A stretch of 64,000 nt of DNA from Desulfoscipio sp. XC116 (GTDB taxonomy: Bacteria > Bacillota > Desulfotomaculia > Desulfotomaculales > Desulfallaceae), in the NCBI RefSeq assembly GCF_039851975.1, contig NZ_CP156660.1:2981035-3045034 (forward strand). Reading direction: 5' to 3'. Positions 1 through 64,000 of this stretch are shown piece after piece (the first letter of the stretch is position 1; each line of letters starts with the position of its first letter). The position numbers were made by a program, and so were the translations under genes. The notes beneath the pieces are model-generated. The model ran no database searches. It was not told the origin of the DNA and saw only the letters and a program-made list of their open reading frames with translations.

Positions 1-809
1 CCGGTAAGACCACGCTGCTTAAAACACTGGGAGGGATATTACCATCTATATCGGGCTCAATAATCGAAGGTTATCATGTTAATATTGGTTATTATGAGCA
101 GGAGCAGAAACATCTGACGGGCGATAAACAGGTTATTAACGAACTGTGGGATGAATTTCCCCAATTTGATGAACAGACCGTGCGTTCTATTTTAGGAAGT
201 TTTTTATTTAGCGGAGAAGATGTCTTAAAATACGTAATTGACTTAAGCGGCGGTGAAAAAGCCAGGCTTGCCCTGGCTAAGCTTATGTGCCAAAAGGCTA
301 ATTTTTTAATGCTGGACGAGCCCACCAGTCATTTGGACATATTGGGCAACGAAGCCATGGAAGAGGCGTTACTGCAATACCCGGGCACATTACTATTTGT
401 TTCTCATGACCGCTACTTTATAAACAAAATAGCCACCCGGATCATTGAGCTGTCCCCGGAGGGCGTAAACAATTATTTGGGTAATTTCGATGATTATCAA
501 AACAAAAAAGCCGTCGAATTTAAAAACGAGCGGCACGATAATGAGAACGACCAAATCAGTGATACTAAAAAGGATTATTTTGAGCGCAAGGAAATACAGC
601 GCAAACAGCGCAAAAAACAACGCCGTACGGAGGAACTGGAAAAACTAATCAACGACACGGAATCGAACATTGGCCATTTGGAACAGCAGCTATTTTTGCC
701 GGAAGTATATAACGATCATGAATCCTACCGGCAGAAAAGCTCCGCGCTGGAAAAACTTCGCACAAAACTGGAGAACTACATGGACGAGTGGTTGGAGCTA
801 TCCGGATAA
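1..809 (+). CDS. ABC-F type ATP-binding protein, 3' part only
   Basis: The reading frame is open from the window edge (frame of base 3), so the start lies outside. What is visible is the second nucleotide-binding domain and C-terminal tail of an ABC-F protein: a Walker A remnant GKTTLLK at the edge, signature LSGGEKARLALAKL, Walker B FLMLDEPTSHLD and the H-loop SHDRYF. A Lys/Glu-rich segment rich in predicted coiled coil follows. ABC-F proteins have no membrane part; they act on the ribosome E site as translation factors or antibiotic-resistance proteins. I cannot tell a resistance factor from a housekeeping factor (Uup/EttA-like) without the N-terminal half and the inter-domain linker. Confidence 0.93.
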   Translation, partial: GKTTLLKTLGGILPSISGSIIEGYHVNIGYYEQEQKHLTGDKQVINELWDEFPQFDEQTVRSILGSFLFSGEDVLKYVIDLSGGEKARLALAKLMCQKANFLMLDEPTSHLDILGNEAMEEALLQYPGTLLFVSHDRYFINKIATRIIELSPEGVNNYLGNFDDYQNKKAVEFKNERHDNENDQISDTKKDYFERKEIQRKQRKKQRRTEELEKLINDTESNIGHLEQQLFLPEVYNDHESYRQKSSALEKLRTKLENYMDEWLELSG

Positions 810-941
810 TGCTTATTATGTGTGTTCGAAAAGGCAAACTCCGGTGCCGGTCAGGAGAGGATCTCGTGCGGACTTTTCGAACAGGCTTTTATTGGGAGAC
901 TCGGCTCAAAACGCACTAAAAATTAAAAGGATAAACTTAGC

Positions 942-1577
942 TTAGCCTTTTAAGATCGCAAGCAGCTCGGACCATGTATCAACAATGAAATCCGGGCTGC
1001 AAGCCTGTAATTCTCCACGAGAGGCCATCCCCCAGCATACTCCTATGGTAGTCACCCCGGCGTTTATGCCGGACTCTATATCATAATAACTGTCACCTAT
1101 AAATACCGACTGCTCCGGATTCGCCCCGAATTTATCCAAACCCCGCAACACGGGCTCAGCGTGGGGTTTGGGTTTCTCCACATCCTCCAAAGTAACCAGC
1201 TGATCCAGGTAGTGACCCAAGCCGGCGACGGCAATACCGCGCTCCGCCATCATCCGTCGCTTGGAGGTCACCACACCCATACCTCTGACCAGCGGTCTTA
1301 TTTCAGCCAACGCTTCCAACGCCCCGGGGAAAATTTTTATATAATGGTCATGTATCGTCAGCTGGTGATTTATATAACTATCAAATAGTTCCTGCCATCT
1401 TTCCCTGCCAAATTGCCGACAGGCATCGCGCAGGGGCAAACCCACTGTTTTCATCACCGCACCATCTTCCCAGGGGATGCTCATTTGATTAAATACATGA
1501 TAAAACGTGGCCTCAATAAGCGGCAGCGAATCCAGCAAAGTACCGTCAAGATCAAACAGCACGTAATCCTTAAGCAT
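942..1577 (-). CDS. HAD-family hydrolase, PpaX/phosphoglycolate phosphatase-like
   Basis: This 211-residue protein has all four HAD motifs: DLDGT (nucleophile D9 and D11), VTSK (T104/S105), a KPKP lysine motif at 135-138, and GDSYYDIESG (D162, D166). A helical cap domain sits between motifs I and II, as in subfamily IA enzymes such as PpaX pyrophosphatase and Gph. The cytoplasmic substrate is probably a small phosphomonoester or pyrophosphate; the sequence does not settle it. The ATG is preceded by AAGGAGAA about seven bases upstream. It converges on the ABC-F gene, with 132 bp between the stops. The family call is secure, the exact substrate is not. Confidence 0.9.
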   Translation of the reverse strand: MLKDYVLFDLDGTLLDSLPLIEATFYHVFNQMSIPWEDGAVMKTVGLPLRDACRQFGRERWQELFDSYINHQLTIHDHYIKIFPGALEALAEIRPLVRGMGVVTSKRRMMAERGIAVAGLGHYLDQLVTLEDVEKPKPHAEPVLRGLDKFGANPEQSVFIGDSYYDIESGINAGVTTIGVCWGMASRGELQACSPDFIVDTWSELLAILKG

Positions 1578-1697
1578 GCAGCATTCTCCTTACTGTGTCA
1601 AAAAGTTTTACTCTAACCAGAGTTTATATTATATCAAAACACACCTTGTAATCGCTACTACCTGAGAGTAGAAGACTAAATTTCACCACAAAAAATC

Positions 1698-1723
1698 ATC
1701 ATAACCTTTGGTTCCTTGTCCCT
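1698..1723. repeat. 26-bp direct repeat, left copy
   Basis: The 26 bases are identical, in the same orientation, to 11211-11236. The repeat contains the small palindrome AACCTTTGGTT followed by CCTTGTCCCT. Its right half shares GGTTCCTTG with the REP palindromes nearby, so it may be either an attachment-site duplication or a REP-derived dispersed repeat. Confidence 0.75.
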
Positions 1724-1728
1724 TAGCT

Positions 1729-1920
1729 TTAAGCGGCATAATTGTTTGGCTTCAATAATCGCATTGCTGAGTTCAGGGAAAGTTCGTCCAGCACATTTTT
1801 CATATCCCGCACTCCCTGACGTACTCTGCTCAGGTCCATTCCATTAACAGTGGCGCCTGCTAAAACCGTAATGAATGGTCCAAAGGGAATGTTGGATATT
1901 TTTCTCTTGGTCATATTCAT
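1729..1920 (-). CDS. Small hypothetical protein, possibly a decayed fragment
   Basis: The 63-residue frame begins with two ATGs (1920 and 1914) behind an AGAAAGGAA ribosome site. I do not recognise it with confidence. The segment around ISNIPFGPF..VLAGATVNG resembles the first strand pair of flavin reductase-like proteins, but the residues that follow do not continue that fold, which suggests a remnant fused to unrelated sequence. It sits between a dispersed 26-bp repeat and a pair of REP palindromes, in DNA that has clearly been disturbed. It may be non-functional. Confidence 0.35.
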   Translation of the reverse strand: MNMTKRKISNIPFGPFITVLAGATVNGMDLSRVRQGVRDMKNVLDELSLNSAMRLLKPNNYAA

Positions 1921-1964
1921 TTTCCTTTCTAAATCTAATTTAATTCCTTTTCATTGATTCACAA

Positions 1965-2011
1965 GTCAGGGGACGGTTCCCTGACTCCAAGTCAGGGGAC
2001 GGTTCCCTGAC
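1965..2011. repeat. Tandem pair of REP palindromes
   Basis: Two identical 21-bp imperfect palindromes (GTCAGGG-gacggtt-CCCTGAC) lie at 1965-1985 and 1991-2011, separated by five bases. They abut the stop codon of the small HTH gene. A related copy lies in opposite orientation at 2872-2887, on the far side of the transposase. This is the usual arrangement of REP sequences around a RAYT gene, and the RAYT HUH nuclease would be expected to act on such hairpins. Confidence 0.85.
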
Positions 2012-2266
2012 TCATCTTTTAACCCTTTGAACAATATTCCTGTTAACACCCAAAATTGCAGTTATTTGCCTGGTTGAAAGATTGGAATTATCTTTAAGGT
2101 ACCCAATCAGCCCATTTCTATTGTCTTTATTTATTAGCCAATCCTTTAGATGCACAGTTTTATCTTCCTTCAGAACTCTCTCAATATGCTTTATTGCCCG
2201 GGCTTCAGATTTTATGGTTTTATCCGTTGCTTTTTCTTCATTGATATCTATAAACTCTTCTGTCAC
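2012..2266 (-). CDS. HTH protein translationally coupled to RAYT transposase
   Basis: This 84-residue protein starts with GTG, and the start overlaps the transposase stop in the sequence GTGA, with AGGAGAG just upstream, so it is probably translationally coupled. The C-terminal part (STRQITAILGVNRNIVQRVKR) is a typical helix-turn-helix, and the N-terminal half is charged and helical. In many Firmicute RAYTs a similar HTH region forms the C-terminus of the transposase itself, so this may be the split-off DNA-binding domain that recognises REP palindromes. Because the upstream transposase carries a nonsense codon, this frame could be translated alone or be part of a dead element. Confidence 0.6.
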   Translation of the reverse strand: MTEEFIDINEEKATDKTIKSEARAIKHIERVLKEDKTVHLKDWLINKDNRNGLIGYLKDNSNLSTRQITAILGVNRNIVQRVKR

Positions 2267-2814
2267 CTGCTCTCTCCTGAAAATATGACAAACTGTTTGA
2301 TTGCCTCTTCCAGGTTTTTCGAAAACATTTTCAGTATAAATTCCCTGCTTGTTAAACCTGCGCCTATATTTTCTTTGTTTACATATTCATTATAACTGCT
2401 CCAACGATACCCAACCGGCTCCTTTACCATTTTTACCTTTACCGGATTATTGTGTATATACCTGACAGCAGCCATTAGATACCTTTCATCATTTATCGGC
2501 TCGCTCCTAAACCTATCCTGAAACAAATAGCATATTCTCTCGTATAGCTTATTGAAGTAATACACATAGCTTACGCCTATTCTTTTCATAGCCCTGTCTA
2601 TCTGGTCTGTCCCTTCTTTTATAAGCAGGTGCACATGATTATCCATCAGACAGTATGCCAGAATTGAGTACTCCTTTTCCCTGCCTTTTTCCTGTAAAAT
2701 ATCTATAAATCTCTTTCTGTCTTAATCACAGAGAAAAATTTCTCTTTTTTCATTACCCCTTACCATAACGTGATATATCCCAGTTTTGCTGAGTTTTCGA
2801 CTCACTCTTGGCAC
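2263..2814 (-). pseudogene. RAYT (REP-associated tyrosine transposase), nonsense-mutated
   Basis: Reading from a GTG at 2814, the frame gives the standard RAYT N-terminus (PRVSRKLSKTGIYHVMVRGN), then hits one in-frame TAA at 2722-2724 where the family has a Glu codon (a single-base change), and continues in the same frame to 2263. The downstream part has the HUH metal motif NHVHLL, a Y1-transposase core and HNNPVK. Intact RAYTs are single-strand endonucleases related to IS200/IS605 TnpA. The second half could still be translated from the ATG at 2646, but it would lack the first strand of the fold, so I call it a pseudogene. Confidence 0.85.
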
Positions 2815-2827
2815 TATTTCTCAATCC

Positions 2828-3292
<465 letters not shown>

Positions 3293-3323
3293 CTAATAAA
3301 TCGTAAACCAATCTTTCTATCTC

Positions 3324-3572
3324 CTAGTCAAGATATTCCATGGTTGTATTAAAGGCAGCCCTTTGGGTTTTACCCGGCGTGGCAAAGTGATCTTGTATCT
3401 TTTTGGTTCCGCGTGACCGAGCGGTATCAACCAAAAGGCCTATCTCATTGTCGTTTAGTTTCTTTAACCTTACGATTGCCCGGGCTTCCATTTCGTAAAG
3501 CATACCTTCCCGGAAGGACTGACCGAAAAGAGCAAAGTGCGCGGCCGCAAGGCCGATGAATTTACCGGCCAT
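3324..3572 (-). CDS. Small hypothetical protein downstream of nucleotidyltransferase
   Basis: I do not recognise this 82-residue protein. It is mixed in charge, mostly predicted helical, with no cysteine pair and no membrane segment. It starts 20 bases after the nucleotidyltransferase stop on the same strand with no clear ribosome site, which fits a two-gene transcript. A paired small protein next to a minimal nucleotidyltransferase recalls MNT-based toxin-antitoxin modules, but I see no HEPN R-x4-6-H motif in it, so the role stays open. Confidence 0.5.
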   Translation of the reverse strand: MAGKFIGLAAAHFALFGQSFREGMLYEMEARAIVRLKKLNDNEIGLLVDTARSRGTKKIQDHFATPGKTQRAAFNTTMEYLD

Positions 3573-3591
3573 TTTTATTGAATCACGACGG

Positions 3592-4278
3592 CTAACTATT
3601 AATAATCACCTCCAGGTATCGGTCGCTATTATTGACAGGCATGTGCCCGACATGCCCCTTAATTACTCTCAGCATGTTCCTTACAATTTGTAGTAACCGC
3701 TGCTCATCATCGGCATCAACATTCCCAAGTGTCTCGTTTATCCTTTCGTGATAGGTTCGAGTTGAATAGTTCCCTTTAAGAATCTGTCCAATAACGATAA
3801 GATCCCGCACGCACTTGCGTAGTTGTTCGATTCTTGTATCTTGTCCCTCATATAAGTCCAGATCCTCCAGCTCAAGTTCAACATTTTCCAACATGTTAAG
3901 TATTCCGTTCAAAGCAAGGGGTGCGTGACCGTCTACAATTTCGCTTTCACCAACAATTATGCCGGTGGCCAGGGCGAAATGCACATGAGGATCCATTAAT
4001 CGTAAATCGCGCAGCCCCTTAGCAGAAATAACCCGAGCATCTACGTCTTTGCCTACCACCTGGGACAAATCTTGCTCCAGCCTGATTTGCTTAGACCAGG
4101 GCCATTGTTGTGCTGTTACGATAATAATATCATAATCACTGTCGTCGTTAGCGCACCCGCCTACACGGGAGCCGTAACACACAATAGCTTTTGTTTCTGG
4201 AACGGCAGCGTGTACAGATGCTAATACTTGGGGCCACAGTGGATCAATGTTAATCAGTTTAGTAATTGCATGTTCCAT
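3592..4278 (-). CDS. Nucleotidyltransferase-domain protein
   Basis: The N-terminal domain has the polymerase-beta nucleotidyltransferase signature G36-S37-x10-D48-x-D50 and a likely third carboxylate at D80. These enzymes transfer NMP from NTP to proteins, RNA or small molecules such as aminoglycosides. The C-terminal half (about 110-228) is helical. The ATG at 4278 is preferred over the GTG at 4284 because AAAGGGGGT then lies six to seven bases upstream. The last codons (Ile-Ile-Asn-Ser-stop) overlap a 17-bp sequence that resembles the cassette inverted repeat. The gene lies next to the XRE regulator and may be part of the same accessory module. Confidence 0.75.
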   Translation of the reverse strand: MEHAITKLINIDPLWPQVLASVHAAVPETKAIVCYGSRVGGCANDDSDYDIIIVTAQQWPWSKQIRLEQDLSQVVGKDVDARVISAKGLRDLRLMDPHVHFALATGIIVGESEIVDGHAPLALNGILNMLENVELELEDLDLYEGQDTRIEQLRKCVRDLIVIGQILKGNYSTRTYHERINETLGNVDADDEQRLLQIVRNMLRVIKGHVGHMPVNNSDRYLEVIINS

Positions 4279-4514
4279 GGGCACACCCCCTTTAAGAATG
4301 ATTATAACACGGCTCCAATGTTTTTACTATTATTACCACTCTCAATCTTGATGTAAAAGGAAACGGTAGTTTTAAGCTTTTGCGCCATGGCCTTTCTTGT
4401 GAAGCTTTTTTTCTTACGAAGATTTATTAATTTTTTTCTCATTCTCATTATGCCAAACGCCTCAGTCCTGGGACAATTCGTACCATATCAATAGTTTTAC
4501 AACCATTAATCACC

Positions 4515-4570
4515 CATTATGTCCCCTGGAAGCATGCAGATATTTACAATGGGACATAATGTGCTACACT
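4515..4570 (+). promoter_or_regulatory. Promoter and paired operator of the XRE regulator gene
   Basis: The 11-bp sequence CATTATGTCCC at 4515-4525 has a perfect inverted copy GGGACATAATG at 4551-4561. The second copy fills the spacer between a -35-like TTTACA (4543-4548) and a -10-like TACACT (4565-4570), 16 bp apart. The placement implies that a protein bound there blocks RNA polymerase; the XRE protein encoded just downstream is the natural candidate. The element names are inferred from sequence only. Confidence 0.6.
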
Positions 4571-4588
4571 TTTACAAGGGGTGACAAT

Positions 4589-4987
4589 ATGGATTTAACG
4601 GGACGCCTTAAATCATTAAGAGAAGAGAAATCTCTAACTCAAGAAGGTTTAGCGAAGACGTTCAAAATTTCAAGATCAGCTGTAACAAAATATGAAGCCG
4701 GTGAACGTCGTCCAGACCCAGTAACTCTCCAAACATTCGCAGATTATTATGATGTTAGCGTCGACTACCTTCTTGGACGGACTGATATTCGCGAAACCCC
4801 GGAGAAGATCATCGAATCATCCCTACAAGACGACCCCAAGCTTTTGGAATTCTGGTCTGAGCTTAAAAGCCGGAAAGACCTGCAACTCCTATTTAAACAG
4901 GTGATACCCATGACCCCAGAAGGAGTAAAAAAGGTGATCAGGATAATTAAAGCACTTGAAGAAGAACCCTTAGATAAGGGGAGCTGA
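4589..4987 (+). CDS. XRE-family transcriptional repressor
   Basis: This 132-residue protein has an N-terminal Cro/C1-type helix-turn-helix (residues 5-60: LTQEGLAKTF..SRSAVTKYEAGER) followed by a short helical tail for dimerisation. The ATG at 4589 is preferred to the ATG at 4559 because AAGGGGTGA precedes it and the -10 element lies only a few bases before the upstream ATG. The inverted operator copies upstream suggest autorepression. It is typical of regulators in integrated elements and stands immediately before the STAND/GT cassette, separated from it by a terminator. Confidence 0.88.
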   Translation: MDLTGRLKSLREEKSLTQEGLAKTFKISRSAVTKYEAGERRPDPVTLQTFADYYDVSVDYLLGRTDIRETPEKIIESSLQDDPKLLEFWSELKSRKDLQLLFKQVIPMTPEGVKKVIRIIKALEEEPLDKGS

Positions 4988-5022
4988 AAGCTACTGCCAA
5001 ATAATATGGTAGTGGCTTTCAG
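4984..5022 (+). terminator. Hairpin after the XRE gene
   Basis: A 16-bp stem (CTGAAAGCTACTGCCA paired with TGGTAGTGGCTTTCAG, two mismatches or wobbles) closes a 7-base loop and overlaps the XRE stop codon. The U-tract is weak (TTCATTT). It would insulate the downstream cassette from the XRE transcript. Confidence 0.6.
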
Positions 5023-5099
5023 TTCATTTAGAAACATTCGACATTATTTTTCATTATTCTTCTTTTCGATAAAAAAAATGAACAAATGCCCGAATACAA

Positions 5100-5174
5100 C
5101 ATACTCCCCTGCCACGCAGCTTAGAGTATGTCAAACGATGGATAATAATCAAACCTTAATCAGTAATGATTAAG
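5100..5174 (+). promoter_or_regulatory. Inverted-repeat control region outside the cassette
   Basis: Between the XRE terminator and the left 23-bp repeat lie two short inverted repeats: CATACTC (5100-5106) with GAGTATG (5124-5130), and CTTAATC (5155-5161) with GATTAAG (5168-5174). A GATAAT hexamer (5141-5146) could be a -10 element, but I find no good -35. As the only noncoding DNA upstream of the STAND gene, this stretch should hold its promoter and operators. It lies outside the inverted repeats and would not move if the cassette flipped. Confidence 0.4.
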
Positions 5175-5199
5175 AAAATCTTAGCAGAATGAACCAATA

Positions 5200-5222
5200 A
5201 ATAAAGGATAACTATTAATTAT
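5200..5222 (+). repeat. 23-bp inverted repeat, left end of cassette (IR-L)
   Basis: This 23-bp sequence is perfectly repeated in reverse orientation at 9776-9798. It contains the near-palindrome ATAACTATTAATTAT (one mismatched pair), as expected for paired recombinase binding arms. It lies 26 bp upstream of the STAND start codon and just outside its ribosome site. Confidence 0.85.
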
Positions 5223-5248
5223 ACTTGCGTGATTTAAGGCGTGATAAG

Positions 5249-8200
5249 ATGAAATATTTACTGAAAAAGTATTGGCATAAGTTTCGGGGTATTCACGGTA
5301 GATTTGATGGAATTTTTTTTGAGGATTTGGTAATGCAAATCCTCAAAGCGGAATACCCAAAGGAAAATTGGATTAGGACGAAAAAAACATGGGATAAAAA
5401 AAGAGACTTTTTCTCTGAATTCAAGATAGATGGCAAAACGGTCCAAAAATGGGCAGAGTGCAAAAGTTATAAAGATAATCTGTCCATCAATGTGCTTGCT
5501 CCTACCTTAATTATGAGCACCCTTAATAATGTCAACGAAATATTATTTTTCTCATACAGCCCGCTCAATAAGCAGGCAAAAGAATCGCTGTCCATGTTCT
5601 CAGGGGTACATAAAAAGGTTATACGTGTTTTTGATGATGAAAAGCTGGAAGCACTCATCTTTAAGCATAAGCATAATATTGAATTTTCTTTTTTCTTTCC
5701 AAACTATATCGATAAAGAACTTAATACCGAGTCAAAAAACTATCGTGTTTATGAAACTGTTTTTTTGCCTAGGCATAACTATGAATACCGTCTGCAGGAA
5801 CTGCGAAGTCAGAAGCTCAAAGTAAACGAAATCATCATTATTAATATTTACATCGAGAATTTTTCAATTGAGAAAAAGATTATTCAAATAAGCGTTAATC
5901 TTAAAAATGATGATGGGTATCGTTATTTTGAGAGCGCAAACCGGCAATTGCAAATTAACAAAACAATAGTTCTTGATGGCGCGACTTTGTTTTCATACCA
6001 AATCCCATTAAAAATTATCACATATGCAGCCACAATCTATTTACCGGAAATTACAATCCAGTGTGAACATCAGAAGAATAGTCTCTTCGGTAGTTTCCAG
6101 TGCAGTTGGCTACTTGATACTCCATTCATTGGTTATCAAAATTTATTGGACGAAGTGGACAGCCGATTCGCGTCAAAAACTTATTCCGTGGTAACCCTTC
6201 ATGGATGTAGTGGCGTTGGGAAGACGCGTCTGGCCCAGGAGATTCACAACCGTTATCTGTTGAAGAATGAAAAATGCATCGTTATCAATACAGAACAGAA
6301 CAATGGAATTTGTAGAAACTGGTTGATGAAGGTCATGGCCAGGCTCTATACACTACCTTTTGTAAACATGGAAGCCCTGACTCTAAAAGAAAACTTGGAA
6401 ACGCCAGATAATATTGCCATGATGATTCTTTATAATCAAGATTTTGAGATTGAGAAAAACATTCATCGCGTAGCACTATCATTGTTAGAAGCACAGAGCG
6501 AGCACCGCTATTTACTTGTGTTCGATAATGTGCAGAATCTTGACGACTTGTCCATCAAAATACTTCATGAAATGATGAATCTTTATGAAGCATATCATGA
6601 TGTTAATTTACTGCTGACCTTTAATATGGATTATTTAATAAAAGATAGTTTGGCACGCAATTTCTTTTCCCGTATTATGAATTTGCGTAAGGATTATAAA
6701 GATAATTTTCTCCTACAGCAAATAAATGGATTCACAACCCAGCAAGCTAATTCGTATGTAAAACAATGCTTCGGAGTGTCAACAGATACTTGCAATCTCA
6801 GTGCAATAGCTTATGATGCAGCGATAAATCGTATTGTTGCTATTGCACAAAATCGGCCTTTGTTTTTGGAGCAGATACTTTTAAAGCTATGCGAAGACAG
6901 TATTATTAAAAACATTGATGATTATTTTTATATTGTTAATAACGAGCGTTTCTACGAATCTTTAGAGAAGCTGCCATATCAATTGAACGAATATTTTGAG
7001 CTGCGCTGGCAATTTGCGAAAAAACAAACGGAAAAACAATTTTCTGCCATGAAGTCTATTATACAATTATTGTGTTTTTTTGAAAGCATATCACGGGAGA
7101 TACTTGACGAAATGGACTTTGATGAATTGGCTTTGGATGCATTATTTAGCCTAGGATTTATTCGCCAAAATGAAAAAATCGTATTTTATCACCAATTGAT
7201 TGGTAAGTTTTTTTCAAATAAGTTTCCTTACCTCAACGCCGCTCTGCTAAGAGATTGTTTGGTTGTGTTAAAGAAAGCTAATCGGCGCAATATCTACCCG
7301 GCACAATATTTTATCGCAGCAGCGCAATCAGGACATCTGGATCAAGGTAAAATCGCATGGGCTGTTGAGCAGCTACTGAAAAACAAAATACCGGGGCAGA
7401 TACAAAAGAAGTTCAACGATGAGCTTTATAGCGCCATTGCCGACCAAGACATGTTTCAACGTTTAAATGCTGTTGATATAGTCGGCTTTTATGGAGCATA
7501 CTGCTATCACCTGCAAGCAAAGGTTTCCTATTTGGCTGCAATTGAAAAGTATGAATTGATCTATAAACGCTATTTGCTAGAGCATTCTTTTTTCTATACT
7601 GCCGGGGATGAATATATGCTGTTTATTAAAGAATATTTGAATATGCTGCTGGTGCTTCACCGTAACGACCAGGTCATTGTGCTCGCCAAAGAGGTTCTGG
7701 AGCTAGTCAGTAAACTAAGGTTCAAATATAGAAACGGAGCAAAACGAGCACAAGCAATACTGTTAAACAGGCAACATATTGCTTATAATCGCACAGATAT
7801 TCCCGACAACCTTCATCCATTTTCTGCGCTTGCTAAAGAGGGCATTGATAAGTCCTATCAAATCGCGCAGGCCATTCATGACATTGAATTAATTATACAA
7901 AATCTCATTGATTACGGTTATCTGTATTACTGCAGTAATAAATATAACGACAAAACAATTTATTATTGGGAGAAAGCCTACCTTTTGTGGGATAAAAATC
8001 GTAAAAATGTTCCCGCTTGGGAAAGCGGAGTCTACTACCATAAAGCGTTAGCTGCAACCATGCAGCATAATTATGCGCAAGCCTATGAGTTGATTCGAAA
8101 TGTAGAAATATTCCACAAGCGAAATTTGTACGTTCCCTATTTCTACACAAAATCTAAGATTCTTAAAGCTGTGGTCTCACTCATGACAGGAAAACCCTTT

Positions 8201-8620
8201 GACGAAGTGTTGCACCTAACCAATGAAGCTGAGAACCTTTGCCAGGAGAACAACAGTCCGGGTGGGTTTGCGGTTTGCTCTTATATAAGAGCAAAGGCCT
8301 ACGAGTTACTATCAGAAGAAAAAAAAACAGCTTGTCGGTTCTATCAGAAAGCGCTGACTCAGTTCATTAGAAAAAGTGAAAATGATAAAGAAGAAGAACG
8401 AGCAACGATTTATTTTTTAGATATATCAAGCGCACTCAGAAGTATGGGTGATGAAGTTGATGAGGAAACGATCAACATGGTAAAGAGTTCTCCATTGCGC
8501 AAAAAGATTAACGAAATAAAAAAAATGCGGTGTAAAGATTGGAAAACTTATTTGAGCAATCGTTCTGCAGAAAGCCCGTTGTGCAATCAAAAAAAAACCA
8601 TCAACTACCCTTGCCCATAA
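5249..8620 (+). CDS. Mrr-type nuclease / STAND NTPase / helical-repeat protein, candidate antiphage sensor
   Basis: This 1123-residue protein has three parts. Residues about 15-140 form a PD-(D/E)xK endonuclease of the Mrr type (E25, D53, E70-C-K72). Residues about 300-600 are a STAND P-loop ATPase: Walker A GCSGVGKT at 319-326, Walker B LLVFDN with D426, a sensor-like LLLTFN, and NRPLF. The rest is helical, with spaced aromatic pairs as in TPR-like sensor arrays. This order matches antiviral STAND (Avs) proteins, in which the C-terminal array binds a phage protein and tetramerisation activates the nuclease. The ATG at 5249 follows TAAGGCGTGA; the TTG at 5225 has no such site. The gene is AT-rich against the rest of the window. 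The architecture is clear; the defence role is inferred. Confidence 0.85.
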   Translation: MKYLLKKYWHKFRGIHGRFDGIFFEDLVMQILKAEYPKENWIRTKKTWDKKRDFFSEFKIDGKTVQKWAECKSYKDNLSINVLAPTLIMSTLNNVNEILFFSYSPLNKQAKESLSMFSGVHKKVIRVFDDEKLEALIFKHKHNIEFSFFFPNYIDKELNTESKNYRVYETVFLPRHNYEYRLQELRSQKLKVNEIIIINIYIENFSIEKKIIQISVNLKNDDGYRYFESANRQLQINKTIVLDGATLFSYQIPLKIITYAATIYLPEITIQCEHQKNSLFGSFQCSWLLDTPFIGYQNLLDEVDSRFASKTYSVVTLHGCSGVGKTRLAQEIHNRYLLKNEKCIVINTEQNNGICRNWLMKVMARLYTLPFVNMEALTLKENLETPDNIAMMILYNQDFEIEKNIHRVALSLLEAQSEHRYLLVFDNVQNLDDLSIKILHEMMNLYEAYHDVNLLLTFNMDYLIKDSLARNFFSRIMNLRKDYKDNFLLQQINGFTTQQANSYVKQCFGVSTDTCNLSAIAYDAAINRIVAIAQNRPLFLEQILLKLCEDSIIKNIDDYFYIVNNERFYESLEKLPYQLNEYFELRWQFAKKQTEKQFSAMKSIIQLLCFFESISREILDEMDFDELALDALFSLGFIRQNEKIVFYHQLIGKFFSNKFPYLNAALLRDCLVVLKKANRRNIYPAQYFIAAAQSGHLDQGKIAWAVEQLLKNKIPGQIQKKFNDELYSAIADQDMFQRLNAVDIVGFYGAYCYHLQAKVSYLAAIEKYELIYKRYLLEHSFFYTAGDEYMLFIKEYLNMLLVLHRNDQVIVLAKEVLELVSKLRFKYRNGAKRAQAILLNRQHIAYNRTDIPDNLHPFSALAKEGIDKSYQIAQAIHDIELIIQNLIDYGYLYYCSNKYNDKTIYYWEKAYLLWDKNRKNVPAWESGVYYHKALAATMQHNYAQAYELIRNVEIFHKRNLYVPYFYTKSKILKAVVSLMTGKPFDEVLHLTNEAENLCQENNSPGGFAVCSYIRAKAYELLSEEKKTACRFYQKALTQFIRKSENDKEEERATIYFLDISSALRSMGDEVDEETINMVKSSPLRKKINEIKKMRCKDWKTYLSNRSAESPLCNQKKTINYPCP

Positions 8621-8662
8621 TTACCGGTTATAAATAAAATCTCTAAATAAACCAGAAAACCT

Positions 8663-9760
8663 TTATATTTCCGTTATACGAAGTATATTGGCGTTTCTAT
8701 CAATGACTATATCCCAACTGCAATCTCTTAAATACTTCCAGATAGTATTGGTTTGAAGAGCGCGGAAATCATCAACAAAATACAGAATCGGAAAACGCAT
8801 CTGTCGGATATTACTGTCCAGAAGTTCATAAAGTGGAATATGGTCGGCATCACGGACTTTGTATGGGCGATTGTACACATCAGAGAAACTAATGTTAAGC
8901 AAATCCTCAAAAAGCTCATAATGCCAACGTTTATCGGCGATGGTTGTAAAGTCAATCAAGTAGTATTCTTTGTGTAAAAAAACGCACTGACTGATAAAAT
9001 AATCGGCAGCAATTTTAAAATAATGATCCATATCAATCTTAATTTTACCGGAGCAAACCGCCATGTATTGACCTTTAGTGTCACCCTTTAAATGGTTTGA
9101 CATCCCGCTATTGTATGTAGAGTTGCCTTTGTGAAACACTAAAGAGTCGTTGATGCACCATGTACTAAAGCCCTTTTCCTTCAATCTCAGGCATAAATCA
9201 ATATCAGAATATGAATGCATCAGTTTTTCATTAAAGCCTCCTATATCAATAAATAACTTTTTTCTGATAAGTGAGCTGGCTGCACAAGCAGCTTGTGCGC
9301 AAAAAGATTGATCAGCTAGATGAAAATGTTTGTTTCTACCTCGAAAAGGATGTGGTGAATTAAATTCGGTAAATCCTATACCGAAATCAATAATCGTTTC
9401 ATCATAGGGATTTAGTAGCTTGGAGGATGCGTAGCCAATACCCTCCTGCTGTTGGTAAAAGGAAGTCAGCGCCTGAAACCAGCCTTTCGTATAAACGGTA
9501 TCTGCGTCACAAAAAATGACATACTGTCCTTTTGCCTGCTCTACGCCAAGGTGAATCGCTTTTGGATAAAATAATTCATAATTAACTTTTATCAATCGAC
9601 ACTGGGCATAGGGGAGCTCAATGCTATGCTCTTTTGGATTGGAATTGTTTGCTACAATAATAATTTCCACCCCATCAGGGATTGTGGAGATTAAACTGTC
9701 CAAACATGCATGTAGCAAGATTTGGTTGCTGTGATAAGGTATAATAATGGAATATATCAC
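8663..9760 (-). CDS. GT2 family glycosyltransferase
   Basis: This 365-residue protein begins with the GT-A fold of family 2 transferases: SIIIPYHSN at the N-terminus, nucleotide-sugar/metal motif DAD at 85-87, IGGFNE at 173-178 and SDIDLCLRL at 185-193. No membrane segments are evident, so it is probably cytoplasmic or peripheral, adding a sugar to a surface glycan. Residues after about 230 are not a known accessory domain to me. The GTG start at 9760 has GGGGGTGAG upstream. The gene converges on the STAND gene (42 bp between stops) and follows the recombinase gene, with the right 23-bp repeat between them. Its presence beside a nuclease sensor is unusual. Confidence 0.85.
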   Translation of the reverse strand: MIYSIIIPYHSNQILLHACLDSLISTIPDGVEIIIVANNSNPKEHSIELPYAQCRLIKVNYELFYPKAIHLGVEQAKGQYVIFCDADTVYTKGWFQALTSFYQQQEGIGYASSKLLNPYDETIIDFGIGFTEFNSPHPFRGRNKHFHLADQSFCAQAACAASSLIRKKLFIDIGGFNEKLMHSYSDIDLCLRLKEKGFSTWCINDSLVFHKGNSTYNSGMSNHLKGDTKGQYMAVCSGKIKIDMDHYFKIAADYFISQCVFLHKEYYLIDFTTIADKRWHYELFEDLLNISFSDVYNRPYKVRDADHIPLYELLDSNIRQMRFPILYFVDDFRALQTNTIWKYLRDCSWDIVIDRNANILRITEI

Positions 9761-9775
9761 AAATGCTCACCCCCG

Positions 9776-9798
9776 ATAATTAATAGTTATCCTTTATT
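9776..9798 (-). repeat. 23-bp inverted repeat, right end of cassette (IR-R)
   Basis: This is the exact reverse complement of 5200-5222. It encodes the last residues of the recombinase (Asn-Lys-Gly, then TAA) and ends one base before the ribosome site of the glycosyltransferase gene. Inversion between the repeats would leave the recombinase reading frame unchanged. Confidence 0.85.
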
Positions 9799-10713
9799 GA
9801 TAACCACTTTATTGCGGGGGTGTTTAGAGGCTAATATGCATTTTTGTTTATTAGAGGTAACATGAGTATATATCTGAGTTGTTACTATTGAGCTGTGTCC
9901 TAATAAGCGCTGGATATATCGGATATCAACATCCTCTTCCAACAGCAACGTTGCAAAGGTATGCCGGAACATATGTGGCGTAATATGTGTTGCGACTCCG
10001 GCCATGTACACATATTTGTTAATCATAAACCTGACAGATTGTTCGGAAAGTCGGTTATTAAGGCGGTTAATAAAGAAAAAATCTCTCTCGTTCATTTTAT
10101 CTAGAAAAGCATTTTTATAATTCCTTAGAGCTAGAAGAACATCTTTATTTACAATCTGGACAATCCGCTCCCTTGAGCCTTTGCCATAAATTCTTATGAA
10201 TCCGTCCGACATATTAACATCATCGACGGTCAATGAACAAAGTTCCGACACCCTAATGCCGGTGGCAAAAAGCAATTCAAGTACAGCTATATCGCGTAAA
10301 ACAGTCTTAAATTTGAAAGCAGTATTATTTTGGCTCAATTCTTTATAAACCGTTGAAAGAACAGTCTGAATGGTGGTTAAAGGTATTGTCCTGGGCAACA
10401 GGAAGGGTTCCTGAAACTTTACTTTAATTTTTGAAAATGGATCTTTCTGTATAACTTCATCGTATTCAAGATAATTGCAAAACGCTTTGAGACTGGCAAG
10501 CTTGCGTTTAATAGTTTTAGGCTTGTATGTTTTATGAAGATAAGTAATATAGTTGGACAGGTTTATCTTATTCAAATTGCCGTCTGTTCCTTTCATGTAG
10601 TTTAAAAACTGTTGAAAATCAATCTTGTATGCTTTTAATGTCTTTTGGCTTAAATTTTTCTGATATTTGCATATTTCAAGGTAATTAATTACTAACTTTT
10701 CCAATTGCAGCAT
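9787..10713 (-). CDS. Tyrosine recombinase (XerC/D-like integrase)
   Basis: The 308-residue protein has an N-terminal SAM-like core-binding domain (about 5-90) and a catalytic domain with the full residue set: R154 (ATGIRVSELC), K178 (YGKGSRER), H247-x-x-R250 (HMFRH), H273 (LGHSS) and nucleophile Y282 (QIYTH). Such enzymes cut and rejoin DNA at short paired sites for integration, dimer resolution or inversion. The ATG at 10713 has AGAGGTGA seven bases upstream. The stop lies inside the 23-bp repeat, so the recombinase directly adjoins its probable site. It could act as invertase of the STAND/GT cassette, integrase of the larger island, or both. Confidence 0.93.
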   Translation of the reverse strand: MLQLEKLVINYLEICKYQKNLSQKTLKAYKIDFQQFLNYMKGTDGNLNKINLSNYITYLHKTYKPKTIKRKLASLKAFCNYLEYDEVIQKDPFSKIKVKFQEPFLLPRTIPLTTIQTVLSTVYKELSQNNTAFKFKTVLRDIAVLELLFATGIRVSELCSLTVDDVNMSDGFIRIYGKGSRERIVQIVNKDVLLALRNYKNAFLDKMNERDFFFINRLNNRLSEQSVRFMINKYVYMAGVATHITPHMFRHTFATLLLEEDVDIRYIQRLLGHSSIVTTQIYTHVTSNKQKCILASKHPRNKVVINKG

Positions 10714-10819
10714 TCATAATTCACCTCTAAATATATTGTCATATGCCATTATGAATGATCAGTATGATTTTGTCGAATGTTGCCGCCAACAATGCGGTAG
10801 TAATTTATGAAGTGTCCAG

Positions 10820-11173
10820 ATGAATCTAGGTACGATCAAACAGATGCCGAGGCATAAAATAATTAAAGCCCTGCTTGACAAAAGAATTAAGCAGGAGGAT
10901 ATCGTGACCGCCTTTAAAATCCGCATTAGGGAAGGAGACCTTATGGCGGACGCCCTGGGTTTTGTTTATAAGCGTTCCGACGGCTGTTATTTCATAGTCA
11001 CGGATAAAAATCTATCCCCCACAGTACGGGAGGAGATAATCAATCACAAAATATTCCAAATACTCGTGTACTTGCCAAAAATGCCTTATACGGTTGGGTT
11101 AAACATTATTCAAAGTTCCATTGAGAGACAAGCATTTGCTCGTGAGGTGGCAGTTAGCAATGAAGAGGATTGA
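10820..11173 (+). CDS. Hypothetical protein, degenerate ImmA/IrrE-like
   Basis: The 117-residue protein has a short basic helical N-terminus, then a stretch that resembles ImmA/IrrE metallopeptidases: a strand (YFIVTDKNLS), a helix NHKIFQIL where the family has HExxH, and IERQAFAREVA, which matches the third-ligand helix ERxAxxFAxE. The Glu and second His of the zinc motif are missing, so it would not be a protease. ImmA proteins normally remove XRE repressors in mobile elements, and an XRE gene lies 6 kb away on the other side of the cassette. The relationship is tentative. Confidence 0.45.
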   Translation: MNLGTIKQMPRHKIIKALLDKRIKQEDIVTAFKIRIREGDLMADALGFVYKRSDGCYFIVTDKNLSPTVREEIINHKIFQILVYLPKMPYTVGLNIIQSSIERQAFAREVAVSNEED

Positions 11174-11210
11174 GGTTATGAGGATTTTGCACTATTAAAA
11201 CTAATATTTT

Positions 11211-11236
11211 ATCATAACCTTTGGTTCCTTGTCCCT
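11211..11236. repeat. 26-bp direct repeat, right copy
   Basis: This is identical to 1698-1723 and in the same orientation. It ends the AT-rich accessory region and runs into the promoter of the next gene, whose -10 TATAAT lies at 11243-11248. Confidence 0.75.
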
Positions 11237-11248
11237 CCGTGTTATAAT
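11221..11248 (+). promoter_or_regulatory. Promoter of the ylbF-like gene
   Basis: A perfect -10 TATAAT (11243-11248) is 16 bp from TTGGTT (11221-11226), a weak -35 that falls inside the 26-bp repeat. Confidence 0.55.
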
Positions 11249-11323
11249 ACACTTATGTCGTGCTGGATTATTATGGACCAGGATTGATACTAATTATATA
11301 TATTGGAGGAGGAGGATCAACCG

Positions 11324-11668
11324 ATGTCCAAGGACGTTTTTGAAAAAGCTTCCGCATTGGGTAAGAGCATTGTTGAATCTGAAGAGTTTAAGGAAATACA
11401 AAAGAAGGAAAATGAAATGATTGGAGATCCCAATGCCCAGCAATTGCTAAAAAAATTTCATGAGCTTCAAAAACTACAAAAAGAAAAACAAAAAAAAGGG
11501 GAAGCGTTAACTCCTGATGAAGCCAGGGAATTCGAACAGGTACAGCTTAAGATAGTGGAGAACAAGGCCATTAAAACCTTTTCAGAAGCCCAGGAAAAAT
11601 TTCAAAACATGATGAATGAAATTATGAAAATTATCAAGGAAGCCGGTGTAAACAAGATAAAAGAATAA
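11324..11668 (+). CDS. YlbF/YmcA-family protein
   Basis: This 114-residue, Lys/Glu-rich, entirely helical protein matches the YlbF/YmcA (Com_YlbF) family. In Bacillus, members of that family form a complex that works with RNase Y in mRNA maturation and affects competence, sporulation and biofilm formation. The ATG at 11324 is chosen because GGAGGAGGA precedes it; an upstream TTG frame would start inside that site. A strong terminator follows directly, so it is a single-gene unit with its own promoter. Confidence 0.8.
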   Translation: MSKDVFEKASALGKSIVESEEFKEIQKKENEMIGDPNAQQLLKKFHELQKLQKEKQKKGEALTPDEAREFEQVQLKIVENKAIKTFSEAQEKFQNMMNEIMKIIKEAGVNKIKE

Positions 11669-11695
11669 GGCGGAATCATTCCGCCTTATTTTACT
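11664..11695 (+). terminator. Intrinsic terminator of ylbF-like gene
   Basis: The perfect 13-bp stem AATAAGGCGGAAT/ATTCCGCCTTATT has a one-base centre, is followed by TTTT-like sequence, and overlaps the stop codon. Confidence 0.85.
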
Positions 11696-11801
11696 AGATA
11701 CCGGAGCAAACTACAAAAAGGCAGCTGCTCGCATTTAATCAGCAACAGCTGCCTAAGCTAATTTTCAATAATTTATCAACTAAAAACCTTAAGGCCAAAA
11801 A

Positions 11802-13313
11802 CTACTTGACCAGAGCCGGTATACCCAATATGGGCCATACCGTCAAGGCAAATACCGCCACCATAATCAGCGCCAGAATGGTGAATGGAACACCCACCAA
11901 AAAGAACTGACCGGTGGTAAATTGTTTGGCTTGGTATGCAATGGCGTTGGGTGCCGCACCCACCAGCAGCATATAAGGCAGACCTGCCGCGGCCAAGCAT
12001 GTATACAAGATCAGGTAAGAGTTAACACCCAGGTACTCGGCCATTACCAGGGCCACCGGCATTGTAATGGCAATGGCCGCCACGTTCATAATAAAGTTGG
12101 TCATAATGATCACCAAAAAGGCTATAGCCACCACGAAAACCAACCAGTTGGCATTTTGGAACATAGTCAGCCAGTGTATGGCCATCCACTCGGCGGCCCC
12201 GGTAACCCACAAACAAGTACCGATACTCATAGCACCGCCAAACAAAAGCACGATATTCCAAGGGACGCTCTTTTCCAGATCTTCCACCGTAAACAGCTTA
12301 GCCATAAACATAATAATTGCTGCCATCAATATGGGGATACTCCTGTTCATATCTGCAATGGCCGGAATAAACTGCTGGGTTGCCAATATAGCCACCACCG
12401 CCACAGCCAGTGCAATAACAAAGATTTCCTTCCCCGTCATGGGACCCATTTGCGAATTTACTTCATCCACTTTCTTTTTCAAACCATCGATTTTGTCCTG
12501 TTCGGGTTTGAAAAACACATAGCTCAGCAGAAACCAGGTTATTAATACCATGATAATACCCAAAGGTGCCATGGCTATGGAATATTCGAGGAAACCAATA
12601 TCAATACTGGTGAATTCTTTGAAGAATCCCAATGCCACCGGCCCACGAGCCGCACCCAGCAGGGTGATTAAGCTGCCGGCACCGGCGGAATACGCCATAC
12701 CGATAAACATAGCCCTGCCAAAATTCGTGGGTACATCCTCTTTACCGTACATACTTATAATGACCAGCATCAGCGGGAACATGGTGGCAGCCACTGCCGT
12801 GTGGGCCATCACCAGCGTCAATGCCAAGGTCACCAGAAACACACCCAGCAGTATTTTACGGGAATCCTCACCCACCACGGAGAGCATTTTAAAAGCCAGA
12901 CGGGTTGTCACACCCGCTTTGGTAAAAGCTACGCCCAGCAGCAGCGAACCTAAAATGAACAGCACCGATGGATCCATAAATACGGCAAAAGCTTCGACAG
13001 CCGGCCGAATCATAAATGCCGCCTGCATAACGCCGATAGTAAGACTGGTTACACCAATGGGTATTACTTCAAACACCCACCATACTCCGGCCAACAGAAA
13101 AAGTCCGATGGACAACTGCGCCTCCCGCGATAATTCAAATGCCTTACCCGTAGGATCTACGGCCGGCGGGAGTTGGGGCAAGAAATAAAAAAGTGCAAAT
13201 AAACCGATACCCAATACTGCAAAAGCTATTCTTTTCCACTCGCCTGATAAGTCATTAATTTGTTGTTCGGCATTTACGGAAGCGCTGATAGCTGCTTGTG
13301 TGGTATTACTCAT
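11802..13313 (-). CDS. DASS/SLC13 sodium-coupled anion transporter
   Basis: The 503-residue protein has about a dozen hydrophobic segments and both re-entrant substrate/sodium motifs of the divalent anion:sodium symporter family in diverged form: AHTAVAATMFP in the first half, and FIMNVAA with GAAPNAIAY in the second. Members carry dicarboxylates or sulfate into the cell. In a presumed sulfate-reducing or syntrophic anaerobe either substrate is plausible and the sequence does not decide. It is monocistronic, with a CRP/FNR-type palindrome 70-84 bp upstream of the start. Confidence 0.9.
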   Translation of the reverse strand: MSNTTQAAISASVNAEQQINDLSGEWKRIAFAVLGIGLFALFYFLPQLPPAVDPTGKAFELSREAQLSIGLFLLAGVWWVFEVIPIGVTSLTIGVMQAAFMIRPAVEAFAVFMDPSVLFILGSLLLGVAFTKAGVTTRLAFKMLSVVGEDSRKILLGVFLVTLALTLVMAHTAVAATMFPLMLVIISMYGKEDVPTNFGRAMFIGMAYSAGAGSLITLLGAARGPVALGFFKEFTSIDIGFLEYSIAMAPLGIIMVLITWFLLSYVFFKPEQDKIDGLKKKVDEVNSQMGPMTGKEIFVIALAVAVVAILATQQFIPAIADMNRSIPILMAAIIMFMAKLFTVEDLEKSVPWNIVLLFGGAMSIGTCLWVTGAAEWMAIHWLTMFQNANWLVFVVAIAFLVIIMTNFIMNVAAIAITMPVALVMAEYLGVNSYLILYTCLAAAGLPYMLLVGAAPNAIAYQAKQFTTGQFFLVGVPFTILALIMVAVFALTVWPILGIPALVK

Positions 13314-13381
13314 TTAACCACCCCCCATAATAATTAACCGAGGCTTAAAGCCGGTTAGTTAAATAATTAACAATTAGCGGT

Positions 13382-13397
13382 AGTGAAATATATCACT
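13382..13397 (-). promoter_or_regulatory. CRP/FNR-type palindrome upstream of DASS transporter gene
   Basis: AGTGA-N6-TCACT matches the TGTGA-N6-TCACA pattern bound by CRP/FNR-superfamily regulators in eight of ten positions. It lies in the 339-bp noncoding stretch before the transporter gene. A second inverted repeat (AACCG.GGCTT/AAGCC.GGTT, about 13337-13359) lies closer to the gene. I saw no other feature in this stretch. Confidence 0.45.
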
Positions 13398-13633
13398 ATA
13401 TAAGCTGCAAACCCATGCTATTTTCTTCTAAATCCCTCCTCACCATGTGGTTTATTCTTAGTTGCTACTTTTAATCAATAGCACTATTTTAGATTTGTGC
13501 ATTATGTAACTTACTAAGATTATATTTAATTCTCATTCTTTTTGCAACTACTTTTTGTCACTACATCGAAAAGTTTTAAAAAAAATTTCTGATAATTGGG
13601 CTTATGGAAATACGTGTTGTGAACTAATTAACA

Positions 13634-13675
13634 TATCTTTGCCCGTGCGGATTTAAACCCGCATGGACAAAGATA
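13634..13675 (-). terminator. Hairpin at the end of tex
   Basis: A long imperfect stem joins TATCTTTG at 13634 to CAAAGATA at 13675, with an inner TGCGG/CCGCA stem. It includes the Tex stop codon. Confidence 0.6.
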
Positions 13676-15800
13676 CTCTATGACGCGCCACATCCACCGC
13701 AAGCACGCGAACGGCAACCACATCCCCCACCGATATCACATCCAGCGGATGGCGTACATAACCTTCGGTCAGCTCCGAAATATGCACCAGACCGTCATTT
13801 TTTACGCCAATGTCCACAAAAGCACCGAAATCAACTACGTTGCGCACGGTACCTTTCAGCAGCATGCCTGCCCGGAGATCTTCTATACTCAACACATCAA
13901 ACCGAAAAACCGGCGGGGGCAGTTCTTCGCGCGGGTCACGTCCGGGGCGCATCAGGCTTTCTATTATATCCCGCAAAGTCGGCACACCGGCACCCAGCCG
14001 TGCCGCCAGGTCATCGATATCTAACCGGGCCAGCCTGGAACGCAGGTCCGAGCGGCCAATGTCCACAGTTTTAACACCCAGCAAGTCCAATAATTTAGCT
14101 GTTATCGGGTAGGATTCGGGATGAATGGGCGTGGCGTCAAGCAAATTCTCCCCGCCACTGATGCGCAGAAATCCCACGCACTGTTCAAAGGTTTTAGAGC
14201 CCAACCGGGGTACAAGGGCCAGCTGGCGGCGGTTCAGAAAACGACCGTTTTGCTCCCGGTGCCGCACTATATTTTCCGCCACCACGGCATTGATTCCGGC
14301 TACATAGCCAAGCAGCGATGCCGACGCAGTGTTTAAATCGACGCCCACATAGTTAACAGCCGATTCCACTACTTTAGCCAGACTTTCATTCAATTGTTTC
14401 GGCGCCACATCATGCTGATACTGGCCCACACCAACGGCCCGGGGCTCAATTTTCACCAGCTCGGCCAGCGGGTCCTGCAGCCGCCGCGCGATGGATACAG
14501 CGCTGCGGGCCGATACGTCCAAATCGGGAAACTCCCTGGCAGCCAATTCGGAAGCTGAATAAACGCTGGCCCCGGCCTCACTGACAATAGTATAAACCAG
14601 CCCCGACTGTTCTTGTTGTATAAAACCGGCTACGAACTGCTCGGTTTCCCTGGAAGCGGTGCCATTGCCAATGGCAATAACCTGCACGGCATACTGTTTG
14701 ACCACCCGGGCCAATTCGGCCTCGGCTTCAGCTATCCTTTTTTGCGGCGGCGTGGGGTATATTACACCCACCTCTAAAAGTTTTCCCGTTTCATCCACTG
14801 CGGCCCATTTACACCCCGTCCGGTAGGCGGGATCGAGCGCCAGTACCATTACATCCCGCACCGGAGGCTGCATAAGCAGACTGCGCAAGTTGCGGGCAAA
14901 AACCTGCACGGCACGGGATTCGGCTTCCTCCGTCAATTCACTGCGCACATCACGTTCCACAGCCGGCGCCACCAGCCTTTTATAAGCATCCGCCACGGCC
15001 TTTTGCACCAAGCCCAAAGTTACCGATTCACGTTTTATAAAACGGCGGTACAGCCAGTCAAGCACCGCATCACTATCCACCTGTACCGTCACCTTGAGAT
15101 ACTCCTCCCGTTCACCCCGGTTAATAGCCAGCACCCGGTGCGGCACTACTTTGCGTATCGGCTCCTGGTAATCATAATACATCTGATAGACCGATTCTGC
15201 CTGGACATTCCGAGCCCGGGTCGCCAACAAGCCCTGCCGCCGGGTATAATCCCGCACCCAGCCGCGCACATCAGGATCATCGGCCACTTGTTCGGCCACT
15301 ATATCCATCGCCCCCTGCAGGGCGTCCTCCACGGTTAATACCGTCTCCGATAAATATGCGCCGGCTTCGGTCTCCGGGTTACCGGCCTGCGGAAGGGAGA
15401 TAAGATACTCCGCCAGCGGTGCCAATCCGCGCTCCCGGGCCACCCCGGCCCGGGTTTTACGTTTCTGCCGGTAGGGTCGATAGATATCCTCTACCTCGGT
15501 AAGTTTAACGGCGCTCATTATCCTGTCCCGGAGTTCCTCAGTCAGCTTGCCCTGCTCATCAATAATCCTCAGCACCTCAGCCTTGCGCTGTTCCAGGTGG
15601 CGGTGAAACTTGACCAGCTCTTCTATGCGCCGTATCTGCACCTCGTCAAGTTCGCCGGTTGCCTCCTTACGATACCGGGCAATAAAAGGCACGGTGTTGC
15701 CTTCTTCCAACAGATGTACGGTACTCTCCACTTTATGCCGGGGAATATCGGCTTCCCGGGCCACTATTTGCAGAATATCGTTTAGCAATGCGTTTGGCAT
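13653..15800 (-). CDS. tex: Tex, S1-domain RNA-binding transcription accessory protein
   Basis: The 715-residue protein has the complete Tex order: N-terminal helical bundle (GNTVPFIARYRKEATG), central YqgF/RNase H-like fold (VLALDPAYRTGCKWAAVD), helix-hairpin-helix region (LNTASASLLGYVAGI, RLGSKTFEQCVGFLRI), and a C-terminal S1 domain (GTVRNVVDFGAFVDIGVKNDGLVHISEL). Tex is a cytoplasmic nucleic-acid-binding protein implicated in transcription and RNA handling. The ATG at 15800 is chosen because GGGGGAGG precedes it; the in-frame TTG at 15821 lies within that site. It is transcribed divergently from the ferritin-like gene. Confidence 0.96.
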   Translation of the reverse strand: MPNALLNDILQIVAREADIPRHKVESTVHLLEEGNTVPFIARYRKEATGELDEVQIRRIEELVKFHRHLEQRKAEVLRIIDEQGKLTEELRDRIMSAVKLTEVEDIYRPYRQKRKTRAGVARERGLAPLAEYLISLPQAGNPETEAGAYLSETVLTVEDALQGAMDIVAEQVADDPDVRGWVRDYTRRQGLLATRARNVQAESVYQMYYDYQEPIRKVVPHRVLAINRGEREEYLKVTVQVDSDAVLDWLYRRFIKRESVTLGLVQKAVADAYKRLVAPAVERDVRSELTEEAESRAVQVFARNLRSLLMQPPVRDVMVLALDPAYRTGCKWAAVDETGKLLEVGVIYPTPPQKRIAEAEAELARVVKQYAVQVIAIGNGTASRETEQFVAGFIQQEQSGLVYTIVSEAGASVYSASELAAREFPDLDVSARSAVSIARRLQDPLAELVKIEPRAVGVGQYQHDVAPKQLNESLAKVVESAVNYVGVDLNTASASLLGYVAGINAVVAENIVRHREQNGRFLNRRQLALVPRLGSKTFEQCVGFLRISGGENLLDATPIHPESYPITAKLLDLLGVKTVDIGRSDLRSRLARLDIDDLAARLGAGVPTLRDIIESLMRPGRDPREELPPPVFRFDVLSIEDLRAGMLLKGTVRNVVDFGAFVDIGVKNDGLVHISELTEGYVRHPLDVISVGDVVAVRVLAVDVARHRVSLSMRV

Positions 15801-15821
15801 AAGGTCTTTTTCCTCCCCCAA

Positions 15822-16153
15822 AATTTATATCTTTAACCGTAAAAGCAGATGCCTGTAATATGCTTTTACAATTATATGATACATACCCGATTTTACCAAT
15901 GTTTTGTTAAATTAAAGCGGTATCTTATCCCAATTTCGACAAGCAGTCTAACGAAATATATGACAATCTATTGTTTTTTCTAATGCAAGCGCCTTATGTT
16001 CCTGTTAGAGTGTGATCTTTCGCAAATTAATCCTTCTAATTAATAATCCGGAACCATATGTTTTATTGATGCCGCATTGCGCCTTTAACTTATCAGGTAA
16101 GATAGCCCGGCTTGGATGTTTTATTAATAAACTAACCATGGGGAGATGGTTTT
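15822..16153. other. Divergent intergenic region, no gene seen
   Basis: These 332 bp separate the divergent tex and ferritin-like genes. The sequence is AT-rich and must carry both promoters, but I could not pick out convincing -35/-10 pairs, hairpins or small frames. The GGGAGATGG ribosome site of the ferritin-like gene is at its right edge. Confidence 0.5.
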
Positions 16154-16705
16154 TTGACCAAGGAAGTCACAAACCAAACTATTACCCGCAACGCGCACAT
16201 AAACAGGTGGTGCGCCCTACCCGCACCGTATCCGGAAGTAAGAATACAAAGGCCCAACCGCTATTACGCTGAATTACTGCTGGAGGATTACGCCGGCCAG
16301 GTCAGTGAAATGACTGCTATTAATCAATACTTTCACCACCATATCGTCTTTGGAGAAAAGTTTGCCGACTTGGCGGAGCTGGAGGAATGCATTTCTATAA
16401 TTGAGATGCAGCACCTGGAAATGTTGGGTGAAACCATTTTATTGCTGGGCGTAGATCCTCAGATACGCACCCTGACCAATAATAAGGCAACCTACTGGTG
16501 CGGTAACTATGTTTATTACGGAAACTCTGTTTGCGACCGCCTGGCCGCCGACATAGCCGCGGAAAAATCAGCCATAGAACAATACCGCAAGCATCAGCAA
16601 TTAATTCGGGACCCCTTCATAGATGAAATGTTGGAAAGGATTATTATGGACGAGCAATATCACCTGCGATTGTTTACCGAAGCTGTGGATAAATATTGCA
16701 AATAA
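16154..16705 (+). CDS. Ferritin-like di-iron protein
   Basis: The 183-residue protein is a ferritin-like four-helix bundle: helix 1 with LLEDYAGQVSEMTAINQY, helix 2 with the metal motif EMQHLEML (E-x-x-H), helix 3 with AAEKSAIEQY, and helix 4 with MDEQYHLRLF (E-x-x-H). This spacing of two E-x-x-H pairs and two further carboxylates is that of rubrerythrin, bacterioferritin and CotJC-like proteins. No rubredoxin domain is attached. It probably handles iron, peroxide or oxygen. The TTG start is supported by GGGAGATGG a few bases upstream; the first 35 residues are a basic, non-conserved extension. Confidence 0.75.
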   Translation: MTKEVTNQTITRNAHINRWCALPAPYPEVRIQRPNRYYAELLLEDYAGQVSEMTAINQYFHHHIVFGEKFADLAELEECISIIEMQHLEMLGETILLLGVDPQIRTLTNNKATYWCGNYVYYGNSVCDRLAADIAAEKSAIEQYRKHQQLIRDPFIDEMLERIIMDEQYHLRLFTEAVDKYCK

Positions 16706-17019
16706 CTACTTTCAACATGCAAAGAGTTACAGATTTTCCGTAAAAATTGACTATGATCAAGCAAAAATAAAAGGGTTTTTGTTGCAATGTGCTGAAAAAT
16801 ACACCAAAGAACATCAAACTAATATTCCAAGATCATCTACATAAGGCAATCTTACCAATTCGATAAATAAAAACCTTGACTTTACCGGCCGAAGCGGGTG
16901 TGGCACGACCGGGCTTTGCATTAACTATCCGTTATTGCCGCCGGTATCGCCGGTCGGCGGCCCGGGCGCGGCCGCTTACCAACCCGGGGGCTCAACCTTA
17001 ACTGAGCAGGTGATTTTAT
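16706..17019 (+). other. Leader region of the hydantoinase operon
   Basis: These 314 bp hold no gene that I can support. Around 16937-16961 a GC-rich hairpin (GCCGCCG...CGGCGGC) stands out in otherwise ordinary DNA, with further G+C-rich sequence up to the hyuA-like gene. It might be a structured 5' leader or an upstream terminator without a U-tract. I do not recognise a known riboswitch consensus. Confidence 0.35.
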
Positions 17020-19062
17020 TTGACCAAATATAAACTGGCTGTGGACACCGGCGGCACATTTACCGATTTTTGCCTGCTGGGCGACAACGGTAGATTATTA
17101 ATTGCCAAGGAACCTTCAACCCCTGATGACCCTTCCCGCGCAGTACTGGAGGGTATAAAAAAAATAGCTTCACAGCAAGGCATACGGCTCCGGGAGATTA
17201 ATTTTGTACTGCACGGCACCACGGTAGCCACAAACGCCATATTAGAGCAAAAAGGCGCCCGCACCGCATTGATCACTACCCGCGGTTTTAGAGACATTAT
17301 TTTTATCGGACGTCAAAATCGCCCGCATCTATACAATTTTTGGGCACAAAAACCGGCCCCGCTTTTGCCCCGCCACATGGTGTTGGAAATTGAAGAACGA
17401 ATTTTAGCGGACGGCAGCGTTAAAACCAGGCTTGGGAAAGAAGACATAAACAACCTTATAGAACAATTAAGACAGTCCGGCGCCGAATCGGCAGCCGTGT
17501 GTTTATTGCATGCCTATGCCAATCCCGAGCATGAAATAATAATTAAGGAAGCACTGCGAAAAGAATTGCCTCACCTATCCATAACCATTTCCTCGGAAAT
17601 ACTACCGGAATTCAGAGAGTATGAGCGCACCAGCACCACGGTAATCAACGCCCTGGTCAAGCCCAAAGTGGACCGCTATGTCAGCCGGCTGGCCCAAAAT
17701 TTACGTTCCGCCGGTGTTGAAAGCGAACTGTTCATTATGCAATCCAACGGCGGGGTAATTACCGCCCCCCAAGCCCGGCAGCAGAGCGCGCGCACCGTGT
17801 TAAGCGGCCCGGCGGGCGGCGTACTGGCCGGTGTTTATATAGCCCGCCAAACCGGTCACAACAATTTGTTAACCGCGGATATAGGCGGCACCAGTATGGA
17901 TATCTGTCTCATTCACAGGCAAGAACCCCGCTTTACAACAGAAGGAAGCATCGGTGGCCATCCACTGCGGCTGCCCATGCTGGACATCCACACCATCGGC
18001 GCGGGGGGAGGCAGTATCGCTTGGATTGACACAGGTGGAGCACTGCGGGTAGGCCCACGCAGCGCCGGATCCATACCCGGACCGGCCTGCTACAACCTGG
18101 GGGGACACGAGCCCACGGTAACGGACGCCAACATGGTACTGGGCCGGCTGACCCCGGAAGACTTTGCCGGACTGGATAATATAAGCACGGAAATGGCCGC
18201 CCGGCATGTCGATGAAAAAATAGGCCGCCCGCTGGGGTTAACCCCGGAGGCGGCCGCCGAGGGTGTTATCAAAGTGGTGAACGCCAACATGGTCCGGGCT
18301 ATGCGCGTTATATCGGTGCAAAGAGGTTTTGACCCGCGCGACTTCACACTGGTGCCCTTTGGCGGAGCGGGACCGCTGCAAGCCGTGGAACTGGCCCGGG
18401 AGATGGGCATCCCACGCATTTTGATACCGCCCCACCCCGGGGTCACCTCGGCCTGGGGTATGCTTTCCGCAGACGTGCGCCATGATTATTCCATTACTCA
18501 CGTCACGGATTTAGCACCCGACGCTTGCCCCGGTATCAATGCCATTTATGATGATTTAGCCAAACAAGGAAGCGGAGATTTAACCGGGGAAGGGTTCGAC
18601 AAATCACAAATCAATTTGAGCCGGTTTATGGATTTACGCTACCGGGGACAGTCCTATGAGCTAACTATAGCCATACCCGACAACGAGCTCATCGGAGCCG
18701 ATCTTTTAGTCATTGGGCAGCGTTTTCACCGCCGTCATCTGCAGCATTACGGTTACTGCCGGGAAAAAGCGGCAGTGGAAATCGTCACGCTGAGGCTGGC
18801 CGCCACCGGCAGACTGCCCAAGCTGCAGCCTCGCACCCGGCCATCAGGCGAACTGCCGGGCAGTTCCAGCACCAGGCGGGTATATATGAACGGTTCCTAC
18901 CACGATGTGCCGGTGTACGAAAGACGGTTAACCGGACCGGGCTGGCGCATCCAGGGACCGGCCGTGGTCACGCAGGCTGACACTACCACACTTATCTGGC
19001 CGGGCAATAACGCCCGTTGTGACCGCTGGGGCAACATTATCATCGAAACGGGGGTGCGCTAA
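17020..19062 (+). CDS. Hydantoinase/oxoprolinase family protein, subunit A type
   Basis: The 680-residue protein is of the HyuA/N-methylhydantoinase A family, with two actin-like ATPase phosphate loops (VDTGGTFTDF at 8-17 and ADIGGTSMDICLI further in) and the central LSGPAGG motif. Members form ATP-dependent complexes with the HyuB-type subunit that open hydantoin or 5-oxoproline rings; acetone and acetophenone carboxylases use the same folds. The start is TTG with AGGTGA six bases upstream. The gene ends two bases before the partner gene, so the two are an operon. The substrate cannot be fixed because no dedicated transporter or racemase is adjacent. Confidence 0.9.
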   Translation: MTKYKLAVDTGGTFTDFCLLGDNGRLLIAKEPSTPDDPSRAVLEGIKKIASQQGIRLREINFVLHGTTVATNAILEQKGARTALITTRGFRDIIFIGRQNRPHLYNFWAQKPAPLLPRHMVLEIEERILADGSVKTRLGKEDINNLIEQLRQSGAESAAVCLLHAYANPEHEIIIKEALRKELPHLSITISSEILPEFREYERTSTTVINALVKPKVDRYVSRLAQNLRSAGVESELFIMQSNGGVITAPQARQQSARTVLSGPAGGVLAGVYIARQTGHNNLLTADIGGTSMDICLIHRQEPRFTTEGSIGGHPLRLPMLDIHTIGAGGGSIAWIDTGGALRVGPRSAGSIPGPACYNLGGHEPTVTDANMVLGRLTPEDFAGLDNISTEMAARHVDEKIGRPLGLTPEAAAEGVIKVVNANMVRAMRVISVQRGFDPRDFTLVPFGGAGPLQAVELAREMGIPRILIPPHPGVTSAWGMLSADVRHDYSITHVTDLAPDACPGINAIYDDLAKQGSGDLTGEGFDKSQINLSRFMDLRYRGQSYELTIAIPDNELIGADLLVIGQRFHRRHLQHYGYCREKAAVEIVTLRLAATGRLPKLQPRTRPSGELPGSSSTRRVYMNGSYHDVPVYERRLTGPGWRIQGPAVVTQADTTTLIWPGNNARCDRWGNIIIETGVR

Positions 19063-19064
19063 AT

Positions 19065-20750
19065 ATGCATAAACAGATGACTGCCGATCCCATCACCCTG
19101 GAGGTGCTGCGCAACGCGCTACAGTCTGTGGCGGAGGAAATGGGCGTCACTCTCACCCGCACCGCCCTTTCACCCAACATTAAGGACCGAAAGGATTGTT
19201 CCACCGCTATACATACCACTACAGGCAGCCTGGTGGCCCAGGCGGAACATATTCCCCTGCATCTGGGGCTCATGCCCACCGTTGTCAAGGCGGTCCTGGA
19301 ACATTTTCCCGCGCAGGAACTTGCCCCCGGGGACGCTATAATGATTAATGACCCTTACATCAGCGGCTCCCACTTGCCGGATATATGCCTCATTTCCCCC
19401 GTTTTTTACGGGGAACAGCCTATCGCCCTGGTGGCCAATCTGGCCCATCACGTTGATGTAGGAGGCGCGACACCGGGCAGCATGTCCACATCCACCACGG
19501 AAATATTCCAGGAAGGGATTAGGATACCCCCCGTTAAAATATGCAGCCGGGGGTGCATCAACCAGGATTTACTGAATGTACTGGCTCACAACGTGCGTAC
19601 CTCCGAAGAATTTTACGGTGACATCCAGGCCCAGCTATCGGCCAACCAGGTGGGCGTACAAAGACTGCAGGAGTTAGCCCGCAGGACAGGTATAGATACG
19701 CTGATCTTTTATATGCAGGCCATAATTAATTACGCCGAGCGAAGAATTCGCCTGGCCTTAAAAAACATACCCACAGGTGTTTATTGTTTCAGTGATTATC
19801 TGGAAGGGGACGGCATTACCGAAGAATTAATTAAAATCGCCGCCACCGTACATATTGGAGAGGATATGGTGAAGGTTGATTTCACAGGCACCGGCCCACA
19901 GGCAAAGGGCCCCGTTAACGCTACCCGGGGCGTAACTCTGGCCTGCGTTTATTTTGCCGTTAAAGCAGTTGCCGACCCGGATTTGCCGGCCAGCGAAGGT
20001 ATCGCCCGAGCGGCGGATATCATCACCCCGCCCGGCACACTGGTCAACCCGCGCTTTCCCGCTCCTGTAGCCCACGCCAACATCAATACCGCCCAGCGGA
20101 TTACCGATGTAGTGCTTGGCGCTCTGGCCCAAGCCGTGCCCCACCGGGTAACCGCCGCCGGTACAGGCAGCATGAGCAACTTTACCATCGGCGGTCAAAA
20201 TGCCCGCGATGATTATTATTCCTACGTGGAAACTTACGGTGGCGGGCAGGGGGCCAAATACAACCAGGACGGACTTGACGGAGTACACGTAAATATGACC
20301 AACACGCTGAACACACCGGTGGAAGTGATAGAAATGAATTACCCCCTGCTAGTGGGAAAATACGGATTAATCCCCGATTCGGGCGGGCCGGGCCAATACA
20401 GAGGCGGCACCGGACTGGTAAGGCAAATTACGGTTTTACAAGACGCCATGGTGTCGGTCAGCACAGAGAGAAATGTACAACCTCCCTGGGGGCTGCAGGG
20501 AGGCGCACCGGGCCGCGGCTCCCTGTGCAGCATTAAACTGCCAAACAGTACCCAAGAAGTTATGCCCGGCAAATGCACCAGAGCTGTTCCGAAAGGCACC
20601 GTTATTACCCTGGAAACAGCCGGAGGCGGCGGCTTTGGCACCCCACGGGACCGTTCCCCGGAAGCCGCACGCCAGGATGTAAAAAGCGGGCTGGTCTCCA
20701 AAGATGCCGCATGGAAACAATACGGAGCGGCATTAGATAAAGATGAATAG
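19065..20750 (+). CDS. Hydantoinase family protein, subunit B type
   Basis: The 561-residue partner of the preceding subunit belongs to the HyuB (hydantoinase B/oxoprolinase) family: ITLEVLRNALQSVAEEM at the start, the metal-site region NDPYISGSHLPDI with HHVDVGG, and the Gly-rich C-terminus GGGGFGTPRDR. In characterised members this subunit binds the metal and hydrolyses the phosphorylated substrate made by subunit A. The GGGGGTG ribosome site overlaps the end of the first gene. A structured dispersed repeat starts directly at its stop codon. Confidence 0.92.
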   Translation: MHKQMTADPITLEVLRNALQSVAEEMGVTLTRTALSPNIKDRKDCSTAIHTTTGSLVAQAEHIPLHLGLMPTVVKAVLEHFPAQELAPGDAIMINDPYISGSHLPDICLISPVFYGEQPIALVANLAHHVDVGGATPGSMSTSTTEIFQEGIRIPPVKICSRGCINQDLLNVLAHNVRTSEEFYGDIQAQLSANQVGVQRLQELARRTGIDTLIFYMQAIINYAERRIRLALKNIPTGVYCFSDYLEGDGITEELIKIAATVHIGEDMVKVDFTGTGPQAKGPVNATRGVTLACVYFAVKAVADPDLPASEGIARAADIITPPGTLVNPRFPAPVAHANINTAQRITDVVLGALAQAVPHRVTAAGTGSMSNFTIGGQNARDDYYSYVETYGGGQGAKYNQDGLDGVHVNMTNTLNTPVEVIEMNYPLLVGKYGLIPDSGGPGQYRGGTGLVRQITVLQDAMVSVSTERNVQPPWGLQGGAPGRGSLCSIKLPNSTQEVMPGKCTRAVPKGTVITLETAGGGGFGTPRDRSPEAARQDVKSGLVSKDAAWKQYGAALDKDE

Positions 20751-20855
20751 CGAACTCGTTCAGCCAAGGCTGAACATCAGGGCTTCAGATGGGGATTCCA
20801 CCCCACCTGAAGCAAAAATAGGAACTCCCACTTATAATAAGTGAGAGTCTTGGAT
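20751..20855 (+). repeat. Structured dispersed repeat, family A, copy 1
   Basis: This is a sequence of about 105 bp with three hairpins in a row: GTTCAGCC..GGCTGAAC, CTTCAGATGGGG..CCCCACCTGAAG, and ACTCCCACTTAT..AAGTGAGAGT. Close relatives start at 24428 and 50927, always just after a + strand stop codon. The chain of hairpins recalls subterminal structures of IS200/IS605-type elements. Confidence 0.75.
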
Positions 20856-20921
20856 TTGATCAAATTCAAACTTAAATTCAAATTAATAACGATTTTAATA
20901 GATAACGACATGCTTTAGGAC

Positions 20922-21152
20922 TTAATTTCTTACAACATAAACCACGTGATATTTTTCCTTTTCAATATCCTGCTGCATATCTTCCGCTCTGATATTGCTC
21001 GGGTCGTACTCCACCCTCACCAGCTTTGTATGCATATCCACACCGATGTCCAACACTCCCGAGTATTTGTGCAGGGCGTTAATAACATTGACCTTGTCGG
21101 TTTCATCTTCTATGCCTTCCACTTTGAAAGTAACGGATTCCACATCAACCAC
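20922..21152 (-). CDS. HMA-fold (heavy-metal-associated) small protein lacking the CxxC motif
   Basis: This 76-residue protein has the ferredoxin-like pattern of metallochaperones such as CopZ: VTFKVEGI, a helix, GVLDIGVDMHTKLVRVEYDP, a helix, and VVYVVRN. Where CopZ has GMxCxxC, it has GIEDETDK, so it cannot bind copper in the usual way. It may have kept the fold for another role. The start is a GTG close behind AGGTGGG; a GTG three codons downstream is an alternative. The family relation is moderately firm, the function unknown. Confidence 0.6.
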   Translation of the reverse strand: MVDVESVTFKVEGIEDETDKVNVINALHKYSGVLDIGVDMHTKLVRVEYDPSNIRAEDMQQDIEKEKYHVVYVVRN

Positions 21153-21416
21153 CCCACCTGTTATTATTTAAAGTGTAGTTTATAATACTATCGCCGAAAG
21201 CCGGAAAAACGTTTTGAGAAAATACCACAAGCATCTAAATCCGGTCTAAAATTGACATTATGGAGTTAATTAAAACTAATGGTCTTCATATATCTTTCGA
21301 TAGTACGAAGGTTATTATGCGGGGAACATTTTTTCCAACCCGGCAGGATAAATAAAATATTAGTCTAATTATCTAGAAATGAATGAATGCTCATTTTGGA
21401 CAAGGTGGTGAAGATT

Positions 21417-22193
21417 TTGACTTACCAAACCATAACTTATGAATTAAAGGAACATGTGGCCTGGTTAACCCTCAACAGGCCAAAAAGTTTTAACGCCATT
21501 AATCTTGAGCTGGCTCAAGATTTTACCGGAGCGCTGCGGCAAGCTGAACAAGACGATAATGTCCGCGTCTTGGTGGTTACCGGATCTGAAAAAGCTTTTT
21601 GCGCCGGCGGTGATTTGTCCTGGTTGATGGCATCGGACGACAACCTAAAGAAGAGGCAGATATTAGATAACGCCGCGACAGTCATAACCATGCTGGACAG
21701 GCTAAGTAAACCCGTCATTGCCGCAGTAAACGGCGCGGTAGCCGGAGCGGGCACAGCGGTGGCCATGGCCTGCGACATGGTACTGGCAGCGGAAAACGCC
21801 AAATTTGCGCCGAACTTTGTAAATATTGCCGCTGTACCCGACAGCGGGGCCTCCTGGTTTCTGCCGCGCTATACAGGCTATCACAAAGCAGCGGAATTAA
21901 TGCTCACCGGGCGCATGCTTGATGCCGGGGAGTGCTGTGAGCTGGGCATTTTTAATCGTGTGGTAGCGGCGGAAGATTTACACCGGGAAACATTAAAACT
22001 AGCGCGGAAACTAGCTGCCGGTCCCCAGCGAGCGATACGTTATATCAAGCAAATGCTCAAGTTAAGCGATCAGAACACTCTCGCCGCTCAGTTGGAAGCG
22101 GAGGCCTCTATGCAGCTTATGGCCTGGTCGGATGATGATTTCCCGGAAGGTGTAAACGCATTTTTACAAAAAAGAAAGCCTAATTTTAAATAA
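21417..22193 (+). CDS. Enoyl-CoA hydratase/isomerase family protein, PaaG-like
   Basis: This crotonase-fold protein of 258 residues has the oxyanion-hole motifs FCAGGDL and NGAVAGAGTAVAMACD, which bind the acyl-CoA carbonyl. The second catalytic position lies in the motif AAVPDSGASWFLPR: an Asp stands where hydratases have Glu, the pattern of PaaG-type isomerases, so isomerase or another crotonase activity is more likely than plain hydration. The TTG at 21417 is the better start because AAGGTGGT lies about six bases upstream; the ATG at 21387 has no site. It is a single gene followed by a terminator. Confidence 0.88.
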   Translation: MTYQTITYELKEHVAWLTLNRPKSFNAINLELAQDFTGALRQAEQDDNVRVLVVTGSEKAFCAGGDLSWLMASDDNLKKRQILDNAATVITMLDRLSKPVIAAVNGAVAGAGTAVAMACDMVLAAENAKFAPNFVNIAAVPDSGASWFLPRYTGYHKAAELMLTGRMLDAGECCELGIFNRVVAAEDLHRETLKLARKLAAGPQRAIRYIKQMLKLSDQNTLAAQLEAEASMQLMAWSDDDFPEGVNAFLQKRKPNFK

Positions 22194-22525
22194 TCAATAT
22201 GCTGTTTAATCCCAATTATATTTTCTCAGACCAATAGAAGCCACCGGCCCATCAAGAACGGTGGCTTTTCATTTTAAAATCCATGTACCTTGGACAGCCC
22301 TACCCATTATACATAACATCCGAAAGGCTTCCCGCCCGATTATTTTATGCTCCGGAGGACATCGTCATTTTTTAGCAAATCCAAGCGGCAAACTTAGACA
22401 AGCCCTGGCCGCGTTAGCAACATGGCAGTCTATTAAGATTTTTCCGCCCATGATATACTATTAGGTGGTAAAACCCACGCATCGTTATGCAATTGATATC
22501 GGTACGGGAAAGGAACGGATAATAG
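22194..22525. other. Intergenic stretch between crotonase and PPC genes
   Basis: Apart from the terminator near 22238-22270, I see no conserved element or gene in this 332-bp stretch. The GGGAAAGGAACGG ribosome site of the next gene is at its right end. Confidence 0.5.
22238..22270 (+). terminator. Intrinsic terminator after the crotonase gene
   Basis: AGCCACCG pairs with CGGTGGCT around a 13-base loop and is followed by TTTTCATTTT. Confidence 0.8.
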
Positions 22526-22966
22526 ATGCAATACACACAAGGGAAAATAGGACGCGTCTTCGTTGCCCGGGTGGAGCACGGAGACGATTTGCTTGCGGAA
22601 TTAAAGAAGCTGGCCGGGCAAGAAAAAATCGAGGCGGGTATTTTTTATGCTATCGGCGCTATAAAGGAAGCCTCCCTGGTGGTCGGACCCAAAGCATGCA
22701 CTCGTACCCCGGAAGCAGTCCGGCGTAATTTTAACGACTGCCGTGAAATGATCGGTATAGGCACAATTTTTCAGGATAACGGCGCACCGGCACTGCACCT
22801 GCACGGAGCCCTGGGCAAGGGCGACACCGCCTTAATGGGCTGCATCAGGGGCGAATCGGAAGTCTACCTGGTGGCGGAGGTGATTATTCTCGAGCTGTTG
22901 GACACCGGAGCCGTCAGAGAATTCGATGCGGCATCCGAACTTAAAATACTTAGCTTTTTACGATAA
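22526..22966 (+). CDS. PPC (DUF296) domain protein
   Basis: The 146-residue protein matches the PPC/DUF296 fold along its whole length: FVARVEHGDDLLAELKKLA, GIFYAIGAIKEASL, the histidine pair in PALHLHGALG, and GGESEVYLVAEV-like sequence near the C-terminus. Stand-alone bacterial and archaeal members form trimers and are often annotated as DNA-binding, but the histidine cluster suggests metal binding, and their physiological role is not established. It appears to be a single gene. Confidence 0.85.
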   Translation: MQYTQGKIGRVFVARVEHGDDLLAELKKLAGQEKIEAGIFYAIGAIKEASLVVGPKACTRTPEAVRRNFNDCREMIGIGTIFQDNGAPALHLHGALGKGDTALMGCIRGESEVYLVAEVIILELLDTGAVREFDAASELKILSFLR

Positions 22967-23113
22967 CGGCAAGGCTGCTTTAGCGCCAAATGTGACCAAA
23001 ATCACACCGCAGGTAAACTAATTTTACTGATATACGGAAAACCTCCCGGTATACTTAAACCATATGTGAATCATCTGCGTTAAACAAGTATCTATAATAT
23101 GGGAGGCTACAGC

Positions 23114-23710
23114 ATGAATTTTTTTACCATAAAAAAATGCCGCAACTGCCCCAACCGGGTGGTGGATTTAGACATGTTGGAAAACGAACTGCTGCAAGTG
23201 CTGGATAACTGCCGATTTAACATCCGCGCAGGATCGAAAATAGATAATGACCGCCCCCTGCACCACCAAATGTTTCACCTGGCCCTGGCCGGCTGCCCCA
23301 ATTCCTGCAGCCAGCCCCAGATTAAAGACTTTGGCGTTCAGGGACAGGCCGTCCCGGAAGTAGGCGAAGGATGCAGTAAATGTGGCGCCTGCATCGAAGT
23401 ATGCGCCGAGGCCGCTATAAGCATGGCGGAGGAAAAGGCCATCATTGACCGCGGCGCCTGCCTTAATTGCGGACAGTGCGCCCGCGCTTGCCCCACCGGG
23501 GCATTGCATTTAAACAAGGTAGGTTACAAAGTGCTGGCCGGGGGCAAACTTGGACGGCACCCCCGTTTGGCCACCGAATTAATGGCCATGGCCGACACAG
23601 GCGATGTGGCCGCATCGCTTAAACGCTGCGTGGAGTTGTTTATTAATGAAGGCCGTCCCGGTGAAAGATTGGGCAGTGTACTGGACCGAACTGATAAAGA
23701 ATTTAATTAG
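23114..23710 (+). CDS. Ferredoxin with siroheme-reductase-like motif
   Basis: The 198-residue cytoplasmic protein combines two parts. Residues about 45-90 carry [21 protein letters not shown], the second cysteine pair of the siroheme/[4Fe-4S] site in sulfite and nitrite reductases; the first pair is not present in the usual form, although two N-terminal cysteines exist (CRNCPN). Residues about 95-140 hold two [4Fe-4S] ferredoxin motifs ([22 protein letters not shown]). Full reductases such as DsrAB or AsrC are larger, so this is a reduced relative, perhaps an electron carrier. The ATG at 23114 has GGGAGG eight bases upstream. It lies 11 bp before the menaquinone methyltransferase gene. Confidence 0.75.
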
Positions 23711-23721
23711 AAGGGAAATCT

Positions 23722-24429
23722 ATGCATCAATCGAAAGAAGAACGCGTACATGACGTATTTGAATCGATTTCAGGTAAATATGACTTTATGAATTCGGTGA
23801 TCAGCTTCCAACGGCACAAAGCCTGGCGCAGGGATACCATGCGGCGCATGCGAGTGCAAAAAGGCCAGATGGCGCTGGATGTATGCTGCGGAACGGCTGA
23901 CTGGACCATTGCCCTGGCCAAAGCCGTCGGTCCGGAAGGAGCAATCTATGGGCTGGATTTCAGTCAAAATATGCTCCAAATCGGCCGGGAAAAGGTACAA
24001 GCCCGGAACCTGCGGCACGTGCGGCTTATCCACGGCAATGCCATGGAATTACCGTTTGCCGACAATTCCTTCGATCACGTGACCATTGGCTTCGGCCTGC
24101 GTAATGTTCCGGACTACCTGCAAGTACTGCGGGAAATGAGCCGGGTGGCCAGGCCGGGCGGCCAAGTAGTCTGCCTGGAAACATCCCAACCGGCCATGCC
24201 GGTATTCAGACAACTGTATTACGTCTATTTTGGCTACGTGATGCCGTTTCTGGGTAAGCTGCTGGCTAAGAGCTACAAGCAATACTCCTGGCTGCAGGAA
24301 TCGGCCAGGGATTTTCCCGGCTGCCGGGAACTGGCGGATATGTTCCGGCAGGCCGGACTGGTCGATATAGAAGTAAAAGCGTACACCGGAGGAGTAGCCG
24401 CCATGCACCTGGGGCGCAAACCAAAGTAA
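23722..24429 (+). CDS. menG: Demethylmenaquinone methyltransferase
   Basis: The 235-residue class I SAM-dependent methyltransferase has the UbiE/MenG features: [21 protein letters not shown] region, motif [19 protein letters not shown], the GNAMELPF motif and GFGLRNV. It performs the last step of menaquinone synthesis. A quinone in an anaerobe implies a membrane electron chain, and the siroheme/ferredoxin gene just upstream in the same transcript may be functionally linked. AGAAGGGAA precedes the ATG. Confidence 0.93.
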
Positions 24430-24526
24430 ACTTGTTCGGCTATAAGCTGAACATCAGGGCTCCGGATGGGATTCTACCCCGCCTGAAGTGAAAAATAGAA
24501 CTCCCACTTATAGAAGCGGAAGTCTT
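24428..24526 (+). repeat. Structured dispersed repeat, family A, copy 2
   Basis: This is homologous to 20751-20855 across about 100 bp, with substitutions that mostly fall in loops or wobble positions. It begins at the menG stop codon. Confidence 0.75.
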
Positions 24527-24545
24527 AGAAATCAGATGATTAATT

Positions 24546-24590
24546 AAAGACGTTTGCATTGTTCACCGGAATATGCATAACGTCTTTTTA
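24546..24590 (+). terminator. Intrinsic terminator after menG
   Basis: AAAGACGTT and AACGTCTTT pair, extended inward by TGCAT/ATGCA, and TTTTTA follows. Confidence 0.75.
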
Positions 24591-24669
24591 GGGTTTGTTA
24601 TCCGACAGCATCAAGCCCAACTGCCAAAGCTAAAATCGCCGCAACAAGCGGGAACCGTCCTCACCTGCT

Positions 24670-25422
24670 CTACAGGTATTTCCACGGACAAAGCCTGCGT
24701 TCCAAACAATCGAGTATCATATAAATAATAAAGCCCAGCAAGCCCATGGCAATAATACCGGCGAACATTTCCCGGAAAGCATACCGGGACCAGGCATCCA
24801 GCAAATAATAGCCCAGGCCCTCCCGGCTGACAATGGTTTCCGAAAAAAATAAAATTGCAATAGCCGTACCCGAGGCAATACGCAGCGAGGTAAGCACCTC
24901 GGGCAACACCGCGGGCCATACCACGTGCTTGTAGATATCATACTGGCGTGCGCCAAGCGATTTTATGGAATTAATCACCGCCGTATTAATACCCCGGGCG
25001 GCGTCTCTTATGGGGACCAGGATTTGAAAAAAAACCACCAGGGTTATCAAAAAGATTTTAGAGATATCCCCTATACCAAGGAGCACCATTAATACCGGCA
25101 GAAATACAATTTTGGGCACCGGATAAACCAGGTACAAAACAGGAGCCGCATAACGGTCCAGCCTCGCCTCCCGACCCAGCACCATTCCCAAAGGTATAGC
25201 TATTGCCAGTGATGCAACCAGGCTCACCAACACCCGGTAGCTGCTAATAATAAAATGCCGCCATAAACCGCGCGTCAATTCCTGAAAAAACGTAGCCAAT
25301 GCCGGCAGCGGTTCAGGCAGAGCGGGATTATCCAGCGCCACGGCCAGCAGCTCCCAGCCCAGCAGCAAACCGGCTATGGAAACTATGATAGCTAATAAAT
25401 TTTTGTATTTTAGTTTAGGCAT
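24670..25422 (-). CDS. ABC transporter permease, NitT/TauT type
   Basis: The 250-residue membrane protein has about six transmembrane segments and the cytoplasmic EAA-like loop (SIKSLGARQYDIYKHVVWPAVLPEVLTSLRIASG) that docks on the ATPase. It resembles SsuC/TauC/NrtB permeases. It is the last gene of a three-gene operon: binding lipoprotein, ATPase, permease. The start is ATG at 25422; the preceding TTG is less likely. Substrates in this family include sulfonates, nitrate, pyrimidine precursors and taurine; nothing nearby identifies the one used here. Confidence 0.9.
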   Translation of the reverse strand: MPKLKYKNLLAIIVSIAGLLLGWELLAVALDNPALPEPLPALATFFQELTRGLWRHFIISSYRVLVSLVASLAIAIPLGMVLGREARLDRYAAPVLYLVYPVPKIVFLPVLMVLLGIGDISKIFLITLVVFFQILVPIRDAARGINTAVINSIKSLGARQYDIYKHVVWPAVLPEVLTSLRIASGTAIAILFFSETIVSREGLGYYLLDAWSRYAFREMFAGIIAMGLLGFIIYMILDCLERRLCPWKYL

Positions 25423-25439
25423 CAATAAATCTACCCCGT

Positions 25440-26207
25440 TTACGGCACCAGTTTTTCACGCAATATCGTGGTCAAAGCGTGAAATTGAGCTGATTTTCGG
25501 TAACCCGGCTCCCCTGCCCCGGGATTGTCCACAATATCCAAGACCCGTCCCGGATGGCCGGACAGCACAATAATTTGCCGCCCCAAGAAAATGGCTTCTT
25601 CTATACTGTGGGTTACCAGCACAATAGTCATCCGTTTGCCCTGCCATATTTGCAGCATTTGTCTTTGCAGCTTTTCCCGGGTTAAAGCATCCAGTGAAGA
25701 AAACGGCTCGTCCATCAATAGCAGGTCGGGCTCCAAAGCCAGGGCCCTGGCGATACCGATGCGCTGCCGCTGACCGCCGCTCAGCTGAGAAGGATAACGG
25801 TCCCGCAGTTCCCACAGCCCCACCTCGGCCAGTACCCGTTTTACCGCGGATTGTTTTTGGCCCCCTTTTATACCCCTGATTTCCAAGCCCAGTCCCACGT
25901 TATCAAAAACCTTTTTCCAGGGCAGCAACCCGTAGTCTTGCAAAATAAGTGCCGTCTGTCTGCGCAGAGGGGCCACCGGCTCCTTATCTACCAGCACCTT
26001 ACCGGAAAATTTACCCAACAAGCCGGACAGCACATATAACAAGGTTGACTTGCCACAGCCCGACGGGCCGATGAGCGCGCAGGTACTGCCTTGAGGTATA
26101 TCAAAAGATACTTCCCGCAAGGCAGGCACCACCTGTTGCCGCTGACGGTAGTCCACCGATAAATCTTTTACTTCAACCATTAGTAATTGTTGCAAGGAAT
26201 TTATCAC
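25440..26207 (-). CDS. ABC transporter ATP-binding protein, NitT/TauT type
   Basis: The 255-residue ATPase has Walker A GPSGCGKST, Q-loop LQDYGLLPWKKV, signature LSGGQRQRIGIARAL, Walker B LLLMDEPFSSLD and the switch His in VTHSIEEAIFLG. The Q-loop sequence is typical of SsuB/TauB/NrtD. The GTG start overlaps the stop of the binding-protein gene by four bases; an ATG nine codons downstream (26180) is a fair alternative start. It energises import by the adjacent permease. Confidence 0.93.
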   Translation of the reverse strand: MINSLQQLLMVEVKDLSVDYRQRQQVVPALREVSFDIPQGSTCALIGPSGCGKSTLLYVLSGLLGKFSGKVLVDKEPVAPLRRQTALILQDYGLLPWKKVFDNVGLGLEIRGIKGGQKQSAVKRVLAEVGLWELRDRYPSQLSGGQRQRIGIARALALEPDLLLMDEPFSSLDALTREKLQRQMLQIWQGKRMTIVLVTHSIEEAIFLGRQIIVLSGHPGRVLDIVDNPGAGEPGYRKSAQFHALTTILREKLVP

Positions 26208-27184
26208 TTATTAATAACCCGCCCGTCCACCAAATCGTCATAGCTTAGTTCTTTTTGCAGTAAGTCATGATCCTTCATCCAGGCAATGGTCTTTTCCAGA
26301 CCATCCCTATCCGGCAGCCCGGGCGCGGAAAAATGCAATGCCAGGGGATGTTCGTTACTGGACAGCACGTCTTCCGGCACTCTGGCCTTTGCGGACAAAA
26401 GGGTTTCATATTGCATGGGATCGGATTGTAAATCTTCCACCGCACGGGCGTAAGCATGCATTAATTTCCGTATTCCCGGCAGATTGGCAGCCAGAGCTTC
26501 CTTGCGTACAATAACCACTGTTTGCGCCACAGTGTTTTCCGTGTTGTCCAACACAAGACAGGCCCCTTTAATTTCCGCCAGAGTAGCAAAAGGGTCGGGC
26601 AAAACAGCCGCTTTAACCTGGCCATTTAAAAGGCTATCCAACCGGATAGGCAATTTAACTATATTAGTTTTATCGATTTCTTCGGGCTGCAAACCGCGGG
26701 CACCCAGCAAACTGTCGGTGATATACTCATTAACGGTGTTTAAAGAAAGGGCAATGGGTACGTTTTTCAACTGTTCCGAGCTTGTAATATCCGAACCGGG
26801 AGCCGCCAGTATGGCAAAACGGTTTTCCCCGGGCACGGCGCCCTGAGCCACGGATACAGCCCGCACCTCGGCACCGCTGTTATTCATGGCGGCCACAGCC
26901 AGCAGATCACCGACACCGGCGTCTATCTGCCCGGCAACAAAAGCACTGTCCCGCTCCAACGCGCTGGGAAAGGGCACCAGTTCAACTTTCAAACCTTCTT
27001 CCGCAAAATAACCGTTTTCCTCGGCCACCCAGAAGGGCAGGTTATCTGTAATCGGCATCATGCCCACCTTAATAGGGATCGGTTGTTCACCGGCCGGCTG
27101 TGGGTTATGACCGCCGCATCCACCCATGGCAAGCAACAAACTTGTCATTAACAAAATAACCGTTATTTTTCCACGCAAATACAA
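26204..27184 (-). CDS. ABC transporter substrate-binding lipoprotein, NMT1/SsuA-like
   Basis: The 326-residue protein has a lipoprotein signal peptide ending in GGC (Cys23), then a two-lobed binding protein fold with the family opening VGMMPITDNLPFWVAEENGYFAEEGL and the hinge region VAGQIDAGVGDLLA. In a Gram-positive cell it would be anchored outside the membrane and deliver substrate to the permease. It is first in its operon and is transcribed divergently from the cobalamin-riboswitch region. Substrate unknown. Confidence 0.9.
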   Translation of the reverse strand: MYLRGKITVILLMTSLLLAMGGCGGHNPQPAGEQPIPIKVGMMPITDNLPFWVAEENGYFAEEGLKVELVPFPSALERDSAFVAGQIDAGVGDLLAVAAMNNSGAEVRAVSVAQGAVPGENRFAILAAPGSDITSSEQLKNVPIALSLNTVNEYITDSLLGARGLQPEEIDKTNIVKLPIRLDSLLNGQVKAAVLPDPFATLAEIKGACLVLDNTENTVAQTVVIVRKEALAANLPGIRKLMHAYARAVEDLQSDPMQYETLLSAKARVPEDVLSSNEHPLALHFSAPGLPDRDGLEKTIAWMKDHDLLQKELSYDDLVDGRVINK

Positions 27185-27630
27185 TTCTTTCCCCCTCCTA
27201 TATATGGATAGCGATTTATTTTACCACACCCAACATTTTATCAACATTCTATTTTTAAAAATTAAATCCTGCCTTTACAATTTCATCGCCCACTTTAAAA
27301 ATATAATCCGCCCCAAGCAAAGACAAAAACAATAACCTTTATCAGCAAGGAGGATTTTTGTGTTATGACCAACATAAAAGCACGCTCATAATAAACCAAA
27401 GTCTCGTTAGGCATTTGGAGCATCAGGTGGTGCTTTTAGTAAATCTTCCCGCTGCAAATAGATCGAATCAACATTACCGTCAAGGCATGTAAATAATCCC
27501 GGCACTTAAAAGGAAAATAAAAATATTAGCAAAAAAGAAATAAATATAGCGAACGAATATTGTTGCAAACAAAAAATGAGCATGATACGGTAAATATGGA
27601 AAATATGACAATATAATATCTGTTTACTAA
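27185..27630. other. Intergenic region upstream of riboswitch
   Basis: These 446 bp separate the ABC operon from the divergent riboswitch transcript. A TATAAT at 27612-27617, just before the riboswitch, may be its -10 element although I find no good -35. A GGAGG at about 27349 precedes only a two-codon frame. I see nothing else. Confidence 0.45.
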
Positions 27631-27800
27631 GCGGTTTTGCATACGCAAAACTAAAAAGGGAAGCCGGTGCAAATCCGGCGCGGACCCGCCACTGTAAGGG
27701 GGAGCCTGCCTGAAAAGATGCCACTGGGGATTACCCGGGAAGGCTCAGGCCGGCGTTGAGCCCAAGCCAGGAGACCTGCTTGGTAGGACTGCCGCTGTAC
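27631..27800 (+). promoter_or_regulatory. Cobalamin riboswitch
   Basis: The sequence carries the standard elements in order: AAGGGAAGCCGGTGCAAATC, CGGCGCGGACCCGCCACTG, a variable domain, GCTCAGGCCGGCGTTGAGCC-like pairing, and the B12 box AAGCCAGGAGACCTGC. The aptamer binds adenosyl- or other cobalamins and normally switches off downstream genes when B12 is plentiful. Here a terminator follows at 27839, so control is probably at transcription elongation. The genes downstream encode secreted DUF4430 and RHS proteins. Confidence 0.95.
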
Positions 27801-27838
27801 TCACGGGGACATTGAGTAAGTAAGGAATTAAATATTTT

Positions 27839-27868
27839 CTCCTTGGCTTAATGCCGGGGAGTTTTTTG
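27839..27868 (+). terminator. Attenuator terminator of the cobalamin riboswitch
   Basis: CTCCTTGGC pairs with GCCGGGGAG (nine pairs including two G-U) around TTAAT, followed by TTTTTT. It is the natural off-state structure of the riboswitch. Confidence 0.85.
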
Positions 27869-28006
27869 TTGCCGGTCAAAGATAAACGGAGATAGCCCGC
27901 AAGGGCCCGTAAAGGAGGTGGTTTCCGGAAACCGGAGAATCAAGCGGGATCGGTTTTCGCGGCAAGCCAATGCCATTAGTTGACTAAAATAAAAGGGGGT
28001 TTTGTA

Positions 28007-29203
28007 GTGAGCAAGACCATTATAAAAAGAAGTCTATTTATCTTCCTGGCGCTTGTTTTTGTTTTTGCGCTTTCTCCGGGCGCCGTTCCGGCGTTCGCCG
28101 ACGTGGAAATGCCGACTGAAAGCGATGACATTGAGATTTCCGAAGTCACGTCCATGACCATCGGCGGGAAAACCGCCGTATTCCAGCAGGACGACAACGG
28201 CCCCACCAAGTTTATCCGGGCCGATTTAGACTCGGAGTATGACCTGCAAAGCGCGGACATTGTGATCAATCTGGAGAGCGCGGGCACCGAGGTCAGCTCA
28301 AACGCACTAACCTTCACCGGCGACGGCACAGCGACCCGCACCGCCGCCGGCGTGAACTTGCTGAACGAAGCCTATGACCTCACCATCGGCAGCACGGCAT
28401 ATATCCTGGCGGCCGACCTTTCCGATGACACGGTCGACAGCGTTTCTCCCTCGGGCCCGTTAAAGGTTGAAAACGTGACGTTCACCACCAGCCCGAGCGT
28501 TGACGCGACCGTCGAGGGTATGAGCGTGAACCGGTTTGCGGGCAACCCCCGGTACGCGCAGGAAGGACTGGATTGGATGGCAGGCAGAACCCGCATCCTG
28601 CTGCCTCCCGGCACCAACCTCTCGGCCGTTCCCGGCACCATGACCCTGGCCGGTGGCGCTTCGGCGTCCGGTTGTTACAGCAACGGCAATTTTGACCTGG
28701 ATCAGAACCTGAACGTCATGACGGTCACCAACGGCGGCGACAGCCGGGATTATTACGTCAGCGCCGGAGTGACGGGACAAATTAAAGTGTACTACGACAT
28801 TATCCTTGACGAAATAGAAAATGACGAAACATATTACACCGGCGAAATCGTTACCCAATGCGAGGAGATCAACGCGGCGGCGGATGAATACTTTGACCCG
28901 AATGGGTTTTATGTCGATTCCGGCACTACGGTGATGGAAATCATAGCAGGCTTTGCGGAGTGGGCGGAGGACGAAGGATACTTCAGTTATGATACCACCA
29001 TCTCCTACGGCGGAGCTTACCTTGCCGAGCTGAACGGACTGGAGGAATTTGACGGCGGCTATCTTTCCGGCTGGATGTATATGGACAATGTATACAGACC
29101 GGATTGCAAGGTTCCCGGGGTGGGCGCGGCCGATTATCGATTGACCGTCGACGGCACGATCATTGACTGGTTCTACACTGTCGATTATATGCCGCATTTT
29201 TAG
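28007..29203 (+). CDS. Secreted DUF4430 protein under cobalamin control
   Basis: The 398-residue protein has a signal peptide (basic start, LFIFLALVFVFAL core, cleavage near PAFA-DV). An N-terminal domain (about 35-155, starting ISEVTSMTIGGKTAVFQQD) is shared almost residue for residue with the next protein. The C-terminal about 110 residues form a DUF4430 domain (GTTVMEIIAGFAEW, GYLSGWMYMDN, YRLTVDGTIIDW), the fold related to the ligand-binding domain of transcobalamin/intrinsic factor. The GTG at 28007 is preferred because AAGGGGG lies about eight bases upstream. Together with the riboswitch this points to extracellular capture of cobalamin, which is inference. Confidence 0.85.
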   Translation: MSKTIIKRSLFIFLALVFVFALSPGAVPAFADVEMPTESDDIEISEVTSMTIGGKTAVFQQDDNGPTKFIRADLDSEYDLQSADIVINLESAGTEVSSNALTFTGDGTATRTAAGVNLLNEAYDLTIGSTAYILAADLSDDTVDSVSPSGPLKVENVTFTTSPSVDATVEGMSVNRFAGNPRYAQEGLDWMAGRTRILLPPGTNLSAVPGTMTLAGGASASGCYSNGNFDLDQNLNVMTVTNGGDSRDYYVSAGVTGQIKVYYDIILDEIENDETYYTGEIVTQCEEINAAADEYFDPNGFYVDSGTTVMEIIAGFAEWAEDEGYFSYDTTISYGGAYLAELNGLEEFDGGYLSGWMYMDNVYRPDCKVPGVGAADYRLTVDGTIIDWFYTVDYMPHF

Positions 29204-29292
29204 TTCTAGTTCATCCCGGATGATTAAAAGGGCGGGGAGTCGGGTTCCCATCCTTTTGACCATAGCAAAGTTGAAACTTAGGAGGCCTTAAG

Positions 29293-32200
29293 ATGAAAAG
29301 AGCAACCCCCCAAAGCCTGTTTATCTTCCTGGCGCTTGTTTTTGCGCTGTCCCTGGGCGCCGTTCCGGCGTTCGCCGATGTGTATAAGCCGTGCTCCAGC
29401 ACGCCGGTTACGATCTCTGAAGTCACCTCCATGACCATCGGCGGAAAAACCGCCGTATTCCAGCAGGACAACAACGGCCCCACCAAGTTTATCCGGGCCG
29501 ATTTAGACACAGAGTATGACCTGCAAAGCGCGGATATCGTAATCAATCTGAAGAGCGCGGGCACCAAGGTCAGATCAGATACCCTGACCTTCACTGGCGG
29601 CGCTACGAAGACCCGCACCGCCGCTAGCGTGGACCTGCTGAACAAAGCCTATGACATCACTATCGGCAACACGGCATATATCCTGGCGGCCGACCTTCCC
29701 AACGGCACCGTCAGCGTTTCTTCCTCGGACCCGTTAAAGGTCGAAAACGTGATGTTCACCACCAGCCCGAGCGTTAGCGCGACCATTGAGGGGACCAGTA
29801 CCGACAGATTTGCAGGCAACCCCTGGTATGAGCAGGAAGACTTTAAGTGGACGATTATCAAGTACTATGTCAAAGCCAACTGGTACTGGGAAAATCCGGA
29901 GCCGGAGCCGCCCGACGAAGATGAATATAAAGAAGCGGCTACCTATGGCTGCCAACCGAACAGCGCACATGGCAACGACCCCGTCAACGTAGTTACGGGC
30001 AACTTCACCTATGAGCACACCGACCTGAACATACCGGCCAGGATACCCCTTGAATTCACCCGCTATTACAACTCCCTTGACGAATACGCCGGCCCTTTGG
30101 GCCAAGGCTGGCAGCATAACTACAACAGCCACCTGACCATCAACCCGGACAATTCCGCAGCGGTAAAATACCCCGACGGGCACATCTACCTGTTTGCCTA
30201 TCAAAACAGCACCTACAACCCTCCGTCCGGCTGCTTTGAAACCCTCGGCCGGGGCGTCGGCGGAACGTACGTCCTCACCTTCAAAAACCAGACCAAGTAC
30301 ACTTACAATGCGCAGGGCAAACTGACCCAAATCACCGATAACAACGGCAACACCGTCACCCTGCAATATACCGGCTCATTACTGACAGCCGTGACCGAAC
30401 CAACCGGGCGTTCCCTTAACTTTACCTATAATGCCGGCAACCGGCTAACCGGTATTACCGACCCCGCCGGGCGCACACTTGTTTTTGGCTATAACAGTAA
30501 CAAGCTATCTTCCGTGCGGGATTTCAACGGAGGCAGCACCACTTTCGCCTACGGTCAACATGGCCTGACCTCGATTATCGATCCAAAGGGCAACAGTGAA
30601 GTAATAAACACATACGACGCCGACGCCCGCGTTACCAGACAAAAAGACGCCAAGGGCTATGTAACGCTGTTTTCCTATAACCCGACGGCCGAAAAAAACG
30701 CCATGACCGATTCCAAAGGCAAGACAGCATACTTCCATTACGATGACCAGTACCGGCTGACTAAAATAGATTATCCCCATAACCTGACGGAGTCGTACAC
30801 CTATGATACCAACGACAACAGAACCGGTGAAACCGATAAAAACGGCCATACCACCACCTACACCTACGATGCCAGGGGCAATATGCTGACCAAAAAAGAC
30901 CCGGCTCCGTTTAATTATATAACCGCTTACAGTTACGACAGCTTAAATAACCTTACCCGGGTCACCGACCCGGCGGGTTCCCAAACAAACTATACCTACG
31001 ATCCCCGGGGCAACCTGCTCAGCATCAGCAAGGAGATCGACGGCGGCGCCGCTGTCACTGCCTTTGCCTACAACGACTACGGGCAGATCAGCGGCATCAC
31101 CAACCCCAACGGCAACAGCACCGACATTGGTTACGACCGCTACGGCAACCAGGCTTCGATAACCGATCCCCTGGGCCATACCACTACTTACAGCTATGAT
31201 ATCGTGGGGCGCAAAACATCCGAGACCGATCCGTTGGGCCATAGCAGGTCATATACTTATGACAACACCGGCAATGTGCTTACTGTGACCGATCCGGCGG
31301 GCAAGGTTACCGCCAATACTTACGATCCCAACAACAATTTAACCGGCGCCACCGACCCGCGGGGCCATACTACCGCTTTTACCTATGACCAAAAGAACAA
31401 CTTGCTCACTACAACCGATCCCCTGGGCCACACCAACACCTGCGGCTACGACGCCGATAACAACCTGGTTTCGGTTACCGACGCCTTAGGCCATACCGTT
31501 ACCAATGCCTATGACTTTCTCAACCGGTTGATTGCCACCACCGACGCCGCGGGAGAGACGGAAACCTACACCCTGGACGGCAACGGCAATATTATCGCCC
31601 GCACCGACCGGAACGGCCATACCACCGGCTATGCATACGACGCCTTAAACCGCCCGATCGAAGTAACCGACGCTTTGGGCCACACGGTGGTTACCGATTA
31701 CGATCCCCTGGGCAACCAAACAAGTATCACCGACCAGCGTGGCCATACCACGGAGTACACTTATGACCGGTCCTCCCGCCTGCTGTCGGAAACCGATGCC
31801 CTGGGGCACACCACCAGCTATACTTACGACCCGGCGGGCAACCGGCTTAGCGTTACCGATCCCCGGGGCGCCGCCTGGACCTACACCTATGATGCCGCCA
31901 ACCGGCTGACGGCGACTACCGATCCCCTGGGCCATACCAGCGAGACGGAATACGACGGCGCCGGCAATATTATCGCCAGCACCGACGCTGAGAACCATAC
32001 CACCACCTTCGGCTACGACGCCCTGAACAGACCGGCCTCCGTTACCGACGCCTTAGGCCATACCACAGGCTACGCCTACGACGCAAACGGCAACCGCACC
32101 GCGGTCACCGACGCCAAAAACCAAACCTTTACCTTCGCCTACGACGCGCTAAACCGCATCGTACAAGAGGCCGACCCCCTGAACAACGCAAGTATAAGAG

Positions 32201-33624
32201 AATACGACCCGGCGGGCAACCTGATCTCCCTCACCAAGCCGGACGGCTCGGAGATAAACTACAGCTGCGACGCCAACAACCGGCTTAACCGCATTACCTA
32301 TCCCGACGGCGCCAGGGTAAGCTACGCTTACGACGCCGACGGCAACCGGACTTCCATGACCGACCCCGGCGGGGTTGCCAGATACGATTACGACCGGCTC
32401 GGCCAGATCACAGCGGTATCGAGAGACAGCAATAGCATCGGTTATGATTATGATCCCGCCGGCAACATCACCGGACTCACCTACCCCGACGGACTGCGGG
32501 TAAGCTACACTTACAACGGCCTGAACCTGCCGGTATCGGTATCCGACGCGGTTTATTCAACAGACATAAGCTACGATGAGGCGGGCAACAGGCTCCGGGA
32601 AACTCTGCCCAACGGTATCATTGCCAATTACAGCTACGACCTCGGCGGACGCCTGACCGGGGCGGAGCACGGCTCAGGAAACAATGTCATAGCAGCTTCC
32701 CACTATACCCTGGACAATGTGGGCAACCGGCTGAGCGTCACCGATGAACAAAATCAAACTACGAACTATACCTACGATAGCCTTAATCAACTAACCAAAG
32801 TGGAATACCCGGATGATCAAGTGGCAACCTATTCCTACGACCCCGTGGGCAATCGCCTTAGCGCCGACAGCACAAGCTACGCCTACGATAACGCCAACCG
32901 CTTAATCCGGGTTGGGACCACCCCGTACAGCTACGATCCCAACGGCAACCTTCTAACGGCCGGTGAAGCGGTTCGCTGCGATTACGACTTTGAGAACCGG
33001 CTGATACAGTATGCCGACGGCGCCGACACTTACCAGTACACCTACGACGGCGACGGCAACCGGCTGACCCAAACCCGGACGGTCTCCGGAGCGGTCTATG
33101 GAAATTACAGCTACATTTACGACCTCAATGCAGGACTTCCGCTGCCGCTGGCAGAAATAGACAGTAAGGGCAGCACCAACAACTACCTGTACGCGAACGG
33201 CCTTTACGGACGCGTTGGCCCCACGGGAACGCTATTCTATCACGCCGACGGCCTGGGCAGCGTGTCGGTGATCAGCGATGTCTACGGCAATCCCATCAAC
33301 CGCTACACTTATGACCCTTTCGGCAGCCCGCTTACCGCTAACGAAACCGTGGACAATATGTTCCGCTTTACCGGCGAGCCATACGACTCAAACGGGCTGA
33401 TTTACCTGCGAGCCAGGTACTACGACCCGGGCCCGGGCAGGTTCCTTACCCCGGACACCTACCCGGGCGAACTGACCGACCCGCCGTCGCAGAACCGGTA
33501 TGTGTATTGCGGCAATAACCCGGTGGTGTATATTGACCCCTCGGGGCATATGACAGTATGTGAAGCGTGGGACAGCATTAAAACAAATGCGTTTACGCTG
33601 CAGAGCAGACGTGGGAATTCTTAA
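29293..33624 (+). CDS. Secreted RHS/YD-repeat protein with frameshifted tip
   Basis: This 1443-residue protein has a signal peptide, the same N-terminal domain as the DUF4430 protein (about 38-150), an acidic linker, a DUF6531-type RHS entry domain (NVVTGNFTYEHTDLNIPARIPLEFTRYYNS), about 45 YD repeats, and the RHS core end (YYDPGPGRFLTPD, NRYVYCGNNPVVYIDPSGH). Full RHS proteins carry a toxin after PSGH; here only about 25 residues follow before a stop, and the toxin-like sequence continues in another frame. RHS shells enclose and deliver toxins between cells. TAGGAGG precedes the ATG. It is second in the riboswitch transcript, 90 bp after the first gene. Confidence 0.9.
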   Translation: MKRATPQSLFIFLALVFALSLGAVPAFADVYKPCSSTPVTISEVTSMTIGGKTAVFQQDNNGPTKFIRADLDTEYDLQSADIVINLKSAGTKVRSDTLTFTGGATKTRTAASVDLLNKAYDITIGNTAYILAADLPNGTVSVSSSDPLKVENVMFTTSPSVSATIEGTSTDRFAGNPWYEQEDFKWTIIKYYVKANWYWENPEPEPPDEDEYKEAATYGCQPNSAHGNDPVNVVTGNFTYEHTDLNIPARIPLEFTRYYNSLDEYAGPLGQGWQHNYNSHLTINPDNSAAVKYPDGHIYLFAYQNSTYNPPSGCFETLGRGVGGTYVLTFKNQTKYTYNAQGKLTQITDNNGNTVTLQYTGSLLTAVTEPTGRSLNFTYNAGNRLTGITDPAGRTLVFGYNSNKLSSVRDFNGGSTTFAYGQHGLTSIIDPKGNSEVINTYDADARVTRQKDAKGYVTLFSYNPTAEKNAMTDSKGKTAYFHYDDQYRLTKIDYPHNLTESYTYDTNDNRTGETDKNGHTTTYTYDARGNMLTKKDPAPFNYITAYSYDSLNNLTRVTDPAGSQTNYTYDPRGNLLSISKEIDGGAAVTAFAYNDYGQISGITNPNGNSTDIGYDRYGNQASITDPLGHTTTYSYDIVGRKTSETDPLGHSRSYTYDNTGNVLTVTDPAGKVTANTYDPNNNLTGATDPRGHTTAFTYDQKNNLLTTTDPLGHTNTCGYDADNNLVSVTDALGHTVTNAYDFLNRLIATTDAAGETETYTLDGNGNIIARTDRNGHTTGYAYDALNRPIEVTDALGHTVVTDYDPLGNQTSITDQRGHTTEYTYDRSSRLLSETDALGHTTSYTYDPAGNRLSVTDPRGAAWTYTYDAANRLTATTDPLGHTSETEYDGAGNIIASTDAENHTTTFGYDALNRPASVTDALGHTTGYAYDANGNRTAVTDAKNQTFTFAYDALNRIVQEADPLNNASIREYDPAGNLISLTKPDGSEINYSCDANNRLNRITYPDGARVSYAYDADGNRTSMTDPGGVARYDYDRLGQITAVSRDSNSIGYDYDPAGNITGLTYPDGLRVSYTYNGLNLPVSVSDAVYSTDISYDEAGNRLRETLPNGIIANYSYDLGGRLTGAEHGSGNNVIAASHYTLDNVGNRLSVTDEQNQTTNYTYDSLNQLTKVEYPDDQVATYSYDPVGNRLSADSTSYAYDNANRLIRVGTTPYSYDPNGNLLTAGEAVRCDYDFENRLIQYADGADTYQYTYDGDGNRLTQTRTVSGAVYGNYSYIYDLNAGLPLPLAEIDSKGSTNNYLYANGLYGRVGPTGTLFYHADGLGSVSVISDVYGNPINRYTYDPFGSPLTANETVDNMFRFTGEPYDSNGLIYLRARYYDPGPGRFLTPDTYPGELTDPPSQNRYVYCGNNPVVYIDPSGHMTVCEAWDSIKTNAFTLQSRRGNS

Positions 33625-33896
33625 AACCGGACGAATATGACACCGCCTATTTTCAAGCAGGCATGTACGCCCCGGTAACAGGCGCTGCCGGATATATAGG
33701 CCGCCGGAGCGCAAAATTAGGAGGCAAGGTAGTTGATACGATTACTAAGGGTGCGGGTAAAGGTGCTGAAGTCAAAATTTTAGGAAAGGGGTCAACTGGC
33801 CGAACAACAGCAAATAACCTGTTTGAAACTGTGGGTCTTGAGGTAGATAGGCTGTCGCGCCCTTGCCCGTTCTGGAGAACAAAGGCTATCATCTGA
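33600..33896 (+). pseudogene. Out-of-frame C-terminal tip of the RHS protein
   Basis: In the frame offset from the RHS gene, 33600-33896 reads AEQTWEFLKPDEYDTAYFQAG, then GAAGYIGRRSAKLGGKVVD and KILGKGSTGRTTANNLFE. I recognise the last stretch as the kind of linker that precedes RHS toxin domains, though I could not search it. It continues the RHS protein after a one-base shift near 33590-33600. The frame stops soon after, and sequence beyond GSTGRTTANNLFE does not continue a domain I know, so the tip has decayed further. Confidence 0.6.
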
Positions 33897-34103
33897 GGTT
33901 GCCGATACTTGGGCTTTATGTGGATGACAGGACAAAAAAAGAATGATATGCCGAGAAGAGAAAATTACCTCTATGTCGTTATGGATCTCACAAGAATACT
34001 TATACTCATACCGCTGTTCTGATGAGCCTATGACCAACGCAAAAGCCCTATTTTCAATCTTTACCGGGTAAGATATAATTGCATTAAGAGCAGGTGAAAT
34101 AAA

Positions 34104-34937
34104 ATGGACACCGAGATAACCCGTAACAGCAACGACATCTTAATGAAATGCATGGCTGAAAACTTTAAAGACAAAACCCTGGCCTTCTTTGGCTTGCCGA
34201 CAGCCAGGATAGTTGGACTATCACCCACCGCACTACCCGCCATAGAAGCCAGGGAAACCAGGACCGACACGGTCTTCCTGTTGGAAGACCAAACGTTGCT
34301 GCACCTGGAATTCCAGACCACGGTAAGCAAAGAAGATATGAAACGGTTCCTGCTATATGATGCCAGAATAACAAACCGGGAAAAGCAGGCGTGGATCATC
34401 AACACTGCCGTCATATACTCGGGCAACATACAAGAGGCCCCTGAGCTGCTGGACTGTGGTTCCATACTATACAGGGTAACCAACGTATACATGAAAGACT
34501 ATGACGGTGACGCGGAATACAAAAGGCTGCAGCAAAAGACTGAGGTCGGTGAGTCGCTGGATGACGAAGACCTGATAAAGCTGGTTTTTCTGCCCCTCAT
34601 GAAAAGCAGGTCCCCAATAGAAGAACAAGCGGTTCAATCCCTGGAACTGGCCAGGCGGCTGAAAGACGAAAAACAAAGAATTTTTGCCATGTCCGGCATA
34701 ATAGTGGTGACCGATAAACATTTATCGGAAGAATATAAAAGACATCTTCTGGAGGTGTTGAAAATGACCCAGATAGAACAGTGGATCAGGGAAGAAGGCA
34801 GGGAGGAAGGCAGGAAAAAAAGCAGGGAAGAAATAGCCAGAGCGGCATTAAAAGAAGGCGCTGAAGTGGAATTCGTAGTTAAGATTACCGGATTGGACAA
34901 ACAAACAGTCTTAAAGCTGAAAGAAAAACTGAACTAA
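34104..34937 (+). CDS. Rpn-family PD-(D/E)xK nuclease/putative transposase
   Basis: The 277-residue protein has the PD-(D/E)xK core of the Rpn (recombination-promoting nuclease, YhgA-like) family: RTDTVFLLEDQTLLHLEFQT, where the Asp and Glu-x-Gln are the metal residues, then RFLLYDARI and AVIYSG. The C-terminal third is very charged (EEGREEGRKKSREE), a usual feature of this family. Rpn proteins promote RecA-independent recombination; some act as toxins with internal small regulators. The ATG follows AGGTGAAA. It sits between the broken RHS end and an orphan RHS fragment, where a recombination-promoting enzyme may have helped the rearrangement. Confidence 0.8.
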   Translation: MDTEITRNSNDILMKCMAENFKDKTLAFFGLPTARIVGLSPTALPAIEARETRTDTVFLLEDQTLLHLEFQTTVSKEDMKRFLLYDARITNREKQAWIINTAVIYSGNIQEAPELLDCGSILYRVTNVYMKDYDGDAEYKRLQQKTEVGESLDDEDLIKLVFLPLMKSRSPIEEQAVQSLELARRLKDEKQRIFAMSGIIVVTDKHLSEEYKRHLLEVLKMTQIEQWIREEGREEGRKKSREEIARAALKEGAEVEFVVKITGLDKQTVLKLKEKLN

Positions 34938-35030
34938 CGGGTTTCGTATTTCCAGGCCGCTAACGGAACCGCCGCTGTGATTGTTAAAAGGCTGTGCTCG
35001 TTCGACAGAGGGTAAATTAATTTTGCAGAC

Positions 35031-35073
35031 AAACGGCTGCAATAATCAAAACGGTTATTGCAGCCGTTTGTTT
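35031..35073 (+). terminator. Intrinsic terminator after the Rpn gene
   Basis: The perfect 15-bp stem AAACGGCTGCAATAA/TTATTGCAGCCGTTT with a 9-base loop is followed by GTTTGCG. It is strong in pairing, weak in U-tract. Confidence 0.75.
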
Positions 35074-35106
35074 GCGTTAAATCTAAATGAACAGCATTGT
35101 GTTTTG

Positions 35107-35372
35107 CAAAATACCCTGACCTTTACCTTCGCTTACGACACGCTAAACCGCATCGCACAAGAGGCCGCCCCCCTGAACAACGCAAGCATAAGAGATATAC
35201 GACCCGGCGGGCAACCTGGCCTCCCTTACCAAGCCGGACGGCTCGGAGATAAACTACAGCACCGACGCCAACAACCGGTTCAACCGCATTACCTACCCCG
35301 ACGGCGCCAGGGTAAGCTACGCCTATGACGCCGACGGCAACCGGACTTCCATGACCAACCCCGGCGGGATCA
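35107..35372 (+). pseudogene. Orphan RHS fragment
   Basis: About 265 bp are roughly 90 percent identical to 32110-32375 of the RHS gene (from the segment coding TFTFAYDALNRI to SMTDPGG). Relative to that copy it has a one-base insertion at AGAGATATACGAC, which breaks the frame, and it has no start codon or ribosome site. It is a leftover of a duplicated or displaced RHS gene. Confidence 0.85.
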
Positions 35373-35580
35373 AATCGTGTATTCTTCCCCCAATGTTACA
35401 CCGCTTTCCTGATTTTCTTCGTAATCGGCCCCGCGGGAACGGATGTAGCCACCTTATGTAGCCACCTTGAAAAATTGAAAATGAATCATATAGCTACAAA
35501 ATTCCCGGTTTTTTTTGTGTAATTACATCATTCGTGCTACAATGCATATAATTACAATATTTTAGAAGGGTGGCATTAAT

Positions 35581-35880
35581 ATGGATATATTTAAGGAAAT
35601 AAAGGATGAAATCTTTTGGGATTTCCGTTTGGAGAATGAAAATAAAAATAGGCAGCCGGGTTATGCCTTTGTTATAGATGTCATTGATCAGACCCCCCGG
35701 GTAGCCCTGTATATCGTTAAAAAACATTTAAGCAAGACCCAAACCCTGCCAAGCGGGCAGCAACCCCCCGGGGAAATGCTGCTTAACGCACTGCAAGAGC
35801 AAAATGCTAATTTAAAATATGATAATATCTACAACATTAATCGGGAAATACGCCAATGGCTGGAGCAAAATATTTTTTGA
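35581..35880 (+). CDS. Small hypothetical protein
   Basis: I do not recognise this 99-residue protein. It has a well-placed ribosome site (AGAAGGGTGG), a plausible promoter (TTGTGT-17-TACAAT), and a mixed alpha/beta composition (YAFVIDVIDQTPRVALYIVKK), so it is probably real. There is no signal peptide, membrane segment or cysteine. It precedes the NuoE-like operon by 120 bp, but a possible separate promoter (TATAAT at 35932) lies between them. Confidence 0.6.
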   Translation: MDIFKEIKDEIFWDFRLENENKNRQPGYAFVIDVIDQTPRVALYIVKKHLSKTQTLPSGQQPPGEMLLNALQEQNANLKYDNIYNINREIRQWLEQNIF

Positions 35881-36002
35881 CATATGTCAAAAACCATATC
35901 GTAACATATGGATTTTTTAATCTACCCATGTTATAATTAACATATTAACTTATTAGTCAGGCTTACTGAATTTTTAACAATTTTTACAATGGGGCGATGA
36001 TT

Positions 36003-36524
36003 ATGAAAATAACCGAAGAGGAAAAGAAAATAGCTATTGCCACAACCCAACAATTGCTGTCAGCATATGATGACAGTCGGGGCAGCTTAATACCCGTATT
36101 GCAGCAAGTGCAAAACAAACTGGGTTATGTGCCGGCGGTGGCCATGGAAGAAGTGGCCGCTCATTTCAATATTCCGGACGTGGATGTTTACGGAATAATC
36201 ACCTTTTATAATCAGTTTCGACTCACCCCGCCGGGCAAAAGACAGGTCAAAATTTGCATGGGTACGGCCTGCCATATGCGGGGCGCCCATATTATCCAGG
36301 AATCCTGGGAGCGCCGCCTCAACATCAAGATGGGCGAAACCACCGAAGACCGGGAATACAGCCTGGAGCGAGTGGCCTGTGTGGGCTGCTGCACCATGGC
36401 CCCGGTAGTGCTGATCAATGAAGAGGTGCACGGCAAAATAACTCCCACCAGGGTAGACGGGCTGATATTTGCCCACCAACTGGATAAGCAGAAAGCGAAA
36501 GAAGGTGCTGCCCAAGATGAGTAA
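36003..36524 (+). CDS. NuoE/HndA-like [2Fe-2S] subunit
   Basis: The 173-residue thioredoxin-like [2Fe-2S] protein of the 24-kDa complex I subunit family has ligands C85-x4-C90 (CMGTACHMRGA) and C126-x3-C130 (CVGCC). It passes electrons between the NADH/flavin subunit and partners in complex I, NAD-dependent hydrogenases and formate dehydrogenases. GGGGCG lies about eight bases before the ATG at 36003. It is first of three overlapping genes. Confidence 0.93.
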   Translation: MKITEEEKKIAIATTQQLLSAYDDSRGSLIPVLQQVQNKLGYVPAVAMEEVAAHFNIPDVDVYGIITFYNQFRLTPPGKRQVKICMGTACHMRGAHIIQESWERRLNIKMGETTEDREYSLERVACVGCCTMAPVVLINEEVHGKITPTRVDGLIFAHQLDKQKAKEGAAQDE

Positions 36525-38460
36525 CCAAAATACCGACGCTGCAGCAGCATTTGCCAAACTACAGGAACAGGCCCGGAAAGACTGGGCACTTTTAAGGGAA
36601 AAACCATTAATATTAATTGGCGCCGCCACCTGTGGAAGGGCCGCGGGCGCACTGAGCCTGCTGGAAGAGGTTAGAAATGAGTTGGCTGACCTGAAAATGG
36701 ATGCCCATGTGCTGGAAGTAGGCTGCATGGGGCACTGTTATGCCGAACCCATTATGATCATTTATAATGAAGGTTTTCCGCCCATTTGCTATGGTTATGT
36801 AACCGAGGGGGTCGGAGCCAGAATAGTACGCGATTTTCTAACCGAGGGCGACCCCGGAATTGAATTTGCCCTGGCGGCCCTGGAACCCAACGACATGTTT
36901 CCCACCTTTGCCGATTTTCCCCGGGGCATCCATGAGAACAAGATAGTGCTGGAACAATGCGGTTTTATTGATCCTCAGAATATAGATCACTACATTGCCA
37001 CCGGAGGCTATACAGCGTTAACCAAGGCGCTGGAAATGACACCCGGGGAAATCATCACCGCTATTAAAGAATCCGGGCTGCGTGGGCGCGGCGGAGCCGG
37101 GTTTCCCACGGGCGTCAAATGGCAAACCTGTTTAAGCGCCGCGGGCACGACAAAATACGTGATTTGCAATGCGGACGAAGGTGATCCCGGTGCTTTCATG
37201 GACCGGACCATATTGGAATCCAACCCGCACCTGATGATTGAGGGACTGGCCATCGCGGCCCGGGCCGTGGGCGCTGCCAAGGGTTACGTCTATATCAGAG
37301 CCGAATATCCGCTGGCGGTGGAACGGGTAGCCCTGGCGATCGAACAAGCCCGGGGCAAAGGCCTTTTGGGCGCTAGTATCTTAGGCAGTGATTATAGTTT
37401 GGACATAGAAATATTCCAGGGCTCGGGGGCTTTCGTATGCGGCGAGGAATCAGCACTGATCGCCTCCATGGAAGGTGAGCCCGGTATACCCAGGCACCGC
37501 CCGCCTTTCCCGGCCCAGGCCGGATTGTGGGGCAAGCCCACGGTAATCAATAATGTTAAATCACTTTCCTATGTACCGCACATTATTAAAAACGGCGCGG
37601 CCTGGTTTACCGGCATCGGCTCGGAGAAGAACCCGGGCACGGCTATTTTTGCCCTGGCCGGCAAGATAGTAAACACCGGGCTGGCCGAAGTACCCATGAG
37701 CACCACTTTGAACGAATTAATCAACGAAGTGGGAAGCGGCATTGCAGAAGGCAAAAAGTTCAAGGCAGTGCAAATCGGCGGTCCCTCCGGCGGCTGCCTG
37801 CCCGAATCGGCCATGGACACTCCCATTGACTTCGACTCCCTGACTCAGGCGGGGGCCATGATGGGCTCCGGCGGCATGGTGGTGCTGGATGAAGACGATT
37901 GCATGGTGGAGATCGCCCGGTTTTTCCTGGACTTTACTCAGCAAGAATCATGCGGCAAGTGCACATTCTGCCGTTTGGGCACTAAGCACATGCTGGATAT
38001 TCTTGAGAGAATTACCAAGGGACAGGGTAAGCCGGAAGACATCGACACCCTTACGGAGCTGGCCTCCAAAGTCAAGGCCGGTTCCCTGTGCAGCCTGGGT
38101 AAGACAGCCCCCAACCCGGTGCTGAGCACAATCAAATATTTCCGGGAAGAGTACGAGGCTCACATCAATGAAGGCCGCTGCCCGGCCAAGATGTGCAAAG
38201 ACCTGATTGCCTACTACATTTTGCCGGATAAATGCGAGCGTTCCTGCGACGCCTGTGTCGGCAGCTGTCCGGTGGAAGCCATTCACGACAATGAGGACCG
38301 GATCAAGGTTATCGACCAGGAAAAATGCGTCAAGTGCGACAGCTGTGTGGTGGCCTGTCCGCCCCAATACAAGGCCGTGGTTAAACTGTCACCGCCTCAC
38401 CTGGTTGAGGAAAAGGATAAGGAGTACAGGGAGGGGAAACAAAAATGGCAGAAACAGTAA
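36517..38460 (+). CDS. NuoF/HndC-like NADH:acceptor oxidoreductase flavoprotein
   Basis: The 647-residue protein has an N-terminal thioredoxin-like [2Fe-2S] domain (about 20-115), an FMN/NAD(H) domain with GRGGAGFPTGVKW and NADEGDPGAFMDR, a SLBB domain, the [4Fe-4S] motif ESCGKCTFCRLGT, and a C-terminal two-cluster ferredoxin (CDACVGSCP, CVKCDSCVVACP). This is the form in NAD-linked, often electron-bifurcating, hydrogenases (HydB/HndC) and formate dehydrogenases, not in respiratory complex I. The ATG at 36517 overlaps the previous stop and has GAAGGTG upstream. Confidence 0.94.
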   Translation: MSNQNTDAAAAFAKLQEQARKDWALLREKPLILIGAATCGRAAGALSLLEEVRNELADLKMDAHVLEVGCMGHCYAEPIMIIYNEGFPPICYGYVTEGVGARIVRDFLTEGDPGIEFALAALEPNDMFPTFADFPRGIHENKIVLEQCGFIDPQNIDHYIATGGYTALTKALEMTPGEIITAIKESGLRGRGGAGFPTGVKWQTCLSAAGTTKYVICNADEGDPGAFMDRTILESNPHLMIEGLAIAARAVGAAKGYVYIRAEYPLAVERVALAIEQARGKGLLGASILGSDYSLDIEIFQGSGAFVCGEESALIASMEGEPGIPRHRPPFPAQAGLWGKPTVINNVKSLSYVPHIIKNGAAWFTGIGSEKNPGTAIFALAGKIVNTGLAEVPMSTTLNELINEVGSGIAEGKKFKAVQIGGPSGGCLPESAMDTPIDFDSLTQAGAMMGSGGMVVLDEDDCMVEIARFFLDFTQQESCGKCTFCRLGTKHMLDILERITKGQGKPEDIDTLTELASKVKAGSLCSLGKTAPNPVLSTIKYFREEYEAHINEGRCPAKMCKDLIAYYILPDKCERSCDACVGSCPVEAIHDNEDRIKVIDQEKCVKCDSCVVACPPQYKAVVKLSPPHLVEEKDKEYREGKQKWQKQ

Positions 38461-39086
38461 CTTTAACCATCGACGGTCGCGAGATTCGCGCCGCACAGGG
38501 TGAAATACTGCTCTGGGTGGCCCTGGACAACGATATATATATTCCCCACCTGTGCGCGGACCGGGAAGAAGCACATCCTACCGCCTCGTGCAGGCTGTGT
38601 TTCGTAGAGGTAGAAGGCCGTCCCGCACCGGTGCCCGCCTGTACGCTGCCGGTTACCGAAGGCTTGGTGGTAAAAACTCGCGGCCCGCAGGTAGATAGTT
38701 TGGTGGCCGCGGGATTCGAGCTGATCATGTCCAACCACCGGCTGGACTGTAAAAACTGCCCGGCCAACGGCAACTGCGAACTGCAGCGCATCGCCAAAGC
38801 CCGCAAGCTGCGCCTGAAACCTAAAAACCTGCCGGTGCTGGATAAAAATCTCCCGGTGGATGACAGCGCCGCCAATATTATTTACGACCCCAACAAATGC
38901 GTGCTTTGCGGCCAGTGCGTCCGGGCTTGCCGGCGCAGCGGCAACGGCACACTGGGGTTTGCCCGGCGCGGCTACTTGCGAGTGGTGACCACCTTTGGCA
39001 ACATCCCCTTGGGCGAGAGCAGTTGCACAAACTGCGGCGCATGTGTCAAGGTTTGCCCGGTGGGGGCGCTGACTGATAAACAATAA
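38445..39086 (+). CDS. NuoG/HndD N-terminal-like iron-sulfur protein
   Basis: The 213-residue protein comprises a [2Fe-2S] ferredoxin domain (CRLCFVEVEG, PACTLPV), the His-Cys3 [4Fe-4S] region (HRLDCKNCPANGNCELQ) and two [4Fe-4S] motifs (CVLCGQCVRAC, CTNCGACVKVCP). It ends where HydA/HndD would continue into the H-cluster domain, and where NuoG or formate dehydrogenase would carry the molybdopterin domain. It would therefore be a pure electron conduit for the NADH-oxidising unit. It overlaps the previous gene by 16 bp. The catalytic partner must be encoded elsewhere. Confidence 0.9.
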   Translation: MAETVTLTIDGREIRAAQGEILLWVALDNDIYIPHLCADREEAHPTASCRLCFVEVEGRPAPVPACTLPVTEGLVVKTRGPQVDSLVAAGFELIMSNHRLDCKNCPANGNCELQRIAKARKLRLKPKNLPVLDKNLPVDDSAANIIYDPNKCVLCGQCVRACRRSGNGTLGFARRGYLRVVTTFGNIPLGESSCTNCGACVKVCPVGALTDKQ

Positions 39087-39147
39087 ACGGTCAGGAAGTA
39101 TATCCAGTAAAAGCAGCCCGAGTTTGGTGCTAATGGACAATTATTTA

Positions 39148-39196
39148 GGGCTGTTGCCCAACGAATTATTTAGTTCGTTGGGCAACAGCTTTTTCC
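39148..39196 (+). terminator. Terminator hairpin of the NuoEFG-like operon (repeat family C, copy 1)
   Basis: GGCTGTTGCCCAACGAA pairs with TTCGTTGGGCAACAGC and is followed by TTTTTCC. The loop and stem are related to 51093-51145, so it is also a dispersed repeat. Confidence 0.8.
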
Positions 39197-39210
39197 TCTG
39201 AAATACAGAA

Positions 39211-39254
39211 GGAGTATCGCTTATTATCTAAGAAAGTAGTTTTGCGACACTCCC
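39211..39254. repeat. Palindromic repeat family B, copy 1
   Basis: This imperfect palindrome has ends GGAGTATCGC and GCGACACTCC and an inner GAAAGTAGTTT. Relatives lie at 50998-51048 and 59108-59160. Confidence 0.75.
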
Positions 39255-39267
39255 AGGATGATTGTTA

Positions 39268-39774
39268 TTAAGTTTTTTGAATGCGAAAACACTTCAGGGT
39301 ATCAATCTTCCAGCAGGTCATACCCACATTACCTTGAGCGGGGGGATTACCCGCCGTCGCAGTGCCCGCGCCGGCCAGTTCCAGCACCAGGGGAATATAA
39401 TCAGTTACTTGATGCTCTTCCGATTCACCGCCGCTGCTAACCGCTACCCGGGCATACCGGCCATCTACGTATTGCAGTTCTCCAATTTGAGGGTTATCTA
39501 TCAAATCCGATAAATTCCTCTTCAGATCACCGACAATGCCACCCAGTGCATCCCTTAAAAAGTTCTCGTCCTCCGCCAGCAGAGAAACACCGGCTAAATC
39601 AGCATTTCCCATAGCGTAAAACCACATGCCCATAAAATAGCCTCTGCCCTGACTGTCCAGTAAACGCCAAAAGGCAAGCGTATCCCCACTGTTAATGGCC
39701 TCCAAAAACGTGCTAACCATGTCGGATGCACTCTGCCCGTAAACGGCATCACTAAAATTTTGCAAAATATTCAC
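39268..39774 (-). CDS. Hypothetical protein
   Basis: I do not recognise this 168-residue protein. The first 60 residues (SDMVSTFLEAINSGDTLAFWRLLD) have the look of an NTF2-like or lumazine-binding-type alpha+beta cone, with a strand region later (GELQYVDGRYARVAV). There is no signal peptide. It stands alone between repeats and a 111-bp gap before the next gene upstream on the same strand. A role cannot be proposed. Confidence 0.6.
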   Translation of the reverse strand: MNILQNFSDAVYGQSASDMVSTFLEAINSGDTLAFWRLLDSQGRGYFMGMWFYAMGNADLAGVSLLAEDENFLRDALGGIVGDLKRNLSDLIDNPQIGELQYVDGRYARVAVSSGGESEEHQVTDYIPLVLELAGAGTATAGNPPAQGNVGMTCWKIDTLKCFRIQKT

Positions 39775-39885
39775 CCCACACCATTTTCTGTGTTGCCATG
39801 TTCACAATGTTACGATATCTTTCCCGCCAGAGCAAGTGTTTTACACATTTTTTATAATAATATTTTTTAACGTATACAGTAACGG

Positions 39886-40692
39886 CTATATTTTAGGTTC
39901 CCGCAAGTTAAGCGCGATAGCTTGCTCAGCATCTCCCGGTAATCCGGCTGAGCATTGCTGCCGTGCCTGAGGAGCTATTTTTTCGGCTATCGATACAAGC
40001 AGCTCCCGAGGTGGGCGGTATTGTTCATCGGCAAAAAGCTTGACTCCTTTTACCTTTTTTTTGCGTGATTTCTTTGACATCGTCCCGCTCGACTTAACAG
40101 GCAGCGCCGCTATCGGCTCCACCGCCGCCGTGGACACCGCCGGTGATTCAATAAGCGGACTTGCCGAAAGTGTCACCGAAGGCTCATTTTCACCGACGGA
40201 TTTACTTTCCCCAAAAGTCTGCCGGGATTCCTTATCTCCCGGCAGACCGGTTACAGGCGCCGGCAGATCATCCACACATACCGGAACCGCGGTCGGAGCC
40301 GCTTCCAGCAGAGCGTCTCGTCTTGCATGCCCGGTTCGCTTAGCCGCGGCACGTGTAATACGCTTATCCAGGTTAAGCCTTTTCATTTGATCCCTTAGAC
40401 TAACCGCATCAACCATCATTTTTTCCAATTCTAATAAATCCTCAGGCGTACCTTCTTCACCGGCGGCATGATCGATTAAATCAGAGATATCAATCATCCA
40501 ATCAAAGAGTTTTTCAAAGGTGCCATCAATTTCCTCCAGAACAGATTTAGTCTTCTTAACTATTGTTGTGCCAAGCCAGGTCTGCTCCTCAAGCAAACTT
40601 TGCAGCTCATGCCGGTCGCTGTTGCTTAGTTTTCCGGCCCGAGCCCCGAGTTCCTCCAGCCGAAGCATCACTTCACCATATCTTTTGAACAT
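39886..40692 (-). CDS. Hypothetical protein, helical N-terminus and low-complexity linker
   Basis: The 268-residue protein has three visible parts: a helical, Leu/Glu-rich N-terminus (1-110) likely to form a coiled coil or bundle, a Pro/Ser/Ala/Val-rich low-complexity linker (130-205), and a basic segment SKKSRKKKVKG followed by a short helical end. No catalytic motif, membrane segment or signal peptide is present. It has a GAGGTGATA-type ribosome site. Function unknown; a structural or nucleic-acid-binding role would fit the basic patch but is speculation. Confidence 0.6.
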   Translation of the reverse strand: MFKRYGEVMLRLEELGARAGKLSNSDRHELQSLLEEQTWLGTTIVKKTKSVLEEIDGTFEKLFDWMIDISDLIDHAAGEEGTPEDLLELEKMMVDAVSLRDQMKRLNLDKRITRAAAKRTGHARRDALLEAAPTAVPVCVDDLPAPVTGLPGDKESRQTFGESKSVGENEPSVTLSASPLIESPAVSTAAVEPIAALPVKSSGTMSKKSRKKKVKGVKLFADEQYRPPRELLVSIAEKIAPQARQQCSAGLPGDAEQAIALNLREPKI

Positions 40693-40862
40693 TTATAATT
40701 ATCACCTCCACCTATAAAAAATTGCATGCTTTACATTATTTTCCTGCCTGCGTGCAAAAAAAAATTTCCCTTTTTATTTTGGCAATAGACATATTACAGT
40801 CGAATTCCATTAAACCGGTCTATGATTCCGTGGCGCCGTATTGACTTAAACATATTAGTCAA

Positions 40863-41462
40863 TTAAGTGTCTTTTAAAAAAGTAATAACCGGCATCCCTA
40901 GCAGAACAGAAATAATAGCATGAGTGAAAGCAATTGGTAAGAATATAATGCCGGTTATAATCATGCTAACTTCATACAGCAAATTGCTTCTTTGATCAGG
41001 CTTGCCTCTTAGTCGGTTAAACAAAGAGCTCCACACAATACCATAGGTATTCCCCAACATAATAGTACAAATCGTGCCCAGAATGCCCTTCGCTTTAGAC
41101 ATCCCATACGTTTCCACAATACACTGCCACGACTCTATCGCAGGGTTTCCTCCGGTATCCGCATAATGCTGTGCAAACATCACTGCCGCAACTTCATCAG
41201 AGGGTACGTCATCCATAACCCCCGCTAATATTTTCCTGATCTCGTCATCGCCCATCCCTTTCTCAAGAGCCATTTTTGTGTGCACGTAAGAACATACCGC
41301 ACAATTATTAACTTCAGTCACCGCAAGCATGATCCTTTCAATAAATTGGGGACTTAACTCCTTTTTCTTCTTCGACTTAAACATATACCGTATCGTAAAT
41401 AGTCCTTTATAAAAAATCCGGTAAGATTCGTAAACCGAGTAAAGCTTTTTGCCGTGCGCCAT
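40863..41462 (-). CDS. AhpD-like / carboxymuconolactone decarboxylase family protein
   Basis: This 199-residue helical protein has the AhpD-type redox motif C-x2-C-x3-H (NNCAVCSYVHTKMALEKG), used for disulfide exchange in peroxidase systems. The C-terminal 45 residues contain two hydrophobic segments (IITGIIFLPIAFTHAI, VLLGMPVITFL), which suggests membrane attachment, uncommon for AhpD proteins. The ATG at 41462 is preferred because GGGGGAAAGGATG precedes it; an ATG six codons upstream lacks spacing. It follows the TtcA/membrane protein pair on the same strand. Confidence 0.8.
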   Translation of the reverse strand: MAHGKKLYSVYESYRIFYKGLFTIRYMFKSKKKKELSPQFIERIMLAVTEVNNCAVCSYVHTKMALEKGMGDDEIRKILAGVMDDVPSDEVAAVMFAQHYADTGGNPAIESWQCIVETYGMSKAKGILGTICTIMLGNTYGIVWSSLFNRLRGKPDQRSNLLYEVSMIITGIIFLPIAFTHAIISVLLGMPVITFLKDT

Positions 41463-41540
41463 TTCATCCTTTCCCCCCATTTTTCGTTTCGCCTCAGCGC
41501 AAAACGACAGTAAACAAATTGTAAATATATTTACGCAGCG

Positions 41541-41969
41541 TTAATAATCCCCCACATCTTCCTTAATCTTTTTATTATTAAATAAAGAACGAAATAACAC
41601 CACGCCCAGCCACACCCCGCCGATACCGGTGACCACCGGATCTGCAAAAAATGTATACGGATAGTTATGTCCGCCCGCCTGCAGCCATAAAGGCGCCGGC
41701 ACCAGACCAAGCACAGCGGCAGGTCCTCCCTGCAGTATAAGCAGATCGGCATCAATTTTCACCTCAATGGCCCAACCCCAAAACCGGCCCAATTCTATTA
41801 GCAGGCCGGCCAGCACAGCGGTCATGGACAAAAGCAATGCCATGCTCCAACTACCCGCCGAACCCGGTACCGGTTGAAAGGTGCTGTAAAAAAAATATGT
41901 ATAAATAAGCAAAAATACCGCTATCCCAATAAGTGCCTGTCCGGCGGCATACCTGGCCTTTTTATTCAA
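41541..41969 (-). CDS. Small membrane protein
   Basis: The 142-residue protein has four hydrophobic segments (about 8-28, 42-60, 82-98, 112-128), so it is probably an integral membrane protein. I do not recognise the family. The start overlaps the TtcA-like stop by four bases (ATGA), so the two are translationally coupled, which suggests a shared transcript more than a shared function. Confidence 0.65.
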   Translation of the reverse strand: MNKKARYAAGQALIGIAVFLLIYTYFFYSTFQPVPGSAGSWSMALLLSMTAVLAGLLIELGRFWGWAIEVKIDADLLILQGGPAAVLGLVPAPLWLQAGGHNYPYTFFADPVVTGIGGVWLGVVLFRSLFNNKKIKEDVGDY

Positions 41970-42790
41970 TTTCCTTCACCCCCCTTGCCGCGATCAGTTT
42001 CAATTACCTTTTGCCCGGCATCCGCACCAGCACAGCGCAAACGAGAATCGGTCATAGGCGGCCATAAATTATGCGGATCCAGCGTTTGAAAAGCCGTCAA
42101 AAACCGGGTTTTAAGTTCGGGATATCGTTCGTTTAATAAGTCCACCAGCTCTTTCACTTCCTCCCGTTTAGTTTTTCCGTTTGCGGGGCAAAGGCTCTTG
42201 ACCACCGGCAGATTGCAGCGCTCGACAAAAGTTTCCACAGTCTTTCCGGTGACATAAATCATGGGACGAATCAAGGTGATACCGCTGCGGTCCATAAAGG
42301 TCACCGGAGCAAACAGCTTGAACTGGCCGGTAAAAATCAAACTCATCATAAAAGTCTCAATAGCGTCGTCAAGATGATGGCCCAAAGCCAGCTTATTTAA
42401 TCCTAAGTCCCGGGCGGTGTTATTGATCGCTCCCCGGCGCAGGTTAGCACACAATGCACATGGGTTTTTCTCCCGCCGATCACTGAAAACCACCTCGCCG
42501 ATATCAGTTAACTTATTGGTAAAGGGAATTTCTCTTTGCCGGCAAAAATCGGCCATTATATCAATATCCACCGGCCACCCGGGGTTGATGAATATGGCAT
42601 GCAATACAAAGCTCACAGGCACTTCCCGACGGATCATATAAAGTACCTGCAGCAGCGCCATGCTGTCTTTGCCTCCGGACAAACCCACGGCCACCCGGTC
42701 CCCATCGCCGATCATATTGTAATTGGTTATAGCCTTCTTCACTTTGCCCTTGAACCACCTCAGGTAAACGTCCTTCAACCAAATCATCAT
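41966..42790 (-). CDS. TtcA/TtuA-family tRNA thiolation protein
   Basis: The 274-residue PP-loop ATPase has SGGKDSM for ATP binding, two Cys pairs (CALC and, after it, CPANGK) that can hold an [Fe-S] cluster, and the typical RGAINNTARDLG and LGHHLDDAIETF motifs. TtcA enzymes thiolate cytidine 32 or uridine 54 in tRNA; I would not choose between these. TilS lysidine synthetases have the same loop but lack these cysteines. Confidence 0.88.
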   Translation of the reverse strand: MMIWLKDVYLRWFKGKVKKAITNYNMIGDGDRVAVGLSGGKDSMALLQVLYMIRREVPVSFVLHAIFINPGWPVDIDIMADFCRQREIPFTNKLTDIGEVVFSDRREKNPCALCANLRRGAINNTARDLGLNKLALGHHLDDAIETFMMSLIFTGQFKLFAPVTFMDRSGITLIRPMIYVTGKTVETFVERCNLPVVKSLCPANGKTKREEVKELVDLLNERYPELKTRFLTAFQTLDPHNLWPPMTDSRLRCAGADAGQKVIETDRGKGGEGN

Positions 42791-42918
42791 CCTTATTCTA
42801 CAGCGTTTTTTACATTATTTATTGGCGGGAAAACATACTCAAAAGAATTATACTACTATTCTATAAAAAATAGGGGATTTTAAAACATGGGAGATGAAAC
42901 ATACCCAAACAGAGAAAG

Positions 42919-42958
42919 CGGGCAGCTTTATGATCATTATTAAAGCTGCCCGCTTCTT
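42919..42958 (-). terminator. Intrinsic terminator after the CBM25 gene
   Basis: GAAGCGGGCAGCTTTA pairs with TAAAGCTGCCCGCTTT around a short loop; on the - strand CTCTGTTT follows. It lies just after the CBM25 stop. Confidence 0.75.
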
Positions 42959-42969
42959 CAAGCTTGAAG

Positions 42970-43266
42970 TTAGACTCTGGCAATCCAATTATGGCCGTTG
43001 TTATTATCCCAATTATCGGCACTGTCTTTGAAGCAAAAAGTAAGGGTATGATTTTTCATGGGCACATTTTTCTCCCACCCTCCGGGTGAACGGTCCATAT
43101 TTGTAGTAAATGATTCCTGCCAGTTATTTGGGTCACGGTAACCGCAATGCAGATAAATCTGGTCGGCACCCGATTTACTAAGCAAGCCGGAGTAGCAAAT
43201 ATTAACTTGATTCCCGAAAGTAGGTCTAACTTCAACCCCTTTTTCCGCATCATTCCAACTTTGCAA
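42970..43266 (-). CDS. Free-standing CBM25-type starch/glycogen-binding protein
   Basis: The 98-residue protein is nearly all one carbohydrate-binding module of the CBM25/53 type: IYLHCGYRDPNNWQ, GGWEKNV, LTFCFKDSADNWDNNNGHNW, with several aromatic residues in ligand-stacking positions. Such modules normally belong to amylases or starch synthases; here there is no enzyme and no signal peptide, so it would act inside the cell, perhaps on glycogen. The TTG at 43266 is the better start because GGAGGTG lies six bases upstream; the ATG at 43281 would put that site inside the gene. Confidence 0.75.
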   Translation of the reverse strand: MQSWNDAEKGVEVRPTFGNQVNICYSGLLSKSGADQIYLHCGYRDPNNWQESFTTNMDRSPGGWEKNVPMKNHTLTFCFKDSADNWDNNNGHNWIARV

Positions 43267-43380
43267 AAACAACACCTCCATAATTTTTTAAAGAACCATT
43301 ATTTATAGTGCTTTTTTTAGTTCCAATTATACGTGGAAAAATGTTATATTGTATTTAGAAAAAAATTAGGGGCGTTTTTT

Positions 43381-43725
43381 ATGAATTGGTTGCTGACTTT
43401 TTTATTAAACTCGCTGGCCATTGTACTGGCCGATCGCTTGCTGGAAGGCATCCGTTTATCCGGAATCATACCGGCGCTGATGGCCGGAGCGGCACTAGGC
43501 GTAGTTAATACATTCTTACGTCCGGTACTCATGCTGCTGACCTTCCCCTTAACTTTATTCAGCTTGGGATTGTTTATCTTTATCGTCAACGCTATTACTT
43601 TTACTATCGCCGCCTGGTTGGTACCCGGATTTGATATACTAAGTTTCGGCGGTGCCTTCTGGGGCGCAGTGGTCACCGGCATAATCAGCTGGCTGCTTAA
43701 TTTGCTCTTTCAGAAAAAAGGTTAA
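43381..43725 (+). CDS. Phage holin family 4 / DUF-type small membrane protein
   Basis: The 114-residue protein has four transmembrane segments and the family pattern of pfam04020-like proteins: ALGVVNTFLRPVLMLLTFPLTLFSLGLFIFIVNA in two parts around the centre. The name holin comes from weak resemblance to a mycobacteriophage protein; most bacterial copies are not in prophages. The ATG at 43381 has TAGGGGCG upstream; an ATG 16 codons earlier has none. It appears to be a single gene. Confidence 0.8.
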   Translation: MNWLLTFLLNSLAIVLADRLLEGIRLSGIIPALMAGAALGVVNTFLRPVLMLLTFPLTLFSLGLFIFIVNAITFTIAAWLVPGFDILSFGGAFWGAVVTGIISWLLNLLFQKKG

Positions 43726-43864
43726 AGATAGTTATATACGTTTGACAATTAAGTATTAAGTGATAGAATAACCACAAAGAAAAAAGCATATATACAAGTA
43801 AAAGTAGCAGCTATCGGACCAGCAGCCCCACCAAATACTATATTCTTTCGGGAGGTATGGTCCC

Positions 43865-44338
43865 ATGATCGTTAAAGTAAAAGGAATCGCTTATGACATG
43901 TCGGGCAGCCCTATAATACTGCTTACCGACCCAACGGAACAAAGAGTATTGCCTATCTGGGTCGGGCTTTTGGAAGCCCATTCAATTGCCTTAGCCATGG
44001 AAGGGATCCCCAAAAACCGCCCGATGACTCATGATATAACTCTTACTATTTGCAATACTCTGGGCGCCAGCATAACCGGCGTTGAAATATGCGATTTAAA
44101 AGATAACACCTATTTTGCCGAGCTATATATTTCATCCGGTAAAGATAAATATCTAATTGATGTTCGCCCAAGCGACGCCATTGCTCTGGCACTCAGGGCG
44201 GGATTACCCATTAATATTTCCCAATCACTGCAAGGTCAAATGCTGGATATTCAAGAAATAATCGATGAGGACGCCAAAAAGGTTCTGGAAGAACTATCTG
44301 ATAATTTACTTGATGAATATAAAAAATCGTTACATTAA
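43865..44338 (+). CDS. Bifunctional nuclease family (DUF151) protein
   Basis: The 157-residue protein matches the BFN/DUF151 family throughout: VKGIAYDMSGSPIILLTDP, LPIWVGLLEAHSIALAMEG, RPMTHDIT, and the conserved DVRPSDAIALALR. Members are small cytoplasmic proteins; a few have been reported to have DNase and RNase activity. GGGAGG precedes the ATG. A strong terminator follows. Confidence 0.92.
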   Translation: MIVKVKGIAYDMSGSPIILLTDPTEQRVLPIWVGLLEAHSIALAMEGIPKNRPMTHDITLTICNTLGASITGVEICDLKDNTYFAELYISSGKDKYLIDVRPSDAIALALRAGLPINISQSLQGQMLDIQEIIDEDAKKVLEELSDNLLDEYKKSLH

Positions 44339-44368
44339 AAGCCCGCCAAATAAGGCGGGCTTTTTTAT
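44339..44368 (+). terminator. Intrinsic terminator after DUF151 gene
   Basis: AAGCCCGCC/GGCGGGCTT with loop AAATAA is followed by TTTTTTATAG. It may also serve the converging kinase gene. Confidence 0.88.
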
Positions 44369-44386
44369 AGTATCCAATATTGTGCG

Positions 44387-45691
44387 CTATAACTTTTCAG
44401 AAGTGTTTTGCTGTTTAACGGGCATATCAATGCATACTGCCGTGCCCTTGCCCGAGTTGCTGCGCAGCATTATTTTGCCCCCGTGTGATTCCACAACTTT
44501 TTTACAAACGGTCAGCCCCAGCCCCACACCGTTCGATTTAGTGCTGACAAAGGGTTCAAATATACTGTGCTGTATTTCCCTGGCTACTCCCAAACCGCTG
44601 TCCTCAACAATAATATAGTTTCTTCCCTGGTCCTCAGTGGTAATAATGCGCAGCCGCCCTCCGCCGGGCATGGCATCCAGAGCGTTTTCCATAATATTGC
44701 CAAAAACCGCGTGCATTTTTTCCCGGTCCAAAAACAACTTTACTAAAGGAGCATAATCTTTTATAACCACTATATCCGGGTCCATAATCGGACCCAGCGT
44801 TTCTAAAACCTCATCCAGTAAATCATTTACATCCAGCCATTCCCGATTGAGATTAAGATCATGGGAAAGGTTAAGTAAAAAGCTAATGGTTTTATCCATA
44901 TTTTTAATCGACCGGTCCATCTGCTCCAAATCCTGCTGGGCCATAACCCCGGAGGTGAAATTCCTGGCCAGAGAATAAAAGGACATCTTGAGATTGGAAA
45001 GCGGATGTCGTAATTCTTTGGCCATAACGGTGGATACAGAGCTCAAAACCTCCAATTTTTGGTCTTGATGGTTTTCACCGGCTGCATGCCGATTATCACC
45101 ATTCCGACCGTTGTCAAGCCCGATTACCCCCTCAACCTGCCAGCTGGTCTGTCTTATCTTAATGTTTTTAATTGTAGGGGCCAGCAAATTAGCGACTATC
45201 TCCAGAAGCTGTATATCCCTGTCGCTAAAATCACCGGCTGTTTCCTCACGGCCCCAGTGGACACTGCCTAATATTTGATTTCCCTCACGAATGGGAGCCC
45301 CGGCAGTATATAGAACACCCATTTTAGACAGCACATGAATATAAAAGGGATGTTTTATCAAGTGATTCAAATCCATAATTTGCGTAGACCGCCAGGTTCT
45401 GCCGGTAGCTTTAATTTTTTTCAATAAAAAGTTAGTACCGGCCCTTTTCCCCAGGGGGACAAGTATTTTTTCATCAACACCCACCCCCACTTTTAGGTTC
45501 AGCCTACCTTTTTCCCTGATATACAGCACACCTATTTTTACGTTAACGATTTTATCCAGATAAGCGTGAATGACCTCGAATATATTTTTTAAAGGCAAGC
45601 TGGAGGTAATAACCCTGCTAATTTCCAAAAGTACGGATAATTCCCGAGGCGAAAGCCCGCCATTATTAGATTGTTCCTTGGTTACAGGCAA
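44387..45691 (-). CDS. GAF-domain sensor histidine kinase
   Basis: The 434-residue soluble kinase has a GAF sensor domain (about 20-180), a linker, the DHp helix with VMAKELRHPLSNLK (phosphoacceptor His), and an HATPase domain with N-box NIMENALDAM, G1 VEDSGLGV and G2 GVGLGLTVCKKVVESHGG. It has no membrane segment, so it senses a cytoplasmic signal. There is no response-regulator gene nearby, so it is an orphan kinase; in spore formers such orphans often feed the Spo0 phosphorelay (inference). The TTG at 45691 is favoured by AAGGGTGA upstream. Confidence 0.88.
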   Translation of the reverse strand: MPVTKEQSNNGGLSPRELSVLLEISRVITSSLPLKNIFEVIHAYLDKIVNVKIGVLYIREKGRLNLKVGVGVDEKILVPLGKRAGTNFLLKKIKATGRTWRSTQIMDLNHLIKHPFYIHVLSKMGVLYTAGAPIREGNQILGSVHWGREETAGDFSDRDIQLLEIVANLLAPTIKNIKIRQTSWQVEGVIGLDNGRNGDNRHAAGENHQDQKLEVLSSVSTVMAKELRHPLSNLKMSFYSLARNFTSGVMAQQDLEQMDRSIKNMDKTISFLLNLSHDLNLNREWLDVNDLLDEVLETLGPIMDPDIVVIKDYAPLVKLFLDREKMHAVFGNIMENALDAMPGGGRLRIITTEDQGRNYIIVEDSGLGVAREIQHSIFEPFVSTKSNGVGLGLTVCKKVVESHGGKIMLRSNSGKGTAVCIDMPVKQQNTSEKL

Positions 45692-45879
45692 CGTAATCAC
45701 CCTTACCGATGTAAATATGCGCAAAATAATTTGCTAAGACATCTCTACTGCTTAATATCATTGCATTACACCGGCTAAAGTGTCAACAAAACACCTGTGA
45801 ACGGTCACATACTTCACCCATGCGGTGATAACCGCCAGCGAACGCCGTTATTTAAAACAATTGTCTTAAAATATATTTT

Positions 45880-47016
45880 TTACCGGCATGACATGAGCAA
45901 TTCCATCTGCCGGCGCACCGCTCCCTTAAATATTTGCCTGTATATTACTTCCACCATTTCCGGATCAATATCCTTCCGGCGGGCCATTTTTTTCACACGC
46001 TGCAAAATCTGCTCTTCCCTATGCATATCCACTACCGCATCTTTACTTTTAAATGCCGCCACTTGCTCGACCAGTTGCTGACGTATGGATAATAAATGCA
46101 ATACTTCAGCGTCTACCGCGTCAATCTGACTGCGCAGCCCGGGCAAATCAATCGACTGTACCGCTTCCCGATGCCCGGGCCGGGTTTCTTTTACATCGTT
46201 AGGATAACAGCCTAATAGTTTTAACCATAAACTATTATTTTTTAATTCCTGAATGGCATCGCTAACTTCCGGACAATCAGTGCGCCCCTCAAAATCGATA
46301 AAAAAGATGTAATCACCAAGTTTGCCGCCGGAAGGCCTGGACTCTATACGCGTCAGATTTATAGCCCTCTGCGCCAGCGGCCTCAGAATTCGGTAGAGGG
46401 CACCCGGGCCATCCCGCAGGGCCAGCACCAGCGATGTTTTCGCCGGCCCGCTGAAAACCGCTTCCTCACTTCCCAGTACTAAAAACCTGGTTGTATTGGC
46501 GTCGTTATCTTGAATATCAGCATGCAATATCTGTAACCCATAAGCGGCAGCCGCACTTTGCGAGCCCACCGCCGCCAGCGCCGCATCTTCAGCGCCGGCT
46601 ACTTTTAGCGCCGCTGCCGCGGTGCTGGCCGTTTCGATAACAGGCGTATCCGGCAGCCGCCGTTTCAAAAAACAGCGGCACTGAGCCAGTGCCTGGGGGT
46701 GCGAATATACTTTTTTTATATCCGCCAAAGTTACCCCCGGACACGCCAACAGATGTTGTTCTATATGCAGCAATAATTCCGCAATAACCCATGCTCCTTC
46801 CGTAACGGTTAACAAATCCAGCGTTTCCCCCACCGTACCGCCCAAGGAATTTTCCACCGGCACAATACCGCAGGTTAACTCTTTGGACGCGACTTTTTGC
46901 ACAACCGCATCCAGACTTGCGCAGCATATGAGAGTATACCCGTGCATATCGGCGTAATGCAGAGCGGCAGTGTGTGAAAAGGTACCTCGGGGTCCCAGAT
47001 AACCCAATGTGCGCAT
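45880..47016 (-). CDS. pheA: Bifunctional prephenate dehydratase / chorismate mutase
   Basis: The 378-residue protein has a prephenate dehydratase domain first (GYLGPRGTFSHTAAL, VPVENSLGG, NTTRFLVLG), then an ACT domain with the Phe-binding ESRPS motif, then an AroQ-type chorismate mutase at the C-terminus (LRSQIDAVDAEVLHLLSIR). The well-known E. coli P-protein has mutase first; here the order is PDT-ACT-CM. Together the domains convert chorismate to phenylpyruvate, with feedback by phenylalanine. It follows aroF by 44 bp and is probably under the same T-box. Confidence 0.93.
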   Translation of the reverse strand: MRTLGYLGPRGTFSHTAALHYADMHGYTLICCASLDAVVQKVASKELTCGIVPVENSLGGTVGETLDLLTVTEGAWVIAELLLHIEQHLLACPGVTLADIKKVYSHPQALAQCRCFLKRRLPDTPVIETASTAAAALKVAGAEDAALAAVGSQSAAAAYGLQILHADIQDNDANTTRFLVLGSEEAVFSGPAKTSLVLALRDGPGALYRILRPLAQRAINLTRIESRPSGGKLGDYIFFIDFEGRTDCPEVSDAIQELKNNSLWLKLLGCYPNDVKETRPGHREAVQSIDLPGLRSQIDAVDAEVLHLLSIRQQLVEQVAAFKSKDAVVDMHREEQILQRVKKMARRKDIDPEMVEVIYRQIFKGAVRRQMELLMSCR

Positions 47017-47060
47017 TACAAGTCCCCCCTATAGCCTTTATTACTCAAACGTAACGATCA

Positions 47061-48077
47061 TTACCGCATCTCGCGCCCCATAGCCGCCGCCAGGGGCCGG
47101 AGCTTCGTCATTAGCCTGTCAAACTCATCGGGCTCCAGGGACTGATGGCCATCGCACAATGCCGCCGCAGGGTCCGGGTGCACTTCTATAATTAAACCGT
47201 CGGCACCGGCCGCCACCGCCGCCCTGGACATCGGACCCACCAATTCCCGTTTGCCCGTGGCGTGACTGGGATCGACAATTACCGGCAAATGCGTAAGCCT
47301 TTTAGCCAGGGCCACCGCGCTCAGATCCAAGGTATTGCGAGTGCTGTTTTCAAAAGTGCGGATACCACGCTCACACAGTATCACTTCACCGTTACCGGCC
47401 GATACAATATACTCCGCCGCCATGAGCCATTCCTCCACCGTTGCCGAAAGACCCCTTTTAAGTAGGATGGGTTTCCCCGCCTGACCGGCCAGACGAAGCA
47501 AACGGAAATTCTGCATATTTCTGGCCCCGATTTGTAAAATATCAACATACCGGGCAGCTGTGATCAAACTTTCTTCATCCACCACTTCAGTAACCGTGGC
47601 CAGCCCGGTTTGAGCACCCACTTCCGCTAGCAAACGCACACCTTCTTCTTCCAGACCCTGGAAACTATACGGAGAGGTTCTGGGCTTGTAGGCACCGCCC
47701 CGCAGAACGCCGGCCCCGGACCGGCGCACGGCATAAGCGGCCGCCAGCAATTGCTCCTTACTTTCCACAGCGCATGGCCCGGCGATTACAGTTAGCTTGT
47801 TTCCTCCGATATTGATACCGCCGACCTTAAGCACGGTATCTTCCTCCTGCACTTCCCGGCAAACCAGTTTATAGGGCTTCATAATGCGCAGCACCTTTTC
47901 CACCCCGGGCATAGATTCCAGTCCGGACAAATCTTCATGCTGCCTATCCCCCACGGCCCCGATAACTATGCGCTTGACTCCTTTAATCAGGTGAGTTTGA
48001 AAGCCGCCGGCTTTTAAGCGATTATCCAGGGTTGCAATTTGTTCCGCATTGGTATTAAGTTTCATTACCACTACCAT
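47061..48077 (-). CDS. aroF: 3-deoxy-7-phosphoheptulonate (DAHP) synthase, AroA-beta type
   Basis: The 338-residue protein begins with the ferredoxin-like regulatory domain of this subgroup (MVVVMKLNTNAEQIATL), then the TIM-barrel catalytic part: VIAGPCAVESKEQL, RGGAYKPRTSPYSFQG, LQIGARNMQNF, PVIVDPSHATGKRE and IEVHPDP. It joins PEP and erythrose 4-phosphate as the first step of aromatic amino acid synthesis. The ATG at 48077 has TTGGAGGG seven bases upstream; frames further upstream run into the T-box terminator. Confidence 0.95.
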   Translation of the reverse strand: MVVVMKLNTNAEQIATLDNRLKAGGFQTHLIKGVKRIVIGAVGDRQHEDLSGLESMPGVEKVLRIMKPYKLVCREVQEEDTVLKVGGINIGGNKLTVIAGPCAVESKEQLLAAAYAVRRSGAGVLRGGAYKPRTSPYSFQGLEEEGVRLLAEVGAQTGLATVTEVVDEESLITAARYVDILQIGARNMQNFRLLRLAGQAGKPILLKRGLSATVEEWLMAAEYIVSAGNGEVILCERGIRTFENSTRNTLDLSAVALAKRLTHLPVIVDPSHATGKRELVGPMSRAAVAAGADGLIIEVHPDPAAALCDGHQSLEPDEFDRLMTKLRPLAAAMGREMR

Positions 48078-48102
48078 ATTTATCCCTCCAATAGGAAAAT
48101 AT

Positions 48103-48232
48103 AAAAGCCCGTCGCACGTCCCCTCAGGGACGAAAGCGACGGGCTGCTTCCGCGGTACCACCCCGGTTGACCCGACAAACAACGGGCCCCCTTATATCAA
48201 GATACGGGAAAATACTCCACCGCGGCAATAAA
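48103..48232 (-). promoter_or_regulatory. Second T-box antiterminator/terminator module (no Stem I)
   Basis: On the - strand the T-box GGGGTGGTACCGCGG (48164-48150) is followed by a terminator stem at 48143-48103 (GCCCGTCGC..GCGACGGGC, then TTTTATATTTT). Upstream sequence (TTTCCCGTATCTTG, GTCGGGTCAACC) is homologous to the same region of the first module, but only about 70 bases separate it from the first terminator, too few for a Stem I. Confidence 0.8.
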
Positions 48233-48234
48233 TC

Positions 48235-48510
48235 AAAAAGCCTCTCATCCCAAGGGACGAGAGGCTGTGCCACCGCGTTACCACCCTAGTTGACCCGCTA
48301 AATAAAAGTCGGGTCCACTTGGCAAGGTACGGGAATAAATCCGATACCCCCTGCCCTGTAACGTGGGAAGAATACGTCCTGACCTACTTACCGCATCGGT
48401 TTCAGCCGGCTTCTCCGGAGAGAACTTCAGATGGTCATAACCCGGGAACGCTTCCAGTCGGTGACGCTCCCTCCCTGGGGGCCTGTTTCCAGCCTACTTT
48501 TCTCCTTCAT
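48235..48510 (-). promoter_or_regulatory. T-box leader of the aroF-pheA operon
   Basis: Reading the - strand, a Stem I-like region (AGTA near 48497, then a long imperfect stem back to GTTCTCTCCGGAG near 48410), linker, T-box AGGGTGGTAACGCGGTGG (48287-48270) and terminator GCCTCTCGTCCC/GGGATGAGAGGC followed by TTTTT (48265-48235) are present. Uncharged tRNA would stabilise the antiterminator. TGAAGTTCTCT at 48429-48419 offers UUC (Phe) as candidate specifier; this assignment is tentative. Confidence 0.85.
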
Positions 48511-48793
48511 GGAATTTATTCAATCTTAATATGTATATTAATATATCACCGGAAAGCATTTTTAGCAAGTATTATGCAAAAAATGCTTTCAAGAAGCACC
48601 TGCCAATTTATCCATACCCGATTAGCGTATATTCATGACCTCCAACACCGGTATAAATTTGTTTTGTTGTTTATTGATTTCTAATTGCCTATCTGTGCTA
48701 AAATATTGCTAGTTCACACATTAACGTTCATCGGCAACTAACTATTTTCTTACGCACTTAATATTCTAAATTTTAAAACTTCGGAGGTCGAAA

Positions 48794-50914
48794 ATGACAC
48801 ATACTATTTTGAATTCCTTTATTAACCCAAAGTCAGTGGCCCTGATTGGGGTTTCCTCGCGTACCGGGCCGGGCACCTTTAACGTACTCGAAAGAATGCT
48901 GACCAACGGCTACCAGGGCGCAATTTACCCCGTTAATCCCCGGGGCGGCAGCATACTGGGCGTTAAAGCCTACCAGTCGGTAATACACATTGACGCGCCT
49001 GTGGACCTGGCCGTTATTGCCACCCCGCGCACCGCCGTGCCCGAGACAGTCAAACAGTGTGTGCAAAAGGGTATTGAAGCCGTCGTCATTATTACTCAGG
49101 GTTTTTCCGACGCCGACGACGAAGCGGGCATGCAAATGCACCATGAAATAGTTGACATTATCCGGGATACTAAAACCAGAGTGGTAGGCCCCAACACTTT
49201 AGGTGTCATTAACACTTTCATTAACTTCGATACATCCTTTGTGTCCTTTAATACCCGCACCAGCCCGGTGGGAGTAATCTGTCAATCGGGTATTTTCCTG
49301 GCCGCGTCGCAGGATTTCAGCGGCGGCATGGGCATTGGCATCGATATAGGCAACACCTCCGACATCGGTTTTACCGAATGTATGGAATACCTGGCAGATG
49401 ATGACCGCATTAAAGTAATTAACCTGCACATGGAAGGACTGCGCGACGGACACCGGTTCCTGGCCGCCGCGCGCCGGATTGCCTCTCAAAAGCCGGTGTT
49501 GGCGCTTAAAACCGGCAGCAGTGAGGAAGGGGCCCGTGCGGCCAGCTCCCACAGCGGCTCACTGGCGGGCGAAGATGCCGTATTTTCCGCCGCCTTTGCC
49601 CAAAGCGGTATTATCCGGGTAGAGAATTCGGCCCGCTTGGTTGAATTAAACCAGACATTTATCACCTATCAGGAAATGAAGGGTAAGCGCATCGGTTTTA
49701 TAACTATTAGCGGCGGCGCCGGTATTTTAGCCGTGGATGCCTGCAGCAAATACGGGCTTAAGCCTGCCTGCCTGTCCGACCAAACCACGACAGCGCTGGA
49801 CAATGTTTTTCCGGACTGGATGAAAACAGGCAATCCGGCGGATATATGGCCGGCGGGCATGGCCAAAGGATACGAGAAGATCACCGCGCTGGCCCTGGAC
49901 AACATGCTGGCCGATAGCAATGTGGACGCGGTACTGTGTATCACCCCGGCCTACCTTGACCCGGACGAGGACCCTCTAAATACCATCGATCTGGTTAACG
50001 AGACAGCCGCCCGTTACCCGCATAAGCCAACCGCACTGTGGATATTCGGACCGCACAAGCAGCGGTACGCGGAAAAATTCCGGGCCGCACAAGCAGCGGT
50101 GGCTTACAGTTCCCCCGACAGCGCCCTGTATTGCCTGGCCAAGCTATACCAGTACCATAGTACGATAAAAGGAAAGCAATATACCGTCTGCCCGGCACCG
50201 CGGGATATCGACCGCGCCCGTGCGGCTGCAATAATAAATGAAGGCATGAACGGACGCCTCGCTGCTCTGAATGAACAAGCCCTCGACGTGGTGGAAGCGT
50301 ATGGCATACCCGCTGTCAAACGGGGTCTGGTGCAAAGCCGGGAACAAGCGCTGCAGCTGGCGGAAGATTTCGGTTATCCCATCGCTTTGAAAATAGCGTC
50401 TCCCGATATTACCCATAAATCCGATGCGGGAGGGGTAATGCTTAATATCCAATCCGGCCAAGAGCTGGCCGGCGCTTACGATAAAATTATACAAAACATC
50501 ATGGCCTGTAAGCCAGATGCCCGTATTGAAGGGGTGCTGGTACAAACCCAAATTACCGGAGGCACCGAGGTAATCCTGGGCGGCCGCCAGGACCCCCAAT
50601 TCGGCCCGGTGCTGGTTTTCGGTCTGGGCGGGATTTATACCGAGCTGGTTCGGGACGTAACCTTCCGGGTAGCTCCGGTAACTCCGGACGAGGCATTGGC
50701 AATGATTAAAGAAACCCTGGCATACAAAATTTTATCAGGTGCCCGCGGCCAAACGCCCGGAGATATTAAAAGGCTGGTGGAATGTATAGTACGCATGGGC
50801 ACAATGCTATGCGAGAACCCGGAAATTGCCGAAGTGGATATAAACCCGCTGCTGGTAAAACCGGATAGCTGCCTGGCTCTGGACGCCAGGATAATACCCG
50901 CATATCAAGAATAA
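48794..50914 (+). CDS. ADP-forming acetate/acyl-CoA ligase, fused alpha-beta
   Basis: The 706-residue protein has the order of NDP-forming acyl-CoA synthetases: CoA-binding Rossmann domain (SVALIGVSSRTGPGTFNVL, YPVNPRGG), two succinyl-CoA ligase-like flavodoxin domains with the phosphohistidine H253 (ASSHSGSLAGEDAVF), and a C-terminal ATP-grasp domain (GYPIALKIASPDITHKSDAGGV, EVDINPLLV). It makes ATP from acyl-CoA, ADP and phosphate, a substrate-level phosphorylation step common in fermenters and syntrophs, or works in reverse. The acyl chain preferred is not visible. CGGAGG precedes the ATG. Confidence 0.93.
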   Translation: MTHTILNSFINPKSVALIGVSSRTGPGTFNVLERMLTNGYQGAIYPVNPRGGSILGVKAYQSVIHIDAPVDLAVIATPRTAVPETVKQCVQKGIEAVVIITQGFSDADDEAGMQMHHEIVDIIRDTKTRVVGPNTLGVINTFINFDTSFVSFNTRTSPVGVICQSGIFLAASQDFSGGMGIGIDIGNTSDIGFTECMEYLADDDRIKVINLHMEGLRDGHRFLAAARRIASQKPVLALKTGSSEEGARAASSHSGSLAGEDAVFSAAFAQSGIIRVENSARLVELNQTFITYQEMKGKRIGFITISGGAGILAVDACSKYGLKPACLSDQTTTALDNVFPDWMKTGNPADIWPAGMAKGYEKITALALDNMLADSNVDAVLCITPAYLDPDEDPLNTIDLVNETAARYPHKPTALWIFGPHKQRYAEKFRAAQAAVAYSSPDSALYCLAKLYQYHSTIKGKQYTVCPAPRDIDRARAAAIINEGMNGRLAALNEQALDVVEAYGIPAVKRGLVQSREQALQLAEDFGYPIALKIASPDITHKSDAGGVMLNIQSGQELAGAYDKIIQNIMACKPDARIEGVLVQTQITGGTEVILGGRQDPQFGPVLVFGLGGIYTELVRDVTFRVAPVTPDEALAMIKETLAYKILSGARGQTPGDIKRLVECIVRMGTMLCENPEIAEVDINPLLVKPDSCLALDARIIPAYQE

Positions 50915-50926
50915 CCTTTCTTAAGT

Positions 50927-50998
50927 GAACTTGTTCAGCTAAAGCTAAACATCGGGGCCTCGGACGGGGATTCTACCCCACCTGAAATAAAAATAGGA
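50927..50998 (+). repeat. Structured dispersed repeat, family A, copy 3 (truncated)
   Basis: This is homologous to the first 70 bp of the copies at 20751 and 24428 (TTGTTCAGC..., CGGGGATTCTACCCCACCTGAA). The third hairpin is missing and replaced at the point AAATAGGAA by a family B palindrome, as if one element had inserted into another. Confidence 0.75.
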
Positions 50999-51048
50999 AG
51001 GGAGTGTCGCAAAACTACTTTCTTGGAGTAGTGAGCGACCCTCCCTTT
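50998..51048. repeat. Palindromic repeat family B, copy 2
   Basis: AAGGGAGTGTCGC pairs with GCGACCCTCCCTT; the arms continue inward with mismatches around ACTACTTTC..GAGTAGT. It is in opposite orientation to copies 1 and 3. Confidence 0.75.
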
Positions 51049-51092
51049 CCCAGGTGCAGCCAATTATTGCGATAATAATCCGCTATCTTTAC

Positions 51093-51145
51093 AAAAGGCT
51101 GCTGCACTATGAACTATTTAGTCCGCTGTGCAACAGCCCTTTTGG
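51093..51145 (+). repeat. Terminator-like repeat family C, copy 2
   Basis: AAAAGGCTGCTGCAC pairs with GTGCAACAGCCCTTTT; the loop GAACTATTTAGTCCG is homologous to the loop at 39148-39196. It may serve as a terminator. Confidence 0.65.
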
Positions 51146-51377
51146 AATTTAATTAAAACATTTGAACCATTAGTTGGCACGGGGAATGGAATATAGAGAA
51201 CCACCCCCGTGCTTCTCCAACGTCCCCCCGTCTTAACGCTTTCATTATTTGACCGGGCATAATTTCGTAACGCCTATCATATAAACTGACCTTGATAATA
51301 TATTAATAAGCAGGAAATCAGCTTGCAGAGCTAAAAGTATAATGTATTAATCAGGTGGTTTACAAGGATGTGACGGC

Positions 51378-52130
51378 ATGGAAAGAAATGTGGCCAAACA
51401 CGTGCTGGCCGACGTTTTTTTAATTACCCACGGTGCCAAGGGCGAGCAGGAAACCAGGGTCATGTATGAATTATTAAGACGGTCCTATCGTTTAAGACAA
51501 ATGGTGTGGCATGAAGAATGCCTGCAAGCGGCCTGGGAACAGTACAAATATTGGTTGCACTCCAACAGCTCATTTAAAATACCGGTCCGGTCAAAACCGA
51601 AAAGCCGCTTACGCAAAAAATATACCGAGCCTTTCTATCCCATCAGACTGGAAAAGAGAGGACGCCTGGAATGGGAATTTGCTTGGCCCAGTGAAGTGCT
51701 TAACTTAACAAGCAAACTTAATCTTGGTTGCGAATACCTGGAAAATGACGATACAAACAAAGCAAAGCGCATCTTCAACAGTATTATACAGGAATGTCCA
51801 TACTTCATTGACGTCCATAATCATCTGGCAATGATAGAGTGGGATGCCGGGAATATAATCCGGGCCGAAAGCCATTACAGTCAGGCCTATGAAATTGGAC
51901 GTTCAGTACTGTCAGCCGATTTTCGGGGCAAGCTGCCCTGGGGATGGGTGGAAAACCGCCCCTTCCTGCGCGCCATACATGGTCTGGCGCTGGTTAAGCT
52001 GCGCCAGGACGACATTAAAAACGCCCAAAAGTTATTGGACTGGTTGATTAAACTGGAACCCGAAGATTTTTTGGGAGTACGCTCTATAATTAAAGATATC
52101 AAGAAGGGAATAGTACCCTGGAATGAGTAA
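51378..52130 (+). CDS. TPR-repeat hypothetical protein
   Basis: The 250-residue protein has a basic, helical N-terminus (1-100; KPKSRLRKKY) and a C-terminal half with two to three TPR-like motifs (NLGCEYLENDDTNKAKRIFN, NHLAMIEWDAGNIIRAESHY, HGLALVKLRQDDIKNAQKLL). TPRs bind proteins or peptides. There is no signal peptide or enzyme motif. It is probably a scaffold or adaptor protein with an unknown partner; it ends shortly before a small frameshifted membrane-protein frame. Confidence 0.75.
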   Translation: MERNVAKHVLADVFLITHGAKGEQETRVMYELLRRSYRLRQMVWHEECLQAAWEQYKYWLHSNSSFKIPVRSKPKSRLRKKYTEPFYPIRLEKRGRLEWEFAWPSEVLNLTSKLNLGCEYLENDDTNKAKRIFNSIIQECPYFIDVHNHLAMIEWDAGNIIRAESHYSQAYEIGRSVLSADFRGKLPWGWVENRPFLRAIHGLALVKLRQDDIKNAQKLLDWLIKLEPEDFLGVRSIIKDIKKGIVPWNE

Positions 52131-52153
52131 AAGATTACGAAAAAGGTGAACAT

Positions 52154-52305
52154 ATGTCAAAGCCCATAAATGATAAGGCGTTAACTTCAAAAATTCTTGT
52201 GGCTATGGCCGGGTTCATCGGTTCTCAAGCCATCACCGGAAGGTGTGGAATATTTTTTTTGCATGGCTGGTAGTTGGAAGTGTATACACCGCCAACTACA
52301 TTTAA
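52154..52305 (+). pseudogene. Small one-TM protein, frameshifted
   Basis: From the ATG at 52154 (AAAAGGTGA upstream) the frame reads MSKPINDKALTSKILVAMAG, then FIGSQAITGR and soon stops. In the frame offset by one base, KVWNIFFAWLVVGSVYTANY follows naturally to a TAA at 52303-52305. One inserted base at GGAAGG (about 52239-52243), or a ninth T in the T8 run ending at 52260, would restore a protein of about 50 residues. Either the gene is broken or the assembly misses one base. Its stop overlaps the end of the converging epimerase gene. Confidence 0.6.
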
Positions 52306-53228
52306 CCGTTCCCGGTTATCCTGGACTTTGACTGGCCAGACAAATATTTTAACCCGTTATGCAAAGCCCTGGGCCTAAAACCAAAATTGTTTTCCACCGC
52401 GTTCAAATCAGTAGTATTATCCACATCCATTTGTTTAAGCTCAACCGGAGAAACGGGCGGGTCCCGCAAAATACTGCCCATCAGCGGTACCACCAGGCGC
52501 ATCAGCGGCATCGGCACATATAGTTTATAGCGCTTTTCCCCCAAGCATTCCAATAAACGGTCCAGCATTTGCACATAGCTTAAATGCTCGGGACCGCCTA
52601 TTTCTATAACCCGGCCCACCATACCGGAATTTTCACATACCCGCGCCAGGCAGCGCACCACATCTTCCGCCGCAATAGGTTGAAATAAAGTGTTTCCCCG
52701 GCCTGGAACAGGTACAAACGGTCTGGGAAACATTTGCAGCGACTGAATCATGCGATTAAAAAAATTAAATCCTGATCCGTAAATCACCGACGGGCGTAAT
52801 ATAGTCCACTCCAGACCGCTCTGTCTGACGGCCTCCTCGCCCCGCCATTTGGAATATATATACTCATACCGGGAATTGTCACAAACACCCAGGGCGCTCA
52901 TATGAATAAAATGCTTTACTCCGGCCTGGCCGGCGGCAATTACTAGATTTAGAGTGCCTTCTACATTGATATGTTCAAAAGTTTGATCACCGTGTTCTCT
53001 GATAACAGCCACCAAATGAATAACCTTGTCCGCACCATGGCAAGCTTTTTTTACCGCCTCCGGGTCGTTAATCTCTCCCCGAACTAATTCAATACCAGAG
53101 GGTAAAACCTCACCGGCCTTTTGAGGCGTTCGGACCAGGCAGCGCACGGCACAGCCTTTTTCCACCAAAGTACGCACCAAATATCTTCCCACCAGGCCCG
53201 TACCACCGGTTACAAGTATCACAGGCAT
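52302..53228 (-). CDS. NAD(P)-dependent epimerase-like, atypical SDR (NDUFA9-type)
   Basis: The 308-residue protein has an N-terminal dinucleotide fold with T7-GGTGLVG, the NAD(P)-binding continuation CLVRTPQKA, and ILRPSVIYGSG. The catalytic Tyr-x3-Lys of classical enzymes appears as YSKW and is out of register, as in atypical SDRs related to the complex I assembly subunit NDUFA9. Substrate unknown. Cytoplasmic. It converges on the frameshifted small gene. Confidence 0.85.
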   Translation of the reverse strand: MPVILVTGGTGLVGRYLVRTLVEKGCAVRCLVRTPQKAGEVLPSGIELVRGEINDPEAVKKACHGADKVIHLVAVIREHGDQTFEHINVEGTLNLVIAAGQAGVKHFIHMSALGVCDNSRYEYIYSKWRGEEAVRQSGLEWTILRPSVIYGSGFNFFNRMIQSLQMFPRPFVPVPGRGNTLFQPIAAEDVVRCLARVCENSGMVGRVIEIGGPEHLSYVQMLDRLLECLGEKRYKLYVPMPLMRLVVPLMGSILRDPPVSPVELKQMDVDNTTDLNAVENNFGFRPRALHNGLKYLSGQSKSRITGNG

Positions 53229-53352
53229 CCCTTCCTTTCCCGCTTAAATCCACCCGGGCCATCCAAGTCCGCCGATGCCCGGTTTATAATACCGGCATAG
53301 TCATATATTTGTTATCAGGGGGTTAAATTCCTTTAAATAACCCTAAATTAAC

Positions 53353-53943
53353 TCATGATAAAAACCGGTATATCAAAAGCGGTGTAATAAAGGTTTCCAC
53401 AGCAGCCGCCAAAACCAGCAAAGGCCAGATGACCACCAAATAAGTTTTTAACACGCGATTCACTACGCGCTCTCCTTGGCCGCGCAGGCGGCGGTAGTAA
53501 AAGCTGGCCCCCGCGGCAAGAAAAAGTGCTCCCAGTTCCGGTATCCCGTGGGGCAAAAGTCCGAACAGCCAAATTTGAAAGCTGTAATGTTGAAATAAAA
53601 CCGCCTGCGTTTTGACGGTAAACCCACCGATAGCACCGTTTAGCAACAAAATAAACACCGGCCAAACATTATAGGTAATTATCCCCAGCACCAGCACAGT
53701 AAAACTCACCATACTGTTCCTGGCTAAAATGAAAAGAAACAGATTTTCCGGCAAACCTTCGCCAAAAGGATTGGCCAATATAATATCCCGCACTGTGCTG
53801 TAATACTCCATAGCTCTGTCGGAAACCAGTACGGCGGCAATATAGCCAATATAAACCGCTACCGCAAATATAGCCAAGCAAATCAAGCTTTCTCGCTGGT
53901 AATACCTTACCTGCCGCCATTCTTCGGTAAACAAGTTTAACAA
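53353..53943 (-). CDS. Stage II sporulation protein M family membrane protein
   Basis: The 196-residue protein has five hydrophobic segments and the SpoIIM signature PHGIPELGALFLAAGASF near residue 130. SpoIIM helps localise peptidoglycan hydrolases for engulfment of the forespore; many non-sporulating bacteria carry relatives of other function. Its presence fits a spore former but is not proof. It appears monocistronic. Confidence 0.85.
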   Translation of the reverse strand: MLNLFTEEWRQVRYYQRESLICLAIFAVAVYIGYIAAVLVSDRAMEYYSTVRDIILANPFGEGLPENLFLFILARNSMVSFTVLVLGIITYNVWPVFILLLNGAIGGFTVKTQAVLFQHYSFQIWLFGLLPHGIPELGALFLAAGASFYYRRLRGQGERVVNRVLKTYLVVIWPLLVLAAAVETFITPLLIYRFLS

Positions 53944-54018
53944 GTATCATCACCTCTTTACGATCATAAACTATCCTGAAAAAGCTCAGGGTTCTTTTTT
54001 TCCGCTATGCTTTTAACT

Positions 54019-54125
54019 GTCATTGCGAGCGTAAGCAAAGCAATCCCAAACTCCGAAGCGGGTCCACCAAAGAAATGCGGGCTGCAAAGCGGAGATTGCC
54101 ACGTCGCTTCGCTCCTCGCAATGAC
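54019..54125. repeat. Large palindromic repeat of the CATTGCGAGC type
   Basis: GTCATTGCGAGCG at the left pairs with CGCTCCTCGCAATGAC at the right, with further pairing inward (GCAATC near 54040, GATTGC near 54095). It is about 107 bp long with a GC-rich interior. Similar palindromes with these ends are widespread in bacterial genomes. The short basic frame read through it is an artefact of the repeat. Confidence 0.85.
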
Positions 54126-54178
54126 AAACTAACTATATTTTCATCCTTTTGCCGGTGCCGCACAAGCGGCATTGACGT

Positions 54179-54565
54179 CTATTTAGTTTTACAGCTTTTT
54201 CGCTTGCTGTTACTATTTTTTTTCCTTGCCGGCTCAAAACTATTATATAACTCAAACAATTCCGGTTGGTAGCTGTGTTGTCTATAAACTTCTCCGTAAG
54301 GACAACCCGGCGGACGTTTAGCTAAATCCAACATCTTATAATAGTCAAGACCGGACAAACGGCTTACATAATGAAGCAAACAGAATCCCGGCCGCAAATC
54401 ATCCCCTTGAAAAAATCTGAACTGCATGGCCTTTTGTCTGCCGCGGGTATCATAATAAGCAGTAATAAGCTGCATCGCCGGGATAGATTTGAAATCATCG
54501 GCCACCGGCAGTTCATCAATATAGACCATCCAAAAACCACTACCAAGATACCAAATATCGTTCAC
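54179..54565 (-). CDS. Hypothetical protein
   Basis: I do not recognise this 128-residue protein. It has strand-rich sequence at the start (IWYLGSGFWMVYIDELPVADDFKS), a central CPYGEVYRQHSYQPELFELY, and a strongly basic tail (KKNSNSKRKSCK). No signal peptide. The GTG at 54565 is favoured over the GTG at 54574 because AGAGGTGA lies before it at better spacing. It stands alone between a palindromic repeat and the divergent trkA gene. Confidence 0.6.
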   Translation of the reverse strand: MNDIWYLGSGFWMVYIDELPVADDFKSIPAMQLITAYYDTRGRQKAMQFRFFQGDDLRPGFCLLHYVSRLSGLDYYKMLDLAKRPPGCPYGEVYRQHSYQPELFELYNSFEPARKKNSNSKRKSCKTK

Positions 54566-54762
54566 TTTTGTCACCTCTGCATAATACTATAACATACAAT
54601 TTTTGCCTCTTAAAGCACTTGAAGCAACTTCTCAATTCGGGAAGAGATTAAAATTTAACTACTGTCATACCGGCTAGAAAAATACATTGCTAAATATCAA
54701 TCTTTAACTTATACTAATTAATTATTGAATAAAAAACACCTGCAGGATTGAAGGTGCTTATA

Positions 54763-56118
54763 TTGAAAACCACTATCATAGGAGCGGGCAAAGTAGGTAA
54801 AGAAATTGCCGCCAGACTATTGATAGAAGGTCACGACTTAGTCATTATTGATAAAAATGAGTCGAAACTACAAAAAATTGAGGAAGATTTTGATTGCCAC
54901 TGCATCAAAGGCAGCGGTTCCACAGCCAAAACCCTCAGCGCTCCCGTTGTTGCGGAAAGTGAGCTGCTCATTGCAGTAACCAACAGTGACGAAGTTAACA
55001 TGATTGCCTGCATGACAGCCAAGCGGATTGGTATACCGCGCGCCGTAGCCCGTATCAGGGACCCTGACTATTCAAAAAATTTAATTATAAGCAAAGAAGA
55101 CCTGGGTATCGACCTGATTATTAATCCGGACTATTCGGCGGCAATGGAAATCAATCGTTTTCTCACCCTGGCCCTGCCGGTGCATATGGAACCCTTTGCC
55201 AGAGGCCGGGTGCAGTTGGCGGATATATCTGTCCATGAAAGCATGACAGTATTCGCCAACAAAAAACTAATGGACATGGAAATTCCCCGGTCACTGCTAA
55301 TTGTAGCCATATCTCGCAATGGAGACATGATTATCCCCGGCGGACGGGATATTGTTTTACCCGGCGATACAATTTACCTGCTGGGACATTCGGATATAAT
55401 CAACAAGATTTGCGCCAAGGTTAAAAAGAAACGGCAAAAAGTACAAACCGTAATGATACTGGGCGGTGGACGTACCGGCTTTTATCTGGCGGAAAGGCTT
55501 TGCGCCCAGGGCATGAAAGTCAAAGTCATTGAACAAAACAACGAACGGTGCCGTGAGCTGGCTGAAAAACTACCCGAGGCCTTAATTTTATGTGCTGACG
55601 GTTCAGACTTGGATTTACTGCGCCGGGAAGGTATCAAAGATACAGACGGCTTTGTCACCGTTACCGGTCTTGATGAAGAAAACTTATTGCTGGCTCTTTT
55701 AGCCAAGCAAATGGGCGCCAAAAGAGTCATAGCCAAGATCAGCCGCCCGGGATACGCGCCTCTGGTTGAACAATTGGGGGTGGACTGCGCTATCAGCCCG
55801 CGCCTGATCACAGCCGGAGAGATATTGCGTTTCATCAGAGGCGGCCGCTTACTGTCTCTTTTCCTGCTGCTTAATGAAAAAGCCGAGGTCATTGAACTTT
55901 TCGTGCAGCCCGGCAGCAAAATTGCGGGCCGCGCCTTACACAGATCCGGCCTGCCGACCGGGACCATTATTGGAACTATTATGCGAGGCAACAAGGTAAT
56001 TATTCCTCAGGGTAATGATGTTATTAAGGAAAATGACCGTTTAGTTGTATTTGCCCTGGGGCATAACGTACACATTATTGAATCAATGTGCGGTCTTGGA
56101 GGAGTTCAGCTTGAATAA
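54763..56118 (+). CDS. trkA: Trk potassium uptake regulatory protein TrkA
   Basis: The 451-residue cytoplasmic protein has two consecutive RCK units, each with a Rossmann NAD-binding domain (TTIIGAGKVG at the N-terminus; VMILGGGRTGFYLAERL at about 230) and a TrkA-C ligand domain. It gates the TrkH channel in response to nucleotides. The TTG at 54763 is preferred: AAGGTG lies six bases upstream and the protein then starts MKTTIIGAGKVG as in the family; an upstream TTG (54748) has no such site. Confidence 0.94.
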   Translation: MKTTIIGAGKVGKEIAARLLIEGHDLVIIDKNESKLQKIEEDFDCHCIKGSGSTAKTLSAPVVAESELLIAVTNSDEVNMIACMTAKRIGIPRAVARIRDPDYSKNLIISKEDLGIDLIINPDYSAAMEINRFLTLALPVHMEPFARGRVQLADISVHESMTVFANKKLMDMEIPRSLLIVAISRNGDMIIPGGRDIVLPGDTIYLLGHSDIINKICAKVKKKRQKVQTVMILGGGRTGFYLAERLCAQGMKVKVIEQNNERCRELAEKLPEALILCADGSDLDLLRREGIKDTDGFVTVTGLDEENLLLALLAKQMGAKRVIAKISRPGYAPLVEQLGVDCAISPRLITAGEILRFIRGGRLLSLFLLLNEKAEVIELFVQPGSKIAGRALHRSGLPTGTIIGTIMRGNKVIIPQGNDVIKENDRLVVFALGHNVHIIESMCGLGGVQLE

Positions 56119-57553
56119 GCCACTAATTTTGCGTACACTGGGCTTGGTTCTACTCTGTGAAGCCGGGGCTATGCTGCCTTCACTGGGAATTTCCTTGTAT
56201 TTACAAGAAGATGCTTATATCGCCTTTAGTATATCTATTTTCGTACTGGCGCTGATTGGACTGACCCTTTCCCGCACCCAATTATACGCAAACGATGTCG
56301 GGTACCGGGAAGGGTTTATTATTGCCACCGCCAGCTGGCTGCTGCTGGCATTGTTTGGTTCGCTGCCCTTCATGATTAGCGGGGCTATCCCCGGATTCAT
56401 AAACGCTTTTTTTGAAACCATGTCCGGTTTTACCACTACCGGAGCTTCTATACTTATAAACGTAGAAACCCTTCCCAGGAGTATTCTTTTTTGGCGCAGC
56501 ATTACCCACTGGCTGGGCGGTATGGGTATTATCGTTTTAACTCTGGCGCTGATCCCATCACTGAAAATAGCCGGTATGAAACTGTTTCGTGCCGAAGTAC
56601 CCGGTCCGGCCAAAAGTAAGGTACTACCCCGGGTAGCTCAAACCTCCAGGGAATTATATAAACTATATATCATTATCACCCTAGCAGAAATTGCCGCCCT
56701 TAAAATAGCCGGGCTGGGTTGGTTCGATTCCATTATTCATACCTTTGGCACCGTGGCTACCGGCGGTTTCTCCAATTATAACAGCAGTGTAAGCGCGTTT
56801 AATAACCCGGCGGTAGAATATATCATTATATTTTTTATGCTCATCTGCGGTATAAACTTTGCGCTTCACTTTCATGCCATGCAGGGCAATTTCCGCCCCC
56901 TGTGGAAAGACCCTGAAACAAGGTTGTACCTGGCTGTGGCTGTATCCGCCTGGCTATTGATCGGCTTTAACTTAATGGCGGCCATGGATTATCAAGCCGG
57001 AACAGCCTTGCGCCAATCGGCTTTTCAGACGGTATCCATTTTAACCACCACGGGCTTCGCCACCACCGACTATAACCTATGGCCCACCTTCAGTCAGGGT
57101 GTACTTTTCCTGCTAATGTTTATCGGCGGCTGCGCCGGCTCCACCGCAGGCGGCATAAAGAGCGTGCGTTACTTAATCCTGATTAAAAGCGCTTCCCGCC
57201 AGGTTGCCAAGCTTATTCATCCCAAAGCGGTTATCCCGGTTCGTGTCGGCCACGACGTTGTGTCCGACGAGCTGGTGGAAAGTGTGCAATCCTTTTTCTT
57301 TATTTATTTTGGACTAATGCTGGTTTGCATACTAATGATCACTGCTATGGGCATTGACCTGTTTAATGCCATATCAGCCGTGGCCGCCACCCTTGGCAAT
57401 ATCGGACCCGGCTTTGGCACAGTGGGCCCGGCCTCCAATTTTTCAACCATTCCGGCAGCGGGAAAACTGCTGCTGGCCATCTGCATGCTGGTGGGCCGCC
57501 TGGAAATCTACACCGTACTGGTCTTCTTCAGCGCCCGGCTATGGCGTTCATAA
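56111..57553 (+). CDS. trkH: Trk potassium uptake channel TrkH
   Basis: The 480-residue membrane protein has the four M1-P-M2 repeats of K+ translocation subunits, with selectivity loops visible as FTTTGAS, TVATGGFS, ILTTTGFAT and ATLGNIGPG, and the gate region GGCAGSTAGGIKSVR. It forms the channel regulated by TrkA. The start is TTG at 56111, with GGAGG eight bases before it, and it overlaps the trkA stop in TTGAATAA. A GC-rich hairpin (GGGGGG..CCCCCC, 57559-57581) follows the stop. Confidence 0.94.
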   Translation: MNKPLILRTLGLVLLCEAGAMLPSLGISLYLQEDAYIAFSISIFVLALIGLTLSRTQLYANDVGYREGFIIATASWLLLALFGSLPFMISGAIPGFINAFFETMSGFTTTGASILINVETLPRSILFWRSITHWLGGMGIIVLTLALIPSLKIAGMKLFRAEVPGPAKSKVLPRVAQTSRELYKLYIIITLAEIAALKIAGLGWFDSIIHTFGTVATGGFSNYNSSVSAFNNPAVEYIIIFFMLICGINFALHFHAMQGNFRPLWKDPETRLYLAVAVSAWLLIGFNLMAAMDYQAGTALRQSAFQTVSILTTTGFATTDYNLWPTFSQGVLFLLMFIGGCAGSTAGGIKSVRYLILIKSASRQVAKLIHPKAVIPVRVGHDVVSDELVESVQSFFFIYFGLMLVCILMITAMGIDLFNAISAVAATLGNIGPGFGTVGPASNFSTIPAAGKLLLAICMLVGRLEIYTVLVFFSARLWRS

Positions 57554-57773
57554 GTACAGGGGGGCAGTAATTTCACCCCCCGACTTCCGTCTCACCGGTT
57601 GTATATCAAAGGCAGCGGTTTAGATAACCATACCTGTTTTAACTCCAACCACTTACTTTATAATATAGCACATCAATATAATAATGCGGCTATTAGACTG
57701 AATTTTATTAATTTTCTGTAATTTATATACTATTATAATCTCAGGATAAAAATAAACTTGGGAGGTGCGGTTA

Positions 57774-59018
57774 ATGTCTCAACTAACCAGTTCCAGGGCC
57801 TGGACGATCACCTTCGCCGGAGCGGGAATCAACCTGGCTCTGGGCGTTCTTTACTCCTGGAGCGTGTTTGGCGCGGCACTTATTGATCAGTACGGTTGGA
57901 CCAAAACGGAATCATCTATTCCTTACACCCTGGCCTGTGTCATTTTTGCTATTTGCATGGTTCCCGCGGGACGCTGGCTTGACAAATCAGGTCCGCGGGT
58001 AGTGGCCACGGTGGCTGCCTTCCTCTGCGGCGCCGGTATGCTGGTAGCCGGTATGGCGCAATCGGTAAGTCTTGTTGCGGTAGGCTTTGGCCTGCTGGTC
58101 GGAGCCGCCATGGGGTTTGGCTATGCCGCCCCCACCCCGGCGGCTGTCAAGTGGTTTCAGCCCCATAAAAAAGGTCAAATTGCCGGTTTGGTGGTGGCCG
58201 GTTTCGGCCTGGCATCAGTGTATATCGCGCCCATGACGAACTACTTTTTAGCTACGTTTGGCGTTTCTAAAACATTTTTCATTGAAGCGGCAATATTCTT
58301 TACCGTTATTGTTATACTGGCTCAGTTCCTGGCCTTTCCACCCGCACAAAACTTTGTACCTTTCGGAGGCCCGCCGCCTGCCAGTACAGCCAAAGCGTCC
58401 GCCGGCTACACCAAGAAAAACTATACACCCGGTGAAATGGTTAAAACTTCCCAATTTTATCAACTCTGGCTGATGTTTTGCTTTGCAGCTTCCGCAGGAC
58501 TGCTGATCATTGGACATCTGGCTAAAATATCCCAAATTCAAGGCGGTATTAACTGGGGATTTGCACTGGTGGCTGTACTGGCCATAGCCAACGCCGGCGG
58601 CAGGATCTTAGCCGGATTTATATCCGACCGTCTGGGCCGGACCAATACCATGCTGCTGGTGTTCAGTATTCAAGCTATTAACATGTTTGCGTTCTCATAT
58701 TATAGCTCAGCGCAGCTGCTGCTGCTGGGATCAGTTTTAACCGGTCTGGCTTACGGTTCATTGCTTACCCTGTTCCCATCGGCCACCTATGATTTCTTTG
58801 GCATGAAAAACGCGGGCATCAACTACGGCCTGGTATTCACCGCCTGGGGCGCGGCAGCACTGGTAGGCCCGATTATCGCCGGACAGGTGGCCGATGCCAC
58901 CGGTGGATACGGCACCAGCTATATCATCTCCGGCGTACTGCTTCTGATCGCCGCGTTAGTCACATTCTTTACCAAGGCGCCTCAACCCGTAGTTCATCAA
59001 AAAGCATTGGAAACTTAG
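57774..59018 (+). CDS. MFS transporter, oxalate/formate antiporter (OxlT)-like
   Basis: The 414-residue protein has twelve transmembrane segments and the OxlT-type start (FAGAGINLALGVLYSWSVFGAAL) and MFS loop motif (GRWLDKSGPR). Members exchange oxalate/formate or carry monocarboxylates. In an anaerobe this could import or export organic acids; the actual substrate is not determinable. GGAGGTG precedes the ATG at 57774. It is monocistronic, with a palindromic repeat downstream that may act as terminator. Confidence 0.88.
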   Translation: MSQLTSSRAWTITFAGAGINLALGVLYSWSVFGAALIDQYGWTKTESSIPYTLACVIFAICMVPAGRWLDKSGPRVVATVAAFLCGAGMLVAGMAQSVSLVAVGFGLLVGAAMGFGYAAPTPAAVKWFQPHKKGQIAGLVVAGFGLASVYIAPMTNYFLATFGVSKTFFIEAAIFFTVIVILAQFLAFPPAQNFVPFGGPPPASTAKASAGYTKKNYTPGEMVKTSQFYQLWLMFCFAASAGLLIIGHLAKISQIQGGINWGFALVAVLAIANAGGRILAGFISDRLGRTNTMLLVFSIQAINMFAFSYYSSAQLLLLGSVLTGLAYGSLLTLFPSATYDFFGMKNAGINYGLVFTAWGAAALVGPIIAGQVADATGGYGTSYIISGVLLLIAALVTFFTKAPQPVVHQKALET

Positions 59019-59107
59019 AATGTAATTTTATATTCGTAACGCAGCAGCTTTTTATAAAGCTATCGGGCTATTATCAAAATAATTCGCTGAATTTAATTTT
59101 ATAAAGG

Positions 59108-59160
59108 AAAGGGAGCGTCGCTCACTGCTCTAGGAAAGTAGTTTCGCGACACTCCCTTTT
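59108..59160. repeat. Palindromic repeat family B, copy 3
   Basis: AAAGGGAGCGTCGC pairs with GCGACACTCCCTTT; a T-run follows on the + strand. It is the same family as 39211-39254 and 50998-51048, and probably terminates the MFS transcript. Confidence 0.8.
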
Positions 59161-59249
59161 TACTGAAATATAAGCGCGCATCCTTCCGGCAGCGTACTTA
59201 GCAGCACTCTGTTCTGAAAAAACTCAAGAGCGCTTTTAGAACCAGGCAT

Positions 59250-59630
59250 TTAAAAAATATTTTTTAAGTTAACCTTTTCCTTTTCCGGAATATGCTCCAA
59301 CATTTGCTTAAGTACCGCCAATTCACCTGAAGCCATGGCGCGATTCCGCACCTTTATATACTGTTTTATACGGGCCAGGGCCATATCAATATTATCAATT
59401 TCCTGATGATCAATAACCATGGCCCACCACCCTTTATGCTTATGCCATAATATTTCCACTCTTTCGATTCCGGCACCGGCATCCTCCCAGTTATCGCCGG
59501 CTATAGCCGTTTCCAGCCCGTCAAACCCGGCTACCAAGTCATCTGTAGTACTATCCAGCTTATCCAGTGTAATAAGGCTGACTGACAGCGCCAGCAGCAG
59601 CACAATCACCACCGCTACATAAATCCTCAT
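59250..59630 (-). CDS. DUF4363-family protein
   Basis: The 126-residue protein has one N-terminal hydrophobic segment (VAVVIVLLLALSVSLITL) and a helical outer domain with the family pattern LDSTTDDLVAGFDGLETAI and WHKHKGWWAMVIDHQEIDNID. It is probably anchored in the membrane and faces outside. Its start overlaps the DUF421 stop by four bases; this pair is a common arrangement in spore-forming Firmicutes. Molecular role unknown. Confidence 0.85.
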   Translation of the reverse strand: MRIYVAVVIVLLLALSVSLITLDKLDSTTDDLVAGFDGLETAIAGDNWEDAGAGIERVEILWHKHKGWWAMVIDHQEIDNIDMALARIKQYIKVRNRAMASGELAVLKQMLEHIPEKEKVNLKNIF

Positions 59631-60319
59631 GCCCGGCCACCATCCAACTCAGCTTTCAACTGATAAAACAGTTTTCCCGCCGTATCCAAACTGGCAAAAA
59701 AAACTTTTTTAAAATCATTAATACCAAATTTGCGCAGTTCCGTTATCAGCCATTCTCTGGTCAGATTAACCTTGCGCAGATTCTGCTCGTTTAACTGGCC
59801 GTCAATAATCAGCGTCAAAGGCATGCCTTCATACAAGGTTTTAATTTGTAAATCTTCGGGCTGAAGAGCCCGCTTTTGCGACTTGGGTATTACGCTGAGC
59901 TGGCCGTTGGTTTCTAAAATCGCAAATTCCACATCAGCCAGGTTAGGGTAGCTTTTAGCCCGCAACTGTTCCAGCAAGTCATTAACATTATAGCGCAAAT
60001 ACCTTAGTTCCGCTTCAACCAGCTTGCCATTGGCCACTACTACGCTGGGCTTGCCGCAAATAACTCCCCGTGCCTTCAAACTCTTCATGGAAACATACGA
60101 CAGGGTCACCTGGGCCGTCATTAATATAATAATGGGAATAATACCGCTAAGCAGCGGTATACCGGTATTCTGCATAGGTATGGCAGCCAGATCGGCAATC
60201 ATCAATGCTACTACCAGCTCAAATGGCTGCAGCTGCCCAATTTCCCGTTTGCCCATGATACGCATAACGGTAACCACGGCAATATATAGAATTAGTGTTC
60301 TAATAATGATCAGCAGCAT
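59627..60319 (-). CDS. DUF421 / YetF-like membrane protein
   Basis: The 230-residue protein has three N-terminal transmembrane segments and a cytoplasmic C-terminal part with the family motifs VVTVMRIMGKREIGQLQPFEL (in the membrane region) and GKPSVVVANGKLVEAELRYLRY. It is related to Bacillus YetF and paralogues, some of which are linked to spore germination complexes. It is translationally coupled to the DUF4363 gene. Confidence 0.88.
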   Translation of the reverse strand: MLLIIIRTLILYIAVVTVMRIMGKREIGQLQPFELVVALMIADLAAIPMQNTGIPLLSGIIPIIILMTAQVTLSYVSMKSLKARGVICGKPSVVVANGKLVEAELRYLRYNVNDLLEQLRAKSYPNLADVEFAILETNGQLSVIPKSQKRALQPEDLQIKTLYEGMPLTLIIDGQLNEQNLRKVNLTREWLITELRKFGINDFKKVFFASLDTAGKLFYQLKAELDGGRA

Positions 60320-60340
60320 ATAATCACCTATCCTGAGCAG

Positions 60341-62887
60341 TTAAAAACATTCCGCCCACCTCACCAGAGGTATTTCAAATTTACCGGCCATAAACTGATG
60401 GGCGGGCCTTACCCTGACAGTATAACCATAAGTACCCTGAGCCAGGGGCACTCTGCCCGTAAACCGGTAAATGCCATCTCCCTGCTTTTCCTTTAATTCC
60501 ATGGCAATAGTATTTAGATTACTGATATAAGGTCCTTTATCACTTCCCAGAGCAATCTCCACGGCCACTTCCGACGGCTTGATAGGGCCCAGCTTAACCA
60601 CCGATTCCACCGCCAGCTCCTCACCGGCCTGCATATCCCATCTGCCATTGGTCTCAGTGCGTTCAACCTTTACATGATGCCAGTTGTCCTGGATAAACCT
60701 TTTAAAACGGCAAGCCTGTTCAGCCGCTGCATAGTTTGACTCCATAAAAGCAATGCCCCGGTCAACAGCCATTGTATAAAGCCTTTCCGTATACTCCATT
60801 ACCATCCGGGCGGTGCTGAAAAAAGGAATTATTGTACGCATGGAATTGCGCATCATGGAAACCCACCGGCCGGGAATATCATTTTGCCGGTCATAGTAAA
60901 TAGGTATTACTTTTTCCTCAAGCACCTTATACAGATAATGGATATCGCTCCTATCCTGCTGCATTTCATTTAATTGCAAATCACCGGGATTACCTATAGC
61001 AAAACCGTTTTTGCCGTTGTAAGCTTCGGGCCACCACCCATCCAGCACACTGCAGTGCAACACACCGTTCATAGCGGCTTTCATACCGCTGGTGCCGCTT
61101 GCTTCCATGGGCCAGCGCGGAGTGTTGAGCCATACATCCACACCGTGTACCAAGTGACGGGCTACATTGATGTCATAGTTCTCTAAAAACACTATTTTGC
61201 CTCTAAAAGGTTCCTCTTGAGAATAATCGACAATTTTTTTAATTAGTTCCTGGCCGGCACCGTCCATTGGGTGAGCCTTGCCCGCAAACACTATCTGCAC
61301 CGGCTTATCCAAATTATTTAACATGGCCGCCAGACGGTCCGGATCACTGAATATTAGCATGGCCCGTTTGTAAGTGGCAAAACGGCGAGCAAAACCAATC
61401 GTTAACGCTTGCGGCAGCAAAACCCCGCCGGCCTCGGCAATCAGTGCTTCGGACTCGTGATTACGCCGTCGTTTTTGCTGGATACTATCCCTGACATACC
61501 GGATGGCACGATCCTTTAACCGCAAATGGGTATCCCAAATTACCTGATCGGGGATATCGTTAAACCGCTGCCACAATGCCGCACCGGTCACCTGATCCGC
61601 CCAATTTTTCCCCAGGTGTTTACTGAAAATATTTTTCCACGTTTCGTCGATCCAGGAACCGGTATGCACCCCGTTGGTCACCGAGGTAACCGGAACCTCC
61701 TCCACCGGTATGGCGGGATAAAAACGGTGCAACATCTGGCGGGTCACTTCTCCGTGCAGTTTACTGACCCCATTGCAAAAACCCGCCATGCGCATAGCCA
61801 AAACCGTCATGTTAAACTCGTTTTGTTCGGCGTCCCAACCTAAATCCAATAATGTATCACATTCCATACCGGTATCGCGGCACAGCTCAGCCAAATATTT
61901 TTCCGCCATGTGCCGATCAAAAACATCATGCCCGGCGGGTACGGGAGTATGAGTGGTAAATATAGTGTTGGCTCGAATGGCTTCCCTGGCTGTGGACGCG
62001 GGAACTCCCTCGCTAACCATCTCCCGCAACCGCTCCAGCGTCAAAAAGGCCGCATGTCCCTCGTTAATATGCCAGGCAAACGGGGTTATTCCCAATACTC
62101 TTAATGCCCTGACCCCCCCCACACCAAGCACTATTTCCTGAATAATGCGCATTCTCCGCCCACCGCCGTACAACTGGCCGGTAACTTTACGATCCTCCTC
62201 CATGTTTAAAGGAAGATCGGTATCCAGCAGAAATAACCGCGACAATCCCACTTGTACTTTCCATATTCTTATAAACAGGGATCTGCCGGGTAGTTCCACC
62301 GCTACAGTGGTATCCAGTCCGCTATCCCCAACTACAGGCGTGACCGGTATCTCATTAAAATTCAGATCAGGATAATAAGTTTCCTGGCAACCATCTAAAT
62401 TGATAATTTGGTTAAAGTAACCATGTTTGTAGAGCAAGCCTACACCTATAAACGGCAAACCCAGATCGCTGGCCGATTTTGTATGATCGCCGGCCAACAC
62501 ACCAAGTCCTCCGGAGTAAATCGGGCAGGATTCATGCAAGCCAAACTCCGCGGAAAAATAAGCAATAGTTTTATCTTTATAACGAGGGTGCGCTTTGCCA
62601 AACCATTTGTCTCCGTACATATAACGATCAAAGTCATTCAGTACGGTATCATATTTTTTTAAATATTCCTGATCAGCGGCCGCCTGATCCAATTCCTCCC
62701 GGCGCACCCGCAGCAAAAATTTTACCGGATTGTGCTCCACCAACTCCCAAAGTCTTGGATTGATATCTTTATACAGTTCCCTGGCCGGGCTGTGCCAGCT
62801 AAACCAAAGGTTATAAGACAAATCACGCAGACGTGCAATGCGTTCCGGCAGCGGCGGATTAACCGTAACAGTGCGGAAATAAAACAT
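60341..62887 (-). CDS. glgP: Alpha-glucan (glycogen/maltodextrin) phosphorylase
   Basis: The 848-residue protein is of the bacterial/archaeal alpha-glucan phosphorylase type: N-terminal DUF3417 (LSYNLWFSWHSPAREL), catalytic core with AYFSAEFGLHESCPIYSGGLGVLAGDH, HINEGHAAF, THTPVPAGHDVF, and the PLP-lysine motif GTSGMKAAMNGV. It releases glucose 1-phosphate from glycogen or maltodextrin. A C-terminal extension of about 100 residues has an immunoglobulin-like strand pattern. The ATG is preceded by GGAGGTCATCAC. It may work together with the free-standing CBM25 protein encoded 20 kb away (inference). Confidence 0.94.
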   Translation of the reverse strand: MFYFRTVTVNPPLPERIARLRDLSYNLWFSWHSPARELYKDINPRLWELVEHNPVKFLLRVRREELDQAAADQEYLKKYDTVLNDFDRYMYGDKWFGKAHPRYKDKTIAYFSAEFGLHESCPIYSGGLGVLAGDHTKSASDLGLPFIGVGLLYKHGYFNQIINLDGCQETYYPDLNFNEIPVTPVVGDSGLDTTVAVELPGRSLFIRIWKVQVGLSRLFLLDTDLPLNMEEDRKVTGQLYGGGRRMRIIQEIVLGVGGVRALRVLGITPFAWHINEGHAAFLTLERLREMVSEGVPASTAREAIRANTIFTTHTPVPAGHDVFDRHMAEKYLAELCRDTGMECDTLLDLGWDAEQNEFNMTVLAMRMAGFCNGVSKLHGEVTRQMLHRFYPAIPVEEVPVTSVTNGVHTGSWIDETWKNIFSKHLGKNWADQVTGAALWQRFNDIPDQVIWDTHLRLKDRAIRYVRDSIQQKRRRNHESEALIAEAGGVLLPQALTIGFARRFATYKRAMLIFSDPDRLAAMLNNLDKPVQIVFAGKAHPMDGAGQELIKKIVDYSQEEPFRGKIVFLENYDINVARHLVHGVDVWLNTPRWPMEASGTSGMKAAMNGVLHCSVLDGWWPEAYNGKNGFAIGNPGDLQLNEMQQDRSDIHYLYKVLEEKVIPIYYDRQNDIPGRWVSMMRNSMRTIIPFFSTARMVMEYTERLYTMAVDRGIAFMESNYAAAEQACRFKRFIQDNWHHVKVERTETNGRWDMQAGEELAVESVVKLGPIKPSEVAVEIALGSDKGPYISNLNTIAMELKEKQGDGIYRFTGRVPLAQGTYGYTVRVRPAHQFMAGKFEIPLVRWAECF

Positions 62888-63077
62888 GTGATGACCTCCG
62901 TTATGTCATGTAGGATTTTTTTATTTTATCCTCGAAAAGGAAACACAATGCACGATGAAAACAAAAAACCGGCCAAGGGCATAAAACCCGTCCGCCGGTT
63001 ATTATTGACACTAATAGAAACAACCATGCTATGCACTTCATACTTTTGTTGTATCATGCGAAATATATAAGCGCAAC

Positions 63078-63386
63078 TTATGCCCAGGAACGGCTTGACC
63101 GCTTGGCTTGATAGCAATCTTTGCAATAAACCGGCCTGCTGCCATTCGGCTTGAAAGGTACACTTGTCATTGCGCCGCACTCATCACAAACCACTTCATA
63201 CATTTGTCTTTCCCTTGCACCACCGGCACGGAAGTTGTTGTTCTGACGGCGTGCCTTGCGGCAGTCCGGACAGCGGGAAGGTGAGTTTTCAAAACCCTTT
63301 TCAAAGAAAAACTCTTGTTCGCCGGCTGTAAACACAAACTCCTCACCACAATCTTTACATACCAAAACCTTGTCCGAAAAAACCAT
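63078..63386 (-). CDS. Zinc-ribbon protein
   Basis: The 102-residue protein has four CxxC knuckles in two pairs: CKDC..CPDC (residues about 10 and 39) and CDEC..CKDC (about 68 and 89). The first pair matches the probable zinc-ribbon family zf-trcl, the second the CxxC-x-CxxC domain often attached. Such proteins are common in Clostridia-like bacteria and of unknown function; nucleic-acid binding is possible. GGGGGACAATTTCAGGGT precedes the ATG. Confidence 0.85.
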   Translation of the reverse strand: MVFSDKVLVCKDCGEEFVFTAGEQEFFFEKGFENSPSRCPDCRKARRQNNNFRAGGARERQMYEVVCDECGAMTSVPFKPNGSRPVYCKDCYQAKRSSRSWA

Positions 63387-63542
63387 ACCCTGAAATTGTC
63401 CCCCTTATGAATTATTATTACCCTATGGAACCTTTGACAGATGATTCGCCTATTCATAAGCAGGACAGACAAACACCGCAAAACAATCCCATGAGTACTG
63501 ATATAATAATATGAGAAAACCATCTAAATTACAATAAGCACT

Positions 63543-63992
63543 TTATAATTTTCTAGCCCTCAGTATAGCAGCCCATTTTCCGGGCTTTTCCGGGTCCGGT
63601 TTTTCCGTCGCTGTTGATTCCACCGCCGATACGGCAATCTCCGTTTTGGCCGGCAAGAAGTCCGCCGGATACAGGATTTCCGACCGGTATTGTTCATTTT
63701 CCAAGCGGCGACGCATTTCTAAAACCGTTTTTTCAAGCCGCTCCACCCGCTCCCAGGTGGTCTTTTTCTTTTCCGCCTCTACCAGGCACGCCAAATCCCT
63801 GAGCTTACCGCGCAGTTTAAAATTATCAGCGCTTAAACGCTCAATTTCACCGGCCATCTCCAGATATTTATCATTGCTGAACAAAGCGTTTTCCAGCTGT
63901 TCAATGCGTTCCCGGTAGATACTGTTAGTCCGGCTCAATGCTTCGTTTTCTACAATAGTGTTGCGTAATTCTTCTTCTTTTTCCTGGCTCAT
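63543..63992 (-). CDS. Coiled-coil hypothetical protein
   Basis: The 149-residue protein is a long coiled coil over residues 5-105 (heptad Leu/Ile pattern, Glu/Lys/Arg-rich) with a short non-helical tail. There is no membrane segment or enzyme motif. Its real start may lie near the window edge; the ATG used here is eight bases inside it. It might be a cell-division or structural protein, but I do not recognise it. Confidence 0.6.
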   Translation of the reverse strand: MSQEKEEELRNTIVENEALSRTNSIYRERIEQLENALFSNDKYLEMAGEIERLSADNFKLRGKLRDLACLVEAEKKKTTWERVERLEKTVLEMRRRLENEQYRSEILYPADFLPAKTEIAVSAVESTATEKPDPEKPGKWAAILRARKL

Positions 63993-64000
63993 CGTACCTC

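Follow-up and report, generated by a model that had tools for sequence, protein, structure and literature searches.

A candidate invertible and exchangeable two-gene cassette beside a XerD-like recombinase in Desulfoscipio

Why would a short, perfect inverted repeat enclose exactly two convergent genes of unrelated function and reach into the end of a tyrosine recombinase gene? This is the arrangement at positions 5200 to 9798 of the window, by which we mean the whole 64,000-nucleotide stretch of Desulfoscipio sp. XC116 DNA analysed here. We consider it probable (roughly 0.8) that the segment is an invertible, exchangeable two-arm gene cassette, of which the arm on the promoter side would be expressed. 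The argument draws on the following features.

4559..4987, + strand: XRE-family regulator gene (HTH_3, 8.9e-15), upstream of the outer flank
about 5021..5199, + strand: outer flank, where the active arm is presumably controlled, with an inverted repeat at 5100-5130 and a palindrome at 5156-5173
5200..5222, + strand: left (outer) predicted crossover site, AATAAAGGATAACTATTAATTAT, with a perfect inverted copy at 9776-9798; family motif with spacer CTATTA
5249..8620, + strand: arm 1, STAND protein (AAA_16 1.8e-8, NB-ARC 8.8e-6, Mrr_cat 0.0096, the last of these sub-threshold)
8663..9760, - strand: arm 2, family 2 glycosyltransferase (GT2; Glycos_transf_2 6.5e-17)
9768..9822, - strand: predicted pairing region in the recombinase read-through RNA, CACCCCCG (9822-9815) with CGGGGGTG (9775-9768)
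9776..9798, - strand: right (recombinase-side) predicted crossover site, overlapping the last three codons and stop of the recombinase gene
9787..10713, - strand: XerD-like tyrosine recombinase (Pfam Phage_integrase 2.8e-44; XerD alignment; six catalytic residues)

The repeat, the recombinase and a family of sites

The anatomy described in the original prediction proved correct. The repeat is perfect for 23 bp and 96% complementary across 26 bp, and even with up to three mismatches tolerated it has just these two copies in the whole 4.26-Mb genome. It encloses the two convergent genes, each with its own ribosome site: AAGG at 5236-5239 for the STAND gene, whose best start is the ATG at 5249 (preferred over the first-listed TTG at 5225), and GGGGGTG for the glycosyltransferase gene. 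The adjoining recombinase has the complete catalytic set (R154 K178 H247 R250 H273 Y282) and the integrase fold family expected of a Xer-like tyrosine recombinase, matches XerD with an E-value of 5e-35, and has its codons NKG and stop inside the right repeat. The XRE gene, which encodes a possible regulator, has a terminator-like hairpin (4986-5020); the DNA that follows it, up to the left repeat, is non-coding and contains the palindrome TTAATCAGTAATGATTAA (5156-5173).

The surrounding ~9.7 kb of accessory DNA (window 1580-11300) lies between a HAD gene (942-1577) and a YlbF gene (11303). These two genes are direct neighbours in three relatives that lack the region, which is therefore an insertion. 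It also contains REP-associated-transposase-like ORFs at 2012-2646 and, at 2828-3196, a stretch that resembles part of a PEP-utilising enzyme domain; an Rfam search of window positions 1-20000 returned no matches.

A genome scan yielded at least 203 relatives of the window recombinase, mostly from Clostridia. The 80 that were kept (53-72% identity) are likewise mostly clostridial, with members in Treponema, Fibrobacterota and others. Relatives at 51-59% identity also occur in faecal phages (MT838418.1, MT835475.1, MT839579.1) and in two viral contigs of IMG/VR (L103, L104), which are possible vehicles. Most of the kept recombinase loci contain a site with the motif AATAAAGGATAA-YNNNNN-ATTATC, either where the recombinase gene ends (3') or some 100-350 bp upstream of its start. 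The nearest relative of all (L023, 72%) has no recognisable site at the recombinase 3' end, and its platform, formed by recombinase and flanks, appears to have decayed, as such platforms may do.

In 37 loci a second, inward-facing inverted site lies 1.65-6.9 kb away. A tyrosine recombinase that requires homology in the crossover region predicts identical spacers within a locus, and this is what we find: although partner sites were picked from their arms alone, with the spacer ignored, the 6-nt spacer is identical in 25/25 strong inverted pairs, as it is in the window pair. The spacer itself varies by locus, with identity in only 9/666 comparisons between loci (1.35%). Directly oriented partner sites, which are mostly those same near-palindromic sites read from the opposite strand, never match in their spacers. 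Sites matching at 17/19 positions or better number 123, in about 100 related loci, against 0 sites and 0 pairs in reversed and Markov-shuffled controls; the spacer covariation and the empty controls rule out a chance origin of the repeat. Judged from these comparisons, the 23-bp window repeat is a conserved crossover site of a XerD-like recombinase family. Some loci are more elaborate, with inverted repeats of 100-160 bp that each hold two or three tandem sites with differing spacers (L167, L170, L179, L181). Others have a lone extended palindromic site on the recombinase 3' side, in one copy in the sequence examined (L033, L036, L053, L066, L093, L102), and are possibly empty platforms.

The site is dif-like (GGATAA-spacer-TTAT) and the genome has other Xer-like genes, so that host XerC/XerD or another recombinase might invert the segment and the adjacent gene be incidental. 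Yet the site is tied, in a fixed position and across phyla, to the adjacent recombinase family, and although Xer-like genes are general in the genus of the window strain, that genus lacks close relatives of the window recombinase. We regard this explanation as improbable, and propose that the adjacent recombinase itself would act on the dif-like pair of inverted sites. With 6-nt spacers that are identical but inverted, such recombination would invert the 4.55-kb cassette.

Inversion and exchange among relatives

An inversion switch should occur in nature in both orientations, and among the relatives it does. The clearest case is that of two Eubacterium MAGs (L049 and L050), which share a 6.5-7-kb cassette that is inverted at 83-88% identity, with the recombinase and downstream flank collinear and the left flank of L050 missing from the MAG. 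L080 and L171 have opposite cassette orientations at the DNA level, Thoeris cassettes are found both ways round (L061 vs L164, L069 vs L099), and the cassettes of L101 and L165 are also opposed. The sample comprises one genome per species, and while MAG assemblies may be wrong, complete plasmids and isolates have the same anatomy. The assembly of the window strain holds a single cassette orientation; that the cassette can invert there too is what we infer.

Further signs come from where assemblies break. Contigs end within 130 bp beyond the site in 19/54 loci with a recombinase site, where 0.43 would be expected; the paired repeats are mostly just 16-48 bp long, yet contigs break at them. The cassette of the isolate Clostridium sp. 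HBUAS56010 was assembled as a separate contig of 3,077 bp that has the 18-bp site at either end, and the two flanking contigs also stop on the site (4/4 contig ends), as mixed orientations in the culture would predict. Three further assemblies have one inner sequence (33-50 nt) joined to both flanks, a pattern that a longer repeat could also explain. We take these breaks as indirect evidence of mixed orientations within one culture.

The matched spacers, flipped homologues and assembly breaks bear directly on an alternative already raised in the original prediction, namely that the repeat is a leader or operator common to both genes, and likewise on the idea of a chance repeat, in either case without recombination. 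Both genes do begin directly downstream of a repeat copy, which in Streptococcus plasmids contains the ribosome site, but a shared control element would leave unexplained why spacers covary within loci and differ between them, why the copies are always inverted, and why flips and contig breaks fall at the site. This alternative is contradicted on each of these counts, and we give it almost no weight. Integration of a circular cassette was also considered and is rejected, since it would leave the spacers directly oriented where the observed ones are inverted.

The predicted inversion is only part of what seems to happen at these sites. The recombinases of the Streptococcus salivarius megaplasmids NU10 and ICDC2 are 99.8% identical and their flanks collinear, but the cassettes are unrelated, and homology breaks off at both sites. 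Two Aliarcobacter plasmids likewise combine a near-identical platform with unrelated cassettes, with homology up to the sites, as do Acetobacterium L163 and L026 on a shared platform; in Eubacterium L046 and L049 homology breaks off at the recombinase-side site. That platforms so nearly alike in recombinase and flanks carry unrelated cassettes, with homology that ends at the sites, indicates that whole cassettes are also exchanged between genomes there, as read from sequence. Comparison with related genomes, which the original prediction had proposed, turned up both flipped and exchanged cassettes. In the longer term, whole cassettes would swap at the same sites at which they flip, with the recombinase and flanks serving as a docking platform. 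The platform itself is patchy, being present in 14/80, 3/19, 2/46 and 51/397 genomes of four groups (the last being sampled genomes of one family), and it also occurs on plasmids and in other phyla. In five loci of Streptococcus megaplasmids (L183-L187) the ribosome site GGTAGGAG lies inside the inverted repeat, so that the platform would provide it to every cassette.

Arm choice and cassette content

Does flipping then select which arm is expressed? Of 82 flanks, 19 (2.8 expected) have a promoter-like sequence whose -10 element is no more than about 20 bp from the site. It is always on one flank (19 loci) and never on both, where 2.2 loci with both would be expected if the flanks were independent; this exclusivity is by itself suggestive. 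A clear site-abutting promoter is absent from 22/41 loci, and on the recombinase side of several loci the site is abutted by a terminator-like hairpin instead. A sigma-70 search of the window flanks found no strong promoter on either side. In the predicted fold of the recombinase read-through RNA (MFE -32.5 kcal/mol), the GT2 ribosome site has an unpaired probability of 0.00, which rises to 0.31-0.36 at the flipped junction. Since the site would be hidden in read-through RNA and partly freed on flipping, the STAND arm is likely the active one at present.

We therefore suggest a switch in which the cassette genes, without promoters of their own and each beginning just inside a site, would depend on their surroundings: the arm toward the promoter-bearing flank would be on, and the opposite arm silent or reduced. 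In the present window orientation the STAND nuclease faces the outer flank (likely ON), while the glycosyltransferase faces the recombinase, its ribosome site hidden in the read-through RNA (likely OFF), and inversion would make expression of the two alternate. That the adjacent recombinase flips the cassette, as first proposed, is strongly supported in relatives by matched spacers, flipped homologues, assembly breaks and promoters on one flank.

Alternatively, the sites may serve exchange only, with both arms expressed from both flanks either way round and flipping a neutral by-product. The same recombinase and flanks hold unrelated cassettes with homology up to the sites, as this reading would have it; the two-gene Thoeris system divided over opposite arms also speaks for it, as does the recurrent STAND and ATP-grasp pair, which suggests partners on opposite arms. 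What speaks for a switch instead is the site-abutting promoter on one flank but never both, the terminator-like hairpins between recombinase and site in several loci, and the predicted hiding of the ribosome site in the window RNA. On balance exchange without a switch seems unlikely, though it is the rival that we take most seriously.

The contents of the cassettes give the proposed switch its context. Almost always a + block is followed by a - block, and the commonest Pfam families among 96 cassette proteins are TIR (8), AAA/STAND (8), GT2 (7), D-Ala ligase-like ATP-grasp (7), radical SAM (7) and SIR2 (6). A STAND, TIR or SIR2 protein on one arm is typically paired with a (biosynthetic) enzyme opposite. 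The pairing of STAND with GT2, of which the original prediction knew no other case, is not unique: it recurs in L064, L087 and L181 (in L181 the GT2 arm includes another large gene). Since PADLOC models were also matched by flanking genes sampled as a control, mainly as restriction-modification methylases, we claim no enrichment from PADLOC counts.

The window STAND protein, a likely immune sensor, combines a Mrr-like nuclease N-terminus (E-C-K motif), an NB-ARC/AAA ATPase and a TPR-like helical C-terminus. Its description as Avs-like may hold for architecture, in that the predicted nuclease-STAND-helical repeat layout resembles Avs4, the best Foldseek match (8dgf, E 1.5e-9) of a low-confidence AlphaFold model (pLDDT 52). 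It fails against the PADLOC models, which returned 0 families and no Avs model. A PDB sequence search with the protein gave no match, and viral relatives were found for the recombinase (2 viral contigs) but not for the STAND protein. We know of no Avs in an invertible cassette.

Four loci (L061, L069, L099, L164) contain Thoeris, with thsA and a TIR gene on opposite arms. The match to ThsA (SIR2-SLOG) has an E-value of 5e-104 for L061 and of 8e-91 for L069; L164 has SIR2_2 + STALD and TIR_2, and the L099 system was assigned because it is homologous to those of L061 and L069. In known Thoeris systems the two proteins, ThsA and TIR, work together, and the split pair argues against strict mutual exclusion of the arms: either both arms would be expressed to some level, or the split may itself be functional. 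A D-Ala ligase-like ATP-grasp protein lies opposite a STAND or other large protein in L028, L080, L083, L169, L171 and L182, and such pairs are possibly unrecognised two-gene systems. A bolder reading, which we hold to be rather doubtful, is that of an 'immune integron' run by the recombinase. Such a mobile platform would store promoterless bipartite immune cassettes, flip them so that their two halves are expressed in different cells of a single population, and swap them whole between species, the halves being a sensor/effector and an enzyme/signal-maker, as are ThsA and its TIR partner.

Relation to known switches and outlook

Inversions that select genes are familiar from the Mu G segment with Gin, the Moraxella piv pilin switch and the R64 shufflon with Rci. 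As proposed here, a flip in these systems puts either of two opposed coding regions behind a fixed promoter or start. Gin and Piv belong to other recombinase groups, whereas Rci is a tyrosine recombinase like ours. In all three the switched products are of a single kind (surface or tail proteins), and the systems are not known to include a cassette exchange platform, in contrast to the unrelated functions of the window arms and the exchange seen in the window family.

The inversions of hsdS by PsrA/CreX-type tyrosine recombinases, in which repeats in or among hsdS genes reshuffle specificity (PMC7096588, PMC4948785), share with our locus a tyrosine recombinase beside a defence locus, inverted repeats and, as proposed here, phase variation. 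In window-type cassettes, by contrast, whole genes would flip, with the repeats as their leader sites, and Pfam annotation finds no hsdS in the window cassette.

Also close are the pdif modules of Acinetobacter plasmids, each bounded by two Xer-type sites that have a short spacer and opposite orientations; the modules are swapped between plasmids (PMC13141974). Their 28-bp sites are used by host XerC/XerD, their cargo is ordinary (toxin-antitoxin or resistance genes, for example), and their inversion, demonstrated by PCR and reads, requires identical or nearly identical 6-bp spacers (PMC13141974). Modules between inverted Xer-type sites, the rule of spacer identity and module swapping are common to both. 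Unlike pdif modules, which rely on host XerCD and have no recombinase of their own, the studied loci, which were found via their recombinase, have a dedicated one adjoining the site; the cassettes are promoterless convergent arms for immune-type proteins, and the arms of the family site are unlike those given for XerC/XerD (PMC13141974).

We found no account of such a system when searching the accessible literature for invertible defence cassettes, and the segment has the look of a genetic switch that is widespread and apparently undescribed. By coupling DNA inversion to immune-type genes, it would offer a mechanism for bet-hedging a costly defence. Its genomic signature, a recombinase with a spacer-matched inverted site, is simple and can be used to look for further candidate defence genes together with the enzymes that partner them, and PCR or existing reads allow a direct test of phase variation in defence.
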